A stretch of DNA of 64,000 nucleotides. Origin: Acaryochloris sp. CCMEE 5410 (GTDB taxonomy: Bacteria > Cyanobacteriota > Cyanobacteriia > Thermosynechococcales > Thermosynechococcaceae). Shown piece after piece: positions 1-64,000 of the stretch. The notes beneath the pieces are model-generated. The model did not search any database. It had not been told where the DNA came from and worked only from the letters and a program-made list of their open reading frames with translations. The DNA is taken from the NCBI RefSeq assembly GCF_000238775.2, contig NZ_AFEJ02000003.1, forward strand, positions 310,001 through 374,000, in the 5' to 3' direction. Positions within the stretch are counted from its first letter, which is position 1; every line of letters begins with the position of its first letter. The position numbers and the translations under genes were made by a program.

Positions 1-137
1 GCCGCCAACACCGACTGAAAACCCCTGATGCAATAATTGTCGCCAGTGCTATGGCAATGAAAGCAACATTGATTACCAATGATCAACAACTGAAGAATTT
101 GAATGTTGTAGCCACGCTAGGACTTGAGTATTCGTGA
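1..137 (+). CDS. PIN-domain toxin (VapC-like), 3' fragment
   Basis: The window opens inside this gene; the reading frame starts at base 3 and ends with TGA. The 44 visible residues include LKTPDAIIVASAMAMKATL followed by TNDQQL. This is the usual end of a PIN nuclease: a conserved Asp in PDA, a helix of small residues, then the T-N-D motif that supplies the last metal ligand. VapC toxins of this family cleave RNA and are normally paired with an antitoxin gene just upstream, which would lie outside the window. The catalytic N-terminal Asp cannot be seen. The PIN assignment is good; the toxin role is inferred. Confidence 0.75.
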   Translation, partial: RQHRLKTPDAIIVASAMAMKATLITNDQQLKNLNVVATLGLEYS

Positions 138-251
138 GTAAAGACTGTGATTCCATCTATTAACACTTGTATCTAAATTTCTTGATTTTTAGATATAAGT
201 GCTCTACTGTTTAGATAACTAGAATCTTCATCTAGCCTTGAAAGGTGCTCT

Positions 252-443
252 ATGGAACCTAAAAATATAGGCATGAAAAGCGCATGGGAGGCTCATCAGC
301 ATGACATGCTTAGAGGTTTAGGTTATGCCTGCGATATCAACCACCCAACCGATGATCCAGAAACTATCGCACTTTGGAAACAGACCGCTACAAAGCTAGG
401 GCTCACTTATATAGACAGAGAAGAGACCGAAGCTACGGAATAG
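252..443 (+). CDS. Small hypothetical protein (63 aa)
   Basis: This is a short soluble, charged protein with no membrane segment and no motif I recognise. A purine-rich stretch (AAAGG) sits about eight bases before the ATG. The gene ends 15 bases before the kinase start, so the two may share a transcript. The composition is protein-like (Trp, His, Asp/Glu spread), but only its position and ribosome site support it. It could be a small adaptor of the kinase or an unrelated plasmid gene. Confidence 0.5.
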   Translation: MEPKNIGMKSAWEAHQHDMLRGLGYACDINHPTDDPETIALWKQTATKLGLTYIDREETEATE

Positions 444-458
444 CTGAAAGGAAAGGGA

Positions 459-1775
459 ATGAAGGAAGCTATACAGCAAACTATTAAGGATTACACCATT
501 ATTCGATCTCTAGCACAAGGAGGATTTGGTGTAACATTCCTAGCTGAAGACAGTAACCAGAAACGACTAGTCATCAAACAACTAAGGCCAATCGCCCAAA
601 ATGACCTAGAGTCATCACTAACCTACTTCATAAAGGAATGCGATCGCTTAAAAGCTGTCGGACATCATGATCGAATCCCTACGTTTATTGAGTATTTTGA
701 GGAGGGTGGCCAGCACCATATCGTCCAGCAGTATATTCCTGGTCAAAACTTGCTGGAAGAAGCCAGGGGCCGAGATAGGTATTCTGAAACTGAAGTCATT
801 GACCTATTGCTTGATTGCCTCGAAACCCTCGATTTCATCCACAGCAAAAATTTAATTCACCGGGATATCAAACCAGCAAATCTGATCCGACGACAAATTG
901 ACAGCAAAATTTGTTTAGTCGATTTTGGCGCTGCTAAGGCGGTATCGGAAACAATATTAGCTAAAACATCCCATACCTTAATCGGGAGTGTCTCCTATAG
1001 TGCCCCCGAGCAGATGATCGGTCACGCTACTTATGCCTCTGATTTATACGCCCTCGGTGCTACCTGCTTATTCTTACTAACTGGCCAAGAGCCCACGGAT
1101 TTGTATAGCATCGCTGAGGATCAGTGGTGCTGGCAAGAGACCTATCAAACCTCACCCGAGTTTGCTGAAGTTTTAAATAAGTTAATCCATCGAGCAACCA
1201 GTAAGCGCTATACGACTGCCAAGGAAGCGCGGAATGATGTGGCTGATGTTTGCGATCGCATTCGGAAACGGGAAAAAAATGAAGCTCGTGCCCATCAAAT
1301 ACAAACGCTTCGCCGCCATCAACTGGTACGCACTACCCGTAAAGTTGCCTTGAGAGTAGCCGCTGTAGCCGCTCTTGGGGTGGGAATCTGGCAAGTAACA
1401 CCAGTGATTACTTCTAACATCGAAAAGCTTCCCACTATTATCACCACAGAGGATCAGCCCCCCATCATCATCGAAAACGATGAGCCAAAGCCCGAAGTCA
1501 ACCCCTTTGAATTTGAAGGAGATTCTAAAAGTATTGAAGAATTAGTAAAGTCAAAAATGATTGCTGCTGGTTATCCAGCAATGATTGTAGAGCCTATCCC
1601 CTTTATGCTCGGTGCAGTAAAATTTGTTGTTCTAGCAAGCGGTATATTCTCACTAGGTTTCACGTATATTTCTTTCTCAAGGGGAGAGCGATTAGACACT
1701 TCCCGATTAGTCACTTCTGGCTTGCTGATGATTTTCGTACTCATTGGCCCACATCTTTTAATCGCTCTGTTGTAG
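459..1775 (+). CDS. Serine/threonine protein kinase with C-terminal membrane segments
   Basis: A eukaryotic-type kinase domain fills the first ~270 residues: glycine-rich loop AQGGFG (19-24), the ATP-binding Lys40 in VIKQL, catalytic loop HRDIKPAN with Asp136, DFG at 155-157, and the SAPEQ (APE-like) motif near 181. All key catalytic residues are present, so activity is expected. A helix rich in Arg leads to one membrane segment near residues 300-320, and two more lie at the C terminus, giving a membrane-anchored kinase. A good Shine-Dalgarno (AAAGGAAAGGG) precedes the ATG. The next two genes follow within a few bases, so a membrane protein and a telomere-resolvase-like enzyme are probably co-transcribed with it. 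The phosphorylation target is unknown. Confidence 0.9.
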   Translation: MKEAIQQTIKDYTIIRSLAQGGFGVTFLAEDSNQKRLVIKQLRPIAQNDLESSLTYFIKECDRLKAVGHHDRIPTFIEYFEEGGQHHIVQQYIPGQNLLEEARGRDRYSETEVIDLLLDCLETLDFIHSKNLIHRDIKPANLIRRQIDSKICLVDFGAAKAVSETILAKTSHTLIGSVSYSAPEQMIGHATYASDLYALGATCLFLLTGQEPTDLYSIAEDQWCWQETYQTSPEFAEVLNKLIHRATSKRYTTAKEARNDVADVCDRIRKREKNEARAHQIQTLRRHQLVRTTRKVALRVAAVAALGVGIWQVTPVITSNIEKLPTIITTEDQPPIIIENDEPKPEVNPFEFEGDSKSIEELVKSKMIAAGYPAMIVEPIPFMLGAVKFVVLASGIFSLGFTYISFSRGERLDTSRLVTSGLLMIFVLIGPHLLIALL

Positions 1776-1787
1776 GTATTGATCAAT

Positions 1788-2033
1788 ATGTCTAAACAGA
1801 CTGGGCTTAAACTCACAACCATCTTCGTCACCATCCCTTTTGCCCTGGCAATCAGCACGGGCTTATCAATCCCAGTTGTATTTTCAATTTTGAATGCTTT
1901 AGGAATGCCAGACTGGTCCGCCCCTCAAAGGGATTTCGGCTGGCTGATAGCTGCATTGATCCTTAGCGCTGTTTCCTACTTTGTTGTCAGCAAAATTTTA
2001 GACGAGAACGACCAATCTCAGTCTCCTTCCTAA
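1788..2033 (+). CDS. Small membrane protein, two transmembrane helices
   Basis: This protein of about 81 residues has a hydrophobic helix near each end (LTTIFVTIPFALAIS and WLIAALILSAVSYFVV) and a short acidic tail. A TTG nine bases upstream could start it, but the ATG used here is the more likely start. It sits between the kinase and the telomere-resolvase-like gene with gaps of 12 and 2 bases, so it belongs to their operon. No family is recognised. Confidence 0.6.
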   Translation: MSKQTGLKLTTIFVTIPFALAISTGLSIPVVFSILNALGMPDWSAPQRDFGWLIAALILSAVSYFVVSKILDENDQSQSPS

Positions 2034-2035
2034 TT

Positions 2036-3979
2036 ATGAGAGCGTGGCTAAAATCAATCTACCAATCGACCTTTTTCCCTGCAATATCTAACTTGAAAGA
2101 TACTGAAGAAGACCGGGAAACAGCCTCGCAATGGGTAGTTTGGATGAGGAAACAGTGGTCAGGTCACGGACTAACCACCTTGAATCAACAAAAGAACCCA
2201 ATGACAGAGGTTCGGAGGGCACTTAAGGATCAATTATCACCAGACCACATCATTTTTGATTACATGCAATTTACTGAGAATCAGTGGATTGAGATTAACC
2301 TTCAAGCAGCTCCTACACCCATTGTCTATGGCGACCCGTTGATTAAAGACCCTGACACCATTGTCCACAGAGCGACCCAACTCCTAAATAGCCGTCAATG
2401 GGCTGATAGCCTAGCTGGCCTGACCGCAGTTACGGGGCGACGTTGCGCCGAGCTACTGAAAACAGCTACATTTGCCTATCAATCTCCGGTTAGTATTTGG
2501 CTCACTGGAGCAACCAAAGCCAAGCAAAAGGAACCTCTTTCTTTTGAGCTACCCACCCTTGCTCCCGCTCAACAGGTATTAGACATAATCTCCAAGGTCC
2601 GTAAGTTGGTGGATACAACGGGAATGAATAACCGGCAGATCAATGCTCAGTATGAAGCCGATGTGGTTACGGCCTGCGATCGCACCTTCTGGGATCTTCT
2701 TGATCACGAGCGTGTAGAAGGAAATATCTACAACCATCTTTCCCGCACTGTTTACGCCCGGATAGCTACTCTTTGGTACGCACCCCCACAAATCCTGGAT
2801 ATTGACTTCATGGCAGCAATCCAAGGCCACACCATTATCCTGGGAACCAATGACCTAGAGGATAAAAAAGCCCTCGCAGAAAAGCGACATTATTTTGATT
2901 ACCAGATCGGAACTCAACAAGGTCAAATAGATTCACGGCAAGGTATTCGTCTGAGTGACCCAGACGTGAGTTTTCTAGAGAATTTCCAAGGCGAGGATGA
3001 ACTTGCACCTAAAATAGAAGACACACCTGTACCTAATCCAGTCATGAGTCAACCATCTGCTAGCTCAATTCGGGTATACAAGAAAGACCGGCAACGCTTG
3101 ATGAAAATTCTGGAAGCGTATGGCATAGAGGGGACACGCCCTGAGCAAATGTCGGCGTTTATTTCCGAGGCAGAACAGAAACTCAAACAAACCCAGCTTC
3201 TTGAAAAGGGTGTTAAAGCGTTCATCAAGTCACTCAAAGCCCTGGAGACTCCTGAAGAGATTCGTGACCTCGTACTGAAAGAGATTGCCAAGTTTGAAGA
3301 TTACCCCGATTTCTTCGGAACTTATCGCAACGAGATTCAAGACGCAGTGAGATCGTGCAACTTACCACTCGTGGATGGTAAGACAGCTTTGCGATCGCAA
3401 AATGTCAAGGAAGGCGTCACCTATGAACAGCGAAAGCACTTCGCCTTATTATTTTTAGACAATCCAGATATGACACTTCAAGCACCTGAATCACTCGTAG
3501 CACCAAACAACGGCACACCAACCCCTTCAGCTACCACCACCGATCAAAAGCTGGATATCATCACCGATACGCTTACTCAGTTATGCCAGCTTATGCTTCA
3601 GCAGCAACAGCAATCGGTGCAGCAGCAACCCAACGTTGTTGGACAGACTATTCCTCTTTCACAACCTCCAGCCCCGGCGAAGAAGAGAGGGAGAGGCCGC
3701 TTAGATCCAGAAGAGGCAGATGCCAAGATTCACCGTGCTATCGATGCAATTATGGCTTTCAATGACACTGCCAACCGACCTCAAGAAGAGATGTGGCGAA
3801 TAGGAATTTCTTCACTTAAAAGACTTACGAGTTCGTCTCAGAGCGTCATTCAGAGGGTTTGCAAGAAGAGGAAAAAAGATATTGATGCCCATCATGAGAA
3901 GCACAATCTAGGAAAGTACCATAATCTACCCCATGGACATGCAGGGATTATGATCGATGATGTTATTGCCTGGGAGTGA
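2036..3979 (+). CDS. Telomere resolvase (protelomerase)-like tyrosine recombinase
   Basis: Residues ~110-290 fit the catalytic core of protelomerases (TelN/TelK/ResT family), which cut a palindromic site and reseal it as hairpin ends through a Tyr-DNA intermediate. The motif LTAVTGRRCAELLKTA carries the first Arg (135/136), as in protelomerases. Lys161/163 in a predicted hairpin, Arg237 in HLSR, His265 in IQGH and a Tyr (286 or 289) in HYFDY fit the remaining R-K-R-H-Y positions. The His-Tyr spacing is longer than in TelN, so the nucleophile is uncertain. A Gln-rich linker and a basic C-terminal region with a possible helix-turn-helix (~600-630) follow. The start lies 2 bases after the previous stop, so it is the last gene of the kinase operon. 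It could be an ordinary tyrosine recombinase relative, but the TGRR context argues for the telomere-resolvase branch. Confidence 0.7.
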   Translation: MRAWLKSIYQSTFFPAISNLKDTEEDRETASQWVVWMRKQWSGHGLTTLNQQKNPMTEVRRALKDQLSPDHIIFDYMQFTENQWIEINLQAAPTPIVYGDPLIKDPDTIVHRATQLLNSRQWADSLAGLTAVTGRRCAELLKTATFAYQSPVSIWLTGATKAKQKEPLSFELPTLAPAQQVLDIISKVRKLVDTTGMNNRQINAQYEADVVTACDRTFWDLLDHERVEGNIYNHLSRTVYARIATLWYAPPQILDIDFMAAIQGHTIILGTNDLEDKKALAEKRHYFDYQIGTQQGQIDSRQGIRLSDPDVSFLENFQGEDELAPKIEDTPVPNPVMSQPSASSIRVYKKDRQRLMKILEAYGIEGTRPEQMSAFISEAEQKLKQTQLLEKGVKAFIKSLKALETPEEIRDLVLKEIAKFEDYPDFFGTYRNEIQDAVRSCNLPLVDGKTALRSQNVKEGVTYEQRKHFALLFLDNPDMTLQAPESLVAPNNGTPTPSATTTDQKLDIITDTLTQLCQLMLQQQQQSVQQQPNVVGQTIPLSQPPAPAKKRGRGRLDPEEADAKIHRAIDAIMAFNDTANRPQEEMWRIGISSLKRLTSSSQSVIQRVCKKRKKDIDAHHEKHNLGKYHNLPHGHAGIMIDDVIAWE

Positions 3980-4017
3980 GGATAGGAACGTGTCACCTTT
4001 TGGAAAAAATCAATGGG

Positions 4018-7000
4018 TTATTTTTGCTGTTTAGCTTCTTTAGCAAGTTTTTTAGCTCTGGCTTTAGTATCAAAGTTGAGGCGAGGATCCCATGTTTGGG
4101 CATCTTGAAAACCTTGTATCGCCTCTTCAATACGACCATCTTTAGCAAGTGATTCACTGTAGTCTACTAGAAAAGGTGCAGCCTCAAGGCGACGAGTAGG
4201 AGTTTGACAGACCTTCAGCTTTTGAAGTTCTCGTGGTGTGGTGATTAGATAGCTGTTGAGCCAATCGCAACCCCTAGCTAGCAATGTTTCTAAATCTTCA
4301 AAAGAAAACATCTCCATATAGCCTAAAGCTGTGCCAGTGATAAGGGTTTTACCACCATTAATCCAACTTATCCCTGTTATATCGCCAATATTGGATTTGA
4401 TTTCTGAAATTTGCCTACCATCTTGAGTCCACAATTTAAAATTCTCACCTGTTCCGACTGTTGCAAATATTTCGCCATCACTTCTCCAACTGACAAACCG
4501 GATTCCTCCTTGGTGAGCCACAATTGTTGCAACCGGATCTAACGCGCGTGTCCAAAGATTAACTTTTCCATCGTCTCCACCCGTCGCTAATACTTGGCCA
4601 TCCTGACGCCATTCCATACTCAGTACACTACTTTGACGGGATTGTATGGAAGCGATCAGCTTACCATGCTTAGTCCAAAGCTTTATGGTTCCGTCGTCTC
4701 CACCCGTTGCCAGAATTTGTCCATCACTATCCCAGCATATGCTATTTACCTGGCCTTGATCTGTCTGCCATGAGATTATTTTCTCACCACTACGAGTCCA
4801 CAGATGAACAATTCCATCATCACCACTTGAAGCTAAAGTTTGGCCGTTGTTACTCCACCTAATGTCTAATATTCTGCCTTTATGAGCTTTCGCTGATATG
4901 ATTTGCTTACCATCCCGAGTCCACAACTTTAAATTCCCATCAAATCCCGACGTAGCAAGAATTTGGCCATCCTTACTCAAACTTACTCTTAAGATACTCC
5001 CCCCACTTTTAACCTGAAAAGCGTTAAGCCACTTGCCATCCTCAGTCCACAGATCAACACTTCCGCTATCTCCTGTTGTGGCTAATGTTTTGCTATCTCT
5101 ACTCCAACTCATACTCAATATACTTCGCCCAGGCCCTTTATTGCCTTCAGAAGGACCAACTGAAGTAACTAATTCTTTCCTTGGCATTAAAAGCCTCAAA
5201 AATTCTTTTGAACTGTTTTTAGATGACTTTTTTGTGAACAAAGCTAATGTTTTGCCATCATTACTCCAACTGACAATTTTGAATATACTCTTTTTATCTT
5301 CGAATATCGTAGTAGGTTTGAGTGCACGATTCCACCGTTTCACAGTTCCATCACGTCCACTAGTGACAAGAGTTTGGCCGTCTCCGATCCAACTTACATT
5401 AAAAACTCCTATTGGATGAGCTCGTAACGAAGTGATCAGCTCTCCCTTTCTGTTTCGCAACTCCACCATACCTTCACTTCCACTTGAGGCTAAGGCCAAA
5501 ATCTGGCCATTTCTACTCCAACTCACACTCATTATCCTGCCTTCACCAGGCTTAGTTATTGAGGTAATCATTTCACCTGATCGAGTCCACAGATTCATCG
5601 TCCCGTCAAATGGACTAATAATCCCTTGATAACCTCCTGTAGCTAAAATCTTGCCATCCCTGCTCCAGCTAATGCTTTCAATAGTGCCTTGTTTAGCCTT
5701 TATTTTTCTTATTAGTGTGCCTGATCGAGTCCACAACTTAATAGCAGTATCAAATGCATCCACGCTCATTCCATCACTACCACATGTAGCGAGGATTTGA
5801 TTATCATTGCTCCAATCCATACATACAACATGATGTTGAAAAGCCTTAATTGTTCGAATTGCTATGCCTGATCGAGTCCACAACTTAACTGATCCGTCCT
5901 CTCCTCCTGTAGCCAAAATTTGTCCATCAGAACTCCAACTTATACTTAATACCTTGCCTTCATGAGCCTCAATCAATTTGATTGGCTCACCAACTCGTGT
6001 CCATAACTTAACTGATCCATCCTCTCCTCCTGTAGCCAAAATTTGTCCATCAGAACTCCAACTCATGCTCATGACCTTTCCTTGGTGAGGATCAAAGAGA
6101 CGCTCTCGAATGTTGAATAATATCTCTAAGAGGGTTCCTATAGGTCTCAGTGCAGGATATTGTTCTAGGGTCAGTTTGTGATTGACTAATTGGACATCAT
6201 ATGAGGCTGTTTTTTGCTGAACTAAGAATTGTAATTCTTGACCCATTAGTAGTGCATTTAGCAACGCTCCAGACTCATCTAATCGGAACTGTCTTAACAC
6301 TGCGGTATTTTGACGCTCAAGCTCAGACCCTTGTAAGGCAATACGAGTTCTTAATTGGGCATCCTCCAAGTCAACTTCTGCTTTTCGACGCTCTGACTGA
6401 GTGCGCAAAAGTTGAATTTGAGCAGCTTCTAAGTAGTACTGTGCTTGATACTTTTCTTGTTCTAATTCATGTTTAGATTGGCTGACCTGTCTAAATCGCT
6501 CTTCAACCTGTCCAACTCTTTGTCGCGCCCGATGAAACTTTTGTAAAGCTTGTCTTTCTTTTTGGCGAGCAGCAGTGACCCTACGTTGGGATTCACCAAG
6601 TTTATTCCTTGCAATCTTAATCTGATTTTTGCGCTTCGTAAGGTCTTTATTGATCCTTATTAATCGTTGATCTTTTATTTCAATTTTATCTTGAGCCTCT
6701 TGTACCTCTTGCTCAAATTGTTTTGCCCTGATCCCTGCCCGATTTGCTCGTTTTCCTTGGTTCCATGCCAAGACAACTGTTCCGAGTACGACAACCACTG
6801 AAACCACAGTAGTTGTGAAGAGTTGTTTAGTAGCCCTTTTGCGAGCCGTCGTAAGAATAGCCTTTTCTTCTTGTTCGACCTGCAAACGTCTTTCAGTATC
6901 CTGACGCTCCAAAGCTTGACTAGCATCCAGAAAGTTCCGATCAAGATCGCTGATGTACCGACTCTTTGCCCAAGCTTCAGCTTCTCGCAGCGCCTGCCCT

Positions 7001-8151
7001 CGCAATAGAAACGCATCGCTTTTGTCTATATCTGCATCGCGCCACTCTCGAAACGCCTCAGCATAAAAAGCAGGCCTCAGCTCGGCAGCAGCCTGATCAA
7101 TCCATTCTTGGTCAAATATCGTGGCATAGATTGGATTTAGTGGCTTCAGCAACTCCTGTTCCTTCACCACCAAGCCAGTAAGCCGCAGTTCTAACTGCCC
7201 AGGGCTATTTTCATCACTCGAAATTTGCCTCTGCTGCAAAATCTGCTGATACAATCCCAGTAGTTGGCCTGCAATGCGTTCATCATGAAGCATCCGATCA
7301 CGAATGGTTCGCAAATGTACAGGTTCATCTTGTGCTTCCCAATTCTCCAAGATAGAAGTTTGCACCAGATTCGCCACAACGGGTTTCCGTTCCTCCCGTT
7401 CTAGCACCAGATGACACAGCTTTTGTGTTAGAAACGGTTGCCCCCCCGTCCAATACAAGACATCAGCTACCACCTCTTCTGGATCATTTACCTTACCCTT
7501 TAGCCCTGCCACCAGTGGGCCTGCCTCGTGGATCTGAAACCCCTTTAGGGTAATTGACTGCCCAATATTAAATGGAGTTCGCTGCTTATCTGCAATTAAA
7601 TCATTGGGTGAAGCGACCCCCAAAAAGCAGAACGTGAGATGTTGGTAGATAGGGTTATCAGCCCGCTGGTTGTAGCAAGCCCGGACAAATGCAAAGAAGT
7701 CATCTGTAGGAAACGGCAGACTCAGCACATAGTCGATTTCATCGATAAAAATCACCGTAGGCTGCTGCACAGCTTTCAGCATCTCGGTCTCAATAAAACG
7801 CTGAAATCGGTTCAAGGGAGAGAGTATGTGTTGCGCTTCCCACCAATCCACAACATCCAGATCTAAATCTAGCTCTAAAGCAATGATATCTATGAGTGAG
7901 ACATACCACTGTTCAAAGTTTAACTGACTACCAATAAGCGTTAGATCAATTGCTACACAGGCAAATCCTACTTCTTGGAGCCTTGACATCGTCCTCACTC
8001 TCAGACTGGATTTGCCGGACTGCCTTGCATTGAGAACATAGCAAAACTGACCAGCAGATAGCTTCTCATACAAGTTATGGTCCGCTTCCCGTGTCACATA
8101 ACTTTGGGCTGACTCCGGCAAACTCCCTGAAAAGATAAAGTGCTCCACCAT
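4018..8151 (-). CDS. AAA-like NTPase fused to coiled coil and 14 WD40 repeats
   Basis: The first ~330 residues are a cyanobacterial AAA-like (AAA_35 type) domain with Walker A ARQSGKSS and Walker B VIFIDEID. A membrane helix follows (TTTVVSVVVVLGTVVLAW), then a long Lys/Glu/Gln coiled coil, then 14 WD40 blades (pattern SWSxDGQILATGGxDGxVKLWTR), enough for two seven-bladed propellers. A short TPR-like tail ends the protein. The ATG used lies two bases after the upstream NTPase stop; a longer reading would run into that gene. Such proteins are thought to be signalling or defence STAND-type sensors: the propeller binds a ligand and the NTPase switches state. No separate effector domain is visible. 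Blades 1 and 2 are nearly identical in DNA, indicating recent duplication. Confidence 0.85.
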   Translation of the reverse strand: MVEHFIFSGSLPESAQSYVTREADHNLYEKLSAGQFCYVLNARQSGKSSLRVRTMSRLQEVGFACVAIDLTLIGSQLNFEQWYVSLIDIIALELDLDLDVVDWWEAQHILSPLNRFQRFIETEMLKAVQQPTVIFIDEIDYVLSLPFPTDDFFAFVRACYNQRADNPIYQHLTFCFLGVASPNDLIADKQRTPFNIGQSITLKGFQIHEAGPLVAGLKGKVNDPEEVVADVLYWTGGQPFLTQKLCHLVLEREERKPVVANLVQTSILENWEAQDEPVHLRTIRDRMLHDERIAGQLLGLYQQILQQRQISSDENSPGQLELRLTGLVVKEQELLKPLNPIYATIFDQEWIDQAAAELRPAFYAEAFREWRDADIDKSDAFLLRGQALREAEAWAKSRYISDLDRNFLDASQALERQDTERRLQVEQEEKAILTTARKRATKQLFTTTVVSVVVVLGTVVLAWNQGKRANRAGIRAKQFEQEVQEAQDKIEIKDQRLIRINKDLTKRKNQIKIARNKLGESQRRVTAARQKERQALQKFHRARQRVGQVEERFRQVSQSKHELEQEKYQAQYYLEAAQIQLLRTQSERRKAEVDLEDAQLRTRIALQGSELERQNTAVLRQFRLDESGALLNALLMGQELQFLVQQKTASYDVQLVNHKLTLEQYPALRPIGTLLEILFNIRERLFDPHQGKVMSMSWSSDGQILATGGEDGSVKLWTRVGEPIKLIEAHEGKVLSISWSSDGQILATGGEDGSVKLWTRSGIAIRTIKAFQHHVVCMDWSNDNQILATCGSDGMSVDAFDTAIKLWTRSGTLIRKIKAKQGTIESISWSRDGKILATGGYQGIISPFDGTMNLWTRSGEMITSITKPGEGRIMSVSWSRNGQILALASSGSEGMVELRNRKGELITSLRAHPIGVFNVSWIGDGQTLVTSGRDGTVKRWNRALKPTTIFEDKKSIFKIVSWSNDGKTLALFTKKSSKNSSKEFLRLLMPRKELVTSVGPSEGNKGPGRSILSMSWSRDSKTLATTGDSGSVDLWTEDGKWLNAFQVKSGGSILRVSLSKDGQILATSGFDGNLKLWTRDGKQIISAKAHKGRILDIRWSNNGQTLASSGDDGIVHLWTRSGEKIISWQTDQGQVNSICWDSDGQILATGGDDGTIKLWTKHGKLIASIQSRQSSVLSMEWRQDGQVLATGGDDGKVNLWTRALDPVATIVAHQGGIRFVSWRSDGEIFATVGTGENFKLWTQDGRQISEIKSNIGDITGISWINGGKTLITGTALGYMEMFSFEDLETLLARGCDWLNSYLITTPRELQKLKVCQTPTRRLEAAPFLVDYSESLAKDGRIEEAIQGFQDAQTWDPRLNFDTKARAKKLAKEAKQQK

Positions 8152-8153
8152 CG

Positions 8154-9494
8154 CTACAACCCTGTACAATCCAAATGTTTTCGAAAGTAATCCCGAAAGA
8201 GCTGGCAACTGATCACACAGGCATTACCCTGCCAACTGACCAACCCCATGCTGTGAAGCTGAAACGCCTGTTTTGTACCCAGTTGAATGCCGTCTTCAGC
8301 CTCAAGCACCCTGCAGAAAGCAGTCTTCAGTGTTGGATCATTCTGCAAGTTGGACAGCAAACAACGCAGATAATTACCATAGATTCCCCCTTCAGTCGCA
8401 GAATCGGCCAATACCTCCATCAACGTAAGAGGATAGTCATGTAAGTTTGATAGTGCCTGCTGTATGAGGTCAGGATGTCCCCCCACCATTTCCATTAGGG
8501 GAGAATATCCCCGCTCATCAAGTTGATCCTCATTAATGTGAAAGCTCTGGGCAAGCTCTTTAACCTGAGACAAGGTAAATGTGGGTAGGACGATTGGCTT
8601 CCCTACATTAAAAGGCGAGTAATTAATATCTAGCGTAGGATAAGATTGCGTGGAATTAACCACAATAAGATGTAACTGCTTCCAGCACTGGCCAGTAGTG
8701 TTACTAAGCTTTGCTTGTTCGTGCCACCCCCGCAATAGTGAGCAAAAATCTTTGAAAATGGACTCTCGCTCAAAGAGCACATCAAAATTATCAAAGGCTA
8801 AAATAAGTGGCTCTTCAATTTTTACTAGAAGATATTTTTGGAAGTAGCGAGTACAGCTTAGACTGGCCCCTAAACTGCTCCGCCAATATTTCTCAAATTG
8901 ATCCTCAAGGTCTAGACTATCTGCCGTATTCGCGCAAAACCACTGAAGGAATGTTTCCAAATCACAGAAGATATTACAATCAGCCAGTTTTAGATCAATA
9001 GTTACCGTTTGATAGCCTGCCTCACTAGCACATCCCAACACCTGGTTCATCAACCAAGTTTTACCCATCTTTTGAGGAGCCTTAATCCGTACTAATGCCC
9101 CAGGCTGCTGAATCGCCTCAAAACATCTTGTCTCAATTGGAGGACGCTCTATATACACTTCAGATATGACAGAGTCAGATTGTCTGCGGGAATCGGGGGG
9201 TGGCTCACTGGGCTGATGCTTCTCCAGCCATCGCTTCATCGGCTCCTGAAAATTATTCTTTGAGACTGGCTCATTCAATGCCTTTCTGAGTTTGCGCCAA
9301 AGCTTATTGCCCACATCCTTGTTGAGATAGTCAGCCGAATACCCAAAGCGCTCAGCAATCTCCACATAGGTCAATCCTTCCCAAGAGCCAATAAGAACCT
9401 TGATCTCAACATCCCTCAGATGCATACCTGTACTTTGAAAAACAAGTGTATCAGCAACCTTGACAACCATATCTTGAGTCAGGTTGATGCTCAT
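8154..9494 (-). CDS. VMAP-type N-terminal HTH plus AAA-like NTPase
   Basis: Residues ~20-90 fit the helix-turn-helix found at the N terminus of vWA-MoxR-associated proteins: YVEIAERFGYSADYLNKDVG then KLWRKLRKALNEPV. After a Pro/Ser linker comes an AAA-like NTPase with Walker A APQKMGKTWL and a Walker B-like ILAFDNFDVLF, in which Asp-Asn-Phe-Asp replaces the usual Asp-Glu. A winged-helix-like C terminus follows. The ATG at MSINLTQ is preferred to an upstream in-frame TTG. It is the first gene of a two-gene operon with the WD40 NTPase. The same HTH type recurs at about 54 kb. A role in ligand sensing or conflict is inferred from the family. Confidence 0.8.
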   Translation of the reverse strand: MSINLTQDMVVKVADTLVFQSTGMHLRDVEIKVLIGSWEGLTYVEIAERFGYSADYLNKDVGNKLWRKLRKALNEPVSKNNFQEPMKRWLEKHQPSEPPPDSRRQSDSVISEVYIERPPIETRCFEAIQQPGALVRIKAPQKMGKTWLMNQVLGCASEAGYQTVTIDLKLADCNIFCDLETFLQWFCANTADSLDLEDQFEKYWRSSLGASLSCTRYFQKYLLVKIEEPLILAFDNFDVLFERESIFKDFCSLLRGWHEQAKLSNTTGQCWKQLHLIVVNSTQSYPTLDINYSPFNVGKPIVLPTFTLSQVKELAQSFHINEDQLDERGYSPLMEMVGGHPDLIQQALSNLHDYPLTLMEVLADSATEGGIYGNYLRCLLSNLQNDPTLKTAFCRVLEAEDGIQLGTKQAFQLHSMGLVSWQGNACVISCQLFRDYFRKHLDCTGL

Positions 9495-9775
9495 CACTAG
9501 GACCGATTGACAACACTTCAATTAATCACATGGTATCGCTAGAAGTTCAATCGGTTTTCAAATTTCCTGATTATTGCTGATTAGCTTCAATGAGTTTTGC
9601 TACTCATCCTGACAAAACCTGATTTTTATAGTAGTTGATGCCTTATTAGCGAAGATACTATCAGGATTAGATATCCTATTTCTTCCCCATTGAGAATTTA
9701 GTTTGTCTCCTGAATGATTGGACTTATCAATTCAATCGATGTGATAAAAAATTGGGTCACTCAAGGAGAATAGAA

Positions 9776-10435
9776 ATGAAATGGTATACTGCAGCCGCAT
9801 CATTAACTGTAGGACTTCTAATTCCAGTTTGTGCGTTTAGTCCAGTCGCAGCAACTGAACAGCTCCCCAAAAAACTTACCGAAGCCTTTGATGCTTCGAC
9901 AAGGATAGGAACTAGTGAAAATAACTCTAGCTTAAGGACTGTCCATGATAAGAATCAAACCAGGGCACAAATCCCTTTCAACTTAAGCAGACTACTCGAT
10001 CAAATCGAACGGCATCGAGACTTTTTGCAAACCTATGCTCTCAGCGAAGCCCATCGACTTAGTGCAGGCGCACCTGTTAGATGGGATAAAGCAACTACCC
10101 AATTTAACCTCCGAAACCGTCAGCTCGCTGTGACTTTGCACGGCAAAGTCAAGACACCTACCAAAATTTTGCGTGATAAATCGACAAATCTTACCCTTTA
10201 TCTGCAACCAGATCGCCATTTCAATTTTCGATTGACAGGGTATCGTCTGAAAATTAACCGTTGTGGCTTTATCTGTCGCCGCAAAGCGAAGCGGGTAAAA
10301 AAACAACTCAAACAGCAGCTAACAGCACAAGCTCCTCGCATTGAAGCTACCGTCAATAACAAGGTTAGAGAGATTTTACGTAACACCTTAAAGGTCTCCA
10401 GCCATCAGGCACAACCAGCATTACAGGACAAATAA
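9776..10435 (+). CDS. Exported hypothetical protein
   Basis: The start at MKWYTAAAS is set by a strong Shine-Dalgarno (AAGGAGAAT), with a cleavable signal peptide ending near FSPVAA. The mature part, about 190 residues, is basic and has a predicted beta-rich middle (RQLAVTLHGKVKTPTK, TLYLQPDRHFNFRLTGYRLK), then two Cys in CGFICRRK and a Lys/Gln-rich helix. This suggests a periplasmic lipid- or polymer-binding protein. I do not recognise the family. It is transcribed alone, divergently from the NTPase pair. Confidence 0.75.
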   Translation: MKWYTAAASLTVGLLIPVCAFSPVAATEQLPKKLTEAFDASTRIGTSENNSSLRTVHDKNQTRAQIPFNLSRLLDQIERHRDFLQTYALSEAHRLSAGAPVRWDKATTQFNLRNRQLAVTLHGKVKTPTKILRDKSTNLTLYLQPDRHFNFRLTGYRLKINRCGFICRRKAKRVKKQLKQQLTAQAPRIEATVNNKVREILRNTLKVSSHQAQPALQDK

Positions 10436-10787
10436 GTAGACGATACCAAAATCTCAAGATCAAACGGTTTAACGCAAGTAGCATTAAAGCGACAGAGTTT
10501 GACTAGTCCAAGTCAGCATTTTCTTTCTCTTCCTTAAATACACTTCCCTCAAGCCAAGTAGAACCAAGGCTGCTACCCAGAAACATTCTTGAGTTTCTTT
10601 AAAGGGGCTGCTGTCTTAGATGGCTGGAAGATAGGCTGACAAATTTTTTAACCAGCTTGTTGACGAGCATTGACACTCTCAGTAATTTTTTGTGCAGCTA
10701 AACCATAAGGTATTGGATTGGATGGAAAAAATAAAGGATTTGAAGGAATACATCAAATTTAAGCAAGTTTCTGTGGAGAATTAAATT
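10436..10787. other. Intergenic region with no clear feature
   Basis: No coding frame with protein-like composition, no tRNA shape and no strong inverted repeat were seen here. The last 30 bases hold the Shine-Dalgarno (TGGAGAA) of the metalloprotease gene. A promoter for that gene is likely in the A/T-rich second half, but no convincing -35/-10 pair stands out. Confidence 0.4.
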
Positions 10788-13232
10788 ATGGGTGTTGTAG
10801 AAAAAAGCAATATTAATTTCATCGACAGTCTACTGGATTTGTTGAAATATGGTGAAAATATTGGAGAAGGGGCTGTAATATCTTATAGCTTTATCAATCA
10901 AGTTGGTGTAGGCTTAAATCCTCTTATAAATGAACAGCATCAAGAGCTAGTACGTAATGGCTTTGCAGCATGGAGCGAAATAGCAAATATTGAGTTCATT
11001 GAAGATCATGCAGGAACAGGGCAAATTGCCATTGCCACACGAGCTGGAGGTGTTAGTAATGGTGGAACAAATGGTGACACAGGTTTTTTCAATATAGGCT
11101 TAGACGCATTGAATGCTGGTCGCATTGATGTTGTAATCCATGAAATCGGTCATGCTTTAGGTTTAAAGCACCCAGGGAACTATAACGGCGATTGTGATCC
11201 ATCCACAGGTAAAGTTTGTAGTCCTCCACCATATCTTCCTGAAAGTGAAGATAGTACTCAGTACTCAATCATGGCAGTAGGTTATCGTCAAAATCCAGGA
11301 ACTGATGTCGGACCCACTACACCCATGCTCTATGACATTCAGGCTATTCAGTACTTATATGGCACTAATACTGACACTCGTTCTGAAGGGAACGTGTATT
11401 CATGGGACCCCAAAAAAGCCTTTACTGAAACTATTTGGGATACCGATGGAACTGATATGATTAGCGCTGCTTTTCACACCCTTGATGCCACCATCAATTT
11501 GACGGAAGGAACGTTTAGCTCAATTGGTCCCAGAGCTAATGATAGTGATGTAAGTGCGTTTAACAATCTTGCGATTGCTTATGGTGTAGAAATTGAGAAT
11601 GCTAGCGGAGGATATGGCAACGACACCATCTTTGGCAATACTTCAGGCAACTACCTTTATGGAAGTGCTGGGGATGATCTATTAAATGGCTTGAAAGGAA
11701 ACGATCGACTTCATGGAGCATCAGGCAATGATGTATTAGACGGTGGTCTCGGAATAGATTTCATGAATGGAGGGTCAGGAGACGACACCTATTACGTTGA
11801 CAATGATAAAGATACCGTTCGTGAATCTTCAATAGAAGGGATTGATAAAGTTTATTCATCCATTAGTTATGCGTTAGGTGAAAATGTCGAGAACCTATCA
11901 TTTGCTTATGCTGAAGGTAATCTTAATGGATTTGGAAACAGCCTAAATAATCGCATTGACGGCAACAGTTTCGCCAATCAGTTAAGCGGAGCCCTGGGAG
12001 ATGACACCCTGATTGGGTGGCTAGGGAATGATACTCTCCAAGGTGAGTCTGGTAATGATTTACTTGATGGAGGCTTTGGCAATGATGACCTATTCGGGTG
12101 GTCTGGTGATGACACACTAGATGGGGGTGCTGGTGCAGACCATTTAATTGGTGGAATTGGTGATGATCTGTACATGGTTGATAACTATGGTGACCAAACC
12201 AGTGAATTTGCAAATGGTGGCATAGACACCGTTGAGTCATATTTGAATAGCTTTGGTCTAACTGACCATATCGAAAACCTTCACTTGAAGGGAACCAGCG
12301 CGATCAAGGGGTTTGGCAATGCTAGTCATAATCACCTGACTGGTAACTCACAATCCAACTTTTTGAGTGGATTAGCGGGCCAAGATACGCTGAAAGGGTT
12401 GGCTGGAGATGACACTCTCAATGGTGGCTCTGGTGATGACAGGATGTATGGTGATTTAGGCAATGACACATATATAGTTCATGATGAAAATGATGTGGTT
12501 GTAGAACTTGCAGAGGAAGGCCAGGATCATATTTACTCCTATACCGACTACTCCCTCAGCCAGAATATTGAGAATCTGACCCTGCAGGGAGTTGCTATTT
12601 CTGGCTATGGCAATCATCTTGATAACAGCCTTACTGGCAATTCGATAGATAATTTTTTATCCAGCGGTAGCGGTAACGATACCTTATTAGGGCTAGGTGG
12701 CAATGATTCACTATACGGTAGCTCTGGAGAAGATCACCTTTTGGGTGGAGAAGGCAATGACTCCTTATATGGACAGCTTGGCAACGATACCGTAAACGGC
12801 GAAGCAGGTCAGGATTTTCTCTACGGCGATGACGGCAACGACATCCTAAATGGAGGGATAGACAGTGATCTATTGGTTGGTGGTAAAGGCTCAGATATAC
12901 TAACTGGCGGTACTGGCAATGACCAATTTCGCTTTTATTCACTTAGCGAAATTGGTGACACCATTCAAGATTTCTCAATATCAGAAGGCGATCAAATACA
13001 ATTTATCGCTCAAGGATTCGATAGCGATTTTCTAGCCTCCGGTCTTCTTGATGAAAGTATGTTTTCTATAGGTTCATCTGCCACTCGATCCAGCGATCGC
13101 TTCATCTACAACTCTGCTGAGGGGAATCTATACTTTGACCCTGATGGCACAGGCAGTATTGAAAAAATACTCCTTGCCACATTAACTGATGCCCCAACAT
13201 TAGCAAGCAACAGTATTTTCGTCTTTGCTTAA
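10788..13232 (+). CDS. Serralysin-like RTX metalloprotease
   Basis: This is a metzincin zinc protease: HEIGHALGLKH supplies the three zinc-binding His (118, 122, 128) and catalytic Glu119, and SIMAVGY is the Met-turn that defines the clan. From residue ~280 onward there are repeated RTX blocks of the GGxGxDxLxG type, interspersed with longer beta segments (ENLxLxGxxxxGxGN), which form calcium-binding parallel beta rolls. The C-terminal ~90 residues (FRFYSLSEIGDTIQDF to the end) resemble a type I secretion signal domain. There is no N-terminal signal peptide, as expected for type I export. Serralysins degrade extracellular proteins. No ABC/MFP exporter genes are nearby, so it must use one encoded elsewhere. 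Confidence 0.92.
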   Translation: MGVVEKSNINFIDSLLDLLKYGENIGEGAVISYSFINQVGVGLNPLINEQHQELVRNGFAAWSEIANIEFIEDHAGTGQIAIATRAGGVSNGGTNGDTGFFNIGLDALNAGRIDVVIHEIGHALGLKHPGNYNGDCDPSTGKVCSPPPYLPESEDSTQYSIMAVGYRQNPGTDVGPTTPMLYDIQAIQYLYGTNTDTRSEGNVYSWDPKKAFTETIWDTDGTDMISAAFHTLDATINLTEGTFSSIGPRANDSDVSAFNNLAIAYGVEIENASGGYGNDTIFGNTSGNYLYGSAGDDLLNGLKGNDRLHGASGNDVLDGGLGIDFMNGGSGDDTYYVDNDKDTVRESSIEGIDKVYSSISYALGENVENLSFAYAEGNLNGFGNSLNNRIDGNSFANQLSGALGDDTLIGWLGNDTLQGESGNDLLDGGFGNDDLFGWSGDDTLDGGAGADHLIGGIGDDLYMVDNYGDQTSEFANGGIDTVESYLNSFGLTDHIENLHLKGTSAIKGFGNASHNHLTGNSQSNFLSGLAGQDTLKGLAGDDTLNGGSGDDRMYGDLGNDTYIVHDENDVVVELAEEGQDHIYSYTDYSLSQNIENLTLQGVAISGYGNHLDNSLTGNSIDNFLSSGSGNDTLLGLGGNDSLYGSSGEDHLLGGEGNDSLYGQLGNDTVNGEAGQDFLYGDDGNDILNGGIDSDLLVGGKGSDILTGGTGNDQFRFYSLSEIGDTIQDFSISEGDQIQFIAQGFDSDFLASGLLDESMFSIGSSATRSSDRFIYNSAEGNLYFDPDGTGSIEKILLATLTDAPTLASNSIFVFA

Positions 13233-13248
13233 AGTTTCTGATTTAACA

Positions 13249-13268
13249 GATTCCCTCGAAAGGGAATC
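13249..13268 (+). terminator. Hairpin after the metalloprotease gene
   Basis: GATTCCC and GGGAATC form a perfect 7-bp stem with a TCGAAA loop, 16 bases after the metalloprotease stop. There is no U-run directly after it, so it is a weak terminator or an mRNA 3'-end stabiliser. Its position supports a transcript end. Confidence 0.45.
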
Positions 13269-13432
13269 GCTATAGAATCCATGTTGTGAGAATCCATATT
13301 TTGAACCATTAAGTGTGATAACTGAAATATTTTGGTTCTTCTCACGATGTTCGCTCGAAAGACATATTATGTCTCTCCTGAAAATTTTCAACAAAAAATC
13401 ATTGAAGTTCAATACTAGGAGAATTAACAGTG

Positions 13433-13825
13433 ATGACTACAAAACCAAATTTATTGCATGTATATAGTCTAGTATTTAGCACCTTTTTATCATTAGTTTC
13501 AATAGATACAGCATTGGCAGGAACTCAAACATTTAAAGAACCAACTTTGAAGTCCACTGATGGATCCATATACAGAGTAGACCGTTGCGTCAACTCAAAA
13601 AGATTTCCAGATCGCTGTAGCAATGCTGCTACAGAAGAGGCTGCAAATAAATTTTGCGAGGTTAAAGGTTATAAGTATGCTGCTGCATATAATTGGCATA
13701 CCCGTCCAGAACAGAATGCTTGGATATGGAAAGAAGGAACTGAACCACCTCACAAAATGTATTTGAGAACATTCAGAATTATTAAAGGGACAGGAATGCT
13801 TCACGATGTGGTGTGTAGAGACTAA
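13433..13825 (+). CDS. Small exported cysteine-containing protein
   Basis: A 130-residue protein with a signal peptide (hydrophobic SLVFSTFLSLVSI, cleavage near ALAG). The mature part has four Cys (in DRCVN, DRCSN, NKFCEV and DVVCRD) that could form two disulfides. A Shine-Dalgarno (TAGGAGAAT) lies upstream; an in-frame GTG just before the ATG is a less likely start. No family recognised. Its place behind the secreted metalloprotease could mean a functional link, such as an inhibitor, but nothing in the sequence proves it. Confidence 0.7.
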   Translation: MTTKPNLLHVYSLVFSTFLSLVSIDTALAGTQTFKEPTLKSTDGSIYRVDRCVNSKRFPDRCSNAATEEAANKFCEVKGYKYAAAYNWHTRPEQNAWIWKEGTEPPHKMYLRTFRIIKGTGMLHDVVCRD

Positions 13826-14290
13826 TCAGTAACACTTTCGACTTAAATTAATATCGAGGATGGAGGTGCATTGTTTCTGAACAATCTGACCCATAGTCTG
13901 ATCGGCTTCGTGCTTTGAGAGTGATTTATCGATTGTCAGAAGCAATGTACCTCAGGCTTATATGCCTTAAAAAAGTGACCTCCTTAGGAGCCTGCTGATA
14001 ATGTCCTATCGCAGCTTTATCCATAAATTGTTGTTACCCGACTTAGCCATGCATGGTACGTTCAGCAAAAATGCTAATTGTTGTTGAAAAAGTGAAAGGC
14101 ATATATTGCAAAACTCTATCTTTGATCATTGGAAAATTTGCTGCTAATTCAATATGTTCGATTCGGTAAATTATCGTTTTTTTAGGTTTAATCGTTCTCT
14201 CTTCTTATCAGATGGCATCTTGAATGAGATCGCAACTCTGAATCATCCCTTGGAGCAGGGTTTAGTTGCCTTTCAAGGGATGATTTAGAG
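13826..14290. other. Non-coding stretch with repeats and possible element remnants
   Basis: There is no convincing gene. Besides the 91-bp inverted repeat, it ends with a 12-bp perfect stem (AATCATCCCTTG at 14241-14252 and its complement at 14274-14285). Short broken frames are present, but none can be assigned to a family. Confidence 0.4.
13863..13953. repeat. Long imperfect inverted repeat (24/23-bp arms)
   Basis: The arms GAGGTGCATTGTTTCTGAAC (plus AATC) and GATTGTCAGAAGCAATGTAC (plus CTC) pair with two mismatches and one bulge around a 44-base centre. The 91-bp unit has the shape of a small MITE or of a decayed insertion-sequence end, but no clear target duplication flanks it. It lies in the gap between the exported protein and the IsrB element, a stretch that looks like mobile-element debris. 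Confidence 0.5.
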
Positions 14291-14310
14291 ATGGAAAGGA
14301 AGATTTACCT

Positions 14311-14541
14311 TCATCTATTTCTGAAGTCTTCTTTACCATTTTCAGTTTCAGCTATTTTATTCTTCAACCAAGAAGCAACTAATATTGACTTACCGCATCT
14401 AGGTTTTGCTAGGAATACTGACAAATCCAAATGGCTTTTACACAAGAACACATCATTTATTTTAGGGATGTCATCAGGCGACTTATTAGTTTGCATTGAT
14501 TTACCCGCCAACAATTTTTTCAATAATCTTTCTAGCTTCAA
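14311..14541 (-). pseudogene. Possible NTPase remnant with P-loop-like motif
   Basis: A 76-residue frame with no ATG (TTG only) contains AKPRCGKSILVASWLKNKI, which resembles a Walker A P-loop (GxxxxGKS with the first Gly replaced), but no further NTPase motifs. It directly abuts the IsrB element's 3' side. It may be the leftover of an NTPase gene broken by insertions. The opposite strand also has an open frame here, and I cannot exclude that neither is real. Confidence 0.25.
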
Positions 14542-14733
14542 AACTTAATAGCTTGAACAATCAGCCGTGTTATCAGACCGGAACTGAATGCTGGTACTTG
14601 TAGCATCCAGGATTGCACTGGTAATGCATTCCTTATCAACTGACAACGCGGGAATCCCCTTCCTACACTTTGCAGGTCGGGGAGGGAGAGTGGCTAGGCT
14701 GAGGGGATCGATCCCCCGAAGACTGGTAATCAT

Positions 14734-15912
14734 TTAGATAACGCATAGCTTGTTCGATCTCCGAATCATTGATATTTGTTTTAAGCCGTACTGCCCTAGA
14801 CGTTTCCAATTGACGTCATAGACCGAGACCTTTTTAGATTTACTGGTATCAGTGAAGCCTCCAACCCAGCCTGTAATAACCTGACCTTTAGTGGCAACCT
14901 GCACCTTATCCCCCGCTCGAAATCCAAAAGGGGTAACAGTTCCACCCTTGCGCTTACGAACACCACCTTTGCCGGGATTATCGAAGTGCAACGCTCTTCT
15001 AAAATAGGCAGGCCGGGTAATGATCCGAAACTCTGAAGGGGTAGTCTCTACAGAGCCGCGCCATTCATAACCATGCTCGTCAGTAGTCTGGACAATCTTG
15101 TACCTAACAAACTGACTAGCAGCCAAGGCAATACCATCGACGGCATGAGCCTCTGGCATCTGAGCTTTCTTGTCTGTGCATTTAATTAGGCTCAAGTGTT
15201 TACGGATCTGGCTGGTGCCGTTGCCATCTTTTTGCCAACCATGACGCTTGATAACAGGAGCAATGACTTCTAATTGCTCCATTGCCCAGTATTGTGCAAC
15301 CATCACTGGTGAGAATCCCTTGCCTGACCTTGCACCCATGCGACCTGATGTTCTATCTACATCCGCCTTAACGACTTCATAGATAATCGAAGTGATAGGA
15401 AAAATCTTAGAGAGTTCGGTGATTACCCGAATCTCCATTAGCCTGGACGCTTTGATAGAAGGGGGGAGCTTGGATTGACGACGATTGCTAAACCGTTTCT
15501 GTCGATGTGCTCTAAGGTGAAACGCTATCTTGCGGTTGATGCGTCGTCCTCGCCTAACTCGACGCTGTAATGCCTTGCCTCGAACATTTTTGATGACTTT
15601 GCCATTTTTGATGACGGTAGCTCCCAAGCGTTCTTTAATCCGCTGGAAAGGTAAAACTAGGTGAGCGGTATATAGGGTGAAATGAGCAGATTGAACAGCG
15701 ATACCTGAATAAGACGTGCCAGGGTCACAGCCTAAATGAATAGGTTGGGTTTGGGTGCCTGATGGATCTGCTGTGAGCTGAATGTAATAGATGCCAGCAT
15801 CATTCCATTTACCGACAGCTTTGCCATCTCTGACCATGCGACGAGCACGGCTAGGTTTGGTGGGCATTAGCGGCTCACCTTCTGGTGATATGACTGGTAT
15901 TCTTAAAATCAT
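14734..15912 (-). CDS. isrB: IsrB-type RNA-guided nickase (RuvC, no HNH)
   Basis: The N terminus carries the PLMP motif (EPLMPTKPSRARRMVRDGKA) that marks the IscB/IsrB family. RuvC-I follows in HLGCDPGTSYSGIAV (Asp), then the Arg-rich bridge helix RRVRRGRRINRK, RuvC-II in IIYEVVKADVD (Glu) and RuvC-III in EAHAVDGIALA (His/Asp). No HNH domain is inserted between RuvC-II and -III, which separates IsrB from IscB. The 392-residue length fits. IsrB proteins use an omega-RNA to nick the non-target DNA strand. The C-terminal ~100 residues (FGFRAGDKVQVATKGQVITG onwards) are the target-motif-interacting region. All RuvC acidic residues are intact. The guide RNA is encoded directly upstream. Confidence 0.88.
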   Translation of the reverse strand: MILRIPVISPEGEPLMPTKPSRARRMVRDGKAVGKWNDAGIYYIQLTADPSGTQTQPIHLGCDPGTSYSGIAVQSAHFTLYTAHLVLPFQRIKERLGATVIKNGKVIKNVRGKALQRRVRRGRRINRKIAFHLRAHRQKRFSNRRQSKLPPSIKASRLMEIRVITELSKIFPITSIIYEVVKADVDRTSGRMGARSGKGFSPVMVAQYWAMEQLEVIAPVIKRHGWQKDGNGTSQIRKHLSLIKCTDKKAQMPEAHAVDGIALAASQFVRYKIVQTTDEHGYEWRGSVETTPSEFRIITRPAYFRRALHFDNPGKGGVRKRKGGTVTPFGFRAGDKVQVATKGQVITGWVGGFTDTSKSKKVSVYDVNWKRLGQYGLKQISMIRRSNKLCVI

Positions 15913-16149
15913 TGTTGGAGATAATCCTCTAATGAGTTGTGTGTCCCTACGACCACTGAATCCAGGATTTTCTAGCCTTTACGCTACGCCTTTTCTCAGA
16001 AGGCTTGTAGAGTGTCCGAGTTTGGGAAACGCCCGGACCTACGTACCTGTATTCAGCTCATGGTCTAGTCATGCTTTAGTGATCGGCTGAGACCGATCAA
16101 GCCCCTTCCTCAACCCTCAAGGGCAGGGAGGGGTCATGACTTAGCTCAT
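15913..16149 (-). ncRNA. Omega RNA of the IsrB element
   Basis: The non-coding stretch upstream of isrB is rich in stems (for example GATCGGTC/GACCGATC and CCTTCTGAGAAAAGG) and begins on the minus strand with ATGAGCTA, then GACCCCTCCC, then GGGGCTTG. The IscB upstream region has the same order (ATGAGCTA, GACCCCTC, GAGGCTTG) and nearly the same length (237 against 234 nt). In this family the guide is the 5' end of the RNA, read from the flank just outside the element, here about 16150-16166. Boundaries are inferred. Confidence 0.65.
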
Positions 16150-16177
16150 ACCAAGTAATTTCATCATTTATCTCTGG

Positions 16178-16618
16178 TTACTCTTTTTCATCCAGTTCTT
16201 TATTGGGCTGCACCTCGCACAAAAGACCTTGATCAAATGCCTCACACTGAGAACGGGGTAAGTCATTGATGGTTAGCTTAGGCGATCTAAAGCGTAATCG
16301 GTAGCACAGATCTCCTGAACTTCCACAAACTGAAATTTGGGGTGTATTCAGACCTAAAATCCAACCCGCTCCCAACACAGTCGCTAAAGACACTACATAA
16401 AACCCCCATGAACCAGCTACCCGAGTGCATTCTCTGGAACACCAATCAAAAAACTCTTTGAATTTACGGATTTGAGTGTCCCTGAGCCGTTGCCGCTCCT
16501 GCTGGACGTTGATCCATTCCTGACTGGCATCCAGTAATTTTTTTGCCTGCAACCGGGCTTTGTCCGCCACACGAACGTCAATCGTGTTACGCTCCAGTGC
16601 TAGCGTCTCTTCAATCAC
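16178..16618 (-). CDS. Hypothetical single-pass membrane protein, last gene of the parM operon
   Basis: A 146-residue protein with a charged helical N-terminal half (QAKKLLDASQEWINVQQERQ), one membrane segment (FYVVSLATVLGAGWILGL) and a C-terminal part with Cys residues (SVCGSSGDLCYRL). It starts with GTG five bases after the previous gene's stop, so it is probably co-translated with the segregation genes. No family recognised. It might anchor part of the segregation machinery at the membrane, but that is a guess. Confidence 0.65.
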   Translation of the reverse strand: MIEETLALERNTIDVRVADKARLQAKKLLDASQEWINVQQERQRLRDTQIRKFKEFFDWCSRECTRVAGSWGFYVVSLATVLGAGWILGLNTPQISVCGSSGDLCYRLRFRSPKLTINDLPRSQCEAFDQGLLCEVQPNKELDEKE

Positions 16619-16623
16619 CCGAT

Positions 16624-17364
16624 CTATCCATTCTCGGAGGCTTCTGGCAATGCATTCTGCTGCTGCGGTTGGAGTGGCAAAGGTTCGGCCCCCTTCAAAG
16701 GGGCTGACCCATTTCCCAAGTGTTGCTGTAATTCTACGGTTAAAGCTTCAAGTTCTTGAGTATGTTGATCAGAACCTAGATGAGTCGCCAGTCGCTGTGT
16801 TAACAAGGGCACGAGGTTACTTGCAGAACCTTGAGCTGCATGGTCAACAAGATTAAAGACTAACTGGTCTCCAGTCTGCCTTACATTGGATGCGACAGGA
16901 TACAAAGGATTCTGATTGGTATTGAAGTGAATCGCTACATCAGCAAGAGTCTTGTCTTCAGTCAGAACAAGTCTAACGCCTTCATAAAATTTTGCCGCTT
17001 CTTCAGGACTGTAAGCCGGTTGCTCTGTCAACCCACAAGCTTGCAGGATCTCAACGGCAGCGGACAGGGTGACCGATGCGATCGCTTGAGCCTCTTTCAA
17101 CATGTCAGGCATGAGGATTGGCTCAACGGGTGGCTGTTCTTGCGGCTGCTCCTGCTGTTTCTCCTTTTGGTAGAGTTCCTTAGCCTGCTCATAGGTCTCC
17201 ACCCGACCATCTGTAAAGTAGGAGTTTACTTTTTTGAACTGTTCCTCATCTTCATCGGTTAATTTCTTTTTTTTAGCCGAGAATCCAATCACATCGAGCA
17301 AGGCATCGACTTGATCGGGCTCTAATCCGTAAATTGTTGCTAAATCATCTCTTGTACAAGCCAT
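16624..17364 (-). CDS. Hypothetical protein with N-terminal HTH-like region, parM operon
   Basis: The start MACTRDDLATIYGL is set by AGAGGAAAC just upstream; a second ATG overlapping the ParR-like stop (ATGA) is possible but less favoured. Residues 1-70 resemble a MerR- or DNA-binding-type helix bundle (LATIYGLEPDQVDALLDVIG, then KKLTDEDEEQFKKV). A Gln/Glu/Pro linker leads to a helical C-terminal domain (~100-230). No named family. Its place third in the parM operon suggests a role in plasmid segregation or its regulation. Confidence 0.6.
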   Translation of the reverse strand: MACTRDDLATIYGLEPDQVDALLDVIGFSAKKKKLTDEDEEQFKKVNSYFTDGRVETYEQAKELYQKEKQQEQPQEQPPVEPILMPDMLKEAQAIASVTLSAAVEILQACGLTEQPAYSPEEAAKFYEGVRLVLTEDKTLADVAIHFNTNQNPLYPVASNVRQTGDQLVFNLVDHAAQGSASNLVPLLTQRLATHLGSDQHTQELEALTVELQQHLGNGSAPLKGAEPLPLQPQQQNALPEASENG

Positions 17365-17408
17365 AGTGTTTCCTCTTGGATAGTAGTTGAGTAGTTGATG
17401 TTGAATGA

Positions 17409-17786
17409 TCAAAGAAGAGCGCTGCCGATCAAATCATCATCAACACCGGACATTAGACTGGACATCGGTTGATCACGAGGGGAAGTATCAGTGCTTTGGG
17501 AAGAAGGTGTAACATTGGCCGCGTTTTCAATACCAAAGGTTTGGCGAAGATAGTAACAGTGACTCTCTAGCTCTCGGATAGAATTCAGTGCTGCTTGGCG
17601 GACCTGGGCTGGATCATTACCAAGGGCTTGTAGAGCAAAGGGATGCCAGTAGGCAAAAGTCGGAACTAGCAACATGCGCTTACTATCAGGCCAGACGGTT
17701 TGACTTGATTTGAGGTATTTGAGCGTAGTGGCGTAAGGCGAGTCACTGCTCACTTGAATACGTGACTGAAAATCATAACTAGGCAT
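17409..17786 (-). CDS. ParR-like adaptor protein of the actin-type segregation system
   Basis: A 125-residue protein encoded directly after the actin-like gene, overlapping its stop by eight bases (ATGCCTAG). In type II partition systems the gene after parM encodes the centromere-binding adaptor ParR, usually about this size. The sequence has a predicted helical core (PAQVRQAALNSIRELESHCYYL) and a disordered Ser/Asp-rich tail ending DDDLIGSALL, like the acidic or hydrophobic C-terminal tails with which adaptors touch filaments. I cannot match it directly to ParR; the call rests on position, size and tail. Confidence 0.5.
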   Translation of the reverse strand: MPSYDFQSRIQVSSDSPYATTLKYLKSSQTVWPDSKRMLLVPTFAYWHPFALQALGNDPAQVRQAALNSIRELESHCYYLRQTFGIENAANVTPSSQSTDTSPRDQPMSSLMSGVDDDLIGSALL

Positions 17787-19050
17787 TTACGGGAACCTTT
17801 GCACTGTACAAGATATAGAAAAAGGCTTTGGGATCAGCTAATCGGATACTAAACGCATTCTGCTTTACCCAATCTCCGTGGTGTTTCTCGATATCCGTAA
17901 TAATTTGCTCACACCAGCTTGTCTCAGCCTTACTAAATAGGGAGTTAAGCTCTCGTTGAAAATAGAATGCAGTCCCACCAGCAAAAATAACTTCGTCAAC
18001 AGAGGATGGAATTTCCCGCTGCAATAGGTCTTCCATGGCAGCCCAATACTCAGATCTGGCATCCAATGCTGCCCTTTGAACTTGGTTGAGTGTTTGCTGT
18101 TTCAAGTCCCTGTCTTGGATTGAAATCAACTCCTTTAGTGCCTTTAGACTGACCTTGGACCCAGCCTCATAGATAGTTGCCGCAATATCTTGGTCAGCTT
18201 GTCCCGGCAAGAAGGGTTTTACAGCTTGGACAATTTTTATAAACCCCAAGTCGTTAGTGATCCCCTTGATCAATACCCCCCGATCCATCAGCAAGATAGA
18301 GACATTTCTAAAACCAATCATAATCACACAAACCTGGCGTTGCTTGAGACTGAAGCCTGACTGCCGACCCCGGAAAAACAAGCCAAACCCTTCTGGCTTG
18401 CAGTCTAAACTCTCAAGCTCAAAGCTAAGTTGTTGCCCCCTAAACTTAAAGTCTTGGATGGCCTCAAGCAGTGAGCGTTCAAACAATGCTCGATGCTCGT
18501 ACTCGGACCAGGGCAACAGGAGTCCCAAACGGACTGCTGAACCGTTTGGTAGTTTCTTGCGCTGAGCCAGAATTCCAATAATTGCCAATACTTTATACAA
18601 CGATTGCACAAACTTAGGCTCAGACAATCTAAGGTCTGTGTGAAATGAAAATTGCCGTGCGAGAAATCCAACCGCTCGACAATCATCTTGGTACTCAACC
18701 CATGCTGAATTTTGCGGTTCAGCATGACTGAACTGCCCTAAGCTGGTCAATCGTTGCTTGGAAACTTTGGCGACTTCTGGCTCCATCAATAGGAGTCCTG
18801 GTTTAAACTCACTGAGCGTGTAATAAACTTTGCCCAGTGATGAACCAGGATCGAAGGCGATAGTAATATCTGCCACGATTCTAATCTTTTGTATTTGTAG
18901 TAGTCGAAGGTTTGCTGCCAGCCGCTGAACCAAACGTTGGCCAACAACACTGAAATCATAGTTGAATTTTTTTGAGTTGGCAAATATCAGGATAATTCTA
19001 GGGGAAGGATATTCTATGGACCTTTGAAGTATGAACACAGGTAACTTCAA
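17779..19050 (-). CDS. parM: ParM/StbA-like actin ATPase for plasmid segregation
   Basis: Actin-fold motifs appear in order: phosphate-1 ADITIAFDPGSSLGKVYYTL, phosphate-2 VCVIMIGFRNVSILLMDRG and adenosine motif VDEVIFAGGTAFYF. ParM-type proteins form filaments that push plasmid copies apart, with ParR bound at the centromere. The ~420-residue length suits the plasmid group. The N-terminal ~60 residues before phosphate-1 are unusually long, and one of two repeated DNA blocks lies inside their coding sequence, so the true start may be an internal TTG about 45 codons downstream. First gene of a four-gene operon. Confidence 0.8.
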   Translation of the reverse strand: MKLPVFILQRSIEYPSPRIILIFANSKKFNYDFSVVGQRLVQRLAANLRLLQIQKIRIVADITIAFDPGSSLGKVYYTLSEFKPGLLLMEPEVAKVSKQRLTSLGQFSHAEPQNSAWVEYQDDCRAVGFLARQFSFHTDLRLSEPKFVQSLYKVLAIIGILAQRKKLPNGSAVRLGLLLPWSEYEHRALFERSLLEAIQDFKFRGQQLSFELESLDCKPEGFGLFFRGRQSGFSLKQRQVCVIMIGFRNVSILLMDRGVLIKGITNDLGFIKIVQAVKPFLPGQADQDIAATIYEAGSKVSLKALKELISIQDRDLKQQTLNQVQRAALDARSEYWAAMEDLLQREIPSSVDEVIFAGGTAFYFQRELNSLFSKAETSWCEQIITDIEKHHGDWVKQNAFSIRLADPKAFFYILYSAKVPVNA

Positions 19051-19123
19051 GGAATACTCAAGGTCTGATTAGGCTTATCTTTCCTTTACATTTAGATATT
19101 GGAAATATCAGGATAGAACTAGG
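18983..19123. repeat. Direct repeats at the parM 5' end, candidate centromere/operator
   Basis: AATATCAGGATAATTCTAGG (18983-19002) and AATATCAGGATAGAACTAGG (19104-19123) match at 17 of 20 bases, and each is followed by a similar purine-rich AAGGA...CTAT(A)TG tail. Between them lies GATATT-GGA-AATATC, a small palindrome. Type II systems keep parC and the promoter as repeats directly upstream of parM. Only two clear copies are visible, fewer than in classical parC. Confidence 0.4.
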
Positions 19124-19302
19124 AAAATACAAGGAATCTATATGTTTGTAATGAGGATGAATAAAGGAAAAACCAACGATTTTCAGTGAAGCGGCTATGT
19201 AAGTCACACCTTTTTTTAATCATAATTACATATCTAAAATCATGACCCACACAGTACGCAAATTTATTTTGACCAAAGATCTGGGATACAATCCCCGTTC
19301 TT

Positions 19303-19638
19303 CTAAGACGACTTTTCTTGATTTTGGATATATTGCTTCAATACTTCTGAAGGTGCCCCACCCACTGAGCAGACAAAATAGCTTGGACTCCATAAACTCT
19401 GTTGCTGGGGCTTCTGTAATCCAGCTTGGCCATATCGGCGACTAGAAACTTCCTTGAGTGAATTCACTATTAGAGACACAGATAGCTTAGGCGGATACTC
19501 AATCAATGCATGAACATGATCGGCCTTACCTTTGAACTCTAAAACCTGAAAATTCATTTTTTGAGCGACGGATCTAAAGGCATCCTCAATCACATCTAGT
19601 CCTTTAGCCTCAAAAACCTTCTTCCTGAATTTAGTCAC
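19303..19638 (-). CDS. tnpA: IS200/IS605 TnpA, Y1 HUH transposase (start unclear)
   Basis: The HUH motif is present as DHVHALIEYP and the catalytic Tyr as LKQYIQNQ, with the intervening helix SLKEVSSRRYG typical of IS200 TnpA. These enzymes cut and join single-stranded element ends. The frame stays open upstream to a stop at 19690-19692, and that part reads RHSVSDLKIHLICVTKF, which is the normal family N terminus, yet contains no ATG. Either translation begins at a rare codon near 19680 or the first strand has lost its start; the GTG given here would remove the first beta strand. The C terminus is intact. Confidence 0.8.
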   Translation of the reverse strand: MTKFRKKVFEAKGLDVIEDAFRSVAQKMNFQVLEFKGKADHVHALIEYPPKLSVSLIVNSLKEVSSRRYGQAGLQKPQQQSLWSPSYFVCSVGGAPSEVLKQYIQNQEKSS

Positions 19639-19720
19639 ACAAATCAGATGAATTTTCAGGTCAGAAACACTGTGTCTTTCCGTTCTTAGCTACTAAGTAC
19701 AAATGTACTATAATAGAGTC

Positions 19721-20923
19721 ATGAAGCTACGCTATCGGTATAGAGTCTATCCAACACAAAACCAGCAGACCAAATTGGCTCAGCTATTTGGTTGTTGTCG
19801 CGTTGTTTGGAATGATGCTTTGGCATTAGTGAAGCAATCTCAGGAGTTTCCCAAAAACTCAGACCTTCAAAAGAGTTGCATCACTCAGGCTAAGCGTACT
19901 GAACAGAGGTCATGGCTTAAGGAAGTATCTAACATTCCTCTGCAGCAATCTATTGCCGATTTAGGCGTTGCTATCAAAAACTATTTTGATTCCCAAAAGG
20001 GCAAACGCAAAGGGGCAGCCATAGGTTTCCCTCGGTTTAAGAAAAAAGATAACCGCCAATCTGCCCGATTCCGTAAGGGTGGATTCTCCATCAAAAATGG
20101 CAAGGTCTATTTGACAAAGATCGGCCACTTAAAGACGAAATGGTCAAGACCTCTACCGAGTGAACCTAGCTCCGTCACAATTATCAAAGACCGCAGGAAT
20201 CGCTATTTTCTTAGCTTTGTGGTTGAAGCTGAGGTGCAGAGTTCACCTGCTCCCAATGATGCCGTTGGCGTAGACTTGGGCATCAAAACCTTTGCTGTTT
20301 TGAGTACTGGGGAAAAGATTGATAGCCCCAGCTATCAAAAACTCAACCGTAAAATCAGACGGTTTCAACGACGATTATCTAAACGATTAAAAGGGTCTAA
20401 GCGAAGAGATTTGGCCCGATTGAAAGTGGCTAAGCTCAAAGCAAAACTCAGGGACACTCGCAAAGACTTTTTGCATAAGTTGTCTTCTAGGCTAATTAAC
20501 GAAAACCAAGTGATTGCTCTAGAAGACTTGAACGTCAAAGGGATGATCAAGAATCGTCGCCTGTCTCGTGCGATTAGCGAAGCGGGTTGGTCTGAGTTTC
20601 GGACGATGTGTGAGGCCAAGTCCCAAATGAACAGCCGTGAGGTTCGTGTCATCAGTCGTTGGGAGCCAACTAGCCAGTATTGCTCAGATTGCAGCTATAA
20701 GTGGGGCAAGTTAGATCTATCTGTTAGAGAGATTATCTGCCTTAGTTGCGGAACTCTTCAGGACAGAGATGGCAATGCTGCCACAAACATAAAGAATGTC
20801 GGGGTAGGGCATACCCACGACACTAAATGGACAGGGAGTGGGTGTAAGACCGATGTATCGGCTGTCTGCGATGAGCTGTCCACCCATCTAGTAGATGAAC
20901 AGCTTGTGCTGTTTGCTAGCTAG
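19721..20923 (+). CDS. tnpB: TnpB RNA-guided nuclease
   Basis: The start MKLRYRYRVYPTQNQQ is the standard TnpB opening. The RuvC catalytic residues are in GVDLGIKTFAVLS (Asp), VIALEDLNVKGM (Glu) and DRDGNAATNI (Asp), and a four-Cys zinc finger (CSDC and CLSCG) lies between the last two. At 400 residues it is full length and should be active. TnpB uses a right-end omega-RNA to cut DNA next to the left-end target motif and so favours element retention. TATAAT at 19709-19714 lies only six bases before the ATG, so the mRNA could be leaderless. It is divergent from tnpA. Confidence 0.93.
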   Translation: MKLRYRYRVYPTQNQQTKLAQLFGCCRVVWNDALALVKQSQEFPKNSDLQKSCITQAKRTEQRSWLKEVSNIPLQQSIADLGVAIKNYFDSQKGKRKGAAIGFPRFKKKDNRQSARFRKGGFSIKNGKVYLTKIGHLKTKWSRPLPSEPSSVTIIKDRRNRYFLSFVVEAEVQSSPAPNDAVGVDLGIKTFAVLSTGEKIDSPSYQKLNRKIRRFQRRLSKRLKGSKRRDLARLKVAKLKAKLRDTRKDFLHKLSSRLINENQVIALEDLNVKGMIKNRRLSRAISEAGWSEFRTMCEAKSQMNSREVRVISRWEPTSQYCSDCSYKWGKLDLSVREIICLSCGTLQDRDGNAATNIKNVGVGHTHDTKWTGSGCKTDVSAVCDELSTHLVDEQLVLFAS

Positions 20924-20959
20924 AGAATCCTCGTGCCTTTAGGCCGGGGAGGATGTCAA
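20800..20959 (+). ncRNA. TnpB omega RNA (right-end RNA), approximate
   Basis: In this family the guide RNA scaffold overlaps the 3' end of tnpB and ends at the element's right end. The hairpin with arms TCCTC and GAGGA right after the stop and the terminal TCAA fit. The guide would be the flanking sequence beginning AATGCGCTAAACTAAAG. The 5' boundary is a guess. Confidence 0.5.
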
Positions 20960-21024
20960 AATGCGCTAAACTAAAGACCAGCTTTTTGATTGAATCTGCT
21001 TGCCACACTTTGCGATCGCGCTTT

Positions 21025-21041
21025 CGTTTCCGATTGGAACG
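21025..21041 (+). other. Hairpin upstream of the relaxase, weak oriT candidate
   Basis: CGTTTCC-GATT-GGAACG forms a small bulged hairpin 57 bases before the relaxase start, followed by an AT-rich GTGTAATTTTTTTGC. MOBF origins have an inverted repeat next to the nick site and often lie beside the relaxase gene. Nothing here matches a known nick sequence, so position is the main support. Confidence 0.25.
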
Positions 21042-21097
21042 AGTGTAATTTTTTTGCAGAGGGCAAATAAGATTAGCTGGATAAATACCATTCGTCG

Positions 21098-23095
21098 ATG
21101 CTATCCGCTGTTAATGTCAGCCCTGAACTGGCTGCAAGTTACTACTACGCCGAAGATATATCCCCTCGTCAAAATCGATGGGTGGGCCTGGGCGCTGTCA
21201 AGTTGGGATTGAAAGGAGAAGTTCTTGAAAACGACTTTCGCAAAATAGCGTATGGTAAGTTCCCCAATGGCATCCGCTTTCGTCAGTACACCCCTCCGAA
21301 GGGATGCATGAGTCGAGCCTTTGTAGATGGCACCCTATCTGCACCTAAAAGCGTTAGTTTTTTAGCCTTGTTGGATAAACGCGCTGACGTACAGTTGGCG
21401 GTCAATAATGCCGTTGATACTACGCTTGGAGTACTTGAGCGTAATTACAGCCAATGCCGAATCATGACAAACGGCATTAGTCGAACTGTTACCACAGGTA
21501 ATCTCATCATTGCAGTGTTTGAGCACCATACCAGCCGTGCCCTAGACCCCGAGTATCACCACCACTGCCTAATTGCTAACACCACACAGGCTCCGAATGG
21601 TCGGTACTATTCCCTCAAAAATGATGCTTTCTGCAAGCACCACCGGAAACTATTGGGGACCATTTACCAAAATGAGCTGGCCTGGAATCTGAGAAATTTG
21701 GGGTTCTCCATCAAGCCGCATGGCAATGGCACCTTTGATGTGATTGGATACACGCGATCGCAGATTCTCCACTTTTCTCAGCGAAGAGTGCAAATTTTGG
21801 AAACTGCACAAGGCCCTAGCTGGAAACAGAGGCATGTAGGCAACCTCAGAACTCGAACAGGAAAGCAAATCATACCTGAAGAAGATCTTAATCAGGAATG
21901 GGAGCAAAGGGCTGCTCTCATTGAGTTACCTCGGCTCGTTCCCCAGCCACATAGGTTAGCCCAAGTTTCAGATCTGAATCTAGAGTTACCCAACCAAGAG
22001 GAAGTAACCCAAGAGCAATTAATCCAAGACACTATTAATCAGCATTTTGGGGAATTTTCCTACTTCACCATCGAGGCCCACGTCAATCAAATTCTTCAAC
22101 AATCAGGAGAGAACATCAATGCCTACGGAAGCCCAAGAGCTGACTCTTCAAGATATTCACGAACTACTCAACCAGCGGTTAGACCAGTTCGAGCAGAATC
22201 AAACTCTCTTTCAGCAGAGCTTAGAACAATTGCTGATCGACTTTCTCAAGCAATTAACCGAAAAGCTGGAGTCAGAAGGGTCCAACGAGCTACAAGAGCT
22301 ATTAGAACAATTACAGAAAACCTTAGAAACCGTATCGGGACAACTTACAGATCAGGCCAGTACCGAAACGCAGCTTATCAGCTCCATGGCCAACTTAACC
22401 GAACAACTGTCCACCTTCAATCCTGGAAATTAGCTCGGGTAATAAGCAAGAGGAAAGTCCATCGTGCTGTGATTGCACATGTTGAACTTGGCAAGCTCAA
22501 AACCTTGAATCAGATGCTTCAGCTTCAATCTGGCCAAGTTGCCAAGGGTTTGTCACAACTGGAGCAATCTCTTTACAGAACAAGCCTGAAACTCTACGCA
22601 GTGCGGATTTCTAAGGCCGTCATCAAAGTGTCCCACCAAAGACAAATTCGGGAGGTGAAACTACCGGAACAACTCAATCAGAAACTTTATCAAAGGATTA
22701 TCCAGAAACGGCCTTATCGAAAGATGCAACTTGCGATCGCAAAGTGCAGCAAGCAGCTCTCTCATCAACAGGGATTAGAAGCAGCGAAGTCAATTCGTAC
22801 TATGTTCCTGGAGGTCGGTGTTGGTCAACAAGTTAGAGGGGGACACACCCTTAACGCGCAATCCCATATCTACAAACTTCAGGGGCAGCAGATCACTGTT
22901 GAAGCTAACGATGGGCGTGGACAAATCCTGTCAATACGTGGAGAGACAGTAGAAAGCAACCATTTAACGACTAAGGATCTAAAGGTTTTCCAAAAGCTGA
23001 AGCAAAAAGTGGAGAAATCCCTATCTCGCAAACGCGGGGAGCAACAGCCTCCATCGCCAAAATCCACTCGTCAAATTAACCCTATCAAACTTTAA
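21098..23095 (+). CDS. MOBF-type conjugative relaxase (TrwC-like, no helicase)
   Basis: The N terminus has the catalytic tyrosines in ELAASYYYAED (Y15-17) and the metal-binding HUH region TSRALDPEYHHHCLIANTTQ, as in TrwC/TraI. The relaxase cuts one strand at oriT, stays bound to its 5' end and is pumped into the recipient. At 665 residues it lacks the C-terminal helicase of TrwC; after ~residue 320 it is Gln/Arg-rich. The last ~90 residues form a module also seen at the C termini of the 331-aa protein just downstream and a 394-aa protein in the mating operon. Another gene is encoded inside it in a different frame. A plasmid helicase must be supplied by another protein. Confidence 0.88.
   Translation: MLSAVNVSPELAASYYYAEDISPRQNRWVGLGAVKLGLKGEVLENDFRKIAYGKFPNGIRFRQYTPPKGCMSRAFVDGTLSAPKSVSFLALLDKRADVQLAVNNAVDTTLGVLERNYSQCRIMTNGISRTVTTGNLIIAVFEHHTSRALDPEYHHHCLIANTTQAPNGRYYSLKNDAFCKHHRKLLGTIYQNELAWNLRNLGFSIKPHGNGTFDVIGYTRSQILHFSQRRVQILETAQGPSWKQRHVGNLRTRTGKQIIPEEDLNQEWEQRAALIELPRLVPQPHRLAQVSDLNLELPNQEEVTQEQLIQDTINQHFGEFSYFTIEAHVNQILQQSGENINAYGSPRADSSRYSRTTQPAVRPVRAESNSLSAELRTIADRLSQAINRKAGVRRVQRATRAIRTITENLRNRIGTTYRSGQYRNAAYQLHGQLNRTTVHLQSWKLARVISKRKVHRAVIAHVELGKLKTLNQMLQLQSGQVAKGLSQLEQSLYRTSLKLYAVRISKAVIKVSHQRQIREVKLPEQLNQKLYQRIIQKRPYRKMQLAIAKCSKQLSHQQGLEAAKSIRTMFLEVGVGQQVRGGHTLNAQSHIYKLQGQQITVEANDGRGQILSIRGETVESNHLTTKDLKVFQKLKQKVEKSLSRKRGEQQPPSPKSTRQINPIKL
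22119..22433 (+). CDS. Overprinted coiled-coil protein inside the relaxase gene
   Basis: A 104-residue protein encoded in another frame within the relaxase gene. A consensus Shine-Dalgarno (CAGGAGAG) stands at proper spacing before MPTEAQELTLQDIHELL. The sequence is a clean Leu/Gln/Glu heptad-type coiled coil (NQRLDQFEQNQTLFQQSLEQ and so on), unlike the Arg/Ser-rich low-complexity text of the relaxase frame here. Mobilisation plasmids such as RSF1010 also nest accessory genes (mobB in mobA), so a relaxosome accessory role is plausible. No homologue is claimed. Confidence 0.6.
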   Translation: MPTEAQELTLQDIHELLNQRLDQFEQNQTLFQQSLEQLLIDFLKQLTEKLESEGSNELQELLEQLQKTLETVSGQLTDQASTETQLISSMANLTEQLSTFNPGN

Positions 23096-23110
23096 AATCT
23101 GGAGGAACTT

Positions 23111-23572
23111 ATGCCTACAGTCACCAACATGAATATTCAACTCGACCCCGATCTTGCCCAATGGACCCGCGACTATGTGACCTTAAAACCTATCCAACAC
23201 TCATCAGAGGACTTGCAGGCACTGCTTAAACCATTAGGGCTGCTAGAGACTACCAGTTCTAGTGCTGACGATATATTGGCATCAATTGGCATTGCCATGA
23301 TCTGCAACTATGCAGAGACAGATGGGGGACCAGGCCCGGTAGCGATTAGCCCCACGACCAGTCCAGAAACTGCAAAGCAGCTCCTAGAGACATACCAGCA
23401 ACCCTCCTATCAGCAGCTTCGCCAGTCGATGGGAGTAACCCATCACTGGATTGTGTTACTGGGTCCAGACTTACTTCATGATTCCAACGAAATGCTGGAG
23501 GAAACGTGTGATTGGAGAGTAAACAACGACCCACATCCAGAATGCTCGATCATTAGCTTGGTTTATGACTAA
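23111..23572 (+). CDS. Hypothetical protein, relaxase operon
   Basis: A 153-residue soluble acidic protein with a good Shine-Dalgarno (TGGAGGAAC). It starts 15 bases after the relaxase stop and its own stop overlaps the next start (TAATG), so the three genes form one translationally coupled unit. There is no membrane segment or known motif; a central Gly-rich loop (ETDGGPGPVAISPT) and two Trp are the only marks. An accessory role in DNA transfer is inferred from location. Confidence 0.65.
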   Translation: MPTVTNMNIQLDPDLAQWTRDYVTLKPIQHSSEDLQALLKPLGLLETTSSSADDILASIGIAMICNYAETDGGPGPVAISPTTSPETAKQLLETYQQPSYQQLRQSMGVTHHWIVLLGPDLLHDSNEMLEETCDWRVNNDPHPECSIISLVYD

Positions 23573-24567
23573 TGGCCGATCATCAGAAAGTTGGCCAGGG
23601 AACGAAGGCGGAGAACTGGATCAAGGGAGTTGCAAAGGACTATCAAATTCAAGGTAGTATTGCCGCTTCGGTTGAAGATGTTATCAAACTATTTGGGAAA
23701 TACCACGACCACAAACTGAAGGAGGCAACCTTCAACTTTTCTCAGCGAAAAGAGTTAAAGCCCTACCCCGATGCACTCAATTTTATCGATCAAACCTTAC
23801 ACGGAATTAAAGGACAAAAGACAGCTCTCTCCCGAGATCCACAGTTTAAGCAGACTTTGAAGGATGTGTTACTCGATCAGTGTCTAGCGACTGATTTACT
23901 CGTTAAGGTCAAAGACCTCAAAGGACAAGAGCAGACCATTGCGATCGACGTGACGGTTAACCCGAATTCTCTCCCAAGTAAGCTAAACGTCATCCAAGGC
24001 AAACATAAGAACTCTAATCCCGGTAAAAAATTTAATACCAACCGAAATATGCCTTTGATGCGTGAACGGCTGGGAATTGATAAGCATATGGTTCTATGCC
24101 TTGACAGTAAGCAGTACCCACCCAAGGCTTCAGTGTTAGAGGCTATCTATGCATTTGCTAATGAAGCCAAGAAAACGACGGTTACTGATTTGTCGGATCA
24201 GGAGACGTTGAAGCAATTTAAGCCCCCAGAGCCCACGAAAGACGAGAAGACAGCTCTGATAATTGCTGATGCAGCTAGAGGGTTACTAACTGGCTTGAAA
24301 CTGGGAGTACAAAAAGGGAACGCTTTGGAATTTAAGAGTAAATCTTTCACCTTTCAACAACAGGGCAATACTGTCTCGCTTTCAGCTCCCAACAGAGGTG
24401 AAATATTGAGAGTCAAAGACAATATCATTCAGGTGAATAAATTAAATAAAGAGGATATCCAGCGAGGCATGGATATTGTCCAACGAGTAAATAGTAAGTT
24501 GCAAAGACCGATTCCTGGTCAGAACAAACCACAACAACGGCTACCATCAAAAAGACTTAAATTATGA
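23572..24567 (+). CDS. Hypothetical protein with relaxase-like C-terminal module
   Basis: A 331-residue protein. The N-terminal ~210 residues include LATDLLVKVKDLKGQ and then TIAIDVTVNP, a strand-turn-strand with Asp residues that faintly recalls a PD-(D/E)XK nuclease core, but the match is too weak to name. The last ~90 residues share a pattern with the relaxase C terminus: an AA-containing helix, then a Phe/Tyr strand, QxxxTVSL, RGEILRV, then LNKEDI and a basic tail. A diverged copy of its last 39 residues (26 identical, no gaps) recurs after the IscB element. It is coupled to the previous gene by TAATG. If the shared module is a secretion signal, this protein may be transferred with the DNA. 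Confidence 0.6.
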   Translation: MADHQKVGQGTKAENWIKGVAKDYQIQGSIAASVEDVIKLFGKYHDHKLKEATFNFSQRKELKPYPDALNFIDQTLHGIKGQKTALSRDPQFKQTLKDVLLDQCLATDLLVKVKDLKGQEQTIAIDVTVNPNSLPSKLNVIQGKHKNSNPGKKFNTNRNMPLMRERLGIDKHMVLCLDSKQYPPKASVLEAIYAFANEAKKTTVTDLSDQETLKQFKPPEPTKDEKTALIIADAARGLLTGLKLGVQKGNALEFKSKSFTFQQQGNTVSLSAPNRGEILRVKDNIIQVNKLNKEDIQRGMDIVQRVNSKLQRPIPGQNKPQQRLPSKRLKL

Positions 24568-24609
24568 TGGTGGCATTCTTAACTACTGGCAACAGGGTCA
24601 GCAACCTCT

Positions 24610-24843
24610 ATGAGCTAGCGACCCCTCTCTAACGGAAGAGGCTTGCAAATTCTATAGCTGACCATGGCTAAGTCTTAACTGACTACGTTTTTAAGGCCAA
24701 CTCACCCATAAATGCTTGCCAGTTTGTGGCTCTGAGGTTGGAGATTAAACAGAAGTATGAGGATTAATTCAGTGTCTCCAGCACGACAAACCTTAAAAAC
24801 ATTGCCGAGGCAAACATCACACGAAAGTAGAAGGGACGCAACA
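24610..24843 (+). ncRNA. Omega RNA of the IscB element
   Basis: The stretch between the previous gene and iscB starts ATGAGCTAGCGACCCCTC, then a stem closing at GAGGCTTG, the same order as upstream of isrB; GGATT..TTCAGTG and an AGGGAC block near the 3' end also recur. The guide should be the flanking ~16 bases just upstream (about 24594-24609). The RNA would end at or near the iscB start. Boundaries are inferred. Confidence 0.65.
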
Positions 24844-26121
24844 ATGTCCAACTATGTTTTTGTTATTGATACCAACCATAGACAACTCAATCCTTGTACG
24901 CCAGGGGTGGCACGTTCACTTTTGAATGCAACGAAGGCGGCAGTCTATCGACGGTATCCATTCACTATTATTCTCAAGAAGGAAGTTACGGGACCAGTTG
25001 AACCTTGCCAACTCAAGATTGACCCAGGTTCTAGAGCAACAGGGTTAGCGATTCTCCAAGGCAATAGAGTTCTCTGGGGTGCGGAACTAACTCATAGAGG
25101 CCAATCTATCAAGAACAGTCTGGATTCTCGCCGCTCACTCCGCAGAGGACGACGAGGACGAAAAACCCGATATCGTCAGCCCAGATTTCTCAATCGAACT
25201 CGACCAAAAGGCTGGCTAGCTCCCTCCTTAATGCACCGGGTATTGACCACCATGACTTGGGTAAATCGGCTTATCAAGCTTTGCCCAATCCAATCCATCA
25301 CCCAAGAACTGGTAAGGTTTGATACCCAAGTAATACAAAATCCTGAGATATCAGGTACTCAGTACCAGCAAGGCACTCTTTATCAATACGAGACACGAGA
25401 ATATCTCCTCGAAAAATGGGGACGGCAATGTGCCTACTGCGGTCAAGAAGACACTCCTTTAGAAGTAGAGCATATTGTTTCCCGCTCTAAAGGTGGGAGT
25501 AACCGCGTCTCTAATCTCACAATTGCCTGTGTGTCCTGCAATCAAAAGAAGTCTAATCGTTCTATCGAAGACTTTCTATCGGGCAAACCTGATCTGCTTA
25601 AGCGTATCAAGGCCCAAGCGAAAGCACCTCTTAAGGATGCCGCAGCCGTCAACGCGACACGCTGGAAACTGTTCAAAGCGCTGAAAGAGATGGGCCTTCC
25701 TGTTTCAGTTGGGACGGGTGGTCAGACCAAATTCAACCGCAAGCAACAGGGCTTACCCAAGGCGCATTGGATTGATGCAGCGGCAACGGGGAAAGACATC
25801 CCCGAGCTTGAGTTCTGCACCTGTCAGCCGTTGTTGATTCAATGTTCTGGTCATGGCACACGTCAAATGTGTGGCACAGACAAATACGGATTCCCAATCC
25901 GTCATCGGTCGAAGAAGAAGATTCACTACGGCTTCCAGACTGGTGATATCGTCAAGGCTTTTGTCACGCAAGGTAAAAAGATTGGCTCTTATATGGGGCG
26001 TGTTTTATGCCGGAAGTCTGGCAACTTCGATATCTCGACAAAAGATGGACGAGTAGCAGGAATCAATCACAAGCATTGCACGCATATTCATAAAAAGGAT
26101 GGTTACAACTATGCTTTCTAG
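24844..26121 (+). CDS. iscB: IscB RNA-guided endonuclease (RuvC + HNH)
   Basis: The start MSNYVFVIDTNHRQLNPC is the standard IscB opening and has AAGGGA eight bases before it; an upstream ATG would add 29 residues that belong to the RNA gene. RuvC-I is in LKIDPGSRATGLAIL, the bridge helix is RRSLRRGRRGRKTR, and RuvC-II is in ITQELVRFD. The HNH domain is CAYCGQEDTPLEVEHIVSRS with the CVSCNQKKSN second zinc half, and RuvC-III is in KAHWIDAAATG. The C terminus (GTDKYGFPIRHRSKKKIHYG onwards) is the target-motif-reading domain. All catalytic residues are present, so it should cut double-stranded DNA guided by its omega-RNA. IscB is the likely ancestor group of Cas9. Confidence 0.93.
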   Translation: MSNYVFVIDTNHRQLNPCTPGVARSLLNATKAAVYRRYPFTIILKKEVTGPVEPCQLKIDPGSRATGLAILQGNRVLWGAELTHRGQSIKNSLDSRRSLRRGRRGRKTRYRQPRFLNRTRPKGWLAPSLMHRVLTTMTWVNRLIKLCPIQSITQELVRFDTQVIQNPEISGTQYQQGTLYQYETREYLLEKWGRQCAYCGQEDTPLEVEHIVSRSKGGSNRVSNLTIACVSCNQKKSNRSIEDFLSGKPDLLKRIKAQAKAPLKDAAAVNATRWKLFKALKEMGLPVSVGTGGQTKFNRKQQGLPKAHWIDAAATGKDIPELEFCTCQPLLIQCSGHGTRQMCGTDKYGFPIRHRSKKKIHYGFQTGDIVKAFVTQGKKIGSYMGRVLCRKSGNFDISTKDGRVAGINHKHCTHIHKKDGYNYAF

Positions 26122-26257
26122 ATTCGTTGATTTGGGGTCTCGTTCGCGAAGCGTCTCGGAACGAAAAACCCCTTTAATTATCGTTCCTATCTCTACCCTC
26201 CCTACCGCATCGCTCACGCCCCTCGCTAAAGGAAGGGACTTCCTGGAGGTTCTGGTG

Positions 26258-26377
26258 AAGGAGGATATCAAGTTAGGCATGGATATTGTAAAAGGAGTTC
26301 CCTCTAAGTTGGAAAGATCTATCCCTGGCCAGACAGAACCGCAGCAAAGGCCATCATCCAAGGGACCAAAGTTGTAG
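26258..26377 (+). pseudogene. Decayed duplicate of the 3' end of the 331-aa gene
   Basis: The final 39 codons plus stop match the end of the 331-aa gene without gaps: KEDIKLGMDIVKGVPSKLER against KEDIQRGMDIVQRVNSKLQR, with 26 of 39 residues identical. The rest of the copy is missing, replaced by the IscB element. It is either a tandem paralogue interrupted by insertion or a remnant from recombination. The divergence shows the duplication is not recent. Confidence 0.75.
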
Positions 26378-26433
26378 TTTGGGTATCTATACTACCCTGC
26401 GCTACCATTTCCTTAGCTAACTGGGTGTTGTTA

Positions 26434-27099
26434 ATGATGATCCAAAAACCTCTTTTCAAAGATATTCGGTGGCTCTTTTCCCTTGGAATAGTGGGTTGGT
26501 ATATCATCTGTCCATCAAAAGGTGTCGCTCAAAATTACCCCAAAACATCCAGGCAATCGACACTGTTGTTGGCACAAAGTAAACCAAGTGCAGTTCAGTA
26601 TTACGTCCGAGCACAGGAAGCGCTAGCAGATGGTGATTCAGATACTGCAATTAAACTACTCAAGCGAGGACTTCAGCTTAATCCTGAGCCAGGAATGAAA
26701 GGCTTAATGAGGCTAAGCCTATTTATTGTTCATCAATATTCTGGAAATCTTAACGCCGGATCACCAAGCGAAACATTGAACAGGAAGGCTATTTTTCATT
26801 TAACAGAGGCAATAAAGCTAAATCCGAATGCATTTTGGCCCTACGCCAGACGTGGTGACGCTTACTGTGCCCTCAAAATGGTCCAAGAATGCATTCGTGA
26901 CCACACCAAGTCTATTAGTCGTAATCCAGACAAAGGTGATGCTTATTGGCGTAGGTCTGTTGCATATGCAGAAATTAATGATTTCAGATCCGCGATCGCA
27001 GATCTGAAAAGATCATCATCTTATTATCGGCAAATTGGGAAATCAAAGCAGGCAGAAACAATGGAGAAGCTAATTGAGGCTTATTCAGATGGCAGCTAG
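26434..27099 (+). CDS. Exported TPR protein
   Basis: An N-terminal hydrophobic segment (WLFSLGIVGWYIICPSKGVAQ) looks like a signal peptide. Two to three tetratricopeptide repeats follow, for example AIKLLKRGLQLNPEPGMKGL, HLTEAIKLNPNAFWPYARRG and ECIRDHTKSISRNPDKGDAY. TPRs mediate protein-protein contacts, here likely in the periplasm. ATG at 26434 is preferred to the upstream GTG. It converges with topA, with 14 bases between the genes. The partner is unknown. Confidence 0.75.
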   Translation: MMIQKPLFKDIRWLFSLGIVGWYIICPSKGVAQNYPKTSRQSTLLLAQSKPSAVQYYVRAQEALADGDSDTAIKLLKRGLQLNPEPGMKGLMRLSLFIVHQYSGNLNAGSPSETLNRKAIFHLTEAIKLNPNAFWPYARRGDAYCALKMVQECIRDHTKSISRNPDKGDAYWRRSVAYAEINDFRSAIADLKRSSSYYRQIGKSKQAETMEKLIEAYSDGS

Positions 27100-27113
27100 T
27101 TAAACTCTATCTG

Positions 27114-29234
27114 TTATTCTAATTCACCATACTTTGGACTCCACCATTTCCCCTTACTAAAGAAATAGGCAGCGTTTTTGTGCTTTGGCTTTGACCTTGC
27201 CTTTGGATCTGAGCATCGGAGCATTTGTTTTTGCTGGCCATCTTTTTGATACTTGTATATTTCCAGCTTCTTCTGGCACACAGGACAAGGATATTCAGTT
27301 AATTCTGCTGGCTCTTGAGGCATATCAGATTTAGCCTTGGGCAATTGCCACTGACCGTCTCTGTCTGACCAGAACATAACTAACCCCCGGCCATCATCAG
27401 CCGCGCAACCGTTCTCACACTTAAGAAAATGCCCTTTTTTGACCTTCCTACTAAGCACCTTAGACAGAAGTTGTTTACATTTGGGACATGAGGTTTTTGA
27501 CTTCTCTAATGTTCTACCTGTAAGTTCCGGTAAGCCCTGCATGGCCTTGGCGAGTGCCGGGGCGAAGTAGCTCCGATTCCAGCCGATTAAATAAGCTTGC
27601 CATTCCTGATTCCCTCCCGCGATCGCATCCAAGGAACTCTCCATCTGGGCCGTGAATTCAGCCTCCAACAATTCAGGCAGTGCCCCACCCATGAACTGAT
27701 CCACCTCCAGGCCCATAGAAGTGGGTTGGAGCCTACCCTTTATCAGCTCAACATAGCCACGGGTCTTAATGGTCTTGATCGTGGAATCGTAAGTAGAGGG
27801 TCTGCCAATCCCTTTCTTCTCCATAATTTCCACTAGCTTAGGTTCCCTGTATCGGGGAGGCGGTTGAGTCTGCTTTTGCTCAGAATTGGCCTGGGCTAGA
27901 GTGAGTGCTTGTTGTTCCGTCAGTGCAGGCAGCTCCCTATCAGCCTTGATATCCTTCCAATATTTTGAGTAACCCGCAAATTCAACAAGGTTGCCCTTGG
28001 CCTTCCACTGGATATCCCCAGATTGGCTAAGGACAATCGTTTTTCTAATTTGGGCGGGCTTGCACTGGGAGGCAAGCGCCCGCTTCCAAATCAGCACATA
28101 TAACTTGAACTGGTCATCGGGTAGGGACTGCTTCAATTCTGCGGAGGGCTTGAATATATCTGTGGGTCGAATAGCTTCATGCCCTTCCTGGGCTTGCTTA
28201 CTGACCTTCTGCTTGGCTACCTTCTTGGGAATATTGTCTGCATCGTTCTGCTCCAGCCATCTTCTGGCCACTGAACAGTAGTCCGGGGATAGCGCGACAG
28301 AATCGGTTCGCATGTAGGTGATTAATCCAGCCTCGTATAGCTTTTGGGCAACCTGCATCGTCTGCTCTGGACTGAACTTGAGGCGTGAACCTGCGGCTTG
28401 TTGCAGAGCTGAGGTGGTAAACGGTGCGGGTGGCTTCTTGGGGGCAACCCTGCCTTCAATCGAGGTAACTTGGTGAGAGTTATTCTGCGCGATCGCAACC
28501 AGTGAATCAGCGCCAGCCTGGGAAAGGACTCGCGTGGATTCTTCGGTTTTGGCCTCTGAACCGGAGTCCTCGATGTTGGTATAGTCCTGATCATTGGCCT
28601 GGGTGCTTCCGTGGTAGTAAGCCCTGAATCCTTCGGCATAATCCACAAACACCGACCAGTAATCCTCGGGGACAAAGGCTTGAATCTCGCGCTCTTGTTG
28701 GCAGACCAAGTGGAGGGTCGCTGATTGCACCCGCCCCACTGACTTAGCACCATTGTTTAAGCGCCAGACCAGGGGGGAACCACGATACCCGACCAGCTTA
28801 TCCAAGCAGTCTCGACACCTACCGGCTTGAACTAAATCCATATCCAATGGACGTGGAGTTGAAATAGCATTGTTTACTGCTGTAGGCGTAATTTCTTGAT
28901 AGACCACCCGTTGAGGATTTTTTAAATTTAAAACCTGAGCGATATGCCAACCAATCGTTTCTCCTTCACGATCTGGATCGGATGCTATATAGACTTGATC
29001 TGCCTGACGTGACGCTTTTCTCAATCCAGAAATAGTTTTTTGGGCATTCGCATCTCGTGGAACATACCGGCATAAAATCTGATTCCCTTCAATATCAAAG
29101 CCCAAAGATCCTTCCCCATCATCCGCTAACTGACGAATGTGCCCTACAGATGCCTTAACATCCCAATTAGGACCAAGAATCGATTTGAGCTTTTTGATTT
29201 TTCCAGGAGATTCAACAATGAGTAAATTTCCCAC
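27114..29234 (-). CDS. topA: Type IA DNA topoisomerase (topoisomerase I)
   Basis: The TOPRIM motifs are LLIVESPGKIKKL at the start and SDPDREGETIGWH; the catalytic Tyr is in GLITYMRTDSVAL. Two C-terminal zinc-ribbon-like segments follow (CPKCKQLL and CPVCQKKL). It relaxes negative supercoils by passing one strand through another. At 706 residues it is shorter than most chromosomal cyanobacterial enzymes. Plasmid-borne type IA topoisomerases beside T4SS genes (TraE/TopB-like) are known to assist conjugation or replication. It is the last gene of the long minus-strand mating cluster. Confidence 0.93.
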   Translation of the reverse strand: MGNLLIVESPGKIKKLKSILGPNWDVKASVGHIRQLADDGEGSLGFDIEGNQILCRYVPRDANAQKTISGLRKASRQADQVYIASDPDREGETIGWHIAQVLNLKNPQRVVYQEITPTAVNNAISTPRPLDMDLVQAGRCRDCLDKLVGYRGSPLVWRLNNGAKSVGRVQSATLHLVCQQEREIQAFVPEDYWSVFVDYAEGFRAYYHGSTQANDQDYTNIEDSGSEAKTEESTRVLSQAGADSLVAIAQNNSHQVTSIEGRVAPKKPPAPFTTSALQQAAGSRLKFSPEQTMQVAQKLYEAGLITYMRTDSVALSPDYCSVARRWLEQNDADNIPKKVAKQKVSKQAQEGHEAIRPTDIFKPSAELKQSLPDDQFKLYVLIWKRALASQCKPAQIRKTIVLSQSGDIQWKAKGNLVEFAGYSKYWKDIKADRELPALTEQQALTLAQANSEQKQTQPPPRYREPKLVEIMEKKGIGRPSTYDSTIKTIKTRGYVELIKGRLQPTSMGLEVDQFMGGALPELLEAEFTAQMESSLDAIAGGNQEWQAYLIGWNRSYFAPALAKAMQGLPELTGRTLEKSKTSCPKCKQLLSKVLSRKVKKGHFLKCENGCAADDGRGLVMFWSDRDGQWQLPKAKSDMPQEPAELTEYPCPVCQKKLEIYKYQKDGQQKQMLRCSDPKARSKPKHKNAAYFFSKGKWWSPKYGELE

Positions 29235-29304
29235 AGTATTTAACCTTGAACCGACTTGTAAATTTCAAAGGAAGTTGCAAGATATGTTGTTGACCTGAAT
29301 AAAA

Positions 29305-29682
29305 TTAAGATTTTCCTAATATCAATTCATGATCATTACAATCAGAAGACTCAGATGTCTCAGGTATTTTTGTTTGTAGTTCTGAAACCATAGAATCAGT
29401 TTTGCCTAAATGAATGAGTATATCGGCTCTTAGCTCCACAGCCTCTTTGCAGTATGGATGAGCAGCAACATACACATTTAATGCCTGTAGTGCAACTAAA
29501 TAGTTTCCTTGATTTGACTCTTTAAGTACATAGTCTTGCCAGGTCTGAGATACACCAAAATCACTTGTAAAAACAATATACATACCAAACAGCGCCATCG
29601 ATAACAAGCCAATGGGTGAGAGTATTAGGGCCATCATTGAATATGACCCTAATATTCCTGACGTTTTACTGAAAAACCCCAT
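29305..29682 (-). CDS. Small membrane protein with TPR-like tail
   Basis: 125 residues: one membrane helix (YSMMALILSPIGLLSMALFGMYIVF) followed by a short outer part with TPR-like helices (YLVALQALNVYVAAHPYCKEAVEL). Start ATG. It lies between topA and the coiled-coil protein in the same orientation, so it is probably part of the mating cluster. No family recognised. Confidence 0.6.
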   Translation of the reverse strand: MGFFSKTSGILGSYSMMALILSPIGLLSMALFGMYIVFTSDFGVSQTWQDYVLKESNQGNYLVALQALNVYVAAHPYCKEAVELRADILIHLGKTDSMVSELQTKIPETSESSDCNDHELILGKS

Positions 29683-29705
29683 TGAGATTATCCAAGCGAC
29701 ATCAC

Positions 29706-30890
29706 CTACCTTTTTACGGCAACTGGTCTTTGTTTTGCAACTGGGGGTTTCTGTTGAGGAGTCTGAGTCTGCTTGTCCGCGTACTTATCACGGCCTTTTT
29801 GTCCGACTTTATCCAGAAGGCCCTGCTCCTTTGCCGTTAATTGCTCTGAAGGAATGGGCTCACCAGACTCTTTACGGGACATCGTTACCTGTCCATCTTT
29901 AGCCATCTTGAGATTGTAGTCTTTAGTTTCAAGAACCCTAGAACCGTCATCCTGTGGAGTGCCCGCATTTTTTATTGCCAATCGAACACCAGGATCTACG
30001 GCCTTGAGCGCAGCATTGGTTACTTTGTTCACGGCCCCCTTAGTAACTTTTTGTGTCTGAGACTTTATTTGCTGACTTTTATCTTTGACTCTCTGGGACC
30101 ATTTCTGAGTGACGGACTTATAAGCTGAGACTACTTTATCTTTTATGGTTTTCAGCCATTGACCAACAGAGCTTGAGCGTTTCGTCGCAACCGCTTGCTG
30201 GGTATCTTTATTCTGCTCTAGTGCAGCTATCCGTTGCTCTAATTTAGCGATAGCCGCCTGTTGAGCAGCAACCATACCTTTCAGCTCTTCAACAGAAGCT
30301 GATAAAGATTGCTTTTTCTCCCCAGATTGCTTTGCCTGGGAAGAGCTACCTGTTTGCTGCTTCACTTGCTCAGACTGCTTAGCAGCTTTTTTCGTTGCTT
30401 CCGTTAAGGTATCAATGGCTTGATCCAGTGATTTTTTCGACTTAGTTGAGCTAGATGCAGCCTCTTGAGAAGTAGATTGCTTCTGCTTCTCTGATTGAAA
30501 AACCCCTAAATCATCGTTTACTTTGCCCTTGCTTATGTGGGCAGCAGGATCAGACATATCTCCTACATACACCTTGACACTACCTTTAACCTTCTGAGGG
30601 TCTGAAAAGGCTTTTTGAAAAGTATCTCGGTGTTCAGGTTTGAGATTGTACTTCCCATCTTTGGCAGATAGCGTTTCTGATTTGTAGACGTTGACCCTAC
30701 CTACTTTAATTGTGACGGGAGTATTGTCTGGAAGTCCTTTGGCTTTAGCAGCTTTTCTAATTTGTGCAATAGCTTGGCCAATCGAACGTAATACGTCTTG
30801 GGCAGATTCTGCTGCACCTTGAGCTACGCTTAATTGTGTCTGTTGTCCTTCTTGGCCATTGTCTGGCAGATCTATTCCTTGTTCTGGCAT
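29706..30890 (-). CDS. Basic coiled-coil protein with relaxase-like C-terminal module
   Basis: 394 residues rich in Lys, Gln and Ser. The N-terminal ~130 residues contain a beta-type segment (TPVTIKVGRVNVYKSETLS), then a disordered Ser/Lys region, a coiled coil (LKGMVAAQQAAIAKLEQRIA) and a basic helix region. Residues ~290-394 fit the module shared with the relaxase and the 331-aa protein: AALKAVDPGVRLAI, then LETKDYNLK, DGQVTMSRK, QLTAKEQ and a basic Pro/Gln tail. There is no signal peptide. If the module is a transfer signal, this may be a DNA-binding protein moved into recipients. No family recognised. Confidence 0.6.
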   Translation of the reverse strand: MPEQGIDLPDNGQEGQQTQLSVAQGAAESAQDVLRSIGQAIAQIRKAAKAKGLPDNTPVTIKVGRVNVYKSETLSAKDGKYNLKPEHRDTFQKAFSDPQKVKGSVKVYVGDMSDPAAHISKGKVNDDLGVFQSEKQKQSTSQEAASSSTKSKKSLDQAIDTLTEATKKAAKQSEQVKQQTGSSSQAKQSGEKKQSLSASVEELKGMVAAQQAAIAKLEQRIAALEQNKDTQQAVATKRSSSVGQWLKTIKDKVVSAYKSVTQKWSQRVKDKSQQIKSQTQKVTKGAVNKVTNAALKAVDPGVRLAIKNAGTPQDDGSRVLETKDYNLKMAKDGQVTMSRKESGEPIPSEQLTAKEQGLLDKVGQKGRDKYADKQTQTPQQKPPVAKQRPVAVKR

Positions 30891-30937
30891 GGTGTTAACC
30901 TCAATCTTTAGCTAAATGTGGCAATACTTTGGGAAGC

Positions 30938-31360
30938 TTATTCTTCAGGCAATTCAGGGAGCACTAGATCCTTGATCATCATGTTGAGCACACCTTCAGC
31001 CGCCGCAATTTCAGTGGGCAAAACTAATCCACCGAGGGTATTCAACAGAATCTCACCTTGAATTTCGCTATATCGAGGCGTGCCATCCACATCAATACCA
31101 ATGACATCATTGGTGATCTCGAAGATGGAGAAATCACCATCCACCAGTTCATCATCATGAAAAACTATTGCTGGCTCCGCTGACAGTCCTCCATATACTT
31201 CAAGGATTTCGGCTTTATATCCATCAGGTAGCGGAGTTACCGAAGCAAACTCAGCCGCACTAATCACTTGGTCGGGGTAATCTTGAGCGAATTGATTATA
31301 TATGGCTGTTGGAAGAATCTTACGAGCCATATCCAGATCGCTTTCTAATAATTTATTCAT
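30938..31360 (-). CDS. Hypothetical acidic protein downstream of the coupling protein
   Basis: The start MNKLLESDLDMARK has GGAGATAAAG ahead of it, just after the coupling-protein stop; a longer reading would overlap that gene. It is acidic, mostly beta/alpha mixed (EPAIVFHDDELVDGDFSIFE), soluble and has no Cys. No family recognised. Location suggests an accessory to the coupling protein or the relaxosome. Confidence 0.6.
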   Translation of the reverse strand: MNKLLESDLDMARKILPTAIYNQFAQDYPDQVISAAEFASVTPLPDGYKAEILEVYGGLSAEPAIVFHDDELVDGDFSIFEITNDVIGIDVDGTPRYSEIQGEILLNTLGGLVLPTEIAAAEGVLNMMIKDLVLPELPEE

Positions 31361-31373
31361 TGCTTTATCTCCG

Positions 31374-33140
31374 TTATAGGTTTCTAAACTCTTCAGCATC
31401 CTTAAGACGCTGCTTCTCTAATGCAGCCTCCTGCTCTGGCGTCAATCGAGCTTTTAGAAGCTCGTATACCTCTTGATCTCGATTCCGAAAATCTTGATTT
31501 GTTGGCATTGAAAAAGCTGATCTTTCTATCAGCTCTTGCCGAATCTTTGGCCATTGTTTTACGCTTGCGTTTACCTCATCAATATCCCTCTGAGGAATGA
31601 CGATGTTTTCCACCAGGGGAACACGAACATTTTTACCATCACTATTGCCACGACTGAAGATCAGTGCTTTTCCACGAGGGAAAGTGGCAATTTCATTTGG
31701 TTCAACTAACTTAGTCGTTTGGCGCTGTTCAGCATTGGTTGTAGACCGACTTTTTCTACCGCTACTTCTAGATCTTTGCCGAAATAATGCGTCTTCACTA
31801 CCTGGAAGTTCTGCGAATAGCTTAGCAGATTCTGACTCATTGAGCTGGAAAATAGCTTGAGTCGTGCAGCCACCAAGAATACGGCTTGCCCCCGGCTTCG
31901 TATAAAGCTTTTCTAGCATCTCCATACTTTGAAAGCCCAAAATTGTGCAAAGACCTGCTGAGCGCCGTTGGTTCAACCAATCATCCAGGGCGGGTAAGAA
32001 GATAGATGGTATTTCATCCAACCCCAATATCAATGGAGTCTGGCGAGGACGAGTAACATTACGATTGACAACTAAGTGCAATACCGTTGCAATAATAGGC
32101 AACACAACATCCACACACTGTCCATTAACTCCAAATATCAAGAGCTGCCGACCCTCTAAGTCAAGTGGCATGTTTGTTTTGCCACATATTGCAGGTAGTA
32201 CATTAGGAGTCATTAGGTTGCCCAAGGTATTGGACACCGTAGACACAATACTGGCGAATGTCTCAGGAGAATCCTTTGAGGAAATCATGGTATCAAATAC
32301 CACTTTGACCATCTCTGGAATATCAGCCTGTTCAATGAGATCTGCCAGATTTGGTGTTTTGAGAATGCTCCTGCACATCATTAGGTCTGGATACTGACTC
32401 ATTTTGGCCAGCATCATCAACCCCTGAATGAGCTTTTGGGCTGCTTGGGGAAAAAATGGATTGCCTTCGCTAGACTTTGCCGGTGTGAAATTCCTATGCA
32501 AGACCAAGGCAAATTGACGTGCTATTTCAGCATCCAGCTCATTAGCCAATAAATCGACTGGATTAACAATGCATGACTCAGGCAAGCTGGGAGCGAAAAC
32601 ATTGACTTTATAACCTCGTTTTTTTGCTATGCCAATTAATTGCGAGGTTGGCGACTCTTTATCCGTATACTTCAAGTCGAAGTAAATGACTGGGAAATGC
32701 TGGTCAAATGCTGCTTTAATCAGTCGGTTAATCAACGAGTAGGACTTTCCCGAACCCGTTGCCCCGATCGCGGCTGTACCAGCTTCCATGTTCGGGAAGT
32801 ATAAGGTTTGTGGATCTTCTGGAATACTAATAACCGTCTTCTTCCCCTTCTTCCGGTATCTCAGTCCTTCAGGGGTTTGGATATACAACGCCACCTCGTT
32901 ATGCCGCCTCCGCTTGATCAGCTTCATAGCTTCTTTGCGGGCAGCAGCTTTGTGGGTATCTGTTGCAAGTTGCCCCCTCGCCAATACACCCTTGCGCTTT
33001 TGACCTTTAAAGTTTGTCGCGACTAACAGTCCCAAGCACGCATAAATCCCTAATGCGGGGGGAGACCATAGATAAGAATCCACATCCACCTTAGGTGGAG
33101 ACTTAGGGTTTTCGACGGCTTGGGCGGTGAAATGCTTCAT
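31374..33140 (-). CDS. virD4: Type IV coupling protein (VirD4/TraD family ATPase)
   Basis: Walker A GATGSGKS is at 126-133 and Walker B at LILGLDEIPSI; an N-terminal membrane helix (GIYACLGLLVATNF) anchors it. T4CPs receive the relaxosome and feed it into the mating channel. The 588-residue length is normal. Its ATG overlaps the stop of the preceding gene (ATGA), showing translational coupling. Only one N-terminal helix is clear where most T4CPs have two. Together with the relaxase and VirB4 it makes the plasmid self-transmissible by inference. Confidence 0.9.
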   Translation of the reverse strand: MKHFTAQAVENPKSPPKVDVDSYLWSPPALGIYACLGLLVATNFKGQKRKGVLARGQLATDTHKAAARKEAMKLIKRRRHNEVALYIQTPEGLRYRKKGKKTVISIPEDPQTLYFPNMEAGTAAIGATGSGKSYSLINRLIKAAFDQHFPVIYFDLKYTDKESPTSQLIGIAKKRGYKVNVFAPSLPESCIVNPVDLLANELDAEIARQFALVLHRNFTPAKSSEGNPFFPQAAQKLIQGLMMLAKMSQYPDLMMCRSILKTPNLADLIEQADIPEMVKVVFDTMISSKDSPETFASIVSTVSNTLGNLMTPNVLPAICGKTNMPLDLEGRQLLIFGVNGQCVDVVLPIIATVLHLVVNRNVTRPRQTPLILGLDEIPSIFLPALDDWLNQRRSAGLCTILGFQSMEMLEKLYTKPGASRILGGCTTQAIFQLNESESAKLFAELPGSEDALFRQRSRSSGRKSRSTTNAEQRQTTKLVEPNEIATFPRGKALIFSRGNSDGKNVRVPLVENIVIPQRDIDEVNASVKQWPKIRQELIERSAFSMPTNQDFRNRDQEVYELLKARLTPEQEAALEKQRLKDAEEFRNL

Positions 33141-33751
33141 TTGTTCTCAATGGCAGAGTTGGCCATAGCAACCAAGAAATCCAATTCTTGATCATCAGGA
33201 ATCATCCCTCCCCGGAGACCGATCGCATAGCGGTATCTGTCCTGATCCCAGACGATTTTAGAAGTAGAGCAATGGGCTCCACAGACCCATGGAATAAATA
33301 GTCCTTGATTGCCATTAGCCAGGGTTACGGTTTTTTCAGGTAGTGGAGATTGAGCAAGAGGTTGCCATGAACGATCTTTCGGATTTCCATATTCCTCCTG
33401 AACAGTTTGACCCGTTAAGACTTTTCCCTCTAACCTGCCAAAGCTACACACCGTCGCCCCCTGGCAGTCTGGATGAACATCTAGGGAAACCTTATATTCT
33501 TTCTCTTCAGAAAGAAGTATTGAAACAGAAGACCGTTGTACGTCTGGAATCTTCCGGGGCAGGGCTGGAGGCACCGATGTTTGCTGCTTTAACGCTTTCT
33601 CAATTTGGTTGAGACCTGTAAATTGATTCAGCTCAGCTTTAACGGGCCTATTAGAGGTTCTGCTCAGGACAACCAAGCTGGTGCCCAGGAGGAATAAACC
33701 CAAACCCATTGCTAATAATTTCTGTCTCTTAAAAGCTCGGATGATCTGCAT
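33137..33751 (-). CDS. Membrane-anchored hypothetical protein, mating operon
   Basis: 204 residues with an N-terminal anchor or uncleaved signal (LLAMGLGLFLLGTSLVVLS) and a periplasmic domain with Cys pairs (DCQGATVCSFG, CGAHCST), probably disulfide-bonded. It ends in an ATGA overlap with the coupling protein. No family recognised; a channel accessory by location. Confidence 0.65.
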   Translation of the reverse strand: MQIIRAFKRQKLLAMGLGLFLLGTSLVVLSRTSNRPVKAELNQFTGLNQIEKALKQQTSVPPALPRKIPDVQRSSVSILLSEEKEYKVSLDVHPDCQGATVCSFGRLEGKVLTGQTVQEEYGNPKDRSWQPLAQSPLPEKTVTLANGNQGLFIPWVCGAHCSTSKIVWDQDRYRYAIGLRGGMIPDDQELDFLVAMANSAIENK

Positions 33752-33761
33752 GACTTGCCCC

Positions 33762-34394
33762 CTAATGCATATTTAGCCCCAAGGCAAACTGATCTGGCGT
33801 TAGCTTACTGGTCGGTTGCAAGTTTCTAGGGATTTTGATGTCAAGCTGTTCAAGGGCCTTGTAGAACGCTCTTGGTATTAAGAGTTTAGGATTTTCCCTC
33901 GATTGCCTTGCTAACTCCGCTTCCAATTTATGCTTTCCTCCAATTTCAGAAATCACTTTTTGGTAACGTTGCTTGGACAGTTCTATCGCCAGATTTTCAT
34001 CAATAAGTGTTTCTAGGGAAACCGCCTGCTGCTCAGGATTGGCATTCAAGGAATTGCAAGTTCGATTTGAAACTGCAATTAAGGGCTCCCAGTAAGCATT
34101 GTTATTATCGAAATTTGCTCGGACTAAGTAATAGGTCTTTGCTCCGTAGTAAACCTCGCCTAAGAGATCGAGTTTTGCTGCTTCTTCGGGAAGACAAGGG
34201 TATGTTGCTTTTGGCAGCTTGGGGTCGATTTGAGTTGTCAGTTTAGCCTTAACCAAATCAGTATCGGGCAACTGTGATGAAGATAAATTGGGTAGAGCGA
34301 TGATAGCGATCAGTGACAACAGAATCGCTGACAGCCCCAAAGAAACAAACCACTTCCGCCTCATCTCTTTCAGCAGTCGTTTATGCATATTCAT
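33762..34394 (-). CDS. Membrane-anchored hypothetical protein, mating operon
   Basis: 210 residues: basic N terminus, one membrane helix (LSAILLSLIAIIALPNL), then a periplasmic alpha/beta part (LDLLGEVYYGAKTYYLVRAN). The order of anchor plus small domain resembles the gene that follows it. Gaps to both neighbours are about a dozen bases. No family recognised. Confidence 0.65.
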   Translation of the reverse strand: MNMHKRLLKEMRRKWFVSLGLSAILLSLIAIIALPNLSSSQLPDTDLVKAKLTTQIDPKLPKATYPCLPEEAAKLDLLGEVYYGAKTYYLVRANFDNNNAYWEPLIAVSNRTCNSLNANPEQQAVSLETLIDENLAIELSKQRYQKVISEIGGKHKLEAELARQSRENPKLLIPRAFYKALEQLDIKIPRNLQPTSKLTPDQFALGLNMH

Positions 34395-34406
34395 CGAACA
34401 TCCTCC

Positions 34407-36776
34407 TTAATAGAGTGCGGCGTACTTGCGTGGATCATCTCGGTAGTTATCTGGACTTCCTGGTATCACCTCAAAATGAAGATGAGGACCAGTTGAGTTG
34501 CCAGTACTCCCAACTTGGCCAACTTTCTGCCCCCGATTAACTGGGCTTCCCACTGGAACATTGATTTTCGATAAATGGCCATACCGAGTAAATCGCTTAC
34601 CTTTATGTTCAACAACAACGCTGTTGCCATATCCTCCCTCCCATTGAGCCCTGACAACCTTTCCGCAGTCAGCGGATAAAACTGGACTCCCAAAGGGTGA
34701 ACCAATATCAACACCGGCATGGGTAGAATAGACCCCTGATATAGGGTGGATTCTCCCACCAAACGTGCTAGTAATTGGCCCTTGTGAAGGCTTGATCATT
34801 TTGGTGCCTTCCCCAGCACAACTACCTCCAAAAGCTGCACATTTTTTCATAATTTCCTGGTACTGACTGGCATGATTGGCGATATCTTGTGCATCATCAT
34901 TTCCACCCAGGATCTGTCGAGCACCCACATAATCGACTTGTGATTGATTGATGTAGCTATCAAGGCGTTTGCCAGTAAAGGCTCCATGCTTCATCCCCAG
35001 TACTAATACCTTGGCCGAAACTTCAGGATCATCTGCTTTGCCTGGATCTCTAACCAAATCAACACCAATAAGCTTGGATAGCTTTTGATAGGCGGGTTCT
35101 CCCGTTAGGCTTGCTAAGCCTCTAGGGTAATAATCACCATAGGTGTTAGAAGCAATCAGATTCCCCCACTCATTCACTTCCACCAATGAACCATCTTGAA
35201 ATGCACTGGCAACTACGTAGGCAGTCTGTGATGGTGTTAGCTTAGCCTTTTCTGCTTCTTTGAGGATGTGAGGAAGACTGGAAGTATTACCGAGCTTTTC
35301 TGGGGGAAGCTTATCAGAAATTTTCTTCAAGCACTGATCACCAGACTCGCCGGTGTCTGAGCTTGAACCAAACTGCTCATCCAATTGCTGAATTTGATCC
35401 TTGATCTGGTCCGGGATCTTCACATTAGGTTCCGGTGCTTTCGCTTTGCCAGAAGCTGGGTCAAAACCAACCAGTAAAGGGTCGCCTTCATGAATGGTTG
35501 CAAATTTAATGGGTCCAAAAATGTAGGGGGCACAACCCGCAGCACCGTAACAATATCCACCGAGATAGATACTCAGCTCAGAGGTGCCTGTAGCCTCATC
35601 CGTATCAGAAATCACCAATTTTATCTTGGACTGTCCCCCAAACGGCATCCTTCCTGTAGGTTCTTTGCCCCCGAGTGCTTTACCTACAGCCCCTGAACCC
35701 CCCGGAACCATTTGCCCTCCTTTCTCGGGCTTACCCCCTTTGATCCACCGGGCACCATGCAACGGGCCTTTCTTACCTGCGGGATCACGTAGCTCTAGAT
35801 AGGCACAGTTTCGTTGTTTGCAGGGCACTTTAAACCCAACCACATTACTACCTGTGATCGGTTTATGGGTTGATTGAGACTCTTGCGGCCCCCAAACCAC
35901 GTCCACAATGCCTATGGGGGCTAGACTGAGATTTCCTAGGGGAACGGGAAGTTTGTTTAACGGCACATTCCCCAAACCTGCTTCTGCAATCGTAAATCTC
36001 TGGTAGCCGGGAAATTGATTTAGCGGAACATCCTGTAAGCCGGGTATATCGGCAATATTACCTGGATTTAAAATACTGTCTAACCTCAACTCACCAATCG
36101 CTGGGTTGGCCCCTAAGATATCCTTTATCTTTTTATCCACAAGGGGAATTAAGACTCCCTTCGCATAGCTTTTGGCAGCATTATCAACCACCTTGAAGAT
36201 CGGACTCACTTTTCCCAGTGGGAGATCGCCTAAACCTGGAACCGTATCAACAATGCCATCGATACTTTGTGCAGAAACAATTCTAGCTGTGTTGATTCCA
36301 ACCGTTTTAAAGTCGATCCCCTCTTTGCCCTTAGATCGGTCGTGCGCCTCTGCTAGGGTTAAATCTGCAACTTTAAACTCTTTGGCATCTTCAAGAGTCA
36401 GGACATCTGATGCAGCATCACCTGTATTCCACGTAATCGGTCCTTCTCGCTTGAGGGCTTGCTCAAGTTCAGGAGTGATTGGAATAGACTTCGTATTTTC
36501 AAACTTCAAATCATTGAAGGATATCTGATCAAGGTCAGGAGCACCATCTTTCTGCGGTAACTCTGGAGGGGTCAAAGGCACACCTTCTGGGGAAGCTGGC
36601 GCGATTTGTTCAGGCGCATGTTGATCGGGTCTCAAGGAAAAAGGATTGACACTGTCATTGAAAACATTCCCTGGCTTGAGATTTTGGGCATACATGGCCC
36701 ATGGAGCATGAATGCCAATGAATAAAAAACAAGAGAGCAGGAATAATATCGCTCTTCTGAGTAATTTTTGTCTCAT
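34407..36776 (-). CDS. Exported peptidoglycan hydrolase: GH19-like plus M23 (LytM) domain
   Basis: A signal peptide (LFLLSCFLFIGIHAPWAM) starts a 789-residue protein. The first ~480 residues are a long region with beta-strand-like repeats (LxxxxLxxVPLxxxPxxxRFTI). Residues ~500-650 resemble a GH19/lysozyme-like fold (YYPRGLASLTGEPAYQKLSK, then DPEVSAKVLVLGMKHGAFTG), but where family members have a catalytic Glu (usually HES) this protein has AFQDGS. The C-terminal ~130 residues are an M23 endopeptidase with zinc ligands in STHAGVDIGS and PHLHFEV. This should open the cell wall for the mating channel, the role VirB1 has elsewhere. Confidence 0.85.
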   Translation of the reverse strand: MRQKLLRRAILFLLSCFLFIGIHAPWAMYAQNLKPGNVFNDSVNPFSLRPDQHAPEQIAPASPEGVPLTPPELPQKDGAPDLDQISFNDLKFENTKSIPITPELEQALKREGPITWNTGDAASDVLTLEDAKEFKVADLTLAEAHDRSKGKEGIDFKTVGINTARIVSAQSIDGIVDTVPGLGDLPLGKVSPIFKVVDNAAKSYAKGVLIPLVDKKIKDILGANPAIGELRLDSILNPGNIADIPGLQDVPLNQFPGYQRFTIAEAGLGNVPLNKLPVPLGNLSLAPIGIVDVVWGPQESQSTHKPITGSNVVGFKVPCKQRNCAYLELRDPAGKKGPLHGARWIKGGKPEKGGQMVPGGSGAVGKALGGKEPTGRMPFGGQSKIKLVISDTDEATGTSELSIYLGGYCYGAAGCAPYIFGPIKFATIHEGDPLLVGFDPASGKAKAPEPNVKIPDQIKDQIQQLDEQFGSSSDTGESGDQCLKKISDKLPPEKLGNTSSLPHILKEAEKAKLTPSQTAYVVASAFQDGSLVEVNEWGNLIASNTYGDYYPRGLASLTGEPAYQKLSKLIGVDLVRDPGKADDPEVSAKVLVLGMKHGAFTGKRLDSYINQSQVDYVGARQILGGNDDAQDIANHASQYQEIMKKCAAFGGSCAGEGTKMIKPSQGPITSTFGGRIHPISGVYSTHAGVDIGSPFGSPVLSADCGKVVRAQWEGGYGNSVVVEHKGKRFTRYGHLSKINVPVGSPVNRGQKVGQVGSTGNSTGPHLHFEVIPGSPDNYRDDPRKYAALY

Positions 36777-36789
36777 TGTTCTTTTTCCT

Positions 36790-37146
36790 TTATTTCACGG
36801 AGACCTGGGATTGCGCTGGCGGTAACCCACCTAGCGTGAGCAACTTTTCAATCAGGGCTTGAGGCACACGGGCTCTCTTAGCGGCATATTGACGGTTGTG
36901 GCCTTTGCGGAGGAGATAGATTACGTCCTGGGTTTTCCAATAGGTATTAGATCGAAACCTAACAATGTTTTCATCGTGGGCTTTTAGCAGTCCACGCGCG
37001 ATCGCATTGGCTTGGTCATGGGTAGTGATCTTTCGGCCTTTGGCCTTTTTCTCTACCTTGACTGCCGCTTTCTGTGATGGGATAGATTCTGTTTTGGTTA
37101 GAGTTTGTGGTTTTGACGTGGGAGGAGGCTGTACTTCAATTTCCAC
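36790..37146 (-). CDS. 3' half of the VirB9/TraK-like protein, read after a frameshift
   Basis: 118 residues read from a GTG, with a Pro/Lys-rich start and a helical domain (~46-107) containing RKGHNRQYAAKRARVPQALI. This domain resembles the one at ~157-219 of the preceding protein (VNQGVHPSEAARSVGIKQSV). With one extra A in the A9 tract at 37192-37200 the two frames join into a ~385-residue protein with two copies of the domain. No convincing Shine-Dalgarno precedes the GTG. I therefore treat it as the continuation of the upstream gene, although separate translation is possible. Confidence 0.65.
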   Translation of the reverse strand: MEIEVQPPPTSKPQTLTKTESIPSQKAAVKVEKKAKGRKITTHDQANAIARGLLKAHDENIVRFRSNTYWKTQDVIYLLRKGHNRQYAAKRARVPQALIEKLLTLGGLPPAQSQVSVK

Positions 37147-37946
37147 CTTTTTATCAGGAATGGGAGTTGTCTTCTTTTTTGGACTAAATTGTTTTTTTTT
37201 ACTGGCGGGTGCAGTAGGGGGTGGGGCAAGACAGCCATCTCCTGTTCTTCAGGAGTAGGAACAGATGGGGCAGGGAATTTCTCTAAAGACCCTTGCCCCA
37301 TCTGGATTAGGCGGGATAAAACTGACTGTTTGATACCAACACTTCGAGCGGCTTCACTAGGATGGACCCCCTGATTGACTTGGGCAATAAATTTTTCCAG
37401 TGCCTGCCATAGGGAACTGCCTCTTGTTAAGAGCCCTTGGCCAACAGCGACTCGCATTCCTGCTTGAACTGCGTTGATACCTTCTTGATGCTGAGTGAAT
37501 GCCTTGGTAGTCAGAGCTGCCGGTGTCGGTGAAAAACGCGGTTCTGCATCTGGCGTAATAGCGATGAAGTAAGGCCCAGGCGACCCTAATTTCACCTCGA
37601 ACACATAATGATTGGTTTCTCCAGACTTATCTAGCGTGATAAAGGTAATCGATGTGTTTCCGGTATCTCGAAGGGCGGTTAAATGTACTAGTGAAGCACC
37701 TTGTTCAAGCGGTGGAGCAGCTTCAACATGTAGTAATGCTTTGTTGTCAGATAATACTTGATATACTTTTTCTTCTATTTGAGAAAAGTCAACGTTAACG
37801 CCACGACTTGGCGTTAACGGAATGACAGGAATAGCACTACGGTAGCCTTTTGCAGCGGATGATGGAACATTCAGCCTGGGTGAAGCCATAGCCACAGTTG
37901 GGACTAGCAAGGCTCCAGCTAAAAGCAGGGATGGAATAAGTTTCAT
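37098..37946 (-). CDS. VirB9/TraK-like exported mating-channel protein with HTH-like domain (frameshifted 3' end)
   Basis: A signal peptide (LIPSLLLAGALLVPTVAMAS) precedes a beta-sandwich-like domain (~40-130: LVHLTALRDTGNTSITFITL, YVFEVKLGSPGPYFIAI) reminiscent of VirB9/TraK secretins. A helical HTH-like domain follows (157-219, GVHPSEAARSVGIKQSV). After residue ~249 the reading becomes unlike a protein (KRRQLPFLIKRWKLKYSLL), at an A9 run. The next gene's frame continues sensibly there. Expected role: outer-membrane or periplasmic part of the channel. The VirB9 match is structural guesswork, while the frame break is directly visible. Confidence 0.6.
   Translation of the reverse strand: MKLIPSLLLAGALLVPTVAMASPRLNVPSSAAKGYRSAIPVIPLTPSRGVNVDFSQIEEKVYQVLSDNKALLHVEAAPPLEQGASLVHLTALRDTGNTSITFITLDKSGETNHYVFEVKLGSPGPYFIAITPDAEPRFSPTPAALTTKAFTQHQEGINAVQAGMRVAVGQGLLTRGSSLWQALEKFIAQVNQGVHPSEAARSVGIKQSVLSRLIQMGQGSLEKFPAPSVPTPEEQEMAVLPHPLLHPPVKKNNLVQKRRQLPFLIKRWKLKYSLLPRQNHKL
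37192..37200 (-). promoter_or_regulatory. A9 slippage or frameshift site
   Basis: On the coding (minus) strand the tract reads GTA AAA AAA AAC, containing the heptamer A AAA AAC in the zero frame, a known -1 slippery sequence. A -1 slip, or one added A by polymerase slippage, joins the upstream frame to the downstream frame. Homopolymer error in the assembly is the plain alternative. Confidence 0.55.
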
Positions 37947-37957
37947 GGTTCTGGCGA

Positions 37958-39637
37958 TTAAAGAGTAAAGGCATCAATTACTTGGATCTGGACTTTTTCT
38001 CCAGTGGGAATCATAAATATCTCTGGTTGAGCTTCGGCTTCAGATTGACCATTCTGCACTTGGGGTAAAAGAGCTTGTGTTCCACCTTGCAGTAAAGAAG
38101 CTCCAATAGTTTTTATATTGGTTTTTGGCTTGGAGCTTGACGTAAAAAAGCCATTCGCATTGGAAAAGGATTGCTGATCTCCTTGGGTAATGAATTGTGA
38201 ACCTTGACTTACAGCCCCGAGCAAGAATTGCTTTAAGAACTTACTACCACCAGATTTCGAGGACTTAGCCTTTAAAGGCTTTCCTCCTGATCTCACCACT
38301 TGAATAGCACCAGCAGGGACTGACTTTAAGTTCTGTCCGTCAATGATAGCCACAACGCTGGCCTCTACCATTCGATTAGGTAAAATACCCTGAGTTTGAA
38401 CCAGTAGCTGAGTCCCTTGAGATAGAGAAGTAGAACCATCTGTATTTTTCAAATCCCCGGCCAGTCTGACCCTAAACTGCGTCACCGGACCATTGAAAAT
38501 ACCGTTGGTTTCAACAACTGCTTTTGCAGTTCCAGGTTCCACGACAACAGGTTTATGTCCTTGTAAAAAAGCTTCTTGTTCAGCTATCAAAGGATTTACT
38601 GAAGGATTGACGTTTGCAACTGGGGTATATCGAGATAAAGAATTTGCTGCAAGCGTTGGGTTTGAGCTATCAGTGTTGATTTGTGGGCTCTGCTGAGGTT
38701 GAGGTTCACTAGTAGGAAGCTGGCCATAGGAGGCAGGTTCAACTGGAGTCTCTTCAACTAAATCGGTTTCAGGAGATGGCGAAGGTGATGCTGCCGGGAA
38801 AGGTATCTGTGCAGGAGATGGTGGCTTAATCGCTACGGGTGAAATGCGAGAAGGCGGAACATATTGTGTTCTGGGAACCGAACCATAAGTGGGTGACACT
38901 GGACTGGAGACAGTATTACTCTCTGTAGGCGGTCTACCAACATTGATACTGCTAGGCTTTGCAGATTTTTGCGTTTGCTGACTTGGATCATTGGCTTGCG
39001 CTTGTTGTTTACGTTCCCGTAGCTGCTCCATGGCATCAGCCTGTGAACCCAAAGCAACCTGAGTCTCCAACTCCCCAATCTTTTGCTGATCCGCCTCATT
39101 GGTGGGGGTAGCCATCGTTTCCGATTCTGAAGACGAGTCGTTTAACGCTTGCTCAGTTTGTGATTGTTTGCCCAAATCGACCGTACCCACACTGCCAAAT
39201 ACGGCAGCTAGAATAATAACCACAAGGAAGAAGCAAAATCCCACCACCCCAAATTTCAGCATGGGGGAAGTCCAAATAGGGCGCTTAGTGGTCTCAATTT
39301 CAACCTCTTCGACCTCTTCTAGACACTCTTCTGGAGCTTCATCAGAGCCATCGGCTTCAGAGGTATCACCTTGAGAATCTATATTTTCATCTACAACCGT
39401 TTCGACTTCTGTGCCCCCGATGCTGTCTTCTTTAGCGATGTCTACCTCATCTTCGACTGAATGTAGGGAGTCTTCAACCCATTCCTCTTCAGAAGGATCT
39501 GCCGATGAATCACCAGACTGGTTACCATTGGTTATCTCAGAAGAAGCTAATTCCTGATCTGAACTCACCCATCCTGAATAGAATTGAAGTTCTTCATCAG
39601 TTGTTGAGGTTTGGATATTTTCTTGTGTAGTCGCCAT
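37958..39637 (-). CDS. virB10: VirB10/TraB-like mating-channel protein
   Basis: A long acidic N-terminal cytoplasmic part (Glu/Asp/Ser-rich), one membrane helix (MLKFGVVGFCFFLVVIILAA), a Pro/Gln/Ser-rich periplasmic linker and a C-terminal beta-barrel domain (LAGDLKNTDGSTSLSQGTQL, VVAIIDGQNLKSVPAGAIQV) form the standard VirB10 layout. VirB10 spans both membranes and opens the outer channel in response to VirB4/VirD4 energy. 559 residues. It lies directly before the VirB9/TraK-like gene. Confidence 0.85.
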   Translation of the reverse strand: MATTQENIQTSTTDEELQFYSGWVSSDQELASSEITNGNQSGDSSADPSEEEWVEDSLHSVEDEVDIAKEDSIGGTEVETVVDENIDSQGDTSEADGSDEAPEECLEEVEEVEIETTKRPIWTSPMLKFGVVGFCFFLVVIILAAVFGSVGTVDLGKQSQTEQALNDSSSESETMATPTNEADQQKIGELETQVALGSQADAMEQLRERKQQAQANDPSQQTQKSAKPSSINVGRPPTESNTVSSPVSPTYGSVPRTQYVPPSRISPVAIKPPSPAQIPFPAASPSPSPETDLVEETPVEPASYGQLPTSEPQPQQSPQINTDSSNPTLAANSLSRYTPVANVNPSVNPLIAEQEAFLQGHKPVVVEPGTAKAVVETNGIFNGPVTQFRVRLAGDLKNTDGSTSLSQGTQLLVQTQGILPNRMVEASVVAIIDGQNLKSVPAGAIQVVRSGGKPLKAKSSKSGGSKFLKQFLLGAVSQGSQFITQGDQQSFSNANGFFTSSSKPKTNIKTIGASLLQGGTQALLPQVQNGQSEAEAQPEIFMIPTGEKVQIQVIDAFTL

Positions 39638-39654
39638 GGATCTTTCTCTTTGCT

Positions 39655-40398
39655 TTACTGAATGTCTTGCAGAGCATAGATTTCCATGCCTGCTTTCCGA
39701 GCTTCAGCAATTGCTTGCTGGGCGGGGGTTGGATCGGGAGGTAATATCGGCTGGGTAACGGAGCGAACAAAAACGTGCTTATTGACAGGTATGGGTTCTC
39801 CTAAATTGTCCCCATTCTCAAAAATTAGGAGTTTAGATACGATGCTAATTTTCCATTCATTTGCTTTAATTTTCTCAGGCTGACCGATCCGTTCAATCAC
39901 CAGAACACCTTGGGCTCTTTGCTGCTCCTCTGGCGCAAATACTGAATCAGGCGTCAGTCTAGCTATCATCTGCAAATAGGGAATCCTAATTTGCGCGGCC
40001 AGCCCGAAACCAGCCTGCCATGTTTTGGTTGTAATTCGCTCCTGTTCTGAGCCGATTTCCACACCAGGATCGAGCTGGGGTTCTCCAGGTAAGTTGGGGT
40101 CCGTCAGGTAAGGTCGCCAGTCAAACAACTGAACCATTTTCTGAGCAACAAAATTCTTGACTGCTTCAGGTTGCCTGTCCAAATGGCCAATAGGCTCGAC
40201 TCGCATTGAAATTCCGTCATTCCTTTCCACAAGGGTAGGAGATGGTTTGTTGATGAGCGATACCTGAAGCCCAACGATGACTAGATTCAACACGATGGAT
40301 ACCACACTAAAACAAAGTGCCCCCACTGCAATGTAAGGAAGAAGGTTGATGTTACGAAAGCTTCGTGCCGTTTTTTTAGAGTCCAAATATATTGTCAT
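39655..40398 (-). CDS. virB8: VirB8/TraE-like mating-channel protein
   Basis: 247 residues: short cytoplasmic start, one helix (VGALCFSVVSIVLNLVIVGL), then a periplasmic alpha/beta domain (VKNFVAQKMVQLFDWRPYL, LAAQIRIPYLQMIARL, KANEWKISIVSKLLI). This is the form of VirB8/TraE, the NTF2-like assembly factor of the channel. The call is by layout and position before the VirB10 gene; sequence identity is not obvious. Its start overlaps the previous gene's stop. Confidence 0.7.
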   Translation of the reverse strand: MTIYLDSKKTARSFRNINLLPYIAVGALCFSVVSIVLNLVIVGLQVSLINKPSPTLVERNDGISMRVEPIGHLDRQPEAVKNFVAQKMVQLFDWRPYLTDPNLPGEPQLDPGVEIGSEQERITTKTWQAGFGLAAQIRIPYLQMIARLTPDSVFAPEEQQRAQGVLVIERIGQPEKIKANEWKISIVSKLLIFENGDNLGEPIPVNKHVFVRSVTQPILPPDPTPAQQAIAEARKAGMEIYALQDIQ

Positions 40399-41177
40399 GA
40401 GATGGCCCCCAAGCCTTTTGTTGTTGTTGTTTTCGCCCCTTTGAAGTCAGCTCCTTGGATATTTGCACCTGTAAAGTCTGCATAGCTCAAATCGGCAAAT
40501 TTAAAGCTACAGTTTCGTAAATCAGCCCCTCTAAAATTGGCACGAGTTAAAACTGCATGATCGAAGGAGGTTTGAAAAAGGAAGAGATCTGAGAAGCCTC
40601 GCCATACAAAAACAACCAAAATCACTCCGGTAACAGCGGTTACGACCAGCAAATCGAATATCTCAAGTCCCGTCATCATCGCTTGCCAAGGTTTCTCAAG
40701 GAGGAACAGTTGGAAAGCAATCACCAAAGCGGGAGGCAGGAAAGCAACTGGCATACTCACAAGATGTCGTGGCAGAAAGAATCTACGTTCTTTCTTTGGC
40801 CGAACTCCCAAATACAGTAAATAAAGTAGCGTTTTGCAGAACAAAGAGGCAAAGGTTAAAAAGACTAATAGGAACAGAGAAATGCTGCCCACTGATAGGT
40901 CTAACAAGTCTTCTGGCAGTGAGGAATAGATACTAAAAGCCACAACAAAGGCTAACGCTACGCTGAGAACCAACAGTGTTGGTCTGAGTACCGAAAATCC
41001 TCCAACTGCATCATAGAAGTCAGCTAATTCAAGAATGGCATACCTAAAATCACACCCTCGGATATTCTTCATTCTTGTATTTGGGTAAAAACCGTGGGCA
41101 TATCCTTTGCCTTCCGATCTAGCCAAAAGTGTTGCTATAGATAGACTTAGACCCATATAGGCGTCAATAAATCTCAT
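40395..41177 (-). CDS. Membrane protein with pentapeptide repeats, in the mating operon
   Basis: About 260 residues. Pentapeptide-type blocks (A(D/N)LxX) stand near the N terminus (RGCDFRYAILELADFYDA) and at the C terminus (FRGADLRNCSFKFADLSYAD, FTGANIQGADFKGA). Four or five hydrophobic helices lie between them. The start overlaps the preceding stop (TGATG), so it is coupled to the VirB6-like gene. Pentapeptide helices often bind other proteins or mimic DNA. It is not part of the standard channel set; a specialised inner-membrane role is possible. Confidence 0.75.
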   Translation of the reverse strand: MRFIDAYMGLSLSIATLLARSEGKGYAHGFYPNTRMKNIRGCDFRYAILELADFYDAVGGFSVLRPTLLVLSVALAFVVAFSIYSSLPEDLLDLSVGSISLFLLVFLTFASLFCKTLLYLLYLGVRPKKERRFFLPRHLVSMPVAFLPPALVIAFQLFLLEKPWQAMMTGLEIFDLLVVTAVTGVILVVFVWRGFSDLFLFQTSFDHAVLTRANFRGADLRNCSFKFADLSYADFTGANIQGADFKGAKTTTTKGLGAIS

Positions 41178-42301
41178 CAATTCAACCTCCCACCTTTCAA
41201 TAACCAAGCCACTGCCGTACCAGTGCCAACAAACACACCGATCGCAGAACCCGCGCCAATAACAAAGGCCAACAACGGATTCAATAAGCCAGTGATAATT
41301 GGATAAAACAGATCATTGGGATGTTGGGCACTCGCTAACGCGAGTGCTGATGCAACATTTAAAACGGAATACGTAACATTGGTCATCCCCAATCCCATAA
41401 TTCCAGAGAAGAAAATCACGACTCCTCTTGTTTTGAAAGGCAAAAGCGTGATTGATATCCATAAAGGGCCAGTAGTGGCCCAAACGATCATGGCAAAGTT
41501 GTAAAACCAGGCGAAAGCTGTGTTGAATGCAGCCATGATGAAGATAAAGACACCTCGTAACGCATCGTTAAATGCCTTACCAAAGACACCAAAATTGTCC
41601 TTCTTGCCTCCACGAGTTACAGGTTTGGGCTTACGTCGAACTACTTTAGATTGACCATTTTCGATCTCTAATACTTCTTCTTCAAATTGCGTCTCTCTCT
41701 CATTTGCTCTTGTTTCTGCTTCTACCTTTTTAGTGGCATCGATAGTGCATTGTTCAACATCCTTCGGTTCTTGGTTCACACAAACTGAAACTCTTTCCTG
41801 AATAGCCCTACGCTTGGCCTGATCTAGGTTTTTCTTTTGGATAGCTTCTATACCAGTGACATTCCCATAAGACGCTGTAAGGACTTTTTTTGAAAGCTCA
41901 CGGGGAATAAATGCACTGCCCCGAGTTGCTAGCGCTAAAAACTCACCGTTGTTATTTAACAAGACAATGACGATTAAGGGCCATATCAATTTTTGCAAGG
42001 ACTCCATAGAGAGACCCTGCTGATTCATGTCTCGCGCCCAGATGCTCCCCCAGAATAAGAATCCTAGAGCTACTATTGGGGCTAACCCTTTAATTAGGGC
42101 GCTATACAACGGGCTATTGGGAGTGATTAATATGTCCCATAATCCATCTAAACCTTGGGCAATCGCCTCACCCTGTTGCTTTGCGACCTCGATACCAACC
42201 TTGGCTGTTTCCTGATCAATTGGATTAGTAGATGTTGGGTTAGGTGATGTTGGAAATGGAACACCCGATTGGGATGCTTGCGCTAACAGGTACAGAATCA
42301 T
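41177..42301 (-). CDS. VirB6/TrbL-like inner-membrane channel protein
   Basis: The start MILYLLAQASQSGVPF follows the upstream stop; a longer reading would overlap the previous gene. Several membrane helices are present: an early pair (ALIKGLAPIVALGFLFWGSI, LIWPLIVIVLLNNNG), a soluble Lys/Glu-rich middle (~145-215), and at least three later ones (FAWFYNFAMIVWATTGPLW, VVIFFSGIMGLGMTNV, GLLNPLLAFVIGAGSAIG). VirB6 proteins form the inner-membrane pore for DNA transfer. Identity with VirB6 is by topology and position after VirB4. Confidence 0.75.
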   Translation of the reverse strand: MILYLLAQASQSGVPFPTSPNPTSTNPIDQETAKVGIEVAKQQGEAIAQGLDGLWDILITPNSPLYSALIKGLAPIVALGFLFWGSIWARDMNQQGLSMESLQKLIWPLIVIVLLNNNGEFLALATRGSAFIPRELSKKVLTASYGNVTGIEAIQKKNLDQAKRRAIQERVSVCVNQEPKDVEQCTIDATKKVEAETRANERETQFEEEVLEIENGQSKVVRRKPKPVTRGGKKDNFGVFGKAFNDALRGVFIFIMAAFNTAFAWFYNFAMIVWATTGPLWISITLLPFKTRGVVIFFSGIMGLGMTNVTYSVLNVASALALASAQHPNDLFYPIITGLLNPLLAFVIGAGSAIGVFVGTGTAVAWLLKGGRLN

Positions 42302-42303
42302 TT

Positions 42304-43011
42304 TTATTTTCCAAGGGCTTCCCACATTCCACTTGAAGCAGCGTCATCAAGCAGAAACTTCTGCGACTCACCAATGCCACCCTCTTGTTCAGCTTTATCA
42401 ATCCTAGAGTTGCGTTTGTTCGCCTGGTTTACAGCCCTTAACGTCCCCGCCGAGATACGATTACCAGCCTTGATGGATTCTCCCTGTCGGGCTATCAGCC
42501 CAGCAGTTCTAGCCTGATTTTGGATAAAGGCATCCATTTTGCGCTGAGTGATAGGCGTTTTTAACGCGGTTGTTGATGATTTAGAGATACTATCCAAATT
42601 CGATGAAACGGCTTCTGTGTCTTTTTTGGAAGCCTCTTGAGCATCAGCTCCCAAGGTTGATTCGACAATTGAATCATTGACGCTATTTTCTAAGTCCTGG
42701 GAACGAATCCCTTTCTCAACTTCTGGGTTTCGGGAGATAGACCCTTTTTCTGCCTCGACATCTGCCTCAATGTTTTCTCTTGCCTCGTCAAGATCAGGAA
42801 TACCTAAAGCGCCCAAGGTATCTGACACATATTTTTCAATATGGGGCTGCAATTGACCCTGAAGTTCATTGGTAAATATTCCAACTGTAGAGTCCAAGGT
42901 TGACTCAAAAAAGTTCTTTAATGTACCTGTAATCGCATGGGCAGGACGGTTAATTCCAATTGAGAGGATAGCCGCCAGAACCAGTGGTGGTATAAGCTTA
43001 ATTTTCTTCAT
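42304..43011 (-). CDS. Exported VirB5/TrbJ-like helical protein
   Basis: A signal peptide (LIPPLVLAAILSIGINRPAHA) is followed by 210 helical residues rich in Glu, Asn and Ser, without Cys. The small, helical, exported form and the place between VirB4- and VirB6-type genes fit VirB5, the minor pilus-tip protein. The start overlaps the VirB4 stop (4 bases). No direct sequence match is claimed. Confidence 0.55.
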   Translation of the reverse strand: MKKIKLIPPLVLAAILSIGINRPAHAITGTLKNFFESTLDSTVGIFTNELQGQLQPHIEKYVSDTLGALGIPDLDEARENIEADVEAEKGSISRNPEVEKGIRSQDLENSVNDSIVESTLGADAQEASKKDTEAVSSNLDSISKSSTTALKTPITQRKMDAFIQNQARTAGLIARQGESIKAGNRISAGTLRAVNQANKRNSRIDKAEQEGGIGESQKFLLDDAASSGMWEALGK

Positions 43012-45830
43012 AGTCGAACTCCTTCGGGTAAACGTTTCAAAACCTTTCCTTGCCTGAACACACTCGCCATGTACTGACTAAATCGGCCAAGTGCCTCATA
43101 TTTATTGGTGGGATACCATTGTTGAAATAACGACCGAATCTCTACCTCAATTGGGTCGTTGGCTGTTATTCCTAGTAAATTAAGCGGTGGATAATATCGG
43201 CAGGGAGTCTTCAGGCCATCATCATCAACTAACCAACGACTGTAGATCTGATCGAGGCTGGGTAAAAATTCTTCCTCTGCGTTGGGCTTAATTTCGCTCT
43301 CCTCGTAGCCGAACATCCGTCCAAACGTTTCAATCGCATCTTTGTTTATTCGTCCTGTAACCCGAAAACTGATGTTTTGACGAATCTTATGACCAGCAGC
43401 ACATTCCTCTAGAATGTTTGGGTCTTGGGTTGCAAGTAAAACAGATAGACCAGCCGCACGACCAATGGCCATTAACTTGCCAACACTTTTAGCTAGTTCT
43501 GCAAATTGAAGTAGCACGGACGCTTCATCCACGTAAAACAAGCTTCTGGGTGCCGATAACGCCCGACGGGTTGCCGCAGTTTGAGCCGATAGCCCCAATA
43601 AACCTGCTTCCTCATTGCTGCTCAAATCTCGAAGCGCGAACATTGTCAGGGGTGAGCTGCCATCAAACGAAGAAGGCTTGTTGATGGCATTCCCCAAGGG
43701 AGAATCCATCCAGTACCGGAGCCGTAAGCGAATGAAATTCATTGCTTTATCTAAATCTGTTCCAAAATCCTCTAAGTTGAGGCGTTGGTGGTTAAAGAAA
43801 GGATATAAATCTGTTAGGGTTGGCCAAGCCTCCCATTCCTGGGTTCCTATTCCAGCGGATCTAGCACTAGCACACCGCTCTTGTATGGTGGGGTCTCTAT
43901 AGAATGCTGAAACTGCAAGAGTGATCAACGACTCAATTGCCGTAATCGGTAATGGCTCGGAATCACTACGATTGTCCAAGACCAAGCTTTTAACGATATT
44001 ATTTGCACTTTTATAAAAGCTTTGTAATCGCTGTTCAGCTAATTTTGGCTCAAGACCCCTCACATCAATCAACTCAAAAAGGTTATTCGAGGATTTTCCG
44101 GTATCAAACTCTGCACCACCCAGAAAATTAACCAGCCAAGTATAGGTACTTAAACCATTATTTTTGGGCAGGTCAATCATGGTTACCTGCATCCCGATAG
44201 AGAGGGCATAGAGTAAGTAGATCGCGACTAGAACTGACTTACCCGAACCACTTCTACCAAAGAAAACACCATGTCTAGGACTGCCTAGCGTATCTTCTAA
44301 ACCAACGAAGATCGGGGAACCTCCATTCTCAGCGATAAACTCAGGACCACCATCACTACGACTTTTGGTTCCCATAAACTGAGCAAATGCCAAAGCATCG
44401 CTGGCTCTTAGCTTCAGCCGCATATCGTAAGGCTGAAGGTATAGCCCTTCCCACTTCAATGGCAAGGTTTGGAGCCACACTCGCCACGCATAATCTTGCT
44501 CTTGAATCACTACAGCAGGAAGCCTAAAACGGTTTTTCACATACCGGAGAGAAGACTCTAACGCCTGAAGACTATCTGCATAAACCAATATAGCGATGCC
44601 AACAAAAACGGGAACATCCCCTCTCATCAGACTTTCTTGGGCTTCCTCTGCCTCCTCCAATTGCAGATCAGCATGTTTATTAACTTTTTTCTTCTCTTCT
44701 GCTGTACTAGACGCTCCTTTTTGCTGTTGCGTATATCGCTGAAGCGCCATTAAGCTGTCTCTCGGATTTACCCATGAATACTGGGTAATGATCTCCGCAT
44801 CCACAACTTTCTCTTGAGAAATAACTTCATCCCAGAGCCAAGTGAACCGAGCGTCTTCACTCCGCCAACCATCAGGGGGCTGTTCAAACGTCACAACCCC
44901 AACGTACTTTTCCCGAGCTGGCAGGTACACCCATTCTTTATCGGGTTGAGGAATATAGTTTTTATTCGGGATTAGATGTGAGGAAATATGGAGTTCAGAC
45001 CCATCAATTGGCTCAATAGCACAGGGAAGGGTTGATTGATCTCGCGCATATTCTTGACGAAGGCCCCTATCATCCTGCATAAGCCAGTGAGGGCAGAGCA
45101 TTGGAGGCTTACGCCCATGAATTTGCCGGTAGAGGTAAGCCCAAAAGTCCTCCTTATCCATAGGAGAAACTTTTAAGCTCATTTTCGTGGAGATCAGTTG
45201 TGACCAATCTAACCACGCCTCAAACCCATCATATAGAAGGGATTGCGTGGTCTCATAATCTAATTCACTTGCCCGTCCCGAAATGTTCCGCACCCAAAAT
45301 TTACCCGCCTTGGCTAACAGTGCTTCGATCTGATCCTTGGCTTCATGGACACCAGACTCTACGGTGTGCGTGAAAAAGATATAGTATTCCTTAACCTTAC
45401 GAACCCCTGCCTCTTTTAGGTCTCTAACTCGGGCTTTCGAGCTGTAATTTAAGAATGATAATTCGGGTGCGGGTGATTGCTCTATGAGCCCATCTAATTC
45501 AACTTGACGTTCTTCATCATCTGCAAAGGATTTTGAAATAACCGTGAACTGCTCAAGTTTAGGGATTTCTTTTAAACCAGAAACGATAGCTTCGTAAAGG
45601 GCATCACTCAACTGAGATGGATGAATTGGCTCAAATTTCCACCCAAAGACAAACTGCTTGGCTTCCTTTTGAGCATTCACCATAGCCCACATACCCTGGC
45701 CATTCTTGCGGACACCCACAATATTGGCCAGATCTATTTCATCCTCAAATGCCTTAAAGCTTTGTGAGGGAGGCGCATATACAGGCTTCTTCTTGGCCTT
45801 CTTTTTTTTTGGTTTTAGTGTTGAAACCAT
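43008..45830 (-). CDS. virB4: VirB4/TraC-type ATPase of the conjugation channel
   Basis: Walker A is GRSGSGKSVLV and Walker B is SLFYVDEASVLLQF, with the C-terminal RecA-like domain characteristic of VirB4 (IRQNISFRVTGRINKDAIET). The N-terminal ~450 residues are the non-catalytic half that contacts the channel. At 940 residues it is a full-length member. VirB4 is the signature ATPase of every conjugative T4SS; this type accompanies the cyanobacterial MPF class. The Lys-rich N-terminal stretch KPKKKKAKKK is unusual. Confidence 0.92.
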   Translation of the reverse strand: MVSTLKPKKKKAKKKPVYAPPSQSFKAFEDEIDLANIVGVRKNGQGMWAMVNAQKEAKQFVFGWKFEPIHPSQLSDALYEAIVSGLKEIPKLEQFTVISKSFADDEERQVELDGLIEQSPAPELSFLNYSSKARVRDLKEAGVRKVKEYYIFFTHTVESGVHEAKDQIEALLAKAGKFWVRNISGRASELDYETTQSLLYDGFEAWLDWSQLISTKMSLKVSPMDKEDFWAYLYRQIHGRKPPMLCPHWLMQDDRGLRQEYARDQSTLPCAIEPIDGSELHISSHLIPNKNYIPQPDKEWVYLPAREKYVGVVTFEQPPDGWRSEDARFTWLWDEVISQEKVVDAEIITQYSWVNPRDSLMALQRYTQQQKGASSTAEEKKKVNKHADLQLEEAEEAQESLMRGDVPVFVGIAILVYADSLQALESSLRYVKNRFRLPAVVIQEQDYAWRVWLQTLPLKWEGLYLQPYDMRLKLRASDALAFAQFMGTKSRSDGGPEFIAENGGSPIFVGLEDTLGSPRHGVFFGRSGSGKSVLVAIYLLYALSIGMQVTMIDLPKNNGLSTYTWLVNFLGGAEFDTGKSSNNLFELIDVRGLEPKLAEQRLQSFYKSANNIVKSLVLDNRSDSEPLPITAIESLITLAVSAFYRDPTIQERCASARSAGIGTQEWEAWPTLTDLYPFFNHQRLNLEDFGTDLDKAMNFIRLRLRYWMDSPLGNAINKPSSFDGSSPLTMFALRDLSSNEEAGLLGLSAQTAATRRALSAPRSLFYVDEASVLLQFAELAKSVGKLMAIGRAAGLSVLLATQDPNILEECAAGHKIRQNISFRVTGRINKDAIETFGRMFGYEESEIKPNAEEEFLPSLDQIYSRWLVDDDGLKTPCRYYPPLNLLGITANDPIEVEIRSLFQQWYPTNKYEALGRFSQYMASVFRQGKVLKRLPEGVRL

Positions 45831-45857
45831 CTACAAGAGTGATGAATAAGCATAAAA

Positions 45858-46169
45858 TTACTTCCTCAAGCGACCCACTTTAGGTTTTTTGAGTAAATAG
45901 ACATGGATAACCCTTCCTCTATTCCATTTCGGAACAGGTACGGTTTTAGCCATAAACCGCTTAGGGTTTTTACCTGAAACGATAACCCAGGTCAGAAACG
46001 GCCAAGCAATCAATAGAACTGTCCATAAAAAATCCAGCTTGAGAAGGATTGCTACCACAAACCCGAAAATGACAGAAAGGCCAAAAGGCAGTATCTGAGA
46101 ACTGTCAAGTACTCCAACACTTGCGTTTTTGCTAAGGGCGCGATTAACTCTTATTGATTTACGTGCCAT
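45858..46169 (-). CDS. VirB3/TraL-like small membrane protein
   Basis: 103 residues: basic N terminus, two adjacent membrane helices (FGLSVIFGFVVAILLKLDFL, WTVLLIAWPFLTWVIV), basic tail. This form and the place directly before VirB4 match VirB3/TraL. The ATG chosen follows the VirB2-like stop by one base; a longer frame would overlap it. Assignment is by topology and position. Confidence 0.6.
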   Translation of the reverse strand: MARKSIRVNRALSKNASVGVLDSSQILPFGLSVIFGFVVAILLKLDFLWTVLLIAWPFLTWVIVSGKNPKRFMAKTVPVPKWNRGRVIHVYLLKKPKVGRLRK

Positions 46170-46170
46170 A

Positions 46171-46740
46171 TCAACACCCTTTACCAACGATAAAGGGTTC
46201 AAGAACGCCCAAAACAATAACTACTAACATGGCAACAATCGTCATGGTCAGAATTTCTTGAAATTCCTGACCCTCTCGACGATTATTGAAAATCTTGACT
46301 CCAACCACGCCTAAAGCGACCATTGACGATACTCGGAGAGTTCCAAAGATAATACCGGACACAATCGTCAGTCCAGAGATATGTCTCAGTAGGCAGGTAT
46401 CGAGAACTTTTTGGGAGTTTGAAAATAGAAAGCTAAATTCAATCGCATGAGCCGGATCGAGGGCAGCCCCAAAAACTCCTAAACCAGAAGCGAAGGAAAG
46501 TAACCCAAGGATCAGTCGCCTATATTTCAGTTTCTCCAAAACCGACAGCTCATATTTGATCGCCCACGCTGTGAACAAGGTAATTGGAATAAGGAGAATC
46601 GGCGGAAAGAAAGTTGTACCTATCGCCAAAGAGATAAAAAGTACACCCAGTAAACAATACCTAAATCTAGGGCGTAGTGTACTAACTTGAGCGTTCAAGA
46701 TGGTAAAAATTTGATGTGATAGCATCGTCCTACCTATCAA
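46171..46740 (-). CDS. VirB2-like pilin with long membrane leader
   Basis: 189 residues and five hydrophobic segments. The second half, after an AHA motif (DPAHAIEFSF), has two helices separated by a short charged loop (NNRREGQEFQE), the form of VirB2/TraA pilins, with AHA as a plausible signal-peptidase site. The first half carries two or three further helices, so the leader would be unusually long. The start is either the first ATG (MIGRTML) or the second at 46725. It is the first gene of the mating operon. Confidence 0.5.
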   Translation of the reverse strand: MIGRTMLSHQIFTILNAQVSTLRPRFRYCLLGVLFISLAIGTTFFPPILLIPITLFTAWAIKYELSVLEKLKYRRLILGLLSFASGLGVFGAALDPAHAIEFSFLFSNSQKVLDTCLLRHISGLTIVSGIIFGTLRVSSMVALGVVGVKIFNNRREGQEFQEILTMTIVAMLVVIVLGVLEPFIVGKGC

Positions 46741-46760
46741 TTAATCAGAGTAAAGCCAAT

Positions 46761-47753
46761 ATGTTGGATAAGCTATGTTGCCCGCTGTGCGGTAGCTCGA
46801 TCTATTTTTTGCTAGATAGACCTAGCCAACTCATCACATGCAAAACCTGTCGGTTTTCAAGCAAGATTAATCAGGTCCAAGTGGAAAGCCATGACAGCAT
46901 AACCACTCAACAAAACAATAGGGATTTAACTAGTTGGAGACACAGGCTACGTGTCCGTCCGCTGACCAGCGAAATTGGAAAGCAAATGAAATACTTAGTT
47001 GAATTTGATTTGGCCAGAGACACTTACGTTGCCTCTCTTGGGGATAAGATAGCGTTATTTCACAGGTATAGGCAAGGAAGTTTTAGTGATTTGTTTGCAA
47101 TTCGTAATCTAACGATTCAAACGACTATACCTATCAAAACAATCAAATCGGAGCCTAGAATTGCTGGCCTTGGTATCTCAATCATCGCTCTATCTGGGAT
47201 ACTCTTGCTCTCTAATTCAGTCGGCAGCTATAAAAATCTATTGCAATACTCCGCAGTACCTCTTAGTGCTGCCATTGGCCTCACCGCCATGAAGACTTAC
47301 CAAAAGCGACTTTGTGGGCAATCTGAAGCCAGCATCATTCAAGAGCAAGGGTTAATGAGGAATATTCATGAGTTACTAGTCAAACTGAGTAGAGTTCAAG
47401 AAGAGATTACGGCTCGGGCTCAATCACTCTCAGAGTGGCAAGAGCTTGAGCAATCTACAAAAACCATTGATGGCCATGGGCCAAATGTAGCGAACATTGA
47501 AAAAGCGATCGCTCTGATACAGCAGCAACAGCATTCGGCTGAAATCTTGAAAGACAAATACGACCAACAAATTAAGCTGTGGTGGCTTGAACTTCAAGCA
47601 TCACGACTTAGTGATGAACTACCGGTGGACCTGATTCAAGTAGAGACCACTAGGCAGCACGAAATAGCTGAACTTGAGGACTCTTACCATTTGTTGGCTT
47701 TGCAACAAAATTTCCATGCAGAGACGGATAACCAACAGAATTTAAGCACTTGA
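46761..47753 (+). CDS. Membrane protein with N-terminal zinc ribbon and coiled coil
   Basis: The chosen start gives MLDKLCCPLCGSSIYF; a GTG 45 bases earlier would extend it into the divergent gene's start. A four-Cys zinc ribbon (CPLC and CKTC) is followed by a ~100-residue domain, two membrane helices (LGISIIALSGILLLS, LLQYSAVPLSAAIGL) and a long coiled coil (~200-320). No family recognised. It is the only plus-strand gene within the mating/replication block and converges on the replication gene. Confidence 0.65.
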   Translation: MLDKLCCPLCGSSIYFLLDRPSQLITCKTCRFSSKINQVQVESHDSITTQQNNRDLTSWRHRLRVRPLTSEIGKQMKYLVEFDLARDTYVASLGDKIALFHRYRQGSFSDLFAIRNLTIQTTIPIKTIKSEPRIAGLGISIIALSGILLLSNSVGSYKNLLQYSAVPLSAAIGLTAMKTYQKRLCGQSEASIIQEQGLMRNIHELLVKLSRVQEEITARAQSLSEWQELEQSTKTIDGHGPNVANIEKAIALIQQQQHSAEILKDKYDQQIKLWWLELQASRLSDELPVDLIQVETTRQHEIAELEDSYHLLALQQNFHAETDNQQNLST

Positions 47754-50700
47754 AATATTAACTGAACTCTGTATGGGTTCTAGGTTCTGGAGCGGGCAGG
47801 GGATATCAACAAGATCAACAGGTTGGCCAACCCAACTTAACCACGCGAACTCATTCACAATTTTCCTTACCCGGAAGACGACCTGATCCCCGCATCTTTT
47901 AACTAAAGCACCAGGACTAATGTCTGGAAGATTTAGATTAGATACCGGCAAGGTAATCAAACTGGGTTTCTGGGTATTCTCTATTTTGGTTTTGGCTACA
48001 CCTCTGCTTATAATTATACATTTTTGAGTTGCAGGTGTAGCCACTTCAATCCCTTTATTTTCAGTGCATTCAGGCGCTTCCATATATTGTTGGAATCGAG
48101 TTTCAATGCATTCCAACAACACATGATTGAGTTCTATATTATCTGGAGAAATAAAATAATATCTCCGCTTTCCTCTTTCGCTATTGCGCTGCCAGTTTTG
48201 CTCGACTTCAGTCTTGCCGCCAATTAGTTTTGCTAGACGCCCCAGAAACTCCATAGGTTTTTGCTTACCCACTGTGCGTTTTAGCGCTGTCACGATTTCT
48301 CGTCGTTTACAAGTACGATAGATTTGCTGAATTAAACTGGATGAGCTGTTAAAAGATTGGTTGGACTCGAAAAGCGCTAGCAGATTGATCTTGCATAGAG
48401 CCTCAATAAGAGCGAAGTCTGAACGAATGTCAGGCAAGAAGGGAATTGCGCCATCCTCCATCAGTTTTTCCCAGCGCTGGCGGCTTCGGTTCTGGGCAGC
48501 AGTTTGGTGATTGATCAACCACCAGCGTTCGAGGGAAGGAATTAGGGATCGATTCGTAAACAGAAGGGCTTTAACGACATCGGGGGTCCAGTAGTCTGTT
48601 CGATGTAATCCAGGAAGTCGGTGTAGGAGGAACGCTTTATCACAGCTCCACCGTTCTGCGAGAGTTGCACTCCACCTAGATTTAATGTGAATGGCTTGGG
48701 AAAGTGTAATATCCTTGGCATTAAATATTGCCTGTGCATCGGTGGTTAGGATCTGATCGCGAATTTCAGAAGCTTCTTCTTTTAAGCTGGTGACTTGAGG
48801 AAGATCAACAATGGTTACTCGATGCCCAGCTTCTTGGAGAGCAAGTCTAAGGCAGTCCCAGGTATGCTTTCTCTCATAGTTGATGGATGCAGCCAGAATA
48901 TTGTGTGTGGAAAGGTGAGGATCGTTATAGGTTTTGAGTAGTTTATTGATCCACTCTTTGACTGTAGACTCCCGATCCGATCCTTGTAAGGCGGCGAAGG
49001 CATCGGCTCTGAGATAATCCGTCATCCATTGTTGGAGGCGACGGGGGAGGACTGAACGAGTCCCTTCATCTTCTGTGTGCGTGTATCGCTTACACCAGAC
49101 CGCTATTTCTTTCAAGGCTCTGACCCGCTGCATCATTTGGGTCATGCTGGAAATTGGCAACACACCGAAAAAGAGACCAAATCCCTTGTAGAAGAAGTTC
49201 TGAATGCCTACATTTAAACCACTTTCTGCTGTTGGTGAGTAGATCAAGACTCGGGGTTGAGTTTCTTCTAGATAAAAGTCAGGGTCTTTTAGAAACTGCT
49301 TTACCTCTTTATTCGGAGAGGTTTTAGAGTCAACCCGAAGGGTTGAATAGCCTCGCTGTTGAAACAGTGATTCTGCAATCTGACATTGCCGTTGAGAGTC
49401 CGAAAACAAAACGATTGAACGCGGGGTATTAGATGGAGCTAAATCTAAGGCGGCCAACGTGTCAAATGCTAACTGTAGAACTGGTGAACGTTCGTCAATC
49501 GTGTTTCCTTCGGCGGTAATCGTATTCCCCAATAGCTCAATATGCAGTTGTTGCCGCTGATAGGTGTTGAGGATTTTACGGCATGTCCCTACCTCTCTCA
49601 ATTGCGCGAGATAGTCCACGACGACATCAGTATTGTTACCGTCCATTGGTAGTACAAGTTTTGCTCGTTGGATTGCAGCTTTAAGCTTTGCCAGACATTT
49701 ATCTCTTTTGCCAGTGAGGGTACCAGACATCAACCCGTGGAGGACAACACTAAGGCTTTCATCTAAGATGACGATTTTCCCGTCAAAATCCTTGTCTTCA
49801 AAGCGAGTCAAGGAATCTAAGCAACAGGCGATTCTGGATTGGGGATCTGGGATAAGGGGTTGGGCAGAATCGGAATGTAGGTGATAGAATCCCGGCCAAC
49901 GTTCACAGGACTGGAGTAGAAGGGAGTTCCGGTATCCAATTGCTACGGCACCGTCTGAAATCTGGCTGAAGTAGTTTTTTAGCCATTCCGTTTTCCCAGT
50001 CCCCATGCCTGATTTAATCGCAACGATGTCAGCTCCATCTAGATCTGCCGGTTGCAGATTCAGAAATTGTTCATGAATCGTTTGAGTGGGCGTAAATTGC
50101 CGTGATTTTTTCCAAATCTTTAGGGATTGTTGCTCATACTGATGCTGCCATTGATCGTCAATGATGGCTTTACTCATCGCCAGGTAAGTGCTGGGTGTGA
50201 GCAGCCTGATTTGTTGTTGTTTATCGAGGTCTAATTCATCAATATCGCTATCATCATCGTAGGAATGTTGGTCCCACCAAGCGATACTTAGCGAATACCC
50301 CCAGCCTTGTAGAAGAGATGCCGTTTTAGCGATCGCAATATAAACCGACCGATTGGAACTATCACCGGCATCTGGATAGAGGATGATTTGCTCAGGCTGT
50401 AGCACCTCTAGGGTCTCTTTCACCGCTTCAGGGCTAGAGGCAAAGTTAAACCCCGTCGCGCCGATAAAGGTTATCCCCATTTGCTGGCTAGCGAGATAGG
50501 GTTTGAGGGCAACGCTATCAACTAAGCCAATAGTTTTAGAGTCAGTTCTATGAACGGCGATGGGGGATTCTCCCGTTGGGAGCTGCGGCCCGCTGCCGGG
50601 GATGGGTAATTTATCTGAACTGGAGCTAACCCAAAAGTAACCGCCCCCAAAGTTAGGGCGAATTTGCACACCGGTGATCTGACCATGGACGTTGGGAACT

Positions 50701-51242
50701 GCGATCGCAAGTCCCTGATAATATCGCCGCAATAATCCAGTGGATGGATCTACCCCTGGGAGATTGAGTGGGAGCAAGGGGAGTTTGGCGTTGTCCTGCC
50801 AGGTCCAGAATAGGTGTTTCTCAACGGCCTGATGTATTTGATTATTCGACAGACCCCGATGCTCTATGAGGTGTTGGCGTTGTTGCGACCCTAGCCCTGC
50901 ACTAGCAGCAATACGATGGAATTGATAGTCTCGCTCTTCGATACTGGGAAGTTGAGATAGCCGTTGAGCCCGTTCAGCAGCTAGTTGTCTCTCTCGGGCT
51001 AAGCGTTCCTGTTCTTGCTCTTGAGTTGGATTGGAACGCTGGCTATGGGCCTCGGCGGTGATGTACTTTCCAAATCCGTGAGTGTCGAAACCGTCAAATC
51101 GGTACTCTCCTGAGTGATTCTCAGGGCCACGACAAAAATAGGTTCCTGAACTTGACTTTCGACAATCTGGCTTGCCGCGAGAGCCATTGCAAATGGGGCA
51201 AAGGTCGCCAAGTTTGTTCTTGTAGTAGTGAAAGCTAGACAT
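47742..51242 (-). CDS. CyRepA1-family plasmid replication protein (primase/helicase-like)
   Basis: An N-terminal Cys/His zinc-binding region (CPICNGSRGKPDC and then CRGPENH) and a TOPRIM-like domain (IGLVDSVALKPYLASQQMG, EQIILYPDAGDSS; DUF3854 type) lead into a helicase with Walker A AIKSGMGTGKTEWL, DExx-like KIVILDESLSVVLHG and a motif VI QMMQRVRAL. This architecture is that of CyRepA1, reported to support autonomous replication of cyanobacterial plasmids. The usual TOPRIM Glu is replaced by Asp (LVDSVALK). 1166 residues. The origin may lie in the 576-bp upstream gap. Its 3' end overlaps the convergent gene by 12 bases. Confidence 0.8.
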   Translation of the reverse strand: MSSFHYYKNKLGDLCPICNGSRGKPDCRKSSSGTYFCRGPENHSGEYRFDGFDTHGFGKYITAEAHSQRSNPTQEQEQERLARERQLAAERAQRLSQLPSIEERDYQFHRIAASAGLGSQQRQHLIEHRGLSNNQIHQAVEKHLFWTWQDNAKLPLLPLNLPGVDPSTGLLRRYYQGLAIAVPNVHGQITGVQIRPNFGGGYFWVSSSSDKLPIPGSGPQLPTGESPIAVHRTDSKTIGLVDSVALKPYLASQQMGITFIGATGFNFASSPEAVKETLEVLQPEQIILYPDAGDSSNRSVYIAIAKTASLLQGWGYSLSIAWWDQHSYDDDSDIDELDLDKQQQIRLLTPSTYLAMSKAIIDDQWQHQYEQQSLKIWKKSRQFTPTQTIHEQFLNLQPADLDGADIVAIKSGMGTGKTEWLKNYFSQISDGAVAIGYRNSLLLQSCERWPGFYHLHSDSAQPLIPDPQSRIACCLDSLTRFEDKDFDGKIVILDESLSVVLHGLMSGTLTGKRDKCLAKLKAAIQRAKLVLPMDGNNTDVVVDYLAQLREVGTCRKILNTYQRQQLHIELLGNTITAEGNTIDERSPVLQLAFDTLAALDLAPSNTPRSIVLFSDSQRQCQIAESLFQQRGYSTLRVDSKTSPNKEVKQFLKDPDFYLEETQPRVLIYSPTAESGLNVGIQNFFYKGFGLFFGVLPISSMTQMMQRVRALKEIAVWCKRYTHTEDEGTRSVLPRRLQQWMTDYLRADAFAALQGSDRESTVKEWINKLLKTYNDPHLSTHNILAASINYERKHTWDCLRLALQEAGHRVTIVDLPQVTSLKEEASEIRDQILTTDAQAIFNAKDITLSQAIHIKSRWSATLAERWSCDKAFLLHRLPGLHRTDYWTPDVVKALLFTNRSLIPSLERWWLINHQTAAQNRSRQRWEKLMEDGAIPFLPDIRSDFALIEALCKINLLALFESNQSFNSSSSLIQQIYRTCKRREIVTALKRTVGKQKPMEFLGRLAKLIGGKTEVEQNWQRNSERGKRRYYFISPDNIELNHVLLECIETRFQQYMEAPECTENKGIEVATPATQKCIIISRGVAKTKIENTQKPSLITLPVSNLNLPDISPGALVKRCGDQVVFRVRKIVNEFAWLSWVGQPVDLVDIPCPLQNLEPIQSSVNISSA

Positions 51243-51818
51243 AACCTAACTCCCACTTATCAGAGTGGATGCAAGATGAATTCATTGAACAACTCCCATA
51301 TTGTGCTTTGACTATGTGTCGGAGGGGAGTTGTGAAAATATTTTGAGCACACTCTTGAAATGTTATCAAGAGTAGTCTAAAATTTAGGCACAACGAAACC
51401 GGGACACCCATCGCGCTGCTAATGCTTTAGGCTCCCACCCTTCGACAAATAAATTGTTTGAACGGCTTCTTCCCCCGACTGTGACAGGTAAGGGGGTTTA
51501 GTCGTTTATGGGCTTCTTTTTACCTCCTTTTTTAGCTGTTTGTATTAGGGTTGAAAATACACCGAAATGCTTGATCGATCAAGGGTTTAGCGTATTTTGT
51601 AACCGTAAAGTCTACGGTCTCTCCTCTTAGAGAGACATGAAGATATGTCACAGCCTTCTTTCTCCTTGGGCTGGCATGGATCGGTCTCAATGGTATAGAT
51701 AGCAGAAACCTGGACCGATTCTTACACGAGCCCTCAAGGGTTTAATCATGGTTCATTGATACCGCAATCCTACAACAAACTTTTTGAATGATCAAAGTGC
51801 GATCGCTAGAACTGTGAT
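51243..51818. other. Replication-gene upstream region with nested dyads (candidate origin/control region)
   Basis: No gene is visible. A 14-bp perfect palindrome (CTTGATCGATCAAG, 51570-51583) sits centrally between AAAATAC (51554-51560) and GTATTTT (51592-51598), extended by GGTT/AACC. Close by are ACCGTA/TACGGT (51602-51618) and GTCTCTC/GAGAGAC (51617-51636) hairpins, and ATCGGTC/GACCGAT (51680 and 51713). One HIP1 octamer is near the end. Such dense dyads before a rep gene are typical of origins, operators or an antisense control RNA. Confidence 0.5.
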
Positions 51819-52778
51819 TTAAATTCTTTTTGCCTGCCGCTTTGTTGCTGTCGTCCAGGCTAGAACTGCATCAGTACAACGTTCTGGATTAGGCTCACAG
51901 CAAATGCATTGACATTCAAGACGATCTAGCAAGATAAATAAAGAGGGGTCTGGGAGTCCAATGATTACGACTGACTCGCTCGCATCGGCAGTTCCAATAA
52001 CGCAGCTTTCAATGGTTTGTCTAAGAGTCTCAAAGTGAAAGTCTTCTAAGGTTGTGTGGAATGCAAGTGTACTTTTGGTATTCCCCGGTATGCTTTTTGG
52101 CCATTCTTTGGCATTGTTGGGAAAATTGATCAGCAGGGCAATCTCATCAGGAAGAATTTTTCGGAATTTCAGAGCTGAGCTGTCGCCGCAAAATAATCTG
52201 TGGTATCTACCGATGCTCCAAATCTCTCCTTTACGCACCTGTTTGAATCGACTAACTTTCTGAGTTGTCTTAGTTTTCTTCTTCGTTTCGACCTTTCTTT
52301 GTCGTTTACCTGTTTTGGGCTTGGCAAGGGGTGGAGTAGGGACACTCACCACTTCTTCAGCAGCATCTTTATGGATTTCAATCAGTTCACGAGCTATTCT
52401 TTTACCCACATACTCGGATTGAGCCATCTCCAATGCTTCTTGTCGTGCCTCTTCAGGGACAGAAGGGGCTGAGAGCAGGTAAAGTGCAGATTTTGCTATT
52501 TCTAGTTCCGAGAAATTTGCATCATGGAAGCACCTCGCTACCCGCATAAAATTATCGGCAGTGCGTGCTGACATCTCGAATTCAGCATCGATCCAGTCCA
52601 TGAAATAGCCATGGGCTAGTTGTCCCTTTACTTCAATCAGGCTTATACCAATTTTGACAATATTGTCGATGGTGGCAGAGAGAAGATCTTTGATCTTGTT
52701 TGTCTCTTGCTTTAAGCGCTCAGAGAGTTCTGCGTCCAGTTGGCTGTAATCAAAAGAACTGGCTCGTAAGTTTGGCAT
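51819..52778 (-). CDS. DUF3102 protein fused to a degenerate DNA-methyltransferase-like domain
   Basis: Residues ~15-150 fit DUF3102: a helical domain with VKGQLAHGYFMDWIDAEFEM and SARTADNFMRVARCF. After a Lys/Thr-rich linker, residues ~185-319 follow an N6/N4 DNA methyltransferase (as fused to ParB proteins): GEIWSIGRYHRLFCGDSS is the usual start, and EPNPERCTDAVLAWTTATKR the usual end. The catalytic DPPY is replaced by NFPNN and the SAM-binding DPFxGSG by GLPDPSLF, and the middle is shortened. It should bind DNA or partners without methylating. Its paralogue without this domain lies across the TTGCAA array. A role in copy control or partition is inferred. Confidence 0.65.
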   Translation of the reverse strand: MPNLRASSFDYSQLDAELSERLKQETNKIKDLLSATIDNIVKIGISLIEVKGQLAHGYFMDWIDAEFEMSARTADNFMRVARCFHDANFSELEIAKSALYLLSAPSVPEEARQEALEMAQSEYVGKRIARELIEIHKDAAEEVVSVPTPPLAKPKTGKRQRKVETKKKTKTTQKVSRFKQVRKGEIWSIGRYHRLFCGDSSALKFRKILPDEIALLINFPNNAKEWPKSIPGNTKSTLAFHTTLEDFHFETLRQTIESCVIGTADASESVVIIGLPDPSLFILLDRLECQCICCEPNPERCTDAVLAWTTATKRQAKRI

Positions 52779-52850
52779 CGTTGGAATCTTCAGTGAATAA
52801 TCGTCATTGATACCTCAAGCATAGTCACAGCAAGCGAAACAAGGTGTTTT

Positions 52851-53063
52851 ATTTGCAAACTGTTGCAAATCTAAGGTAGAGGTTTTTGCAACAATTGCAA
52901 AAAACGAGTGGATCAAAATTGCAAAATATTGGAAGGGCTTTTTTGCAAATAATTGCAACCGTTGCAATTATGCCAGCCAGCGGTAATTCTCGCTAGAGAT
53001 GAGGATCAAACTGGCTTTAAGTATAGAACTCAGTCAGTAGACTTTTTGCAACAGTTGCAAAAA
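52851..53063. repeat. Array of TTGCAA palindromes between the two DUF3102 genes
   Basis: TTGCAA occurs ten times (52852, 52862, 52885, 52894, 52918, 52942, 52952, 52961, 53046, 53055) plus one variant TTGGAA at 52928. Neighbours in a pair or triplet are spaced 9-10 bp, about one helical turn, and often sit in longer palindromes with T-tracts and A-tracts; the last has arms TTTTTGCAAC and GTTGCAAAAA around one base. This looks like a cooperative binding array: operator, iteron set or centromere. Confidence 0.85.
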
Positions 53064-53738
53064 CTAGTTAGCTGATGCTTCTTGCCCCGAGAAATAATCC
53101 ACTAATTCTGAGCAAACCTTCTGAATTGTTTTTATCTGTACAGACTGTACCTCAAGAAGTAGCTCAGCACTCCCTTTGGTTTTTCGTTTAAATAGAATTA
53201 AATTAGTCGGCTGTTCTTTAACCTCTTTAACCTCAATGCTGGGGATATCAATGGTTGCAGTAGTAGCTTCGATTCCCTCATCTTGCTTGATTCGTTTGTT
53301 TTGTTGAGCGATGATCTCTTTTACTCTATGTCGGCTTAGTTTCTCTTTTTCAGCAAGGGCGAGTACTGCTTCTCTTGTTTCTTCAGAAACAGTGGGTCTG
53401 GCTAATTCGTAGAGAATTGTGAGCGGAAGATCTGTGCTTGTTAAGGTTGCGAAGTCGAAGGCTTCAGCTAAATGCATTTGATTATAAGCTGTGCTTGGAG
53501 ATCCATTGAACTCGCATTTAATCCATTGGCAGAAGGTTCCCCGTTCAAGCTTAGCTTGAGCTTCTAACAGAATTTTACCGACTGTATAAGCATCTTGACG
53601 GGTTCTTGAATATACAGCTTTTATCGCATTTGTTTGTTTGAGCAGAAATTTACGAGTCTCTTTATCAAGCGAATCATACTCAAACAGTCCAGACTTAATA
53701 CTATTGGTAGTTTTTGGCTGATTGAGTGAGCTTGACAT
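53064..53738 (-). CDS. DUF3102-type protein, paralogue without methyltransferase-like domain
   Basis: 224 residues. The first ~150 match the neighbour's DUF3102 domain in order (GKILLEAQAKLERGTFCQWI, STAYNQMHLAEAF, LYELARPTVSEETREAVLAL), and a Lys/Glu-rich C terminus follows. Its last codons touch the final TTGCAA palindrome. The paralogue pair facing one repeat array suggests both bind it or regulate each other. The gene start lies 250 bases from the divergent NTPase gene. Function unknown. Confidence 0.7.
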   Translation of the reverse strand: MSSSLNQPKTTNSIKSGLFEYDSLDKETRKFLLKQTNAIKAVYSRTRQDAYTVGKILLEAQAKLERGTFCQWIKCEFNGSPSTAYNQMHLAEAFDFATLTSTDLPLTILYELARPTVSEETREAVLALAEKEKLSRHRVKEIIAQQNKRIKQDEGIEATTATIDIPSIEVKEVKEQPTNLILFKRKTKGSAELLLEVQSVQIKTIQKVCSELVDYFSGQEASAN

Positions 53739-53987
53739 TGTATAAATTCCAAATATCTATTTTATTGCTTGAAATTAGATGAATATCCTAATCCAGGAGG
53801 ATCGAGTACACGGGTAAATCTAATTACATTGAATAACTTCTAAAATATCACGTACATTTTTTTGTGATTCATGAGCTTTAGACTAGAATTTATTGATCTA
53901 TAAAACAGAATATACCAAATACACTCAATATAAACGAGAAAATATGATTTATAATTTTCTTGTGCTTATCAGGTAATATCAATAATC

Positions 53988-55364
53988 GTGGAACTTAGTG
54001 AAGCCATAGAAAAAATTAATTATGAGCTGTGTTGCTGTACAGGGGAGCAACTTGGCCCAGCCCAGGAGGTTGTCATTACCGCTGCTTGGGTGGATCAAAG
54101 TTATGAAGAAGCTGCTCTAAGCTCGGACTATAGTTATCTTTATCTTCAACGACATGTAGGCCCAAAGCTATGGGCAGCATTATCTGCGACATATGGACAG
54201 AAAGTGACTAAAAAAAGACTACGTTCCATTGTTGAAGATCAATCTGTTGGTTCTCTACCCCAACAACAAGAAACTATCTCTGATGCTGAAGTTAAAAGTG
54301 TTACTGACTCAGTAATTTTGGGTAGCAGTCTTCCTAGTAATAATGTCTTTTACGGCAGAACGCCAGAATTGGCTCTATTGCGCGCAAGTGTCCTCGATAC
54401 ACAATGTGTTCTGGTACTGGGTCAAGCAGGTATTGGTAAAACAAGCTTAGTTGCACAGCTAGTTAAAAAGTTGAAAAATGAGCCGCAAACCCTAGACATA
54501 TTTGTTTGGCGTCCATTCTATAGTTCAACACCCCTAAGTGAGTTAGTTCCAGAATTGTTGGGATTACTAGATGTTTCTCAATCTGAGGATGAAGACTTGA
54601 TAAATCAGGTTGACCAGTTAATTGAATCCTTGAAAGAGCATCGCATCCTATTGGTATTAGATGGTGTGGATCGATTACTGGAAGGAAAAGACCCTCAACA
54701 GCCATATGGAGATTGTGGTGATTACGCTTGGTTTATACGCACTCTTACAACTGAGGTTCATCAATCTTGTATTCTGTTGACTAGTAGAGAGCCCTTGACA
54801 GAGGTGACTTGGTTGAATGAAACCGGGCAATCTGCACGAATTATTCGATTAGACGGTCTGGGTAAAGATGCCAAGAAGCTCCTTAAAGCACAAGAATTGG
54901 CAGATCAAGATGATTGGGGGACACTGATTCAGATCTACCGAGGCAATCCTTTGTCTCTCAAGATGGTAGCGAGTCGTATAAACAGTTTTTTTAATGGTCG
55001 AGTTAGTCGTTTTCTGAAATGCAAAACTACCTGGATGGGAGAGCCACTTAAACAAGCCCTTGATACTCAGTTTAAGATTGGCCCTTGGTCAGATCTGGAG
55101 CGTGGCTTGATGCAGTATTTAGCAGACGATTTAAAAGAATCGGAACAAATCGCATTTGGCCAGGTGTACCAGACCTTGAAGGATAGAGGCATGATTCAGA
55201 CTATGACTGAATTGATGGAAGCGATAGAAATTTTGTGCGATCGGTCTTTATTAGAGCGGAATCAATCAGATGATAGTGAGGTAATGCTATCCCTACAGCC
55301 TGTAATCAAGAAGTACCTTCTCACAGATCCTTCAGGCATTATTCATAACTCCCTCGCGGCATAG
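53988..55364 (+). CDS. VMAP-type HTH plus NB-ARC-like NTPase
   Basis: It starts with GTG. Residues ~30-80 are the same VMAP-type HTH as at 9.4 kb (QSYEEAALSSDYSYLYLQRH, VGPKLWAALSATYGQKVTKK). Residue ~123 begins an NB-ARC/STAND NTPase with Walker A GQAGIGKT (145-152), Walker B RILLVLDGVDRLL and sensor SCILLTSREPL. A winged-helix end follows (~380-450). There is no repeat or effector domain of its own, so it probably acts with the kinase gene 24 bases downstream, coupling ligand sensing to phosphorylation. The family is linked to bacterial conflict systems. Confidence 0.8.
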   Translation: MELSEAIEKINYELCCCTGEQLGPAQEVVITAAWVDQSYEEAALSSDYSYLYLQRHVGPKLWAALSATYGQKVTKKRLRSIVEDQSVGSLPQQQETISDAEVKSVTDSVILGSSLPSNNVFYGRTPELALLRASVLDTQCVLVLGQAGIGKTSLVAQLVKKLKNEPQTLDIFVWRPFYSSTPLSELVPELLGLLDVSQSEDEDLINQVDQLIESLKEHRILLVLDGVDRLLEGKDPQQPYGDCGDYAWFIRTLTTEVHQSCILLTSREPLTEVTWLNETGQSARIIRLDGLGKDAKKLLKAQELADQDDWGTLIQIYRGNPLSLKMVASRINSFFNGRVSRFLKCKTTWMGEPLKQALDTQFKIGPWSDLERGLMQYLADDLKESEQIAFGQVYQTLKDRGMIQTMTELMEAIEILCDRSLLERNQSDDSEVMLSLQPVIKKYLLTDPSGIIHNSLAA

Positions 55365-55387
55365 GTTATGAGCAGGACTATGACAGC

Positions 55388-57178
55388 GTGAGCTACTGTA
55401 TCAATCCCAAATGTAGTTCGAGGGAGAACCCGGACACCACAGACATTTGCTTGGCCTGTGGTACTTCGCTGCTGGTGAAGGATCGGTATCAGTTGATTTC
55501 CCTAATCCGACCCCTCGATGGACCCCAAGGAGTAGAGGTCTTTGAGGTTGTCGATAGGTTGGGCGGGCTTGGAGTTCAACCCGGAACGCATCAGATCATG
55601 AAAGTGATGCCTCTCTCAGGAGACGAGATGCGGGACCAGAAGCGGATTGAGTTTATTCAGCGAGAGAACAAAGCCCTGCGACAAATTAATCATTTTGCGA
55701 TTCCCAAGGTACCAAAGGAAGGTTTTTTCGTCCTCCCAGCATCGGAGGTAGCCCCAGAAATTTATTGTTTAGTTCTTCAAAAGATGGAAGGGGAGACCTT
55801 AGACCAGTGGCTAGATTCCCATGATCCCCTGTCCCAAAACCTAGCCCTAGATTGGCTAGAACAACTGTGTCACTGTCTGCATGAGGTCCACAATCAAGAC
55901 TTCATTCACCGGGATATCAAACCTGAAAATATATTGTTGCAACCGGATGGTTCACTGGCACTGATTGATTTCGGTGCAGTACGGGACATCACACCTACCT
56001 ATATGGCTAGGCTTAGCTCCCACTCCAAACATCAGTCCCCTGGCTCCTTTGAGGGCACAGGTATCTACACGATTGGCTATGCGCCCCCGGAACAAATCGA
56101 CGGCAAAACCCTGCCCCAAAGTGATTTCTATGCTTTAGGGCGAACGTTCGTGCATTTAGTTACGGGTATCCATCCCCGACAGCTACCCGTGGATGAACAA
56201 TCTGGGGAATTAATCTGGCGAGAGCACGCCCCGCAAATTGAACCATCTCTCGTCAGTTTTTTGGATCGGCTGATGGCTATCACTCCGGGTAAACGCCCCT
56301 TAAATACAGCGAATCTACGCTCTACGTTTCTCCAAACCTTTTATGGAACCTCCAATGAGCGCCCGGTAGGAATTTTCAAACATAAGTGGACCCCCATCGG
56401 AGCTGGGATCGGATTATTAGTATTACTCGCTGGCATAGCGGGAGGGTATCACGTCAATTCAGCCTTGGATTATAGTCAGTCCGAGCTAACGATGGCAGAG
56501 GGGTTAGTTCACCTGGCGGATAATCGATTGAAAGAGGCTCAGGATATTTTCAAAGCCATTATTCAAAAGTATCCAGACGATAATGAAGCCCACTATTACT
56601 TGGCGTTAGCCTGCACAGGGGTTCAGGACTACTCCTGTGCAGAGGAGCATTATCAGATCGCCATTCGCCTTAACCCAAAAAATTGGCATAACTACTTTGC
56701 CCTCGGTAGTCTATACGATGATCTTGCAGGTCAAGAGCGAGAGCAACAGGAATATCAAAAAGCCAAAGCGCTTTATGATAAAGCCAAAGCGCTATACCAA
56801 AAAGCTCAGAACCAAGATCCTGAAGCCTTGGAACCGTTGAATAATTTAGCGAGATTGTCTCTTTTAGAGAAGGATGTAAATGCAGGACTCAAGTATGCTC
56901 AAACAGCCCTCTCATTAGCCAATCGACCCAGCGACAAAGCTGTAATTCACAAGAACTTGGGTTGGGCCAGGCTCCTTCAAGGGAAGAACGAATTAGCCGA
57001 TCAAGATCTCAATCAAGCTATCTCATTCAATCCAGATTTCGCTGATCCCTATTGTCTACTCAACCAAATCACACCATCCTCAGAGCATAAGGAATCCTGT
57101 ATCAGCCTACCTTCAGATCAAGCTGAAGTCCGAGAATGGCGACAAGATATCATTGAGGGAATTGAGCAAAAACTCTGA
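55388..57178 (+). CDS. Ser/Thr kinase with zinc ribbon, membrane helix and TPRs
   Basis: It starts at GTG (MSYCINPKC). A four-Cys ribbon (C4, C9, C21, C24) precedes a kinase with Lys in IMKVMPL, HRDIKPENILL, LIDFGAV and GYAPPEQ. The glycine-rich loop is weak (LGGLGVQPG), so ATP binding may be altered. One membrane helix (GAGIGLLVLLAGIAGGYHV) is followed by about five TPRs (AHYYLALACTGVQDYSCAEE, ARLLQGKNELADQDLNQA). This resembles SpkB/SpkF-type cyanobacterial kinases. It is the second gene of the VMAP-HTH NTPase operon. Substrate unknown. Confidence 0.88.
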   Translation: MSYCINPKCSSRENPDTTDICLACGTSLLVKDRYQLISLIRPLDGPQGVEVFEVVDRLGGLGVQPGTHQIMKVMPLSGDEMRDQKRIEFIQRENKALRQINHFAIPKVPKEGFFVLPASEVAPEIYCLVLQKMEGETLDQWLDSHDPLSQNLALDWLEQLCHCLHEVHNQDFIHRDIKPENILLQPDGSLALIDFGAVRDITPTYMARLSSHSKHQSPGSFEGTGIYTIGYAPPEQIDGKTLPQSDFYALGRTFVHLVTGIHPRQLPVDEQSGELIWREHAPQIEPSLVSFLDRLMAITPGKRPLNTANLRSTFLQTFYGTSNERPVGIFKHKWTPIGAGIGLLVLLAGIAGGYHVNSALDYSQSELTMAEGLVHLADNRLKEAQDIFKAIIQKYPDDNEAHYYLALACTGVQDYSCAEEHYQIAIRLNPKNWHNYFALGSLYDDLAGQEREQQEYQKAKALYDKAKALYQKAQNQDPEALEPLNNLARLSLLEKDVNAGLKYAQTALSLANRPSDKAVIHKNLGWARLLQGKNELADQDLNQAISFNPDFADPYCLLNQITPSSEHKESCISLPSDQAEVREWRQDIIEGIEQKL

Positions 57179-57222
57179 GATTATTTTCTGGTATTCTATA
57201 CCCTAGCCATAGAAAAATATGT

Positions 57223-58110
57223 ATGGATAAATCATTTTATAGTAGTTTTTTGGGATGTGCGATCGCAGTTATTAGTTCTACGCAAGCTACATTTTTCGTG
57301 CTTCCCAGTCATGCGAACCCAGTAAAAGACTGTGTACCTGTAGCCCGATCATTGGAGTCGAAGAAGACCTACTGCACTCACGAGCTGAAGGGCTTCAAGC
57401 AGGAAAAAGCCAGAAATGGAAATGCGGGTATTCTGTGCTTTATCGTCAATAAAATTATTCCTCTGAATCAATTATTGAACCTTGATCAGTGTGTCTCCAA
57501 AGATGCAGCTTATCGGTTTGATGCGAAAGGCCAACGAATTGTACCTAAGATTAAAGGAGCGACAGAAAAGTTCGCTATTATTCAGCCTCTAGGCAATACC
57601 CTGATTACTGCACAACCAGATATTGCTTGGCAACCCATCGAGAACGCAAGCTATCGTGTGACCTTAACCCAAGGAGGGGAATGGCTCTGGTCCCATACCA
57701 CTAAAAGTTCTGCTGTTAAGCTTCCCAAGTCCCTTCAACCTGGAAAGGCTTACAAAGTAAACGTTGCTGCGCTGATCAACGATCAATCTGTTGCCGAGGA
57801 TTCCAAAGTCCTACAAATAGCTGATCCTGGAATCCTGAGAGACATTGATCGGACTGTGGCTCAAGTCCATGGAAATTCTAGGAATGAACTAGCGCGAGGC
57901 ATGGATAAAGCCTTATTGCTTTACCATGCCAAACTATTGGATGCCGCTGCCACCCAATTAAAGTCATTAACTTCGTTGCAAGAGCCTGACGTTTATCAAC
58001 AACTGGCATTGATTTATCAGGAAGTAGGCCAGACGGAATTATCTAATCAGTTCAGCAGAAAAGCAGCCGAACTCGCAAATAAGAAAAACAAGCCTCTATC
58101 CTTGCACTAG
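57223..58110 (+). CDS. Exported protein with DUF928-like beta domain and TPR end
   Basis: Signal peptide to about residue 31 (VISSTQATFFVLPSHANP). The middle (~120-200: PDIAWQPIENASYRVTLTQG, LQPGKAYKVNVAALIND) is a beta domain reminiscent of DUF928. The C terminus has one or two TPR-like helices (EPDVYQQLALIYQEVGQTEL). It is the last gene of the NTPase-kinase operon and its stop overlaps the convergent CHAT gene by four bases. Assignment to DUF928 is moderate; a periplasmic partner for the kinase's TPR face is possible. Confidence 0.6.
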   Translation: MDKSFYSSFLGCAIAVISSTQATFFVLPSHANPVKDCVPVARSLESKKTYCTHELKGFKQEKARNGNAGILCFIVNKIIPLNQLLNLDQCVSKDAAYRFDAKGQRIVPKIKGATEKFAIIQPLGNTLITAQPDIAWQPIENASYRVTLTQGGEWLWSHTTKSSAVKLPKSLQPGKAYKVNVAALINDQSVAEDSKVLQIADPGILRDIDRTVAQVHGNSRNELARGMDKALLLYHAKLLDAAATQLKSLTSLQEPDVYQQLALIYQEVGQTELSNQFSRKAAELANKKNKPLSLH

Positions 58111-60488
58111 AGTTGAACGAGGACATAGTTCGCCCAAAAATAGGGGTGAGCATAGGGTGAATCCGGTGAATCCAGTAAATTGAGTTGGGCCTGTCTGAGC
58201 GCTTCAGCAGCAGGGTTTTGGTTTCGCTGCGAATAAAATTCTTTGGAGAGTAAAATGGAGGCAGAGGCATCAGCAGACCACAGGGAGGCAATGGTATTTT
58301 TTGCCCCAGACTGCGCGGAGAGTCCCGCCAATCCTAGGAACGATCTTGGATCACCTTTGGCACTCTGACAGGCACTCAAGAATAGCAGCTCCAGTCCCCC
58401 ACCATTCCCTGCTTCTAGAACACCCGAAATGTCTTGCACATTTAAGGGCCGATCCCAGGCCAGCAGGAAGGTTTGATTAGGATCAGAGCTAAACTGACCG
58501 TGCGTGGAGAGGTGAAGTATTCTCGATGATGGCCCTTCGACATTACTAAGAAGTTTTTGATGGGTGAAATCTTCGTCGAGGAGTAGCCGAACATCGGAGA
58601 ATTTGCCCTTTACCGCATTTACTTCTTCTGCGACCTCTGGCAAAGGCTCTAGTGATGTTTCTTCTAGGCTAGGGCTGCTTTTCGAGACTCCGCCAATGAC
58701 GGCACCTAATTGTTTCTGTTGAATTTGTGTCCGGGAAACGTAACCATTGGATAGAGTAACGGGGTTGCGTTCAATGAGATAGCGATCGCCATCATGGAGC
58801 ATTCCCATCGGAATGCTTTGTAATGGGCCATTTAGGTGGAAGAGAATTGTTGTGTCTTCTGGTATTAATCCCTGATCTATCGCTGGCCCCAAAACAAGTT
58901 GGTACAAGGCTTGCGCCTGGGGTAAATATTGGTCTGAAGTGAAGGTGTAAAAGTTGGCATCCTGAATGCGATCCGTTAGTTCAAACACCTGTTGCTTGAG
59001 CTGGGCGTGGTCCACACTGTAGTGAACATCACCCACAATGACTGTGGTTTGATTTCCCAAATCTAGGATTTGAACGACGACCTTATCAACGGGGGTTTGA
59101 TCTGCAAGCGGTACTAAATTCGTTTCTCCACATTTGAGAAAGTTCTCCAATTCAGCCAGTCTTAAGCTTTGATTCGTTTGGGACACCAGTTTTAAATTTG
59201 GGTTATCTTCCTGAAGCAAAAGCCCCATGTAGCGCTGGTAGACGGGTTCGACTTCTTCTTTGAAGCTGAATTGTAGATCGGATGAGATGGGCAATAGATT
59301 CCAGCGCACATGCTCAAGGGCCGTAATCGCAATCTTATAGGATGTAATCGCCTGCTGCATTTGCCCCTGCTCCTGGTACATGTTTGCCAGAGTACTACGC
59401 CATTGGTAGAGCGCATCCCAAGCTTGTATGGACTGGGCGAACTGGGCGGCCAACCCAAAGGAACGCATGGAGAGGTCGCTTTGACCACTCTGCTGATAGA
59501 GCCGCCCTAGTTGGCCGTAGACAAAGGATAAGGCCCGATAGTTGTCGAGTTGCGTAGCCTCTTTCTGAGCAGCCTGAGCCTGTTCAAAGGCCACGACCAG
59601 GGAATGTTTGCCCGCAAGTTTCCCCGACTGTTTCGCCAGGAATTTTGACAGCTTCAAATGGGCATAGATACGGGCAACAGGGGATAATTCGTTCAGGTCC
59701 GACTGGAGAAGCGCTTGCAAGCCTTCCGCTCGTTTGGGTTGAAGTGAATCCCGCAATTCTGCAATCTCAAAGATTCCCCGGCCATCTTCTTGAACCCATT
59801 GGTCAAGGTCTTCGTACAGACTGAGCCAGCCGAGTTGCGCTTGGCTAGAGGTTAAGGCTTCATAATCAGCAAAGGCTTGTAGGGCTGTTTTCTCTGCTGC
59901 CTTGACACTGTTGGCCTGTACGCGGCCCTCACCGGAGAGTTGAAACTTCTGAATCAATGCCCTCACCTGAAAGGTCCGGGTATTGGCGAGGGTGTGTTGA
60001 CTGGCTAAACGTTGGGCCTGATTCCCTTGTTGTTCTGCTTGTGCGATCGCAAGGGTGAGTACTTTCTCTGATTGCTGTAAATGGCCCAGCTCTTGCAGGA
60101 TCTTGCCCAGGTTTTGCAATGCAATGAGATCCGTGTCATCGAAGCTCCGATCAGATAGAGGAGCTACATGGGCGTCTGACTGACAGTAGCCTTCAACATT
60201 CAGTGCCTGACTCACTACCCGACAAGCATTGAGGTACTGACCGAGCTGCTGATAGGCCAGCGCCTTGTTGATTTGTGATCCTTTGATGCCATCCGTGTTG
60301 TCAATCTGCTGATAAAACGATTGTGCTTTTTCAAAGGAAGTATGGGCTGCACTGGGATTCCCCCTATCAAGCTGTTGATTGCCTTGGACGGTGAGAGCAT
60401 CGGCTTTTTCCAAGGGTGTGAGATCCGCTGCTTTGGCACTAGGGATGAGTAGTAGGGATAGGAGTAGGATTTTGGCAAAGTGCTTCAT
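58107..60488 (-). CDS. Exported TPR-CHAT protease
   Basis: A signal peptide (KILLLSLLLIPSAKA) precedes ~480 residues of TPR-type repeats and a C-terminal CHAT caspase-like domain with catalytic His in LHLSTHGQF and Cys in LLFLSACQSAKG, followed by GLSAQSGAKNTIASLWS. CHAT domains are Cys proteases that cleave after activation by partners. Its ATG follows the TpsB stop by two bases, so it is translated with the two-partner secretion genes and placed in the periplasm. A likely target is the adhesin, the transporter or a fellow periplasmic protein; this is inference. Confidence 0.88.
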   Translation of the reverse strand: MKHFAKILLLSLLLIPSAKAADLTPLEKADALTVQGNQQLDRGNPSAAHTSFEKAQSFYQQIDNTDGIKGSQINKALAYQQLGQYLNACRVVSQALNVEGYCQSDAHVAPLSDRSFDDTDLIALQNLGKILQELGHLQQSEKVLTLAIAQAEQQGNQAQRLASQHTLANTRTFQVRALIQKFQLSGEGRVQANSVKAAEKTALQAFADYEALTSSQAQLGWLSLYEDLDQWVQEDGRGIFEIAELRDSLQPKRAEGLQALLQSDLNELSPVARIYAHLKLSKFLAKQSGKLAGKHSLVVAFEQAQAAQKEATQLDNYRALSFVYGQLGRLYQQSGQSDLSMRSFGLAAQFAQSIQAWDALYQWRSTLANMYQEQGQMQQAITSYKIAITALEHVRWNLLPISSDLQFSFKEEVEPVYQRYMGLLLQEDNPNLKLVSQTNQSLRLAELENFLKCGETNLVPLADQTPVDKVVVQILDLGNQTTVIVGDVHYSVDHAQLKQQVFELTDRIQDANFYTFTSDQYLPQAQALYQLVLGPAIDQGLIPEDTTILFHLNGPLQSIPMGMLHDGDRYLIERNPVTLSNGYVSRTQIQQKQLGAVIGGVSKSSPSLEETSLEPLPEVAEEVNAVKGKFSDVRLLLDEDFTHQKLLSNVEGPSSRILHLSTHGQFSSDPNQTFLLAWDRPLNVQDISGVLEAGNGGGLELLFLSACQSAKGDPRSFLGLAGLSAQSGAKNTIASLWSADASASILLSKEFYSQRNQNPAAEALRQAQLNLLDSPDSPYAHPYFWANYVLVQL

Positions 60489-60490
60489 TG

Positions 60491-62191
60491 TTAAAGCCTC
60501 CCAGTGATGGATAAGTATAGCCCCTCTTCTTGGGGGGATGGTCGGCGATCTGGTCGATTCAGTAAGGGGATGCCGAAATCAATCCGGGCACTGATGCGAT
60601 CCGATAAGTCATAGCGCAGCCCCAACCCCACTGAGGCTAAAGTTTGACTGGGGTTTGGTAAGAACCGCTGTCCTTGATTGAAGCCATGTCCCACGTCAAA
60701 GAAGGGAACAATCTGAAGTGTGCCTGCTGAGCCTGAAAACAGGGGAACTCTTAGCTCCGAGGAAAGGAACAGGCCGCTGTCGCGGGTAAGGCCATCCTGC
60801 CGATAGCCGCGCACGGTGGAGACTCCCCCCAGGCTAAACTGCTCAGAGGGAATCACGGGTCCATCCGCGAGCTGTACGCCACCGCGATTCACCCAAGTGA
60901 ACTTAGAAAACTGGTGTGCCTGGAGAACCTGACCTCTCCAGGCAAAAAACGTGCCATCTCCGAAGAGATCGGCGTTACTGGCGCTGATGGGTAGACCAAT
61001 ATTAAATTGAGATCTTAGAGCAATTAAGCCATTGCGGTCTCGATTGCTCCACTCTTGGGTAAGACGGAGGACGGTGGAATTAGTCCGACCCTCATTATCT
61101 GCACCTTCCGTTAGCGGGAAGGGAATATCAAACAATAACTCATCACTTTCTAGTCGGGAGAGGGAGACACCAAGGGCCAATTCTTGGATTTGGCTACCAC
61201 TAATTTTTCTGAAGATAGGCTGTCTAAAGGAAGCTTCTAGTTGAAAAGCATTGATATTGAGGTCGATAAGGTTGAAGGGTTCCTCAACAATCTTGTTATC
61301 TCCATAAGTAAAACTTATGCCCACGGTGCCGTTTTTGATGTTGATGGGAGCGGCATAGTTAATGGAAACTAAATTACTGCCGTCTGTATCTCGAAAGGTG
61401 AGATCAACGATATCCCCCAGGCCCGTGACGTTGCGGTAGGTAGCTGTGGCTCCTCGCTCAAAGGTGCCTACGGAGGGGGCACGGTTGTTGTTAGCAAAAA
61501 CCTCCAGGCTAAAGGGTTTAGTGGGATTGACATCAAGGGTGAGGGTCGCTTGGCTGACGACGGCACCGGGAGTGAGCTGAGCGTTGAGGCCCGTAATCAA
61601 CGGATCTACTTGCAGCCATCGGAGCGCTTCTTGGATATCTTGCTCTCTGAGAACGCTTTCAGTCGCAGGCTCAACTTTAGCTCTTATGTAACCTTCTAGC
61701 CGATCTGCCCCCTGAATTTCGATGTTGGTCACCCGCCCCTCTATGATTTCAATGGTGATTTCTGCATTTGAGGGGTCAATTTCTTCACTGAGGGCGATAT
61801 TTGCCCCGGAGTTGATATACCCCTCTCCCACATAGCGCTGGGTAATTTTTTCTTCTATTTTGAGCAGGTCAGCGATGGTGAGGGGCTGGCCGATAAATTC
61901 CGCGACCTCGGCCCGTAATTCCTCATCTGTGAAGACAGTATTACCCTCAAAAATGAACTGGATGGGGGTGAGAGTCATAGATTGATCTAGTCGAGGATCA
62001 AGGCCAGAGGGAAGCCGAAAGGGATTGATTTCTAGAGGTGCAGTAGGTGGAAGGGTCGGCGGTGGCTCGTCAGGGGGTGGTTCCGGGAGGGGTAGGGTAT
62101 CTGGAAGGATGGGAGCTTCCTGTGCGAGTAGCTGCGGGGTGCTACAGCAGCACAGGCCCAATCCAAGCAGAATGGGTAGAGTTTTATTCAT
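60491..62191 (-). CDS. TpsB outer-membrane transporter (ShlB/FhaC family)
   Basis: The start MNKTLPILLGLGLCC follows the TpsA stop; an upstream GTG would overlap it. A signal peptide ends near LLAQEA, a Pro-rich stretch follows, then POTRA domains (LTPIQFIFEGNTVFTDEELR, VTNIEIQGADRLEGYIRAKV) and a beta-barrel with the signature VRGYRQDG and a C-terminal barrel strand (LYLSITGRL). TpsB proteins move one partner adhesin across the outer membrane. 566 residues is normal. It lies directly downstream of its TpsA partner. Confidence 0.9.
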   Translation of the reverse strand: MNKTLPILLGLGLCCCSTPQLLAQEAPILPDTLPLPEPPPDEPPPTLPPTAPLEINPFRLPSGLDPRLDQSMTLTPIQFIFEGNTVFTDEELRAEVAEFIGQPLTIADLLKIEEKITQRYVGEGYINSGANIALSEEIDPSNAEITIEIIEGRVTNIEIQGADRLEGYIRAKVEPATESVLREQDIQEALRWLQVDPLITGLNAQLTPGAVVSQATLTLDVNPTKPFSLEVFANNNRAPSVGTFERGATATYRNVTGLGDIVDLTFRDTDGSNLVSINYAAPINIKNGTVGISFTYGDNKIVEEPFNLIDLNINAFQLEASFRQPIFRKISGSQIQELALGVSLSRLESDELLFDIPFPLTEGADNEGRTNSTVLRLTQEWSNRDRNGLIALRSQFNIGLPISASNADLFGDGTFFAWRGQVLQAHQFSKFTWVNRGGVQLADGPVIPSEQFSLGGVSTVRGYRQDGLTRDSGLFLSSELRVPLFSGSAGTLQIVPFFDVGHGFNQGQRFLPNPSQTLASVGLGLRYDLSDRISARIDFGIPLLNRPDRRPSPQEEGLYLSITGRL

Positions 62192-62202
62192 TGTTAGTGG
62201 AG

Positions 62203-64000
62203 TTAACCAGCTTTTGCAGTCTGATCCGGTTGGCAAGCTTGGAGGATGGATGCGATCGCGGGGGCGAATTGGTCCGCTTTTCGTGGATCGTTTACAAAAG
62301 AAATTTTTCCATTAGGATTAGTTTTCCATCCCACCACCCGTTTGAGTGGCTTTAACTCGCCCGTTTTCGGATCAGCATAGGTAAGTTGACGCTGATTATA
62401 TCGTGCTTTGGCGACTTGGAGCCAACGACTTCCCGGATCTGGGAGAGTATCTGGGCTTACGGGCTGCCCAGCCGTGCCAACGCGATAATAAGCTAGGGTA
62501 TCGCGATAAGTGGGACCACAAGAGGCATATAGCTCTGGGGGGCCAGTTGTGATATTGAGGTCAGGATCTTGGCTAAAATTCGTTATTTCGGCTTCTACTT
62601 CAACATTGCCATCAAACTGCTCACCTAGTTGGGAAGTGGCAGTGACTTGGCTATCTGGAGACTTGATGAAGCCAGTGGTGTTGATTCTGATGTTACCGCC
62701 TTGGGCATTTTCGGCATTAGCAAAAATGTTGCTTTTATCAATAAGCAAAACTAGATCAGCATCGATGGTTATATTTCCCCCTGGACCATTACCCATTGCA
62801 GAAGAAGAAATTTCACTATTAGTTGCCTTTAGTAGCTTTGCACTCAGATCAATATTCCCCCCTTTCCCTGAAGCTGTGGTTGCAAGGATAAAACCTTTAT
62901 TGAGATTGATTCGATCAGCTTTGATTACTAAAGCACCTGCATCATTAGGTCCGCTGTTTTGAACTGAAACTGAGCCACCCTTTTCAATATCAATCCGTTT
63001 AGTTTTAATTCTGACAGTGCCAGATCGACCGGATGGAATTTCAGGGATATTTAAGAACCTCAGAGCAACAGGAGAGAATTGTGTTGGTGTTCTAGTTACG
63101 GCTGAGTTGATATTGCTAGGGCTATTAGTGATGGGCGCAACTCCTGAGATGAGAATTGAATCTCGGATATTAAGATCTAAGTTTCCAGCATCACCTTGAG
63201 CTACTGCTGTTGTTCCGATACTTCCACCATTCAGTACTTCTAAGCGATTAGCCTCAATTAAAAGATTGCCAGCTTTACCTTCTCCCAAGGTAGTTGCAGA
63301 AATTCCACTAGGCGTTAGGGCTGTAGGTGATTCACCAGAAACGCGAATGAAGTCGGCCTTGATGACTGCATCTCCCGCATTTCCTGAATTAAGGGTGATG
63401 GTGCCCAGTGTTGACCCACCTGATAACTCAATCTGCCGAGCTGTAACATTTAAGTTCCCACTGTCACCAGGGCCAAAGCCTGCTGTATTGAGTACTGCCC
63501 TATTACTCAGAATTATCCGATCCGCATTGAAGTTAAATTCTCCTCCTGGCCCAAAAAATGAGACGATTCCAATTGCACTAGCTGTAAAGTTATTGATATC
63601 AGTGCCGACAATATTGGCTGTATTGGCAACCTGGAAATTAATATCTCCACTTTTTCCTGGGGCATAGGTAGCCGTGGAGATTCCAGCACCAGGCAGTACA
63701 GATAGGTTGTTAGTGCGTACAGTGATGTTACCCCCTGGCCCAAGCCCTACTGTATTGTTAAAAATGCCAGTCTCAATAAATCTGGAGTTTACGTCAATCG
63801 CTGGATTACTAAGCACAAAGTCAACGCTGTCTACTGTGATGTCACTTCCAGGGTTTGGGGTAAAGGTTTGGGACCATAGCTTCGATGTTCGATTGATATC
63901 AACCGTTTTCCCAATTACTTCAATCGATCCCGTTCCCATTCCTACACTCTCAAGTAGGGATGCATTCGTTAATGTGATGTCTGATAGTGCATTTTGGGTT
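62203..64000 (-). CDS. TpsA filamentous-haemagglutinin-type adhesin, 5' truncated by window
   Basis: The frame stays open past the window end. The visible ~598 residues are beta-helix repeats (GNLNVTARQIELSGGSTLGT, GGNIRINTTGF and so on) with Gly/Asn/Thr turns, as in cyanobacterial two-partner-secretion adhesins. The C terminus (YADPKTGELKPLKRVVGWKT and SILQACQPDQTAKAG) is globular with Cys. The N-terminal TPS domain must lie beyond the window. The first internal ATG at 63939 is not the real start. Exported by the TpsB next to it. Confidence 0.88.
   Translation of the reverse strand, partial: TQNALSDITLTNASLLESVGMGTGSIEVIGKTVDINRTSKLWSQTFTPNPGSDITVDSVDFVLSNPAIDVNSRFIETGIFNNTVGLGPGGNITVRTNNLSVLPGAGISTATYAPGKSGDINFQVANTANIVGTDINNFTASAIGIVSFFGPGGEFNFNADRIILSNRAVLNTAGFGPGDSGNLNVTARQIELSGGSTLGTITLNSGNAGDAVIKADFIRVSGESPTALTPSGISATTLGEGKAGNLLIEANRLEVLNGGSIGTTAVAQGDAGNLDLNIRDSILISGVAPITNSPSNINSAVTRTPTQFSPVALRFLNIPEIPSGRSGTVRIKTKRIDIEKGGSVSVQNSGPNDAGALVIKADRINLNKGFILATTASGKGGNIDLSAKLLKATNSEISSSAMGNGPGGNITIDADLVLLIDKSNIFANAENAQGGNIRINTTGFIKSPDSQVTATSQLGEQFDGNVEVEAEITNFSQDPDLNITTGPPELYASCGPTYRDTLAYYRVGTAGQPVSPDTLPDPGSRWLQVAKARYNQRQLTYADPKTGELKPLKRVVGWKTNPNGKISFVNDPRKADQFAPAIASILQACQPDQTAKAG

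Follow-up and report, generated by a model that had tools for sequence, protein, structure and literature searches.

A telomere-resolvase family gene on a plasmid contig of Acaryochloris, and its relatives on replicons with palindromic ends

Hairpin telomeres have been studied in a few phages, in Borrelia and in Agrobacterium. All known telomere resolvases are stated to cut the two strands 6 bp apart (PMC3558466, which mentions cyanobacteria in passing), and hairpin plasmids have been reported in one cyanobacterium, Nostoc N6, where three plasmids (pNPM8-10) are described as linear molecules that end in hairpins and have an end motif in common (PMC5987646). NCBI already labels relatives of the protein treated here "protelomerase family protein" and the Nostoc plasmids are in print, so the novelty that we can claim is limited: what is new is a cyanobacterial clade of telomere resolvases with a fused domain, for which we predict an odd stagger. 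Our literature search, with most subscription papers and all preprints outside its scope, returned nothing on odd palindromes or on Acaryochloris telomeres.

In this paper, we ask what one such gene might be doing on a cyanobacterial plasmid. The stretch of DNA that we analyzed (64,000 nucleotides, hereafter the window) comprises bases 310001-374000 of contig C3 (416,239 bases), one of 23 contigs in an 8.09-Mb genome of Acaryochloris sp. CCMEE 5410, a cyanobacterium of the chlorophyll-d type. The original prediction had read from the letters a telomere-resolvase homologue on a cyanobacterial plasmid, and each part of that phrase has stood up. The gene and its parts are as follows.

2036..3979, + strand: telomere-resolvase (protelomerase) family gene, 647 aa, by PF16684 profile and fold matches
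2036..2308, + strand: N-terminal helical domain, residues 1-91, which aligns with the helical-bundle part of TelA
2348..2965, + strand: catalytic domain, about residues 105-310, with R135/R136, K161, H234, R237, H265 and Y286
3203..3460, + strand: post-catalytic helical segment, about residues 390-475, by homology through the L034 segment
3488..3703, + strand: low-confidence linker that includes a Gln-rich run, from model and alignment
3704..3976, + strand: C-terminal domain, residues 557-647, conserved and helical, at best resembling a winged helix

The reading frame is open and intact, and the motifs first noticed by eye (a TGRR-containing Arg motif, a Lys pair, HLSR, QGH and HYFDY) are all present in the order given: TGRR (R135/R136), K161, HLSR (H234-x-x-R237), QGH (H265) and HYFDY (Y286). 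Such a set is partly common to all tyrosine recombinases, which we count against the resolvase reading, and one might imagine that the protein is simply a tyrosine integrase or recombinase that resembles resolvases. The motif match is not a matter of chance, because the ResT-TelK catalytic-domain family PF16684 matches at 84.9 bits (E 6.7e-24) over a curated Pfam cut-off of 27. At E<=1, Pfam returns only that family and one sub-threshold DUF for the 647-aa protein, with no integrase family. The NCBIfam TelA equivalog NF052462 scores 41.9 bits against a cut-off of 800, and we therefore treat the protein as a member of the family and do not file it as a TelA orthologue.

The argument for an integrase is residue H234, which is His as in tyrosine recombinases, where TelA and ResT have Tyr (PMC3558466). 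The catalytic set of the ResT/TelK resolvases (Arg, Lys, then His, Lys or Tyr, then Arg, His and Tyr) is complete in the window protein, and R135, R136, K161, H234, R237, H265 and Y286 are each kept in 35 of 35 aligned relatives, so that His at 234 is universal in that alignment. Of 54 members, 44 have His at this position, 6 Lys, 3 Gln and 1 Leu, and TelN has Lys there; the position is therefore variable within the resolvase family itself. A profile built from eight cyanobacterial members and run against PDB sequences finds TelA (5.6e-21), TelK (2.2e-16) and ResT (4.9e-7), with no integrase among the 8 distinct sequences returned at E<=1. Neither the window protein nor the 35-sequence alignment found a relative in the viral contigs scanned, and 50,697 phage records gave no match to the window protein.

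The predicted fold points the same way. An AlphaFold2 model built from the 35-sequence alignment (mean pLDDT 79.9) has the two-domain architecture of TelA: in a structure search it matches TelA with Z 20.5 over residues 3-298 (275 aligned, rmsd 9.5), TelK with Z 16.8 and ResT with Z 14.4, and the integrases rank below all resolvases, the best of them being XerA at Z 8.2. The original prediction had asked for exactly this comparison with TelK and ResT and would have yielded had the protein fallen among the integrases; with a fold match so far above them, it did not. With Pfam, the PDB profile and the fold ranking all on the side of the resolvases, we reject an integrase identity, to which we now give hardly any credence, and regard the homology of the window gene as firm: judged on sequence, it is a genuine member of the telomere-resolvase family and of a cyanobacterial clade within it, its nearest named relatives lying in Acaryochloris assemblies.

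The original prediction held that a Gln-rich and basic C-terminal region differs from known members, which is right when TelK, TelA and ResT are the standard and wrong if taken as a private oddity, the domain being common to cyanobacterial relatives. The Gln-rich stretch is a poorly conserved linker (residues about 520-550), and residues 557-647 form a basic, conserved and confidently modeled helical domain. A profile of this domain, built from 49 of the 54 alignment rows, matches 114 ORFs in the collected loci, and in 97 of these ORFs the catalytic domain is present too (many loci overlap, so the matches are not independent of one another). Among the other 17, the domain stands in the gene directly downstream of a compact resolvase of 340-350 aa in five of five small Nostocales plasmids (L043, L198, L048, L047 and L042), and the rest are pieces of broken copies and of Chloroflexota loci. 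Because the domain is a separate gene in one lineage and fused in another, the comparison suggests a working partnership between the two. A fold search with the domain alone gave no match at E<=0.001, its Z of at most 5.0 falling mostly on helix-turn-helix regulators. A role in DNA binding may be entertained. When the L034 copy is used as query, the post-catalytic segment of the Acaryochloris type aligns with the N-terminal domain of a different cyanobacterial resolvase lineage at 54.7, 52.4 and 41.6 bits (bit scores are what matter here, the E-values having been computed for 21 sequences); the window's own segment (390-475) aligns to L034 at 41% and is recognized through it.

What sort of replicons carry such genes? 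In Nostoc N6, matches to the family fall on exactly the three linear plasmids among ten, the seven circular ones being absent from the full 26-record match list. A 106-base palindrome at the start of one contig (G078:C53), beside a gene of the Nostoc N6 clade, contains the Nostoc N6 end motif. Chondrocystis plasmid2, which has an enzyme of the window type (35% identity over aligned pieces), carries 189-nt palindromes at both ends of its record. Terminal inverted repeats are present in 11 of 15 resolvase-carrying records or contigs, three of the 15 being records of the same L. boryana plasmid, versus none of two gene-free control plasmids of the same strains (AP018303 and AP018285).

With terminal inverted repeats: AP018305, AP018302 and AP018304 (all labeled circular), CP026683 and AP018283
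With terminal inverted repeats: AP018205 and CP092421 (the same plasmid), G078:C59 and G127:C6
With inverted repeats offset from the very end: AP014641 and NC_019775
Without a terminal inverted repeat: AP018284 (93-base palindrome at one end), AP017309 and G042:C12
Without a terminal inverted repeat: AP014640, which stops 483 bases short of the AP018205 end

AP018304 had also been considered as a gene-free plasmid with terminal repeats, an idea that we dropped, there being a catalytic-domain ORF at 2243-3391. The three Fischerella NIES-4106 plasmids labeled circular (AP018305, AP018302 and AP018304; L193, L194 and L200) have inverted ends of 1.5-2.9 kb at 99-100%, and they are probably linear. 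Among the L. boryana plasmids (L146, L147, L150-L153), AP018205 and CP092421 share the same end bases and 444-bp terminal inverted repeats, one being labeled linear and the other circular; pLBX ends 483 bases inside their shared end.

The position of the gene tells a similar story. Among the 34 named contigs with a length of 10 kb or more (from 47 loci), 9 have the start of the gene no farther than 1.6 kb from their upstream end (2.1 expected, P 1.3e-4), and 4 have its end no farther than 1.6 kb from their downstream end (P 0.16), distances being measured from the match start and the 1.6-kb cut chosen after they had been seen. Such tips near the gene reach a palindrome score of at least 19 in only 2 of 16 cases, versus 15 of 4000 random internal starts.

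Some observations from farther afield belong beside these. In the Chloroflexota chromosome of Ktedonosporobacter rubrisoli (CP035758; L105 and L117), the same even palindrome core lies downstream of both resolvase genes, one core having perfect arms of 606 bases and lying some 6.8 kb into the 11.3-Mb record, and a hairpin telomere is possible there. In Phormidesmis priestleyi (L087), the 15 kb surrounding the resolvase gene contain three long hairpins with arms of 26-31. We also considered G421 as a linear chromosome, its gene being 8 kb from a contig end with inverted end homology, and rejected it; the homologous stretches include TniB/TniQ-like genes (by eye), and near that end a resolvase and Tn7-like genes are grouped much as in a repeat shared by contigs C1 and C3 of our genome.

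The palindromes themselves raise a second question, namely, the geometry of the cut. Palindromes centered on TC-W-GA with a score of at least 10 occur at only six places in 2.74 Mb of loci (some overlapping):

Chondrocystis plasmid2, both ends, and plasmid3, one end: TC-A-GA
Contig tips of Chroococcus FPU101 and Microcoleus FACHB-1515: TC-A-GA
G027, at the center of a perfect palindrome of 6.16 kb that has the resolvase gene on both arms: TC-A-GA

When the center is not fixed, there are nine odd palindromes with a score of at least 18, six of them TCAGA. In a quick tree, with open forks and three very long branches, the enzymes of the five TC-A-GA replicons fall in the sister clade of the Acaryochloris enzymes, and all five replicons of that clade with a readable telomere center have odd palindromes on TC-A-GA. 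The other cyanobacterial tips read are even: that of G078:C53 and that of G078:C59, the latter with TCATGA, which is the Agrobacterium overhang (PMC3558466).

The sister-clade palindrome is odd and centered on TC-A-GA, so the stagger of the cut should be odd as well, and 5 bases fits; because the palindrome has a single central base, a 6-base overhang is excluded for symmetric folding. A five-base overhang T-C-A-G-A is predicted to pair T with A and C with G and to leave A at the hairpin tip. Read on one strand, the left and right ends of Chondrocystis plasmid2 have A and T at their centers, as an odd stagger predicts and as a mirrored assembly would also look. To extend the odd stagger from these enzymes to the one in the window is our inference. 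In G027, the perfect palindrome (L030, G027:C1:2103191-2123190, centered at 2113190) has arms of 3,079 bases with one resolvase gene per arm, in a single contig of 4.68 Mb; it resembles two telomeres with 3-kb terminal repeats joined by the assembler, and the chromosome could be linear. In the pieces of G027 that were sampled, GC skew gave too faint a signal to locate a terminus.

We can now return to the plasmid on which the window gene sits. Its surroundings include

459..1775, + strand: Ser/Thr protein kinase gene, upstream
1779..2033, + strand (same strand as the resolvase gene): 84-aa ORF with a TTG start, probably membrane (by eye), 2-bp gap before the resolvase gene
21098..23095, + strand: TrwC-type relaxase
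27114..29234, - strand: type I DNA topoisomerase
31374..33140, - strand: TraG/TraD coupling protein
47742..51242, - strand: CyRepA1 family plasmid replication protein (588 bits)

The replication protein, relaxase, coupling protein and topoisomerase make C3, on its sequence, a contig of a conjugative-type plasmid. Two AAA_35-domain genes, one with a WD40 tail, stand side by side next to the resolvase gene (4018-9497), and farther along (10788-13232) the plasmid encodes a large RTX-repeat protein with a metallopeptidase-like stretch.

Is this plasmid linear? The original prediction was that the replicon or a relative may be, or may have been, linear, or else that the enzyme has another recombination role, and relatives bear out the former with linear replicons and palindromic or hairpin ends. 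For the plasmid itself, the picture is mixed. The ends of C3 overlap in inverted orientation (11.1 kb at 98.7%), unlike those of C4 and C5 in the same assembly, where the overlap is direct (14.9 and 10.2 kb at 99%), the pattern that circles give. The end repeat is found only at the start of C1 and at both ends of C3, always facing outward, and it carries resolvase copies. The C3 ends might, then, be where a linear plasmid naturally terminates, with a resolvase copy at either end. The repeat (L033:1-15302, L031 and L032) holds, along with the resolvase, UvrD/PcrA-like helicases, an adenine methylase and TniQ/TnsC/TnsB-like genes, the last named by eye (NCBIfam gave one sub-threshold IS481-like match). 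Because the repeat carries transposition genes, a long unresolved transposon would explain the break at the C3 ends as well. The palindrome search that the original prediction proposed came back empty: in the whole 416-kb contig, no palindrome scores above 20 (the best few resemble ordinary stem-loops) and no TC-W-GA-centered palindrome reaches 10, the inverted end repeat holds no hairpin palindrome, and the genome contains no copy of the palindrome made by mirroring the Nostoc N6 end motif. The contig ends may be unassembled, and the target may sit on another replicon. Weighing these, we place natural termini somewhat short of an even chance.

A target elsewhere brings in another possibility, that the plasmid is circular and that its enzyme, or a chromosomal paralogue, serves transient linear elements in trans. 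PF16684 matches five places in the genome: the window gene, C1:9341, C1:329535 and two broken copies near the C3 ends. The copy at C1:329535 (L034:8438-12328), on a contig of the Acaryochloris chromosome, adjoins psbD (D2, an identification by eye). The psbD gene is 98% conserved in L074 and L077, and the adjacent resolvase is syntenic in L074 (eight further genes in the same order) and psbD-adjacent in L077. One family member is present in each of the six other same-genus genomes examined, and NG86 dN/dS among L034, L074 and L077 is 0.07-0.09, a figure that covers those three copies (the synonymous sites of the window gene itself are saturated). The genome of Acaryochloris Moss Beach has been published and is described there as a single chromosome with ten plasmids, all of them circular (PMC9029297). 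With one member per genome, such low dN/dS and a published all-circular strain, the genus appears to keep a resolvase under selection while no linear replicon has been demonstrated in it, for which service in trans would be the simplest account. ResT is described as acting in trans from the circular cp26 (PMC4379921), and the empty palindrome search on C3 fits as well. Against service in trans, most of the other cyanobacterial members are encoded by the very element that is linear, and no linear element has been demonstrated in this strain; we hold it tentatively, at distinctly less than even confidence.

That a genus for which an all-circular genome is published keeps this strongly conserved copy on the chromosome could also mean that the enzyme makes no telomeres and has been recruited to a different task, for instance the processing of palindromes or of replication dimers. 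That seems unlikely to us, the full catalytic set, the TelA-like fold and sister-clade members on replicons with palindromic tips all speaking against it.

The window gene, then, has its family, its predicted fold, an intact active site and relatives on replicons with terminal inverted repeats and palindromic tips, and we think it probable that it encodes a true, hairpin-forming telomere resolvase of a cyanobacterial clade. In such a mechanism, a dimer would bind the palindrome left by copying of a linear replicon and would cut both strands through Tyr286; each 5' overhang would be folded back and resealed to give two covalently closed hairpin ends, while the fused C-terminal domain and linker would hold the telomere-proximal DNA. 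If the sister-clade palindromes are a guide, the odd-stagger cut would leave one unpaired base at the hairpin tip. The substrate might be the plasmid that encodes it, some other linear replicon of the cell or the two together. Against this reading stand the lack of a telomere-like palindrome in the 416-kb C3, the conjugative type of the plasmid, the circular replicons of the Moss Beach genome and the four of 15 records without a terminal repeat.

One may go further and suppose that the clade breaks the 6-bp rule, with an odd 5-bp TC-A-GA stagger and one unpaired tip base, and that Acaryochloris has carried such an enzyme beside psbD genus-wide, so that linear replicons are old, overlooked and often filed as circular; this is a conjecture that we would sooner doubt than assert. 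Why it might matter is easily said. Hairpin telomeres look widespread in cyanobacteria, and three public Fischerella plasmids labeled circular have near-perfect terminal inverted repeats. With the odd palindrome, the 6-bp rule, said to hold for every known enzyme, can be tested directly by biochemistry, and the C-terminal domain, split in some lineages and fused in others, points to an unstudied partner of telomere resolution. The conserved chromosomal copy leaves one to ask why a genus with a published all-circular genome would need a resolvase at all.

How does the window protein compare, finally, with the enzymes already described? It is most like TelA of Agrobacterium, with which it shares a helical bundle and a catalytic domain as well as the same Arg, Lys, Arg, His and Tyr; unlike it, the window protein has a post-catalytic segment and a C-terminal domain that the PDB model of TelA does not contain, as well as His where TelA has Tyr at position 363, and the TelA overhang is the even, 6-base TCATGA (PMC3558466). 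With TelN and TelK (of N15 and phiKO2) it shares the catalytic domain, and the N15 site lies just upstream of its gene, as the tips of L090 and L102 lie 0.6-1.1 kb upstream of theirs; it differs in that TelN has Lys at the H234 position and that the N15 palindrome is even (28-base arms). ResT of Borrelia is alike in the catalytic domain, on which that likeness is judged, and unlike in its Tyr at the H234 position (PMC3558466). The "protelomerase family proteins" of Nostoc N6 pNPM8-10 belong to a separate clade, a contig of which (L046) has an even palindrome center, but like the window protein they are long cyanobacterial enzymes, and their replicons are linear with hairpins.

What the first reader, a model, noticed from the sequence alone, without database searches (positions are those of the whole stretch)
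22830..30890. C-terminal module shared by the relaxase, a 331-aa and a 394-aa plasmid protein: possible secretion signal
The three C termini share an order of features: a small-residue helix, a Tyr/Phe strand, a QxxTV-like strand, RGxIL in two of them, an L-x-x-x-D/E stretch and a basic Pro/Gln tail. The relaxase must be exported by the mating channel, and T4SS substrates usually carry C-terminal signals. Inference: the other two are effectors moved along with DNA. Relevant parts are about 22830-23095, 24290-24567 and 29706-30020.
Basis: partly seen in the sequence, partly recalled or inferred. Interest (0 to 1): 0.7.

Follow-up and report, generated by a model that had tools for sequence, protein, structure and literature searches.

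The report
Shared C-terminus of plasmid-transfer proteins
Three proteins of a large cyanobacterial plasmid carry a related small domain followed by very similar last few residues, and such last residues recur on conjugation proteins of related plasmids, so they are a good candidate for the address label that sends proteins through the mating channel.

Summary
The shared C termini are real. The relaxase and the 331-aa protein carry one ~80-aa domain (helix, six strands, helix in the AF2 model); the 394-aa protein carries a shortened, diverged copy. No library model covers it. The domain alone does not behave like a secretion signal: most cyanobacterial MOBF relaxases seen here lack it, and it sits on chromosomal PIN-toxin proteins in genomes where mostly (9 of 12) no coupling protein was found. 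What tracks transfer is the last few residues. In the 416-kb plasmid 3 of 350 ORFs end in hydrophobic-Lys-Leu/Arg: exactly these three. In 18 Nostoc-type loci 27 of 241 ORFs end in a basic-hydrophobic-x-Arg tail, all 27 relaxases or the protein encoded beside the coupling protein. Tail type tends to match within a plasmid. The 394-aa protein is a conserved neighbour of the coupling protein; the 331-aa protein has a PD-(D/E)XK-like domain. Best reading: a C-terminal T4SS signal in the tail, with the domain as optional partner, resembling BID plus basic tail. Transfer is untested, and the tail patterns were chosen after seeing part of the data.

The parts
21098..23095 (+). MOBF (TrwC-type) relaxase, 665 aa; relaxase domain at residues 15-273, no helicase domain found
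   Evidence: PF08751 E 4.5e-64; NCBIfam MobF E 5e-62
22772..23014 (+). C-terminal module of the relaxase (residues 559-639)
   Evidence: module HMM (this protein is a seed); pairwise BLASTP to p331
23015..23092 (+). basic Pro/Gln linker and C-terminal tail ...NPIKL of the relaxase
23111..23572 (+). 153-aa protein between relaxase and p331, homologues in the same place in related plasmids
23572..24567 (+). 331-aa protein: PD-(D/E)XK-like N domain (residues 1-216) plus module plus tail
   Evidence: AF2 model pLDDT 84, pTM 0.79; VIA-align top rows mostly PD-(D/E)XK nucleases, best Z 6.1
24253..24492 (+). C-terminal module of the 331-aa protein (residues 228-307)
   Evidence: AF2 model alpha-beta6-alpha
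24493..24564 (+). basic linker and C-terminal tail ...KRLKL of the 331-aa protein
29706..30890 (-). 394-aa protein, second gene downstream of the coupling protein: N-terminal double-repeat domain, coiled-coil-like middle, short module, tail
   Evidence: N-domain HMM and synteny
29784..30041 (-). short, diverged module of the 394-aa protein (about residues 284-369)
   Evidence: hhalign 87%, E 3.7e-6; HMM E 9.6e-4
29709..29783 (-). Pro/Gln-rich linker and C-terminal tail ...VAVKR of the 394-aa protein
30938..31399 (-). 153-aa protein (p153b) between coupling protein and p394, conserved in that place
31374..33140 (-). T4SS coupling protein (TraG/TraD/VirD4 type), the expected reader of the signal
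   Evidence: PF12696, PF10412, PF02534
26249..26377 (+). remnant of a second copy of the p331 3' end (ends ...SKGPKL)
   Evidence: 63% aa identity to residues 290-330; 74% over 104 nt

Best explanation
The relaxase, the 331-aa and the 394-aa protein carry a common C-terminal recognition region for this plasmid's mating system. Its specific part is the extreme C-terminal tail (hydrophobic-Lys-Leu/Arg here; basic..hydrophobic-x-Arg in Nostoc-type plasmids; Glu-Leu/Met in a few), which the coupling protein most likely reads. The folded alpha-beta6-alpha module upstream is a mobile accessory domain that many of the tail-bearing proteins have and others lack; it may strengthen docking, as the BID domain does with its basic tail. 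On this reading p394 is a conserved coupling-protein partner that docks like a substrate and may travel with the relaxase, and p331 is a PD-(D/E)XK-like protein that may be delivered with the DNA. Shown: homology of the modules, specificity of the tails in the sequences examined, synteny. Inferred: recognition by the coupling protein, and transfer.
For: Plasmid C3: of 350 non-overlapping ORFs of 100 aa or more, 3 end in hydrophobic-K-[L/R], exactly these three. Nostoc-type loci: 27 of 241 complete ORFs end in [RK].{0,3}hydrophobic[RKHSG]R, all 27 being relaxases or the p394-type protein. PLSDB loci fetched later: hydrophobic-x-R at the end of 11 of 15 relaxase features and 5 of 5 p394-position proteins, against 0 of 4 coupling proteins, 0 of 5 p153b, 0 of 4 ArdA and 0 of 4 restriction-endonuclease-annotated neighbours. 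Codons of the paired tails differ, so gene conversion is unlikely. Net tail charge of relaxase and p394-position protein correlates within plasmids, rho 0.57 over 21 pairs, permutation p 0.005; 0.63 over 10 lineages, p 0.026. Pattern-free BLOSUM rank of the last 4 residues: p331 3rd of 348 and p394 13th of 348 against the window relaxase. p394-type proteins without a clear module keep a tail like their relaxase's (509 aa SEPEL, 734 aa VTMSR).
Against: No translocation data. Tail patterns were chosen after seeing the window; many Nostoc loci are close relatives. In pNOS3756_2, 4 of 61 ORFs end in hydrophobic-x-R, two of them T4SS parts. Pattern-free ranks fail in G191 (11 of 11) and for the L014 p331 homologue (17 of 17). 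p331 homologues elsewhere do not follow the stricter basic pattern (0 of 8). G080/G231-type tails (RRQEV, LRLK; IQKA, TQKA) fit only loosely. p394 could be a fixed component that is never exported.
Confidence: 0.5

Rival explanations
1. The module is a general interaction domain (protein or nucleic acid binding) that has nothing to do with secretion; its presence on three plasmid proteins reflects domain shuffling among nucleic-acid-acting proteins.
For: It is the C-terminal part of chromosomal PIN-domain proteins paired with an HTH_17 antitoxin-like gene; 9 of 12 such genomes have no coupling protein and 8 of 12 neither coupling protein nor VirB4. One copy is inside a WD40-repeat protein. Hosts include three nuclease types (relaxase, PD-(D/E)XK-like, PIN).
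Against: 23 of 47 places of the A2 survey are in the gene beside the coupling protein and 4 more in relaxase, p331 or the FolD-like neighbour (my reading). Module cores are not strongly basic (mean net charge +3.2 relaxases, +1.1 p394-type, -0.4 PIN), which speaks against plain DNA binding. It does not explain the tails.
Confidence: 0.25
2. p394 is a fixed adaptor of the coupling protein: its relaxase-like tail occupies or presents the same docking site (a TraM-like role by analogy), and it is not transferred.
For: Same position, second gene downstream of the coupling protein, across plasmids; conserved N-terminal double repeat found in 19 of 41 coupling-protein loci read.
Against: Its tail copies the relaxase's tail type, as expected of a competing substrate; p331 and a FolD-like protein with module lie in the same kind of neighbourhood.
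Confidence: 0.35
3. The modules pair with one another, so that relaxase, p331 and p394 form one relaxosome complex; secretion signals lie elsewhere.
For: Two tandem modules in several p394-type proteins and in the L014 relaxase; in L014 relaxase and p331 homologue have the most alike modules, 35% identity, E 1e-19.
Against: Modules are missing from most relaxases whose plasmids have a module-bearing p394.
Confidence: 0.15
4. Chance resemblance of low-complexity basic C termini.
For: Short tails and Pro/Gln linkers recur by chance; p394 has no meaningful BLAST match.
Against: Genome-wide single-query search, profile match, 3 of 350 ORFs, 27 of 241.
Confidence: 0.03

Closest known systems
BID domain plus positively charged C-terminal tail (alpha-proteobacterial TraA relaxases, VbhT/Fic, PezT/Zeta-BID, Bartonella Beps)
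   Same: About 100-aa C-terminal domain plus short tail, shared by a relaxase and other plasmid proteins; the domain also on toxin-antitoxin toxins; tandem copies in some proteins (passages of PMC6509941 and PMC5675462)
   Different: Predicted fold here is alpha-beta6-alpha, BID is helical (recalled); cyanobacterial MOBF systems; the module is missing from most relaxases; PIN versions occur without a detected coupling protein; transfer not shown
[quoted passage not shown]
   Same: Basic/hydrophobic extreme C terminus on the relaxase and a second protein (described in passages of PMC6509941)
   Different: Here the signature ends hydrophobic-x-Arg/Leu and tends to match in type between proteins of one plasmid, with an acidic variant
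Proteins co-transferred by F-type conjugation (ParA, ParB, SSB, PsiB and others)
   Same: Plasmid proteins other than the relaxase moved by a conjugation T4SS (abstract and passages of PMC8406263)
   Different: No shared module or tail is named in the passages read; different proteins
RSP_2648-family PIN proteins
   Same: PIN domain of the chromosomal module-bearing proteins (NCBIfam E 1.1e-27 for residues 8-187 of L020's protein, 97 bits, below the curated cut-off of 170)
   Different: These carry the module as an added C-terminal domain

Membership tests
BID-type bipartite T4SS signal | C-terminal folded domain shared by relaxase and other substrates | tested here: met
   for the window's three proteins; module on only a minority of relaxases; that p331 and p394 are substrates is not shown
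BID-type bipartite T4SS signal | short charged C-terminal tail after the domain | tested here: met
   (basic in most; acidic in a few, so only partly the BID pattern)
BID-type bipartite T4SS signal | sequence homology to BID (profile match) | tested here: inconclusive
   no Pfam, NCBIfam or PHROGs model matches the module region convincingly; BID sequences were not compared directly
BID-type bipartite T4SS signal | same fold | tested here: inconclusive
   AF2 module model mean pLDDT 75, mixed alpha/beta; no confident PDB match, best Foldseek E 0.4, best VIA Z 3.7 with rmsd 3.9 over 81
BID-type bipartite T4SS signal | directs transfer of a reporter through a T4SS | not testable with these tools
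   needs a Cre translocation assay
T4SS-confined domain | confined to proteins of cells with a T4SS | tested here: not met
   9 of 12 PIN-module genomes have no coupling protein at E 1e-5; 8 of 12 neither that nor VirB4
MOBF relaxase | TrwC relaxase domain | tested here: met
   PF08751 E 4.5e-64, NF041492 above cut-off
PD-(D/E)XK nuclease (p331 N domain) | core fold | tested here: inconclusive
   top VIA rows mostly such nucleases, best Z 6.1, rmsd 3.1, 91 aligned; Foldseek no hit at 0.001
PD-(D/E)XK nuclease (p331 N domain) | D...(D/E)xK active site | tested here: inconclusive
   invariant D108; D126 in I-D-V-T, so the usual Lys place holds Thr; nearby Lys 137 is kept in most rows

The most novel reading that the evidence does not exclude
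Cyanobacterial conjugative plasmids use their own bipartite delivery code: an alpha-beta6-alpha module plus a lineage-specific terminal tail, captured by a relaxase, a coupling-protein partner, a PD-(D/E)XK-like nuclease and other cargo (a FolD-like enzyme), so that a nuclease and other proteins enter the recipient with the DNA; PIN toxin-antitoxin loci took up the same module, in parallel with the Fic/PezT-BID story in alpha-proteobacteria.
Probability: 0.25. Interest if true: 0.8.

Novelty: new variant of a known kind. Interest (0 to 1): 0.58.

Why it matters
T4SS substrates are hard to predict. In this group of cyanobacterial plasmids the last few residues pick out the relaxase and one or two partner proteins from hundreds of ORFs, which gives a simple, testable rule for finding proteins that travel with the DNA, and a domain family so far without a name in the libraries searched.

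Tried and rejected
Module as a confined T4SS signal: rejected because of the PIN proteins in genomes without coupling protein and the many relaxases without module. Tail likeness by gene conversion or a shared inverted repeat between convergent relaxase and p394 genes: rejected, codons differ. Weak chromosomal hit in a sensor kinase (L003, E 0.28): chance. L077 (calcium-binding repeat protein, internal, E 2e-5), G373 and G262 hits: taken as chance, not counted as module proteins. Sequence search of the PDB with the module and the p331 domain: nothing usable; tblastn of p331 against plasmids: none. Viral contigs: no relatives of the p331 family, a p394-type or a PIN-module protein. Module tree: few columns, little resolved, relaxase and p331 labels scattered. 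In the VIA rows of the module, Polo-box chains recur at about Z 3.0-3.5; too weak to use. BID was not among the listed rows; that is no evidence either way. Whether the module exists outside Cyanobacteriota was not tested beyond the viral scans and one genome-contig scan with the p331 family.
Full report
What is there. The window is bases 310001-374000 of a 416-kb contig (C3) of an 8.09-Mb cyanobacterial genome; I take the host to be Acaryochloris-like from its size and relatives (inference; the named loci are from Acaryochloridaceae and Thermosynechococcaceae bins, an Aphanocapsa bin and a Coleofasciculus bin). The three ORFs are as described: a MOBF relaxase, a 331-aa protein two genes downstream, and a 394-aa protein on the other strand, separated from the coupling protein by one small gene. 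A T4SS operon follows.

The module. Relaxase and p331 C termini match directly, and p331 is the second-best match of the whole genome to the relaxase C terminus. p394 joins only by profile: hhalign 87%, E 3.7e-6 using orthologues from three related T4SS loci, and third place among 350 plasmid ORFs with the module HMM. The AF2 model, from seven sequences, is helix, six short strands, helix; mean pLDDT 75, block means 75-89 for residues 1-80. No confident relative in the PDB. No Pfam, NCBIfam or PHROGs model covers it convincingly in the proteins scanned.

Where else it occurs. In 386 cyanobacterial genomes the 26-row profile gives 47 places in 30 genomes at E 0.01 or better (seeds included). 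By my reading: 23 places in the protein beside the coupling protein, 2 relaxases, 1 p331 (the window's), 1 FolD-like protein next to a T4SS, 3 plasmid proteins of about 1600 aa, 12 PIN-domain proteins (three of them seen only as short open frames with the same C-terminal part), 1 WD40 protein, 1 stand-alone 126-aa protein, and 3 that I take for chance. In the five PIN loci read for context the gene before the PIN gene codes for the HTH protein (HTH_17 tested for L020's), and several lie on chromosome-sized contigs. 9 of 12 of those genomes have no coupling protein at E 1e-5 and 8 of 12 have neither that nor VirB4 (G369 has a VirB4 with an internal stop). So the module works, whatever it does, without a T4SS.

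The coupling-protein neighbour. A search with the window's coupling protein found 44 places in 31 of 386 genomes at E 1e-30. I read 41 of the 44 (the window and 40 fetched; G094, G300 and G317 were not fetched): 24 of 41 have a module-bearing protein in the locus. The printed tally, also 24 of 41, differs in make-up: it leaves out the window and includes L017 from another genome. The N-terminal double repeat of p394 was found in 19 of the 41 loci, including proteins of the window genome's other plasmids that lack a clear module (509 aa on C5, 734 aa on C7). p394 is therefore a member of a family tied to the coupling protein.

The tails. Reading the C-terminal residues of these proteins showed that relaxases without the module end like the p394-type proteins of their own plasmids: LRFRR/RNMHR, PKFRR/KGMRR, RGLRR/RNLGR. 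Tests: (1) plasmid C3, 3 of 350 ORFs of at least 100 aa end in hydrophobic-K-[L/R], the three proteins of the finding (pattern chosen from them, so the useful number is 0 among the other 347). (2) 18 Nostoc-type loci, 27 of 241 complete ORFs end in [RK].{0,3}hydrophobic[RKHSG]R, all of them relaxases or p394-type (eight of the loci had been seen before the pattern was set, and several are near relatives). (3) PLSDB loci fetched after the idea: 11 of 15 relaxase features and 5 of 5 p394-position proteins end in hydrophobic-x-R; the four relaxases that do not are L109 (345 aa, next to a transposase), L110, L111 (431 aa) and L115 (742 aa, whose separately annotated downstream part ends RFRR); controls 0 of 17. 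(4) pNOS3756_2, 61 ORFs: four end in hydrophobic-x-R, of which relaxase and p394 have the basic form, the other two are T4SS parts. (5) Wider first count over 48 loci: stricter pattern in 7 of 13 relaxases, 9 of 27 p394/module proteins, 0 of 8 p331 homologues, 5 of 182 T4SS machine proteins, 0 of 26 other plasmid proteins, 8 of 312 unannotated ORFs. (6) Charge of the last six residues correlates within plasmids: 21 pairs, rho 0.57, p 0.005; 10 lineages, rho 0.63, p 0.026; the acidic cases are C5 of this genome (NELEM/SEPEL), G325 (QFEL/GAEL, relaxase net zero) and G191 (QQEL/AVGE, genes about 62 kb apart on one contig). Fisher test for acidic against not: p 0.014 over all pairs, 0.067 at lineage level. 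The pairs were picked by hand from the loci with both ends visible. (7) Pattern-free ranking by BLOSUM62 on the last four residues: p331 third and p394 thirteenth of 348; p394-type first to third in most other loci; fails in G191 and for the L014 p331 homologue.

p331. Its N domain is found in four related genomes, with a homologue of the 153-aa gene directly upstream in the loci read, and alone beside VirB4 in a Coleofasciculus bin. Of the p331 homologues, those of L014, L016 and L017 have the module; those of L015 (two copies), L018 and L053 do not. The AF2 model ranks mostly PD-(D/E)XK nucleases at modest Z (best 6.1, AF1548; also XisH of Anabaena, BsaWI, DdmD; that all these share the fold is partly recalled). 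The usual catalytic Lys is not in its usual place, so activity is open.

Mechanism. Most likely the coupling protein reads the tail; the module is an optional second element or serves another contact. The parallel is the BID domain with its basic tail, present in relaxases, TA-type toxins and effectors (passages of PMC6509941 and PMC5675462). Conjugation systems are known to move other plasmid proteins (abstract and passages of PMC8406263). Conjugative plasmids in Acaryochloris and Nostoc and a monophyletic cyanobacterial VirB4 clade are in print (passages of PMC3158045). Five literature searches showed no paper on this module or tail in their listings; that is a narrow search of open-licence papers.

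Verdict.

Noticed in passing
window 24614-24820 (+) and 24757-26121 (+): HEARO RNA (RF02033, 137 bits) directly upstream of and overlapping an RRXRR plus HNH gene: an IscB-type element with its guide RNA (family name recalled), lying between p331 and the remnant of a second p331 copy.
   Followed up: partly
window 26249-26377 (+): Remnant of a duplicated p331 3' end, 74% identical over 104 nt, still ending in PKL.
   Followed up: partly
window 19303-20923: Short minus-strand transposase-like ORF next to a TnpB-like ORF; looks like an IS200/IS605 element (recalled, no family search run).
   Followed up: no
L056:8142-9632 (-), plasmid pCENA543a region: FolD-like enzyme with the module at its C terminus, gene next to the p394-type gene of a T4SS locus. 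The plasmid name rests on equal contig length (67,080 bases).
   Followed up: partly
L074, L075, L076: Plasmid-type proteins of about 1600-1700 aa without Pfam match (L076 tested) that carry the module at the C terminus.
   Followed up: partly
L088:4627-5686 (+): HTH plus PIN-like gene pair directly downstream of a MOBF relaxase, without the module (named by reading, no family search); a possible source for the module-PIN fusions.
   Followed up: no
L086:14847-15701 (+) and L146:4541-8080 (-): In genome G010, which has a coupling protein, the PIN-module protein ends QPFSR and the relaxase ends IGFSR, whereas most PIN proteins of genomes without one end QTP, QTT or similar. One case only.
   Followed up: partly
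L115, L117, L119, L120: A 'restriction endonuclease'-annotated gene with a hydrophobic N terminus lies beside the relaxase in several Nostoc plasmids, and in L117 between relaxase and p394-type gene; it lacks the tail.
   Followed up: partly
L107/L150 and L144 (contigs C7 and C4 of the same genome): Two further relaxase systems with near-identical relaxase ends (RSRNIKRGRGR, RSRNLKRGRGR) and convergent p394-like genes.
   Followed up: partly

Follow-up and report, generated by a model that had tools for sequence, protein, structure and literature searches.

Fusions of a ParB-like domain with a methyltransferase are found in phages and plasmids (loci L029 and L031), and their order is that of the family described below: a ParB-like domain followed by a methyltransferase, which is entered through the motif GDIWLLGxHRLFCGDS. 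Bce_0392 of Bacillus cereus is a ParB-methyltransferase fusion (PMC5512222). StrR-like regulators with a ParB-like domain activate antibiotic clusters (PMC10886168). Among cyanobacterial plasmids, pSYSA of Synechocystis has a Rep of the same family, CyRepA1, as the plasmid studied here, and its copy number is under antisense RNA and RNase E control (PMC9978351). DUF3102 (PF11300) is described by Pfam as a family of unknown function, of which two proteins of the present locus are members; in two papers on tolyporphin clusters a DUF3102 gene appears next to devB and devC, with no DNA-binding role ascribed to it.

The window, that is, the whole stretch of 64,000 nucleotides analysed here, corresponds to bases 310001-374000 of contig C3 of Acaryochloris sp. 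CCMEE 5410, which accounts for 416 kb of an 8.1-Mb genome. The locus comprises the following features:
51819..52778, minus strand: long paralogue, 319 aa, with DUF3102 at aa ~9-143, a linker at aa ~144-182 and a pseudo-methyltransferase at aa ~178-319
51822..52253, minus strand: pseudo-methyltransferase domain, with NFPNN replacing DPPY and DPSLFILL replacing DPFxGSGT
52851..53063, no strand: operator-like array of 213 bp, ten TTGCAA, mostly in inverted-repeat pairs, plus TTGGAA at 52929
53064..53738, minus strand: short paralogue, 224 aa, DUF3102 without the methyltransferase domain
47742..51242, minus strand: CyRepA1 replication protein, 1166 aa, NF042913 E 2.4e-176

Both paralogues exceed the Pfam gathering cut-off for DUF3102 of 24.4 bits (36.6 bits for the long and 27.6 bits for the short protein) and share 31% identity over aa 4-151, while a Pfam search returned no ParB_N (PF02195) match in either. 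The long protein has its nearest named relatives on Acaryochloris plasmids. In the AF2 model of the full-length long protein (pLDDT 84.7) the linker falls below 50; it is basic and disordered, with 14 K/R versus a single D/E in 39 aa. The DUF3102 part was modelled inside the full-length protein, and the fold-search list obtained with that model was filled by matches of the pseudo-methyltransferase domain. The two paralogues are probably DNA-binding proteins, for which the DUF3102 half is a more obvious candidate than the dead methyltransferase; that the latter itself reads DNA is possible, as a guess.

The initial annotation had described two paralogous genes flanking ten TTGCAA sites spaced 9-10 bp. 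The genes and the count are as described, with exact sites starting at 52853, 52863, 52886, 52895, 52919, 52943, 52953, 52962, 53046 and 53055, ten in 208 bp. The spacing of 9-10 bp applies within pairs only, which form inverted repeats; from pair to pair, the centres of these repeats are mostly ~33 bp apart (three helical turns). The repeats are:
52851-52870: TTGCAA pair in the array
52883..52903, no strand: inverted repeat TTTTTGCAACAATTGCAAAAA, 9-bp arms
52949..52971, no strand: inverted repeat ATAATTGCAACCGTTGCAATTAT, 11-bp arms, the longest
53043..53063, no strand: inverted repeat TTTTTGCAACAGTTGCAAAAA, directly adjoining the short gene's stop codon

Against the ten sites observed in the 285-bp intergenic region, dinucleotide shuffling of that region, repeated 5000 times, gave a mean of 0.6 and a maximum of 4, and none of the other 285-bp stretches of the window contained more than two. 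The array is located downstream of the short gene and begins 73 bp upstream of the ATG of the long gene. Because both genes are on the same strand and read the same way, it lies upstream of the long gene, where the promoter is expected, and its position is thus operator-like. A scan of the relevant strand of the array found no sigma-70-like promoter, a result of little informative value.

The dead METHYLTRANSFERASE domain comprises the last 144 residues of the long protein and is predicted by AlphaFold with a pLDDT of 93.4. HMMER searches against Pfam and PDB sequences gave no match (none to PF01555 at E up to 10); kinship with methyltransferases was shown only by the fold and by a chain of profiles passing through ParB-type intermediates. 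In the VIA-align comparison the best 17 rows were all N6/N4 amino-methyltransferases (Z 8.2-9.8, the next, unrelated fold reaching 7.8), headed by M.BceJIV at Z 9.8 and including M1.HpyAVI, MboIIA, RsrI, PvuII and CcrM; the best Foldseek E, 2e-3, is modest taken alone. The structure prediction recommended by the initial annotation has in this way returned a Rossmann-type methyltransferase fold of the beta-class N6/N4 kind (PF01555). In hhalign, whose E-values in such two-profile comparisons are not database E-values, the plasmid pseudo-domain aligned with the longer ParB-type pseudo-domain over 142 columns (probability 98.7), the longer ParB-type pseudo-domain with active methyltransferases across the half bearing the SAM loop (97.5), and the plasmid pseudo-domain with active methyltransferases over the GDxWxLGxHxLFCGD start (95.5).

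The motifs that the initial annotation quoted for the start and end of an N6-adenine methyltransferase are present. Alignments with relatives place NFPNN in the DPPY column and DPSLFILL at the DPFxGSGT position, supporting the claimed loss of the glycine-rich SAM loop. The decay can be followed from VFTDPPY in active phage enzymes through AIATPSS in a cyanobacterial ParB-type set and LLLSPPT in the sister genus to LLINFPNN in the window, and DPPY and DPFxGSG are both absent from all 44 family members checked. The dN/dS of the dead domain is 0.07-0.18 in pairs with measurable dS, dS being often ~1 or above. Sequence and model together support a C-terminal domain that derives from a beta-class N6/N4 amino-methyltransferase by decay, and the substitution rates support purifying selection on it.

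A scan of the contigs yielded one relative, and the wider family comes from a domain survey of the class (cyanobacteria), in which 35 of 390 genomes had matches, some of the weaker of which may be active enzymes. Relatives of the dead domain are present in many cyanobacterial families. Three architectures were read, DUF3102-tail (~330 aa), ParB-tail (~445 aa) and a receiver-like segment preceding DUF3102-tail (~500 aa). The last was seen by eye at L014 5449-6948 and L070 1477-2970, where an N-terminal segment resembling a response-regulator receiver is followed by DUF3102 and the pseudo-methyltransferase. The ParB-type relatives have weak PF02195 and HTH_23 matches. On the named Acaryochloris plasmids the tail is joined to a ParB-like head, not to DUF3102, and one genome of the sister genus (G007) has several copies of DUF3102 type and one of ParB type.

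The window protein is nested within the Acaryochloris ParB-type clade (support 97/96), and therefore its N-terminus has been swapped. Its N-half is 45-52% identical to the DUF3102 proteins of G007 and has no convincing match among the ParB-type proteins tested (the best covering 20 aa, E 0.24), whereas in its C-half the identity is 47-52% with Acaryochloris ParB-type proteins but 33-35% with those of G007. Parsimony places four head changes in the tree, three of them forced by well-supported branches. ParB-like and DUF3102 heads thus appear to have been exchanged on the same tail, with several swaps in the family. The cyanobacteria-wide relatives suggest a widespread and so far undescribed kind of DNA regulator.

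The location beside a replication gene, another point of the initial annotation, stands: the Rep belongs to CyRepA1 (588 bits with NF042913, against a cut-off of 200), and the cassette recurs on several Acaryochloris plasmids and in relatives. The order short gene, long gene, noncoding stretch and Rep is common to the window, to C4 and C5 of the same genome, and to pREC3 and pMB03; on C6 the long gene and Rep were found with no short gene, and Rep-like ORFs lie near relatives in G007 and in G207. The Reps of C4, C5 and C6, which reside in one cell, are 90-93% identical, whereas the long proteins of C5 and C6 share only 60% identity and that of C4 is of DUF3102 type. Near-identical Reps accompanied by divergent long proteins in one cell, a correlation, are our main ground for proposing a role of the cassette in setting plasmid identity. 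Similarity between the window Rep and the C5-type Rep is limited to the N-terminal 350 residues, at 35% identity. Between the long gene and rep the following element was found:
51547..51606, no strand: conserved dyad around TTGATCGATCAA, flanked by AAATAC..GTATTT

Across the seven plasmids or contigs compared, whose cassettes are of ParB or DUF3102 type, 39 of the 72 positions of the dyad region are invariant. The dyad is a candidate origin or Rep site and may be recognized by the part that the window and C5-type Reps share. Two other roles were considered and rejected for it. As an RNA hairpin it shows double-sided change at only one of 16 pairs (RNAalifold), and no Rfam family fits. As a 43-bp substrate of the telomere resolvase of the window it is discounted by pREC3, pMB02 and pMB03, which carry the dyad and have no resolvase match. 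The resolvase gene itself (2036-3979, plus strand; PF16684 ResT/TelK, E 6.7e-24) is matched by homologues on plasmids of Leptolyngbya, Chondrocystis, Gloeothece and Gloeocapsa. It hints at a possibly linear replicon closed by hairpins, although the gene may also serve some other purpose.

The supposition that TTGCAA arrays accompany DUF3102 fusions on other plasmids was not supported: no TTGCAA clusters occur at the other cassettes examined, and, as a family-wide feature, the array was rejected when the TTTTTGCAACARTTGCAAAAA pattern (2 mismatches) formed clusters only on C3 among 28 genomes. The plasmids pMB02 and pMB05, which have ParB-type relatives, carry a different tandem array, GACMTAGC, one block of which on pMB05 begins just past the long gene. 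The pairing of an array with a matching head is thus suggestive for a minority of the cassettes only and does not amount to a family rule. Iteron-like direct repeats with a related core, CGGAGTTRCAGGT, were seen in three genomes (L011 8110-8411, L053 3043-3203 and L061 7940-8273).

Chromosomal relatives have other neighbours. For relatives located on a chromosome or another large contig, NRPS, PKS, FAAL or type II thioesterase genes lay within ~8 kb in 10 of 16 neighbourhoods, versus 0 of 20 stretches of 15 kb drawn at random from eight contigs of that genome set (Fisher p 3e-5, with query domains taken from three test loci and loci that are mutually related). The neighbouring genes were confirmed with Pfam to encode condensation, AMP-binding, ketosynthase and thioesterase domains. 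At L094-L109, DUF3102 and ParB pseudo-methyltransferases stand beside NRPS/PKS genes, some with DevB/DevC-like exporter genes.

Other genes of the window deserve description. An actin-like protein (17779-19050, minus strand), with no Pfam match, has CorM 9rmi (E 1.2e-8) and ParM as its best PDB matches, and therefore the separate ParM-type system invoked by the initial annotation is plausible. Divergent from the cassette are:
53988..55364, plus strand: NACHT/NB-ARC STAND NTPase, divergent, PF05729 E 1.1e-12
55388..57178, plus strand: Ser/Thr kinase with TPR repeats, PF00069, PADLOC PD-T4-6 model E 2.6e-86

Homologues of both lie beside the C4 cassette, NB-ARC genes are found at L009, L010 and L011, and pairs of NACHT and kinase-like genes recur at other cassettes.

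We propose, with even confidence and on inferred function, that the locus is a plasmid-control cassette in which CyRepA1 and an operator array, together with a pair of paralogous DNA-binding proteins, set copy number or identity. In the model, the DUF3102 domain, or the ParB-like one in relatives of that type, would bind operators, and at the window DUF3102 dimers would occupy the TTGCAA inverted repeats. Several such dimers, aligned along the same face of the DNA, would co-operate. The pseudo-methyltransferase may mediate this as a module for oligomerisation or for sensing a ligand, and the short paralogue, devoid of this module, would compete for or share the sites and so modulate the response. 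Binding would autoregulate the long gene and in this way also control rep, which lies downstream of it, setting the copy number. Exchange or divergence of the DNA-binding half would give separate identities to co-resident plasmids with near-identical Reps, and in chromosomal relatives this machinery would serve to regulate transcription of the clusters in which they are situated. Several observations speak against the model: the TTGCAA array was found only on this plasmid, and most ParB-type cassettes have no simple array comparable to it; no sigma-70-like promoter was seen in the array; the gene downstream of the cassette in pMB01 and pREC2 encodes a different protein, without a match to the window Rep; and on C4 an insertion sequence cuts the DUF3102 pseudo-methyltransferase gene (L017, about 9060-10500) while the plasmid persists. 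More tentatively, the family could represent a class of DNA-binding regulators that is new and spread across cyanobacteria. A degenerate methyltransferase inherited from phage-type ParB-methyltransferases would serve in it as a structural or sensory module, on which ParB-like and DUF3102 heads have been swapped repeatedly; plasmid swaps would create new incompatibility groups around near-identical Reps, and chromosomal members would control natural-product clusters.

The main rival is partition, with both proteins as ParB analogues and the array as a parS-like centromere, served perhaps by a distant ParA or by the ParM-like protein. That one and the same domain takes either a ParB-like or a DUF3102 N-terminus, that clustered sites beside rep are centromere-like, that pMB02 and pMB05 have their tandem GACMTAGC arrays and that ParA-like genes exist elsewhere on C3 all agree with it. 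We nevertheless hold it unlikely, as there is no ParA beside the cassettes examined (the nearest AAA_31 match on C3 is at 385610, ~22 kb from the array), C5 and C6 also have other ParB genes with ParA-like genes nearby, and chromosomal relatives often adjoin biosynthetic genes. Their position beside NRPS/PKS genes indicates transcription regulation at least as much as plasmid partition. It also favours a plain local regulator, StrR-like in manner, which would act on neighbouring cargo, for instance the divergently oriented NACHT and kinase genes, and have no part in plasmid maintenance, as do the activation of antibiotic clusters by StrR-like proteins and the divergent recurrence of NACHT/NB-ARC and kinase genes. 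The array, however, is placed between the short and long genes rather than in the 249-bp stretch upstream of NACHT, and Rep synteny persists in pREC3, whose cassette has no annotated NACHT or kinase gene beside it, which makes this reading improbable.

The remaining explanations concern the dead domain. A sensor that has kept the ability to bind S-adenosylmethionine, a different nucleotide or methylated DNA, and thereby gates DNA binding, would account for a fold kept at high confidence and a constrained sequence, but the SAM-binding loop DPFxGSG has disappeared from 44 of 44 relatives checked, and we consider it quite improbable. Evolutionary debris without function, to which the lost catalytic motifs and the interrupted C4 copy could point, is scarcely credible in view of the dN/dS of the dead domain and the relatives in many cyanobacterial families.

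If true, the plasmid-control proposal and its extension to the chromosomal relatives would provide a first function for DUF3102, an instance of a DNA methyltransferase surviving in DNA regulators as a pseudoenzyme, a testable explanation of how several large plasmids with nearly identical Reps are kept apart in one cyanobacterial cell, and a candidate switch for cyanobacterial NRPS/PKS clusters.

For pSYSA, the passages of PMC9978351 consulted describe no such cassette and make no mention of partition. ParB-methyltransferase fusions keep DPPY and DPFxGSGT, whereas the window protein has lost both, has a much shorter domain and begins with DUF3102. The ParB-type relatives are similar to StrR-like regulators in their N-terminal ParB-like domain, their HTH matches and the frequent location of chromosomal members beside biosynthetic genes (the 10 of 16 above); the window protein differs in its cyanobacterial host, its pseudo-methyltransferase C-terminus, its lack of the ParB and HTH combination, with no ParB match, and the position of its gene, beside rep and not in a biosynthetic cluster. 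From ParABS the locus differs by having no adjacent ParA, DUF3102 instead of ParB and two paralogues in the window, and it resembles ParABS in the ParB-like domain of its relatives and in its clustered DNA sites, ten TTGCAA close together beside the genes of putative DNA-binding proteins and next to rep.

Follow-up and report, generated by a model that had tools for sequence, protein, structure and literature searches.

Introduction

Acaryochloris cells harbour, side by side, several large plasmids whose Rep modules are related, which raises the question of how incompatibility is avoided. Little is understood of how large plasmids of cyanobacteria replicate and remain compatible (PMC10899382). 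The stretch of DNA analysed here, a window of 64 kb in all, comes from contig C3 (416,239 bp) in an assembly of 8.09 Mb and 23 contigs. It carries, close to a replication gene, a dense cluster of the palindromic hexamer TTGCAA, which according to the initial annotation could be an operator, iterons or a centromere. Which of these does the array represent, and which protein would bind it?

Judged from its relatedness to Acaryochloris plasmids, a MobF relaxase, a TraD/TraG-type coupling protein and a CyRepA1 replication protein, C3 is a large cyanobacterial plasmid with conjugation genes. The following features surround the array (positions refer to the window):

47742–51242, minus strand: rep, CyRepA1-family plasmid replication protein, 1166 aa (NF042913, 588 bits)
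51243–51818, minus strand: rep leader, partly conserved with the Rep leaders of sister plasmids (leader alignment)
51819–52778, minus strand: gene A, 319 aa, DUF3102 N-terminus (E 6.2e-9) and a C-terminal domain
52853–53060, no strand: TTGCAA array, ten exact sites and the near copy TTGGAA
53064–53738, minus strand: gene B, 224 aa, DUF3102 (E 3.8e-6), immediately upstream of the array
53988–55364, plus strand: divergent STAND/NACHT ATPase gene preceding the B-A-Rep cassette, also present on sister plasmids

Results

The hexamer cluster is local and exceeds chance

Exact copies of TTGCAA (n=10) are located at 52853, 52863, 52886, 52895, 52919, 52943, 52953, 52962, 53046 and 53055, with one near copy, TTGGAA, among them at 52929–52934, which bears out the ten hexamers in about 210 bp that had been described. 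They lie in the 285-bp intergenic gap between genes B and A, both on the minus strand, in a stretch that is non-coding in any plausible gene (gene A starts at 52778, the stop of gene B ends at 53064). As annotated initially, the array thus touches the end of one gene, its last hexamer lying 3 bp from the gene B stop codon, and is placed upstream of the other.

Across the whole window the hexamer occurs close to expectation (39 observed, 31.7 in shuffles), so the excess is purely local. The 205 copies on the contig correspond to 0.105 expected per 213 bp; the best 213-bp window on the contig is the array itself with 10, while the runner-up holds 2. The count over the whole plasmid, proposed at the outset as a check, therefore shows that the plasmid does not share this density. 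No other hexamer exceeds 8 per window on the contig, and the only one to reach 8, TGCAAA, overlaps the same sites. In 5,000 dinucleotide-preserving shuffles of the B–A gap, TTGCAA was found 0.61 times on average and at most 4 times, in agreement with the claim that such a count is not due to chance. The gap upstream of A thus holds what is sought in an operator array, namely clustered copies of one site, beyond chance, upstream of the gene to be regulated. Elsewhere in the 8.1-Mb genome the doublet motif, i.e. two hexamers separated by a short spacer, occurs only four times, twice with an N3 spacer (on C1/C2) and twice with an N4 spacer (one on C3, one on C6), and the single extra doublet on C3 adjoins a Crp-like gene.

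Anatomy of the array

The sites resolve into the following units, to which a tentative promoter element is added:

52853–52868, no strand: doublet 1, TTGCAA-ACTG-TTGCAA, 10-bp step
52886–52900, no strand: doublet 2, TTGCAA-CAA-TTGCAA, 9-bp step, inside the 21-bp TTTTTGCAACAATTGCAAAAA
52919–52934, no strand: doublet 3, TTGCAA-AATA-TTGGAA, 10-bp step, second half degenerate
52943–52967, no strand: triplet, TTGCAA-ATAA-TTGCAA-CCG-TTGCAA, 10- and 9-bp steps
53020–53025, minus strand: candidate -10 element TATACT for gene A, tentative, from a motif listing
53046–53060, no strand: doublet 5, TTGCAA-CAG-TTGCAA, 9-bp step, 3 bp from the gene B stop codon

Within exact doublets the steps are 9, 9, 9, 10 and 10 bp, and 10 bp in the near-copy doublet, while the starts of successive doublets are 33, 33, 34 and then 93 bp apart. 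The longest unit common to parts of the array measures 21 bp, with two good copies and one of 71%; doublet 5, inside TTTTTGCAACAGTTGCAAAAA, shares 95% identity with doublet 2. Apart from their doublets, the 33-bp units agree no better than chance (identity 0.10–0.30, 0.27 expected). Hexamers kept amid otherwise unrelated DNA point to selection for protein-binding sites rather than to tandem duplication, and hence to selection on the hexamers and not to duplicated 17–22-bp iterons.

The proposal that the sites share one DNA face is reasonable within a doublet, given the 9–10-bp steps, but is not borne out for the array as a whole, where helical phasing at 10.5 bp is non-significant (Rayleigh p about 0.35) and phasing near 10.75–11 bp is marginal (p about 0.003–0.1, several periods and site sets having been tried). 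Bent DNA, likewise suggested, finds a weak echo in A/T runs of four or more, which are somewhat frequent (8, compared to a mean of 4.6 in AT-matched windows) but equalled in about 10% of these windows. The candidate TATACT sits between doublet 5 and the remaining array; a good -35 element was not found for it, and a consensus promoter scan, which did not report the element at 53020–53025, yielded no convincing promoter.

The DUF3102 proteins A and B

In the Pfam search, A and B match DUF3102 only, a family which Pfam lists as of unknown function, which is rarely mentioned in the literature searched and for which no DNA target is reported there. It is present in 51 of the 388 genomes of the class. 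No solved structure matching DUF3102 and no viral homologue of A were found. Modelling of full-length A was poor (pLDDT 45), and the AlphaFold model of the DUF3102 domain is all-helical at medium confidence (pLDDT 67). In its better-scored half, two helices are predicted around a short turn (residues 58–87), where the motif S-x-R-T-A-x-N-[FY]-[MI] would fit a recognition helix. Foldseek returned no significant match for this domain model, and the best VIA match, to an uncharacterised helical protein, has a Z of 7.4, in a range called common by the tool; the fold searches do not tie DUF3102 to any known DNA-binding fold.

Among 23 members of the DUF3102 family, two match HTH_28 weakly and seven match UPF0137, which includes Pgp6 from the chlamydial plasmid. 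The best of the latter matches (5.9e-8) falls just under the curated cut-off and is aligned over the DUF3102 domain; it connects a cyanobacterial family of unknown function with a plasmid-maintenance protein. Neither A nor B matches UPF0137 itself, so their own link to it is transitive. Chlamydial Pgp6 is presumed to be ParB-like and is required for plasmid maintenance (PMC11895440).

A recurrent STAND-B-A-Rep module

B, A and rep are co-directional on the minus strand, with the array in the gap upstream of A. At 588 bits, well beyond the cut-off of 200 bits, rep is the only match above the NF042913 cut-off in the genome and belongs to the CyRepA1 family. The order A-then-Rep recurs at six loci with enough flank, i.e. 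on C3, C4, C5, C6, G002 and pREC3. C4 has the same order STAND, DUF3102-B, DUF3102-A and Rep; its DUF3102-A gene (L058 8740–11228) is interrupted by a transposase gene (9089–10402), which leaves a 3' remnant. ParB-N/HTH-type proteins occupy both slots, B and A, of C5 and C6, with only a 100-aa fragment in the B slot of C6, and the ParB-N version is also carried by the Acaryochloris plasmids pREC3, pREC2 and pMB05. Residues 156–319 of A are 47% identical to the ParB-N/HTH protein of C5, while the N-terminal parts share no similarity, and profile comparison of DUF3102 with the ParB-type sister proteins revealed no homology. At the level of sequence, these comparisons show that the N-terminal half of A was exchanged on a shared C-terminal domain.

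The rep leader (51243–51800 of the window, minus strand) has elements in common with the leaders of a different Rep, of 1174 aa, on sister plasmids (L058 7760–8740, L059 7267–7933, L060 8062–8746, L390 7739–8534). These comprise a hairpin around TTGATCGATCAA, a GGAGG box, after which an ORF of 2–3 codons is found on the sister plasmids, and a stem-variable hairpin, and together they may form an RNA copy-control element. Single TTGCAA pairs are found upstream of Rep on C6 and pREC3. A conserved TTGCAA upstream of Rep was considered and rejected: in the leader alignment the pairs sit in a small hairpin whose stem differs from one plasmid to the next (C6, CTTGCAA..TTGCAAG; window, CTCTTGA..TCAAGAG), and they are therefore read as RNA hairpins, not as copies of the array.

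Further genes of the window should be mentioned for the record. The segment 53988–60488 encodes the STAND/NACHT ATPase, a serine/threonine kinase-TPR protein matching PD-T4-6 defence models, a TPR protein and a CHAT-domain protein, a set which flanks the B-A-Rep module on C5 and pMB05 too. A 647-aa protein (2036–3979) matches part of TelA, a telomere resolvase, with an E of 6.9e-11 but a score that falls far short of the curated cut-off. From translations judged by eye, two proteins resemble IscB-type RuvC/HNH nucleases (14734–15912 and 24757–26121) and one resembles TnpB (19703–20923).

Occurrence of the array and of TTGCAA elsewhere

The array is absent from the corresponding gaps of the ParB-type modules on C5 and C6, and the C4 gap shows a weak excess of degenerate sites (2, compared to 0.36 expected, with up to two mismatches). 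A perfect 25-bp palindrome, CAGTTGTGCAACGGTTGCACAACTG, lies inside the coding sequence of DUF3102-B on C4 (L058 11765–11789), and its core resembles the TTGCAA doublets of the window. No closely similar array was found at the sampled loci, and in the 388 genomes of the class the array pattern was detected only in this genome and in two with small, doubtful matches, one of them being a single hairpin. An orthologue of A close enough for a site-conservation test was not found either. Site conservation at orthologous loci, also sought in an operator array, is thus not seen in a comparison made without a close orthologue of A, which renders conservation unusable as evidence. Two candidate clusters were discarded: one of TTGCAA next to a Rep gene (G061) is one long hairpin, and one of AAGCTA near the DUF3102 gene of G007 lies upstream of a small XRE-like gene and not of the DUF3102 gene. 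In the latter genome, AGCTTA/TAGCTT-type repeats (L023 2516–2701, G007:C177) precede an XRE-like gene of 89 aa, a further regulator with a repeat array of its own.

TTGCAA clusters are frequent beyond this locus, with at least 120 in genomes and at least 120 in viral contigs. Two control hexamers gave 6 and 21 matches in the whole viral set, compared to at least 120 for TTGCAA, so that, measured against these controls, viral and bacterial contigs hold an excess of TTGCAA arrays. In about half of the clusters listed all steps are multiples of three, as in coding repeats, the remaining ones listed have diverse, unrelated neighbour genes, and no DUF3102 gene lies near any of the matches listed. 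On these grounds one shared family behind all TTGCAA arrays was rejected, and TTGCAA must be regarded as a common target or repeat and not as a family mark. Among the matches listed, Bacillales intergenic DNA carries long arrays of 20-bp period with up to 17 copies, and many phages carry smaller ones (examples from the genome and viral contigs are L155, L198 and L092); TTGCAA seems to be a widely used repeat or operator word. In at least one phage contig, a TTGCAA doublet occupies the gap between divergent XRE-like genes, and the MEME consensus of promoters bound by PraR of Rhizobium is TTGCAA as well (PMC4149787), so that operators of more than one protein family may plausibly be built on this hexamer.

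Discussion

Proposed model

The array is a real, locally unique, operator-like feature in a replication module. We propose a model, to which we would give about an even chance, in which it is an operator through which A and/or B would govern A and probably rep. The operator would consist of about five TTGCAA doublets, to which one or both DUF3102 proteins, filling the ParB-like slot of the replication module of this plasmid family, would bind cooperatively. Occupancy of the array, which is situated 75–282 bp upstream of the A start codon, would set transcription of A, and if A and rep are carried on one transcript, read-through would probably set rep expression too. Repression would be the default, and the array would serve to control copy number and would also be a determinant of incompatibility.

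Several observations favour binding as an operator. On its contig of 416 kb the array has no equal and it far exceeds what shuffles yield, and its hexamers are kept in unrelated DNA, as expected of protein sites. It is placed in the gap upstream of A within the co-directional order B-A-rep, and A precedes Rep at six loci, with the slot taken on sister plasmids by ParB-N/HTH proteins that carry the C-terminal domain of A. Other DUF3102 members match UPF0137 (5.9e-8), residues 58–87 are modelled as a pair of helices with a short turn between them, and TTGCAA is a documented regulator target in the case of PraR and forms a doublet between phage XRE-like genes. Against it stand the lack of conservation, with no array on C5 and C6 and a weak excess on C4, the lack of a convincing promoter, the absence of DUF3102 genes near TTGCAA arrays elsewhere (among the matches listed), and a DUF3102 fold not tied to known DNA-binding folds. 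Since the gap upstream of B contains no TTGCAA, simple autoregulation of B is not indicated.

In a broader and more speculative form, which we consider rather doubtful, DUF3102 would represent a ParB-like class of site-specific DNA-binding proteins without adjacent ParA, regulating the replication of cyanobacterial plasmids via an array of TTGCAA doublets of its own. Cross-talk between sister plasmids of one cell would then be prevented by exchange of the whole N-terminal DNA-binding half, which is either DUF3102 or ParB-N/HTH, while the C-terminal domain and the Rep module stay the same.

Alternative explanations

Of the three readings offered initially, that of an operator-like binding array agrees best with the observations, that of classical iterons agrees poorly, and that of a centromere is possible, since the neighbours belong to a ParB-like slot. 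In this last case, which we judge possible but on balance improbable, A and/or B would build a partition complex on the doublets, a ParA encoded elsewhere would move the plasmid, and regulation would be secondary, as it is for centromere-binding proteins elsewhere. Short-repeat arrays are typical of plasmid centromeres, the proteins in the homologous slot of sister plasmids show weak ParB_N matches plus an HTH and are annotated as ParB/RepB/Spo0J on Acaryochloris plasmids, and DUF3102 relatives match UPF0137, the family of Pgp6. The latter is presumed to be a chlamydial ParB (PMC11895440). However, the parA gene that ParABS systems place beside the centromere-binding gene is missing: four ParA queries detected no parA-like gene in the 64-kb window and none within about 1.5 kb of DUF3102 genes at the sampled loci, while the ParA genes of C3 reside with small partner proteins at 385.6, 104.8 and 205.7 kb of the contig. 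The ParB-type sister plasmids also lack a comparable hexamer array in the B–A gap. Centromere and operator readings share the same binding step and differ in its outcome; the lack of a nearby parA together with the constant linkage to Rep favours replication control over partition.

It is unlikely that the array serves as operator for an unrelated XRE or ribbon-helix-helix regulator of the plasmid or the host, with A and B merely as target genes. PraR, reported to bind promoters with a TTGCAA consensus (PMC4149787), belongs to the chromosomal regulators of Rhizobium and is not known to be a DUF3102 protein, TTGCAA arrays of phages and bacteria lie beside many different genes, some of them XRE-like and, among the matches listed, none of them DUF3102, and the single further doublet on C3 neighbours the Crp-like gene. 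Yet no such regulator gene adjoins the array, the nearest genes being A, B, the STAND protein and rep, and a regulator of many genes should leave more than the four doublets found elsewhere in the genome.

It is very unlikely that the array consists of origin iterons to which the CyRepA1 protein, whose gene is 1.6 kb away, would bind. Plasmid iterons are direct repeats of about 17–22 bp conserved over their length, while the units of this array have no common sequence beyond the hexamers. The array lies near rep, at 4.6 kb from the cumulative GC-skew minimum of C3 (contig 358,272, window 48,272); it is thus placed in the replication region, yet not at the minimum itself, which lies inside rep, and gene A intervenes between array and rep. 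No DnaA box (pattern TTWTNCACA) was found within 8 kb of the array or in the sampled loci, where it should be noted that origins without DnaA boxes exist. Upstream of the sister Rep genes only degenerate or single pairs occur, partly explained by the RNA hairpins described above. In addition, the ssr7036/asRNA1-slr7037 locus, which is under the control of an RNA pair, sufficed on its own for replication of a plasmid derived from pSYSA, and no iterons are mentioned (PMC9978351).

That the array is no protein site at all, but RNA hairpins in the B–A transcript acting in processing or attenuation, or a neutral repeat expansion, is hardly credible: the minus strand of the region does fold better than its shuffled versions (z -4.4), and each hexamer is self-complementary, but such repeats fold well by construction, so that the z-score does not discriminate, and neither a terminator-like site near the array, nor a credible Rfam match of the region, nor any trace of tandem duplication in the spacers was found.

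Comparison with known systems

Should A or B target the array, as the operator model demands, a concrete and testable site of copy control or incompatibility would be at hand, and DUF3102 would gain its first DNA target. Among known regulators, PraR of Rhizobium leguminosarum has the same TTGCAA as the consensus of its bound promoters. It regulates several chromosomal genes, however, with praR among the bound promoters, and no array of ten sites in the replication module of a plasmid is described for it (PMC4149787). Pgp6 is approached through the UPF0137 matches of DUF3102 relatives (E 5.9e-8 over the DUF3102 domain), while A and B themselves lack such a match; Pgp6 is moreover paired with the ParA Pgp5, whereas the array locus has no nearby parA. 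The ParB-N/HTH proteins of pREC3, pMB05, C5 and C6 share the STAND-B-A-Rep slot and the C-terminal domain of A (47% for C5) but differ in their N-terminal half, ParB-N plus HTH without detectable homology to DUF3102, and have no TTGCAA array.

The replicon of pSYSA from Synechocystis resembles the locus in that the Rep downstream of the array is of the CyRepA1 family too. There, a leader ORF and an antisense RNA lie next to rep and control is exerted by an RNA pair, while neither a DUF3102 pair nor a hexamer array is reported (PMC9978351). With iteron and parC/parS-type arrays, finally, the C3 array has in common that short repeats are clustered near rep or maintenance genes, but it repeats only a palindromic hexamer, in 9–10-bp doublets with unrelated spacers, and adjoins neither parA nor a DnaA box. 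The kind of element is therefore already known, while the proteins and the module are new to such an element.
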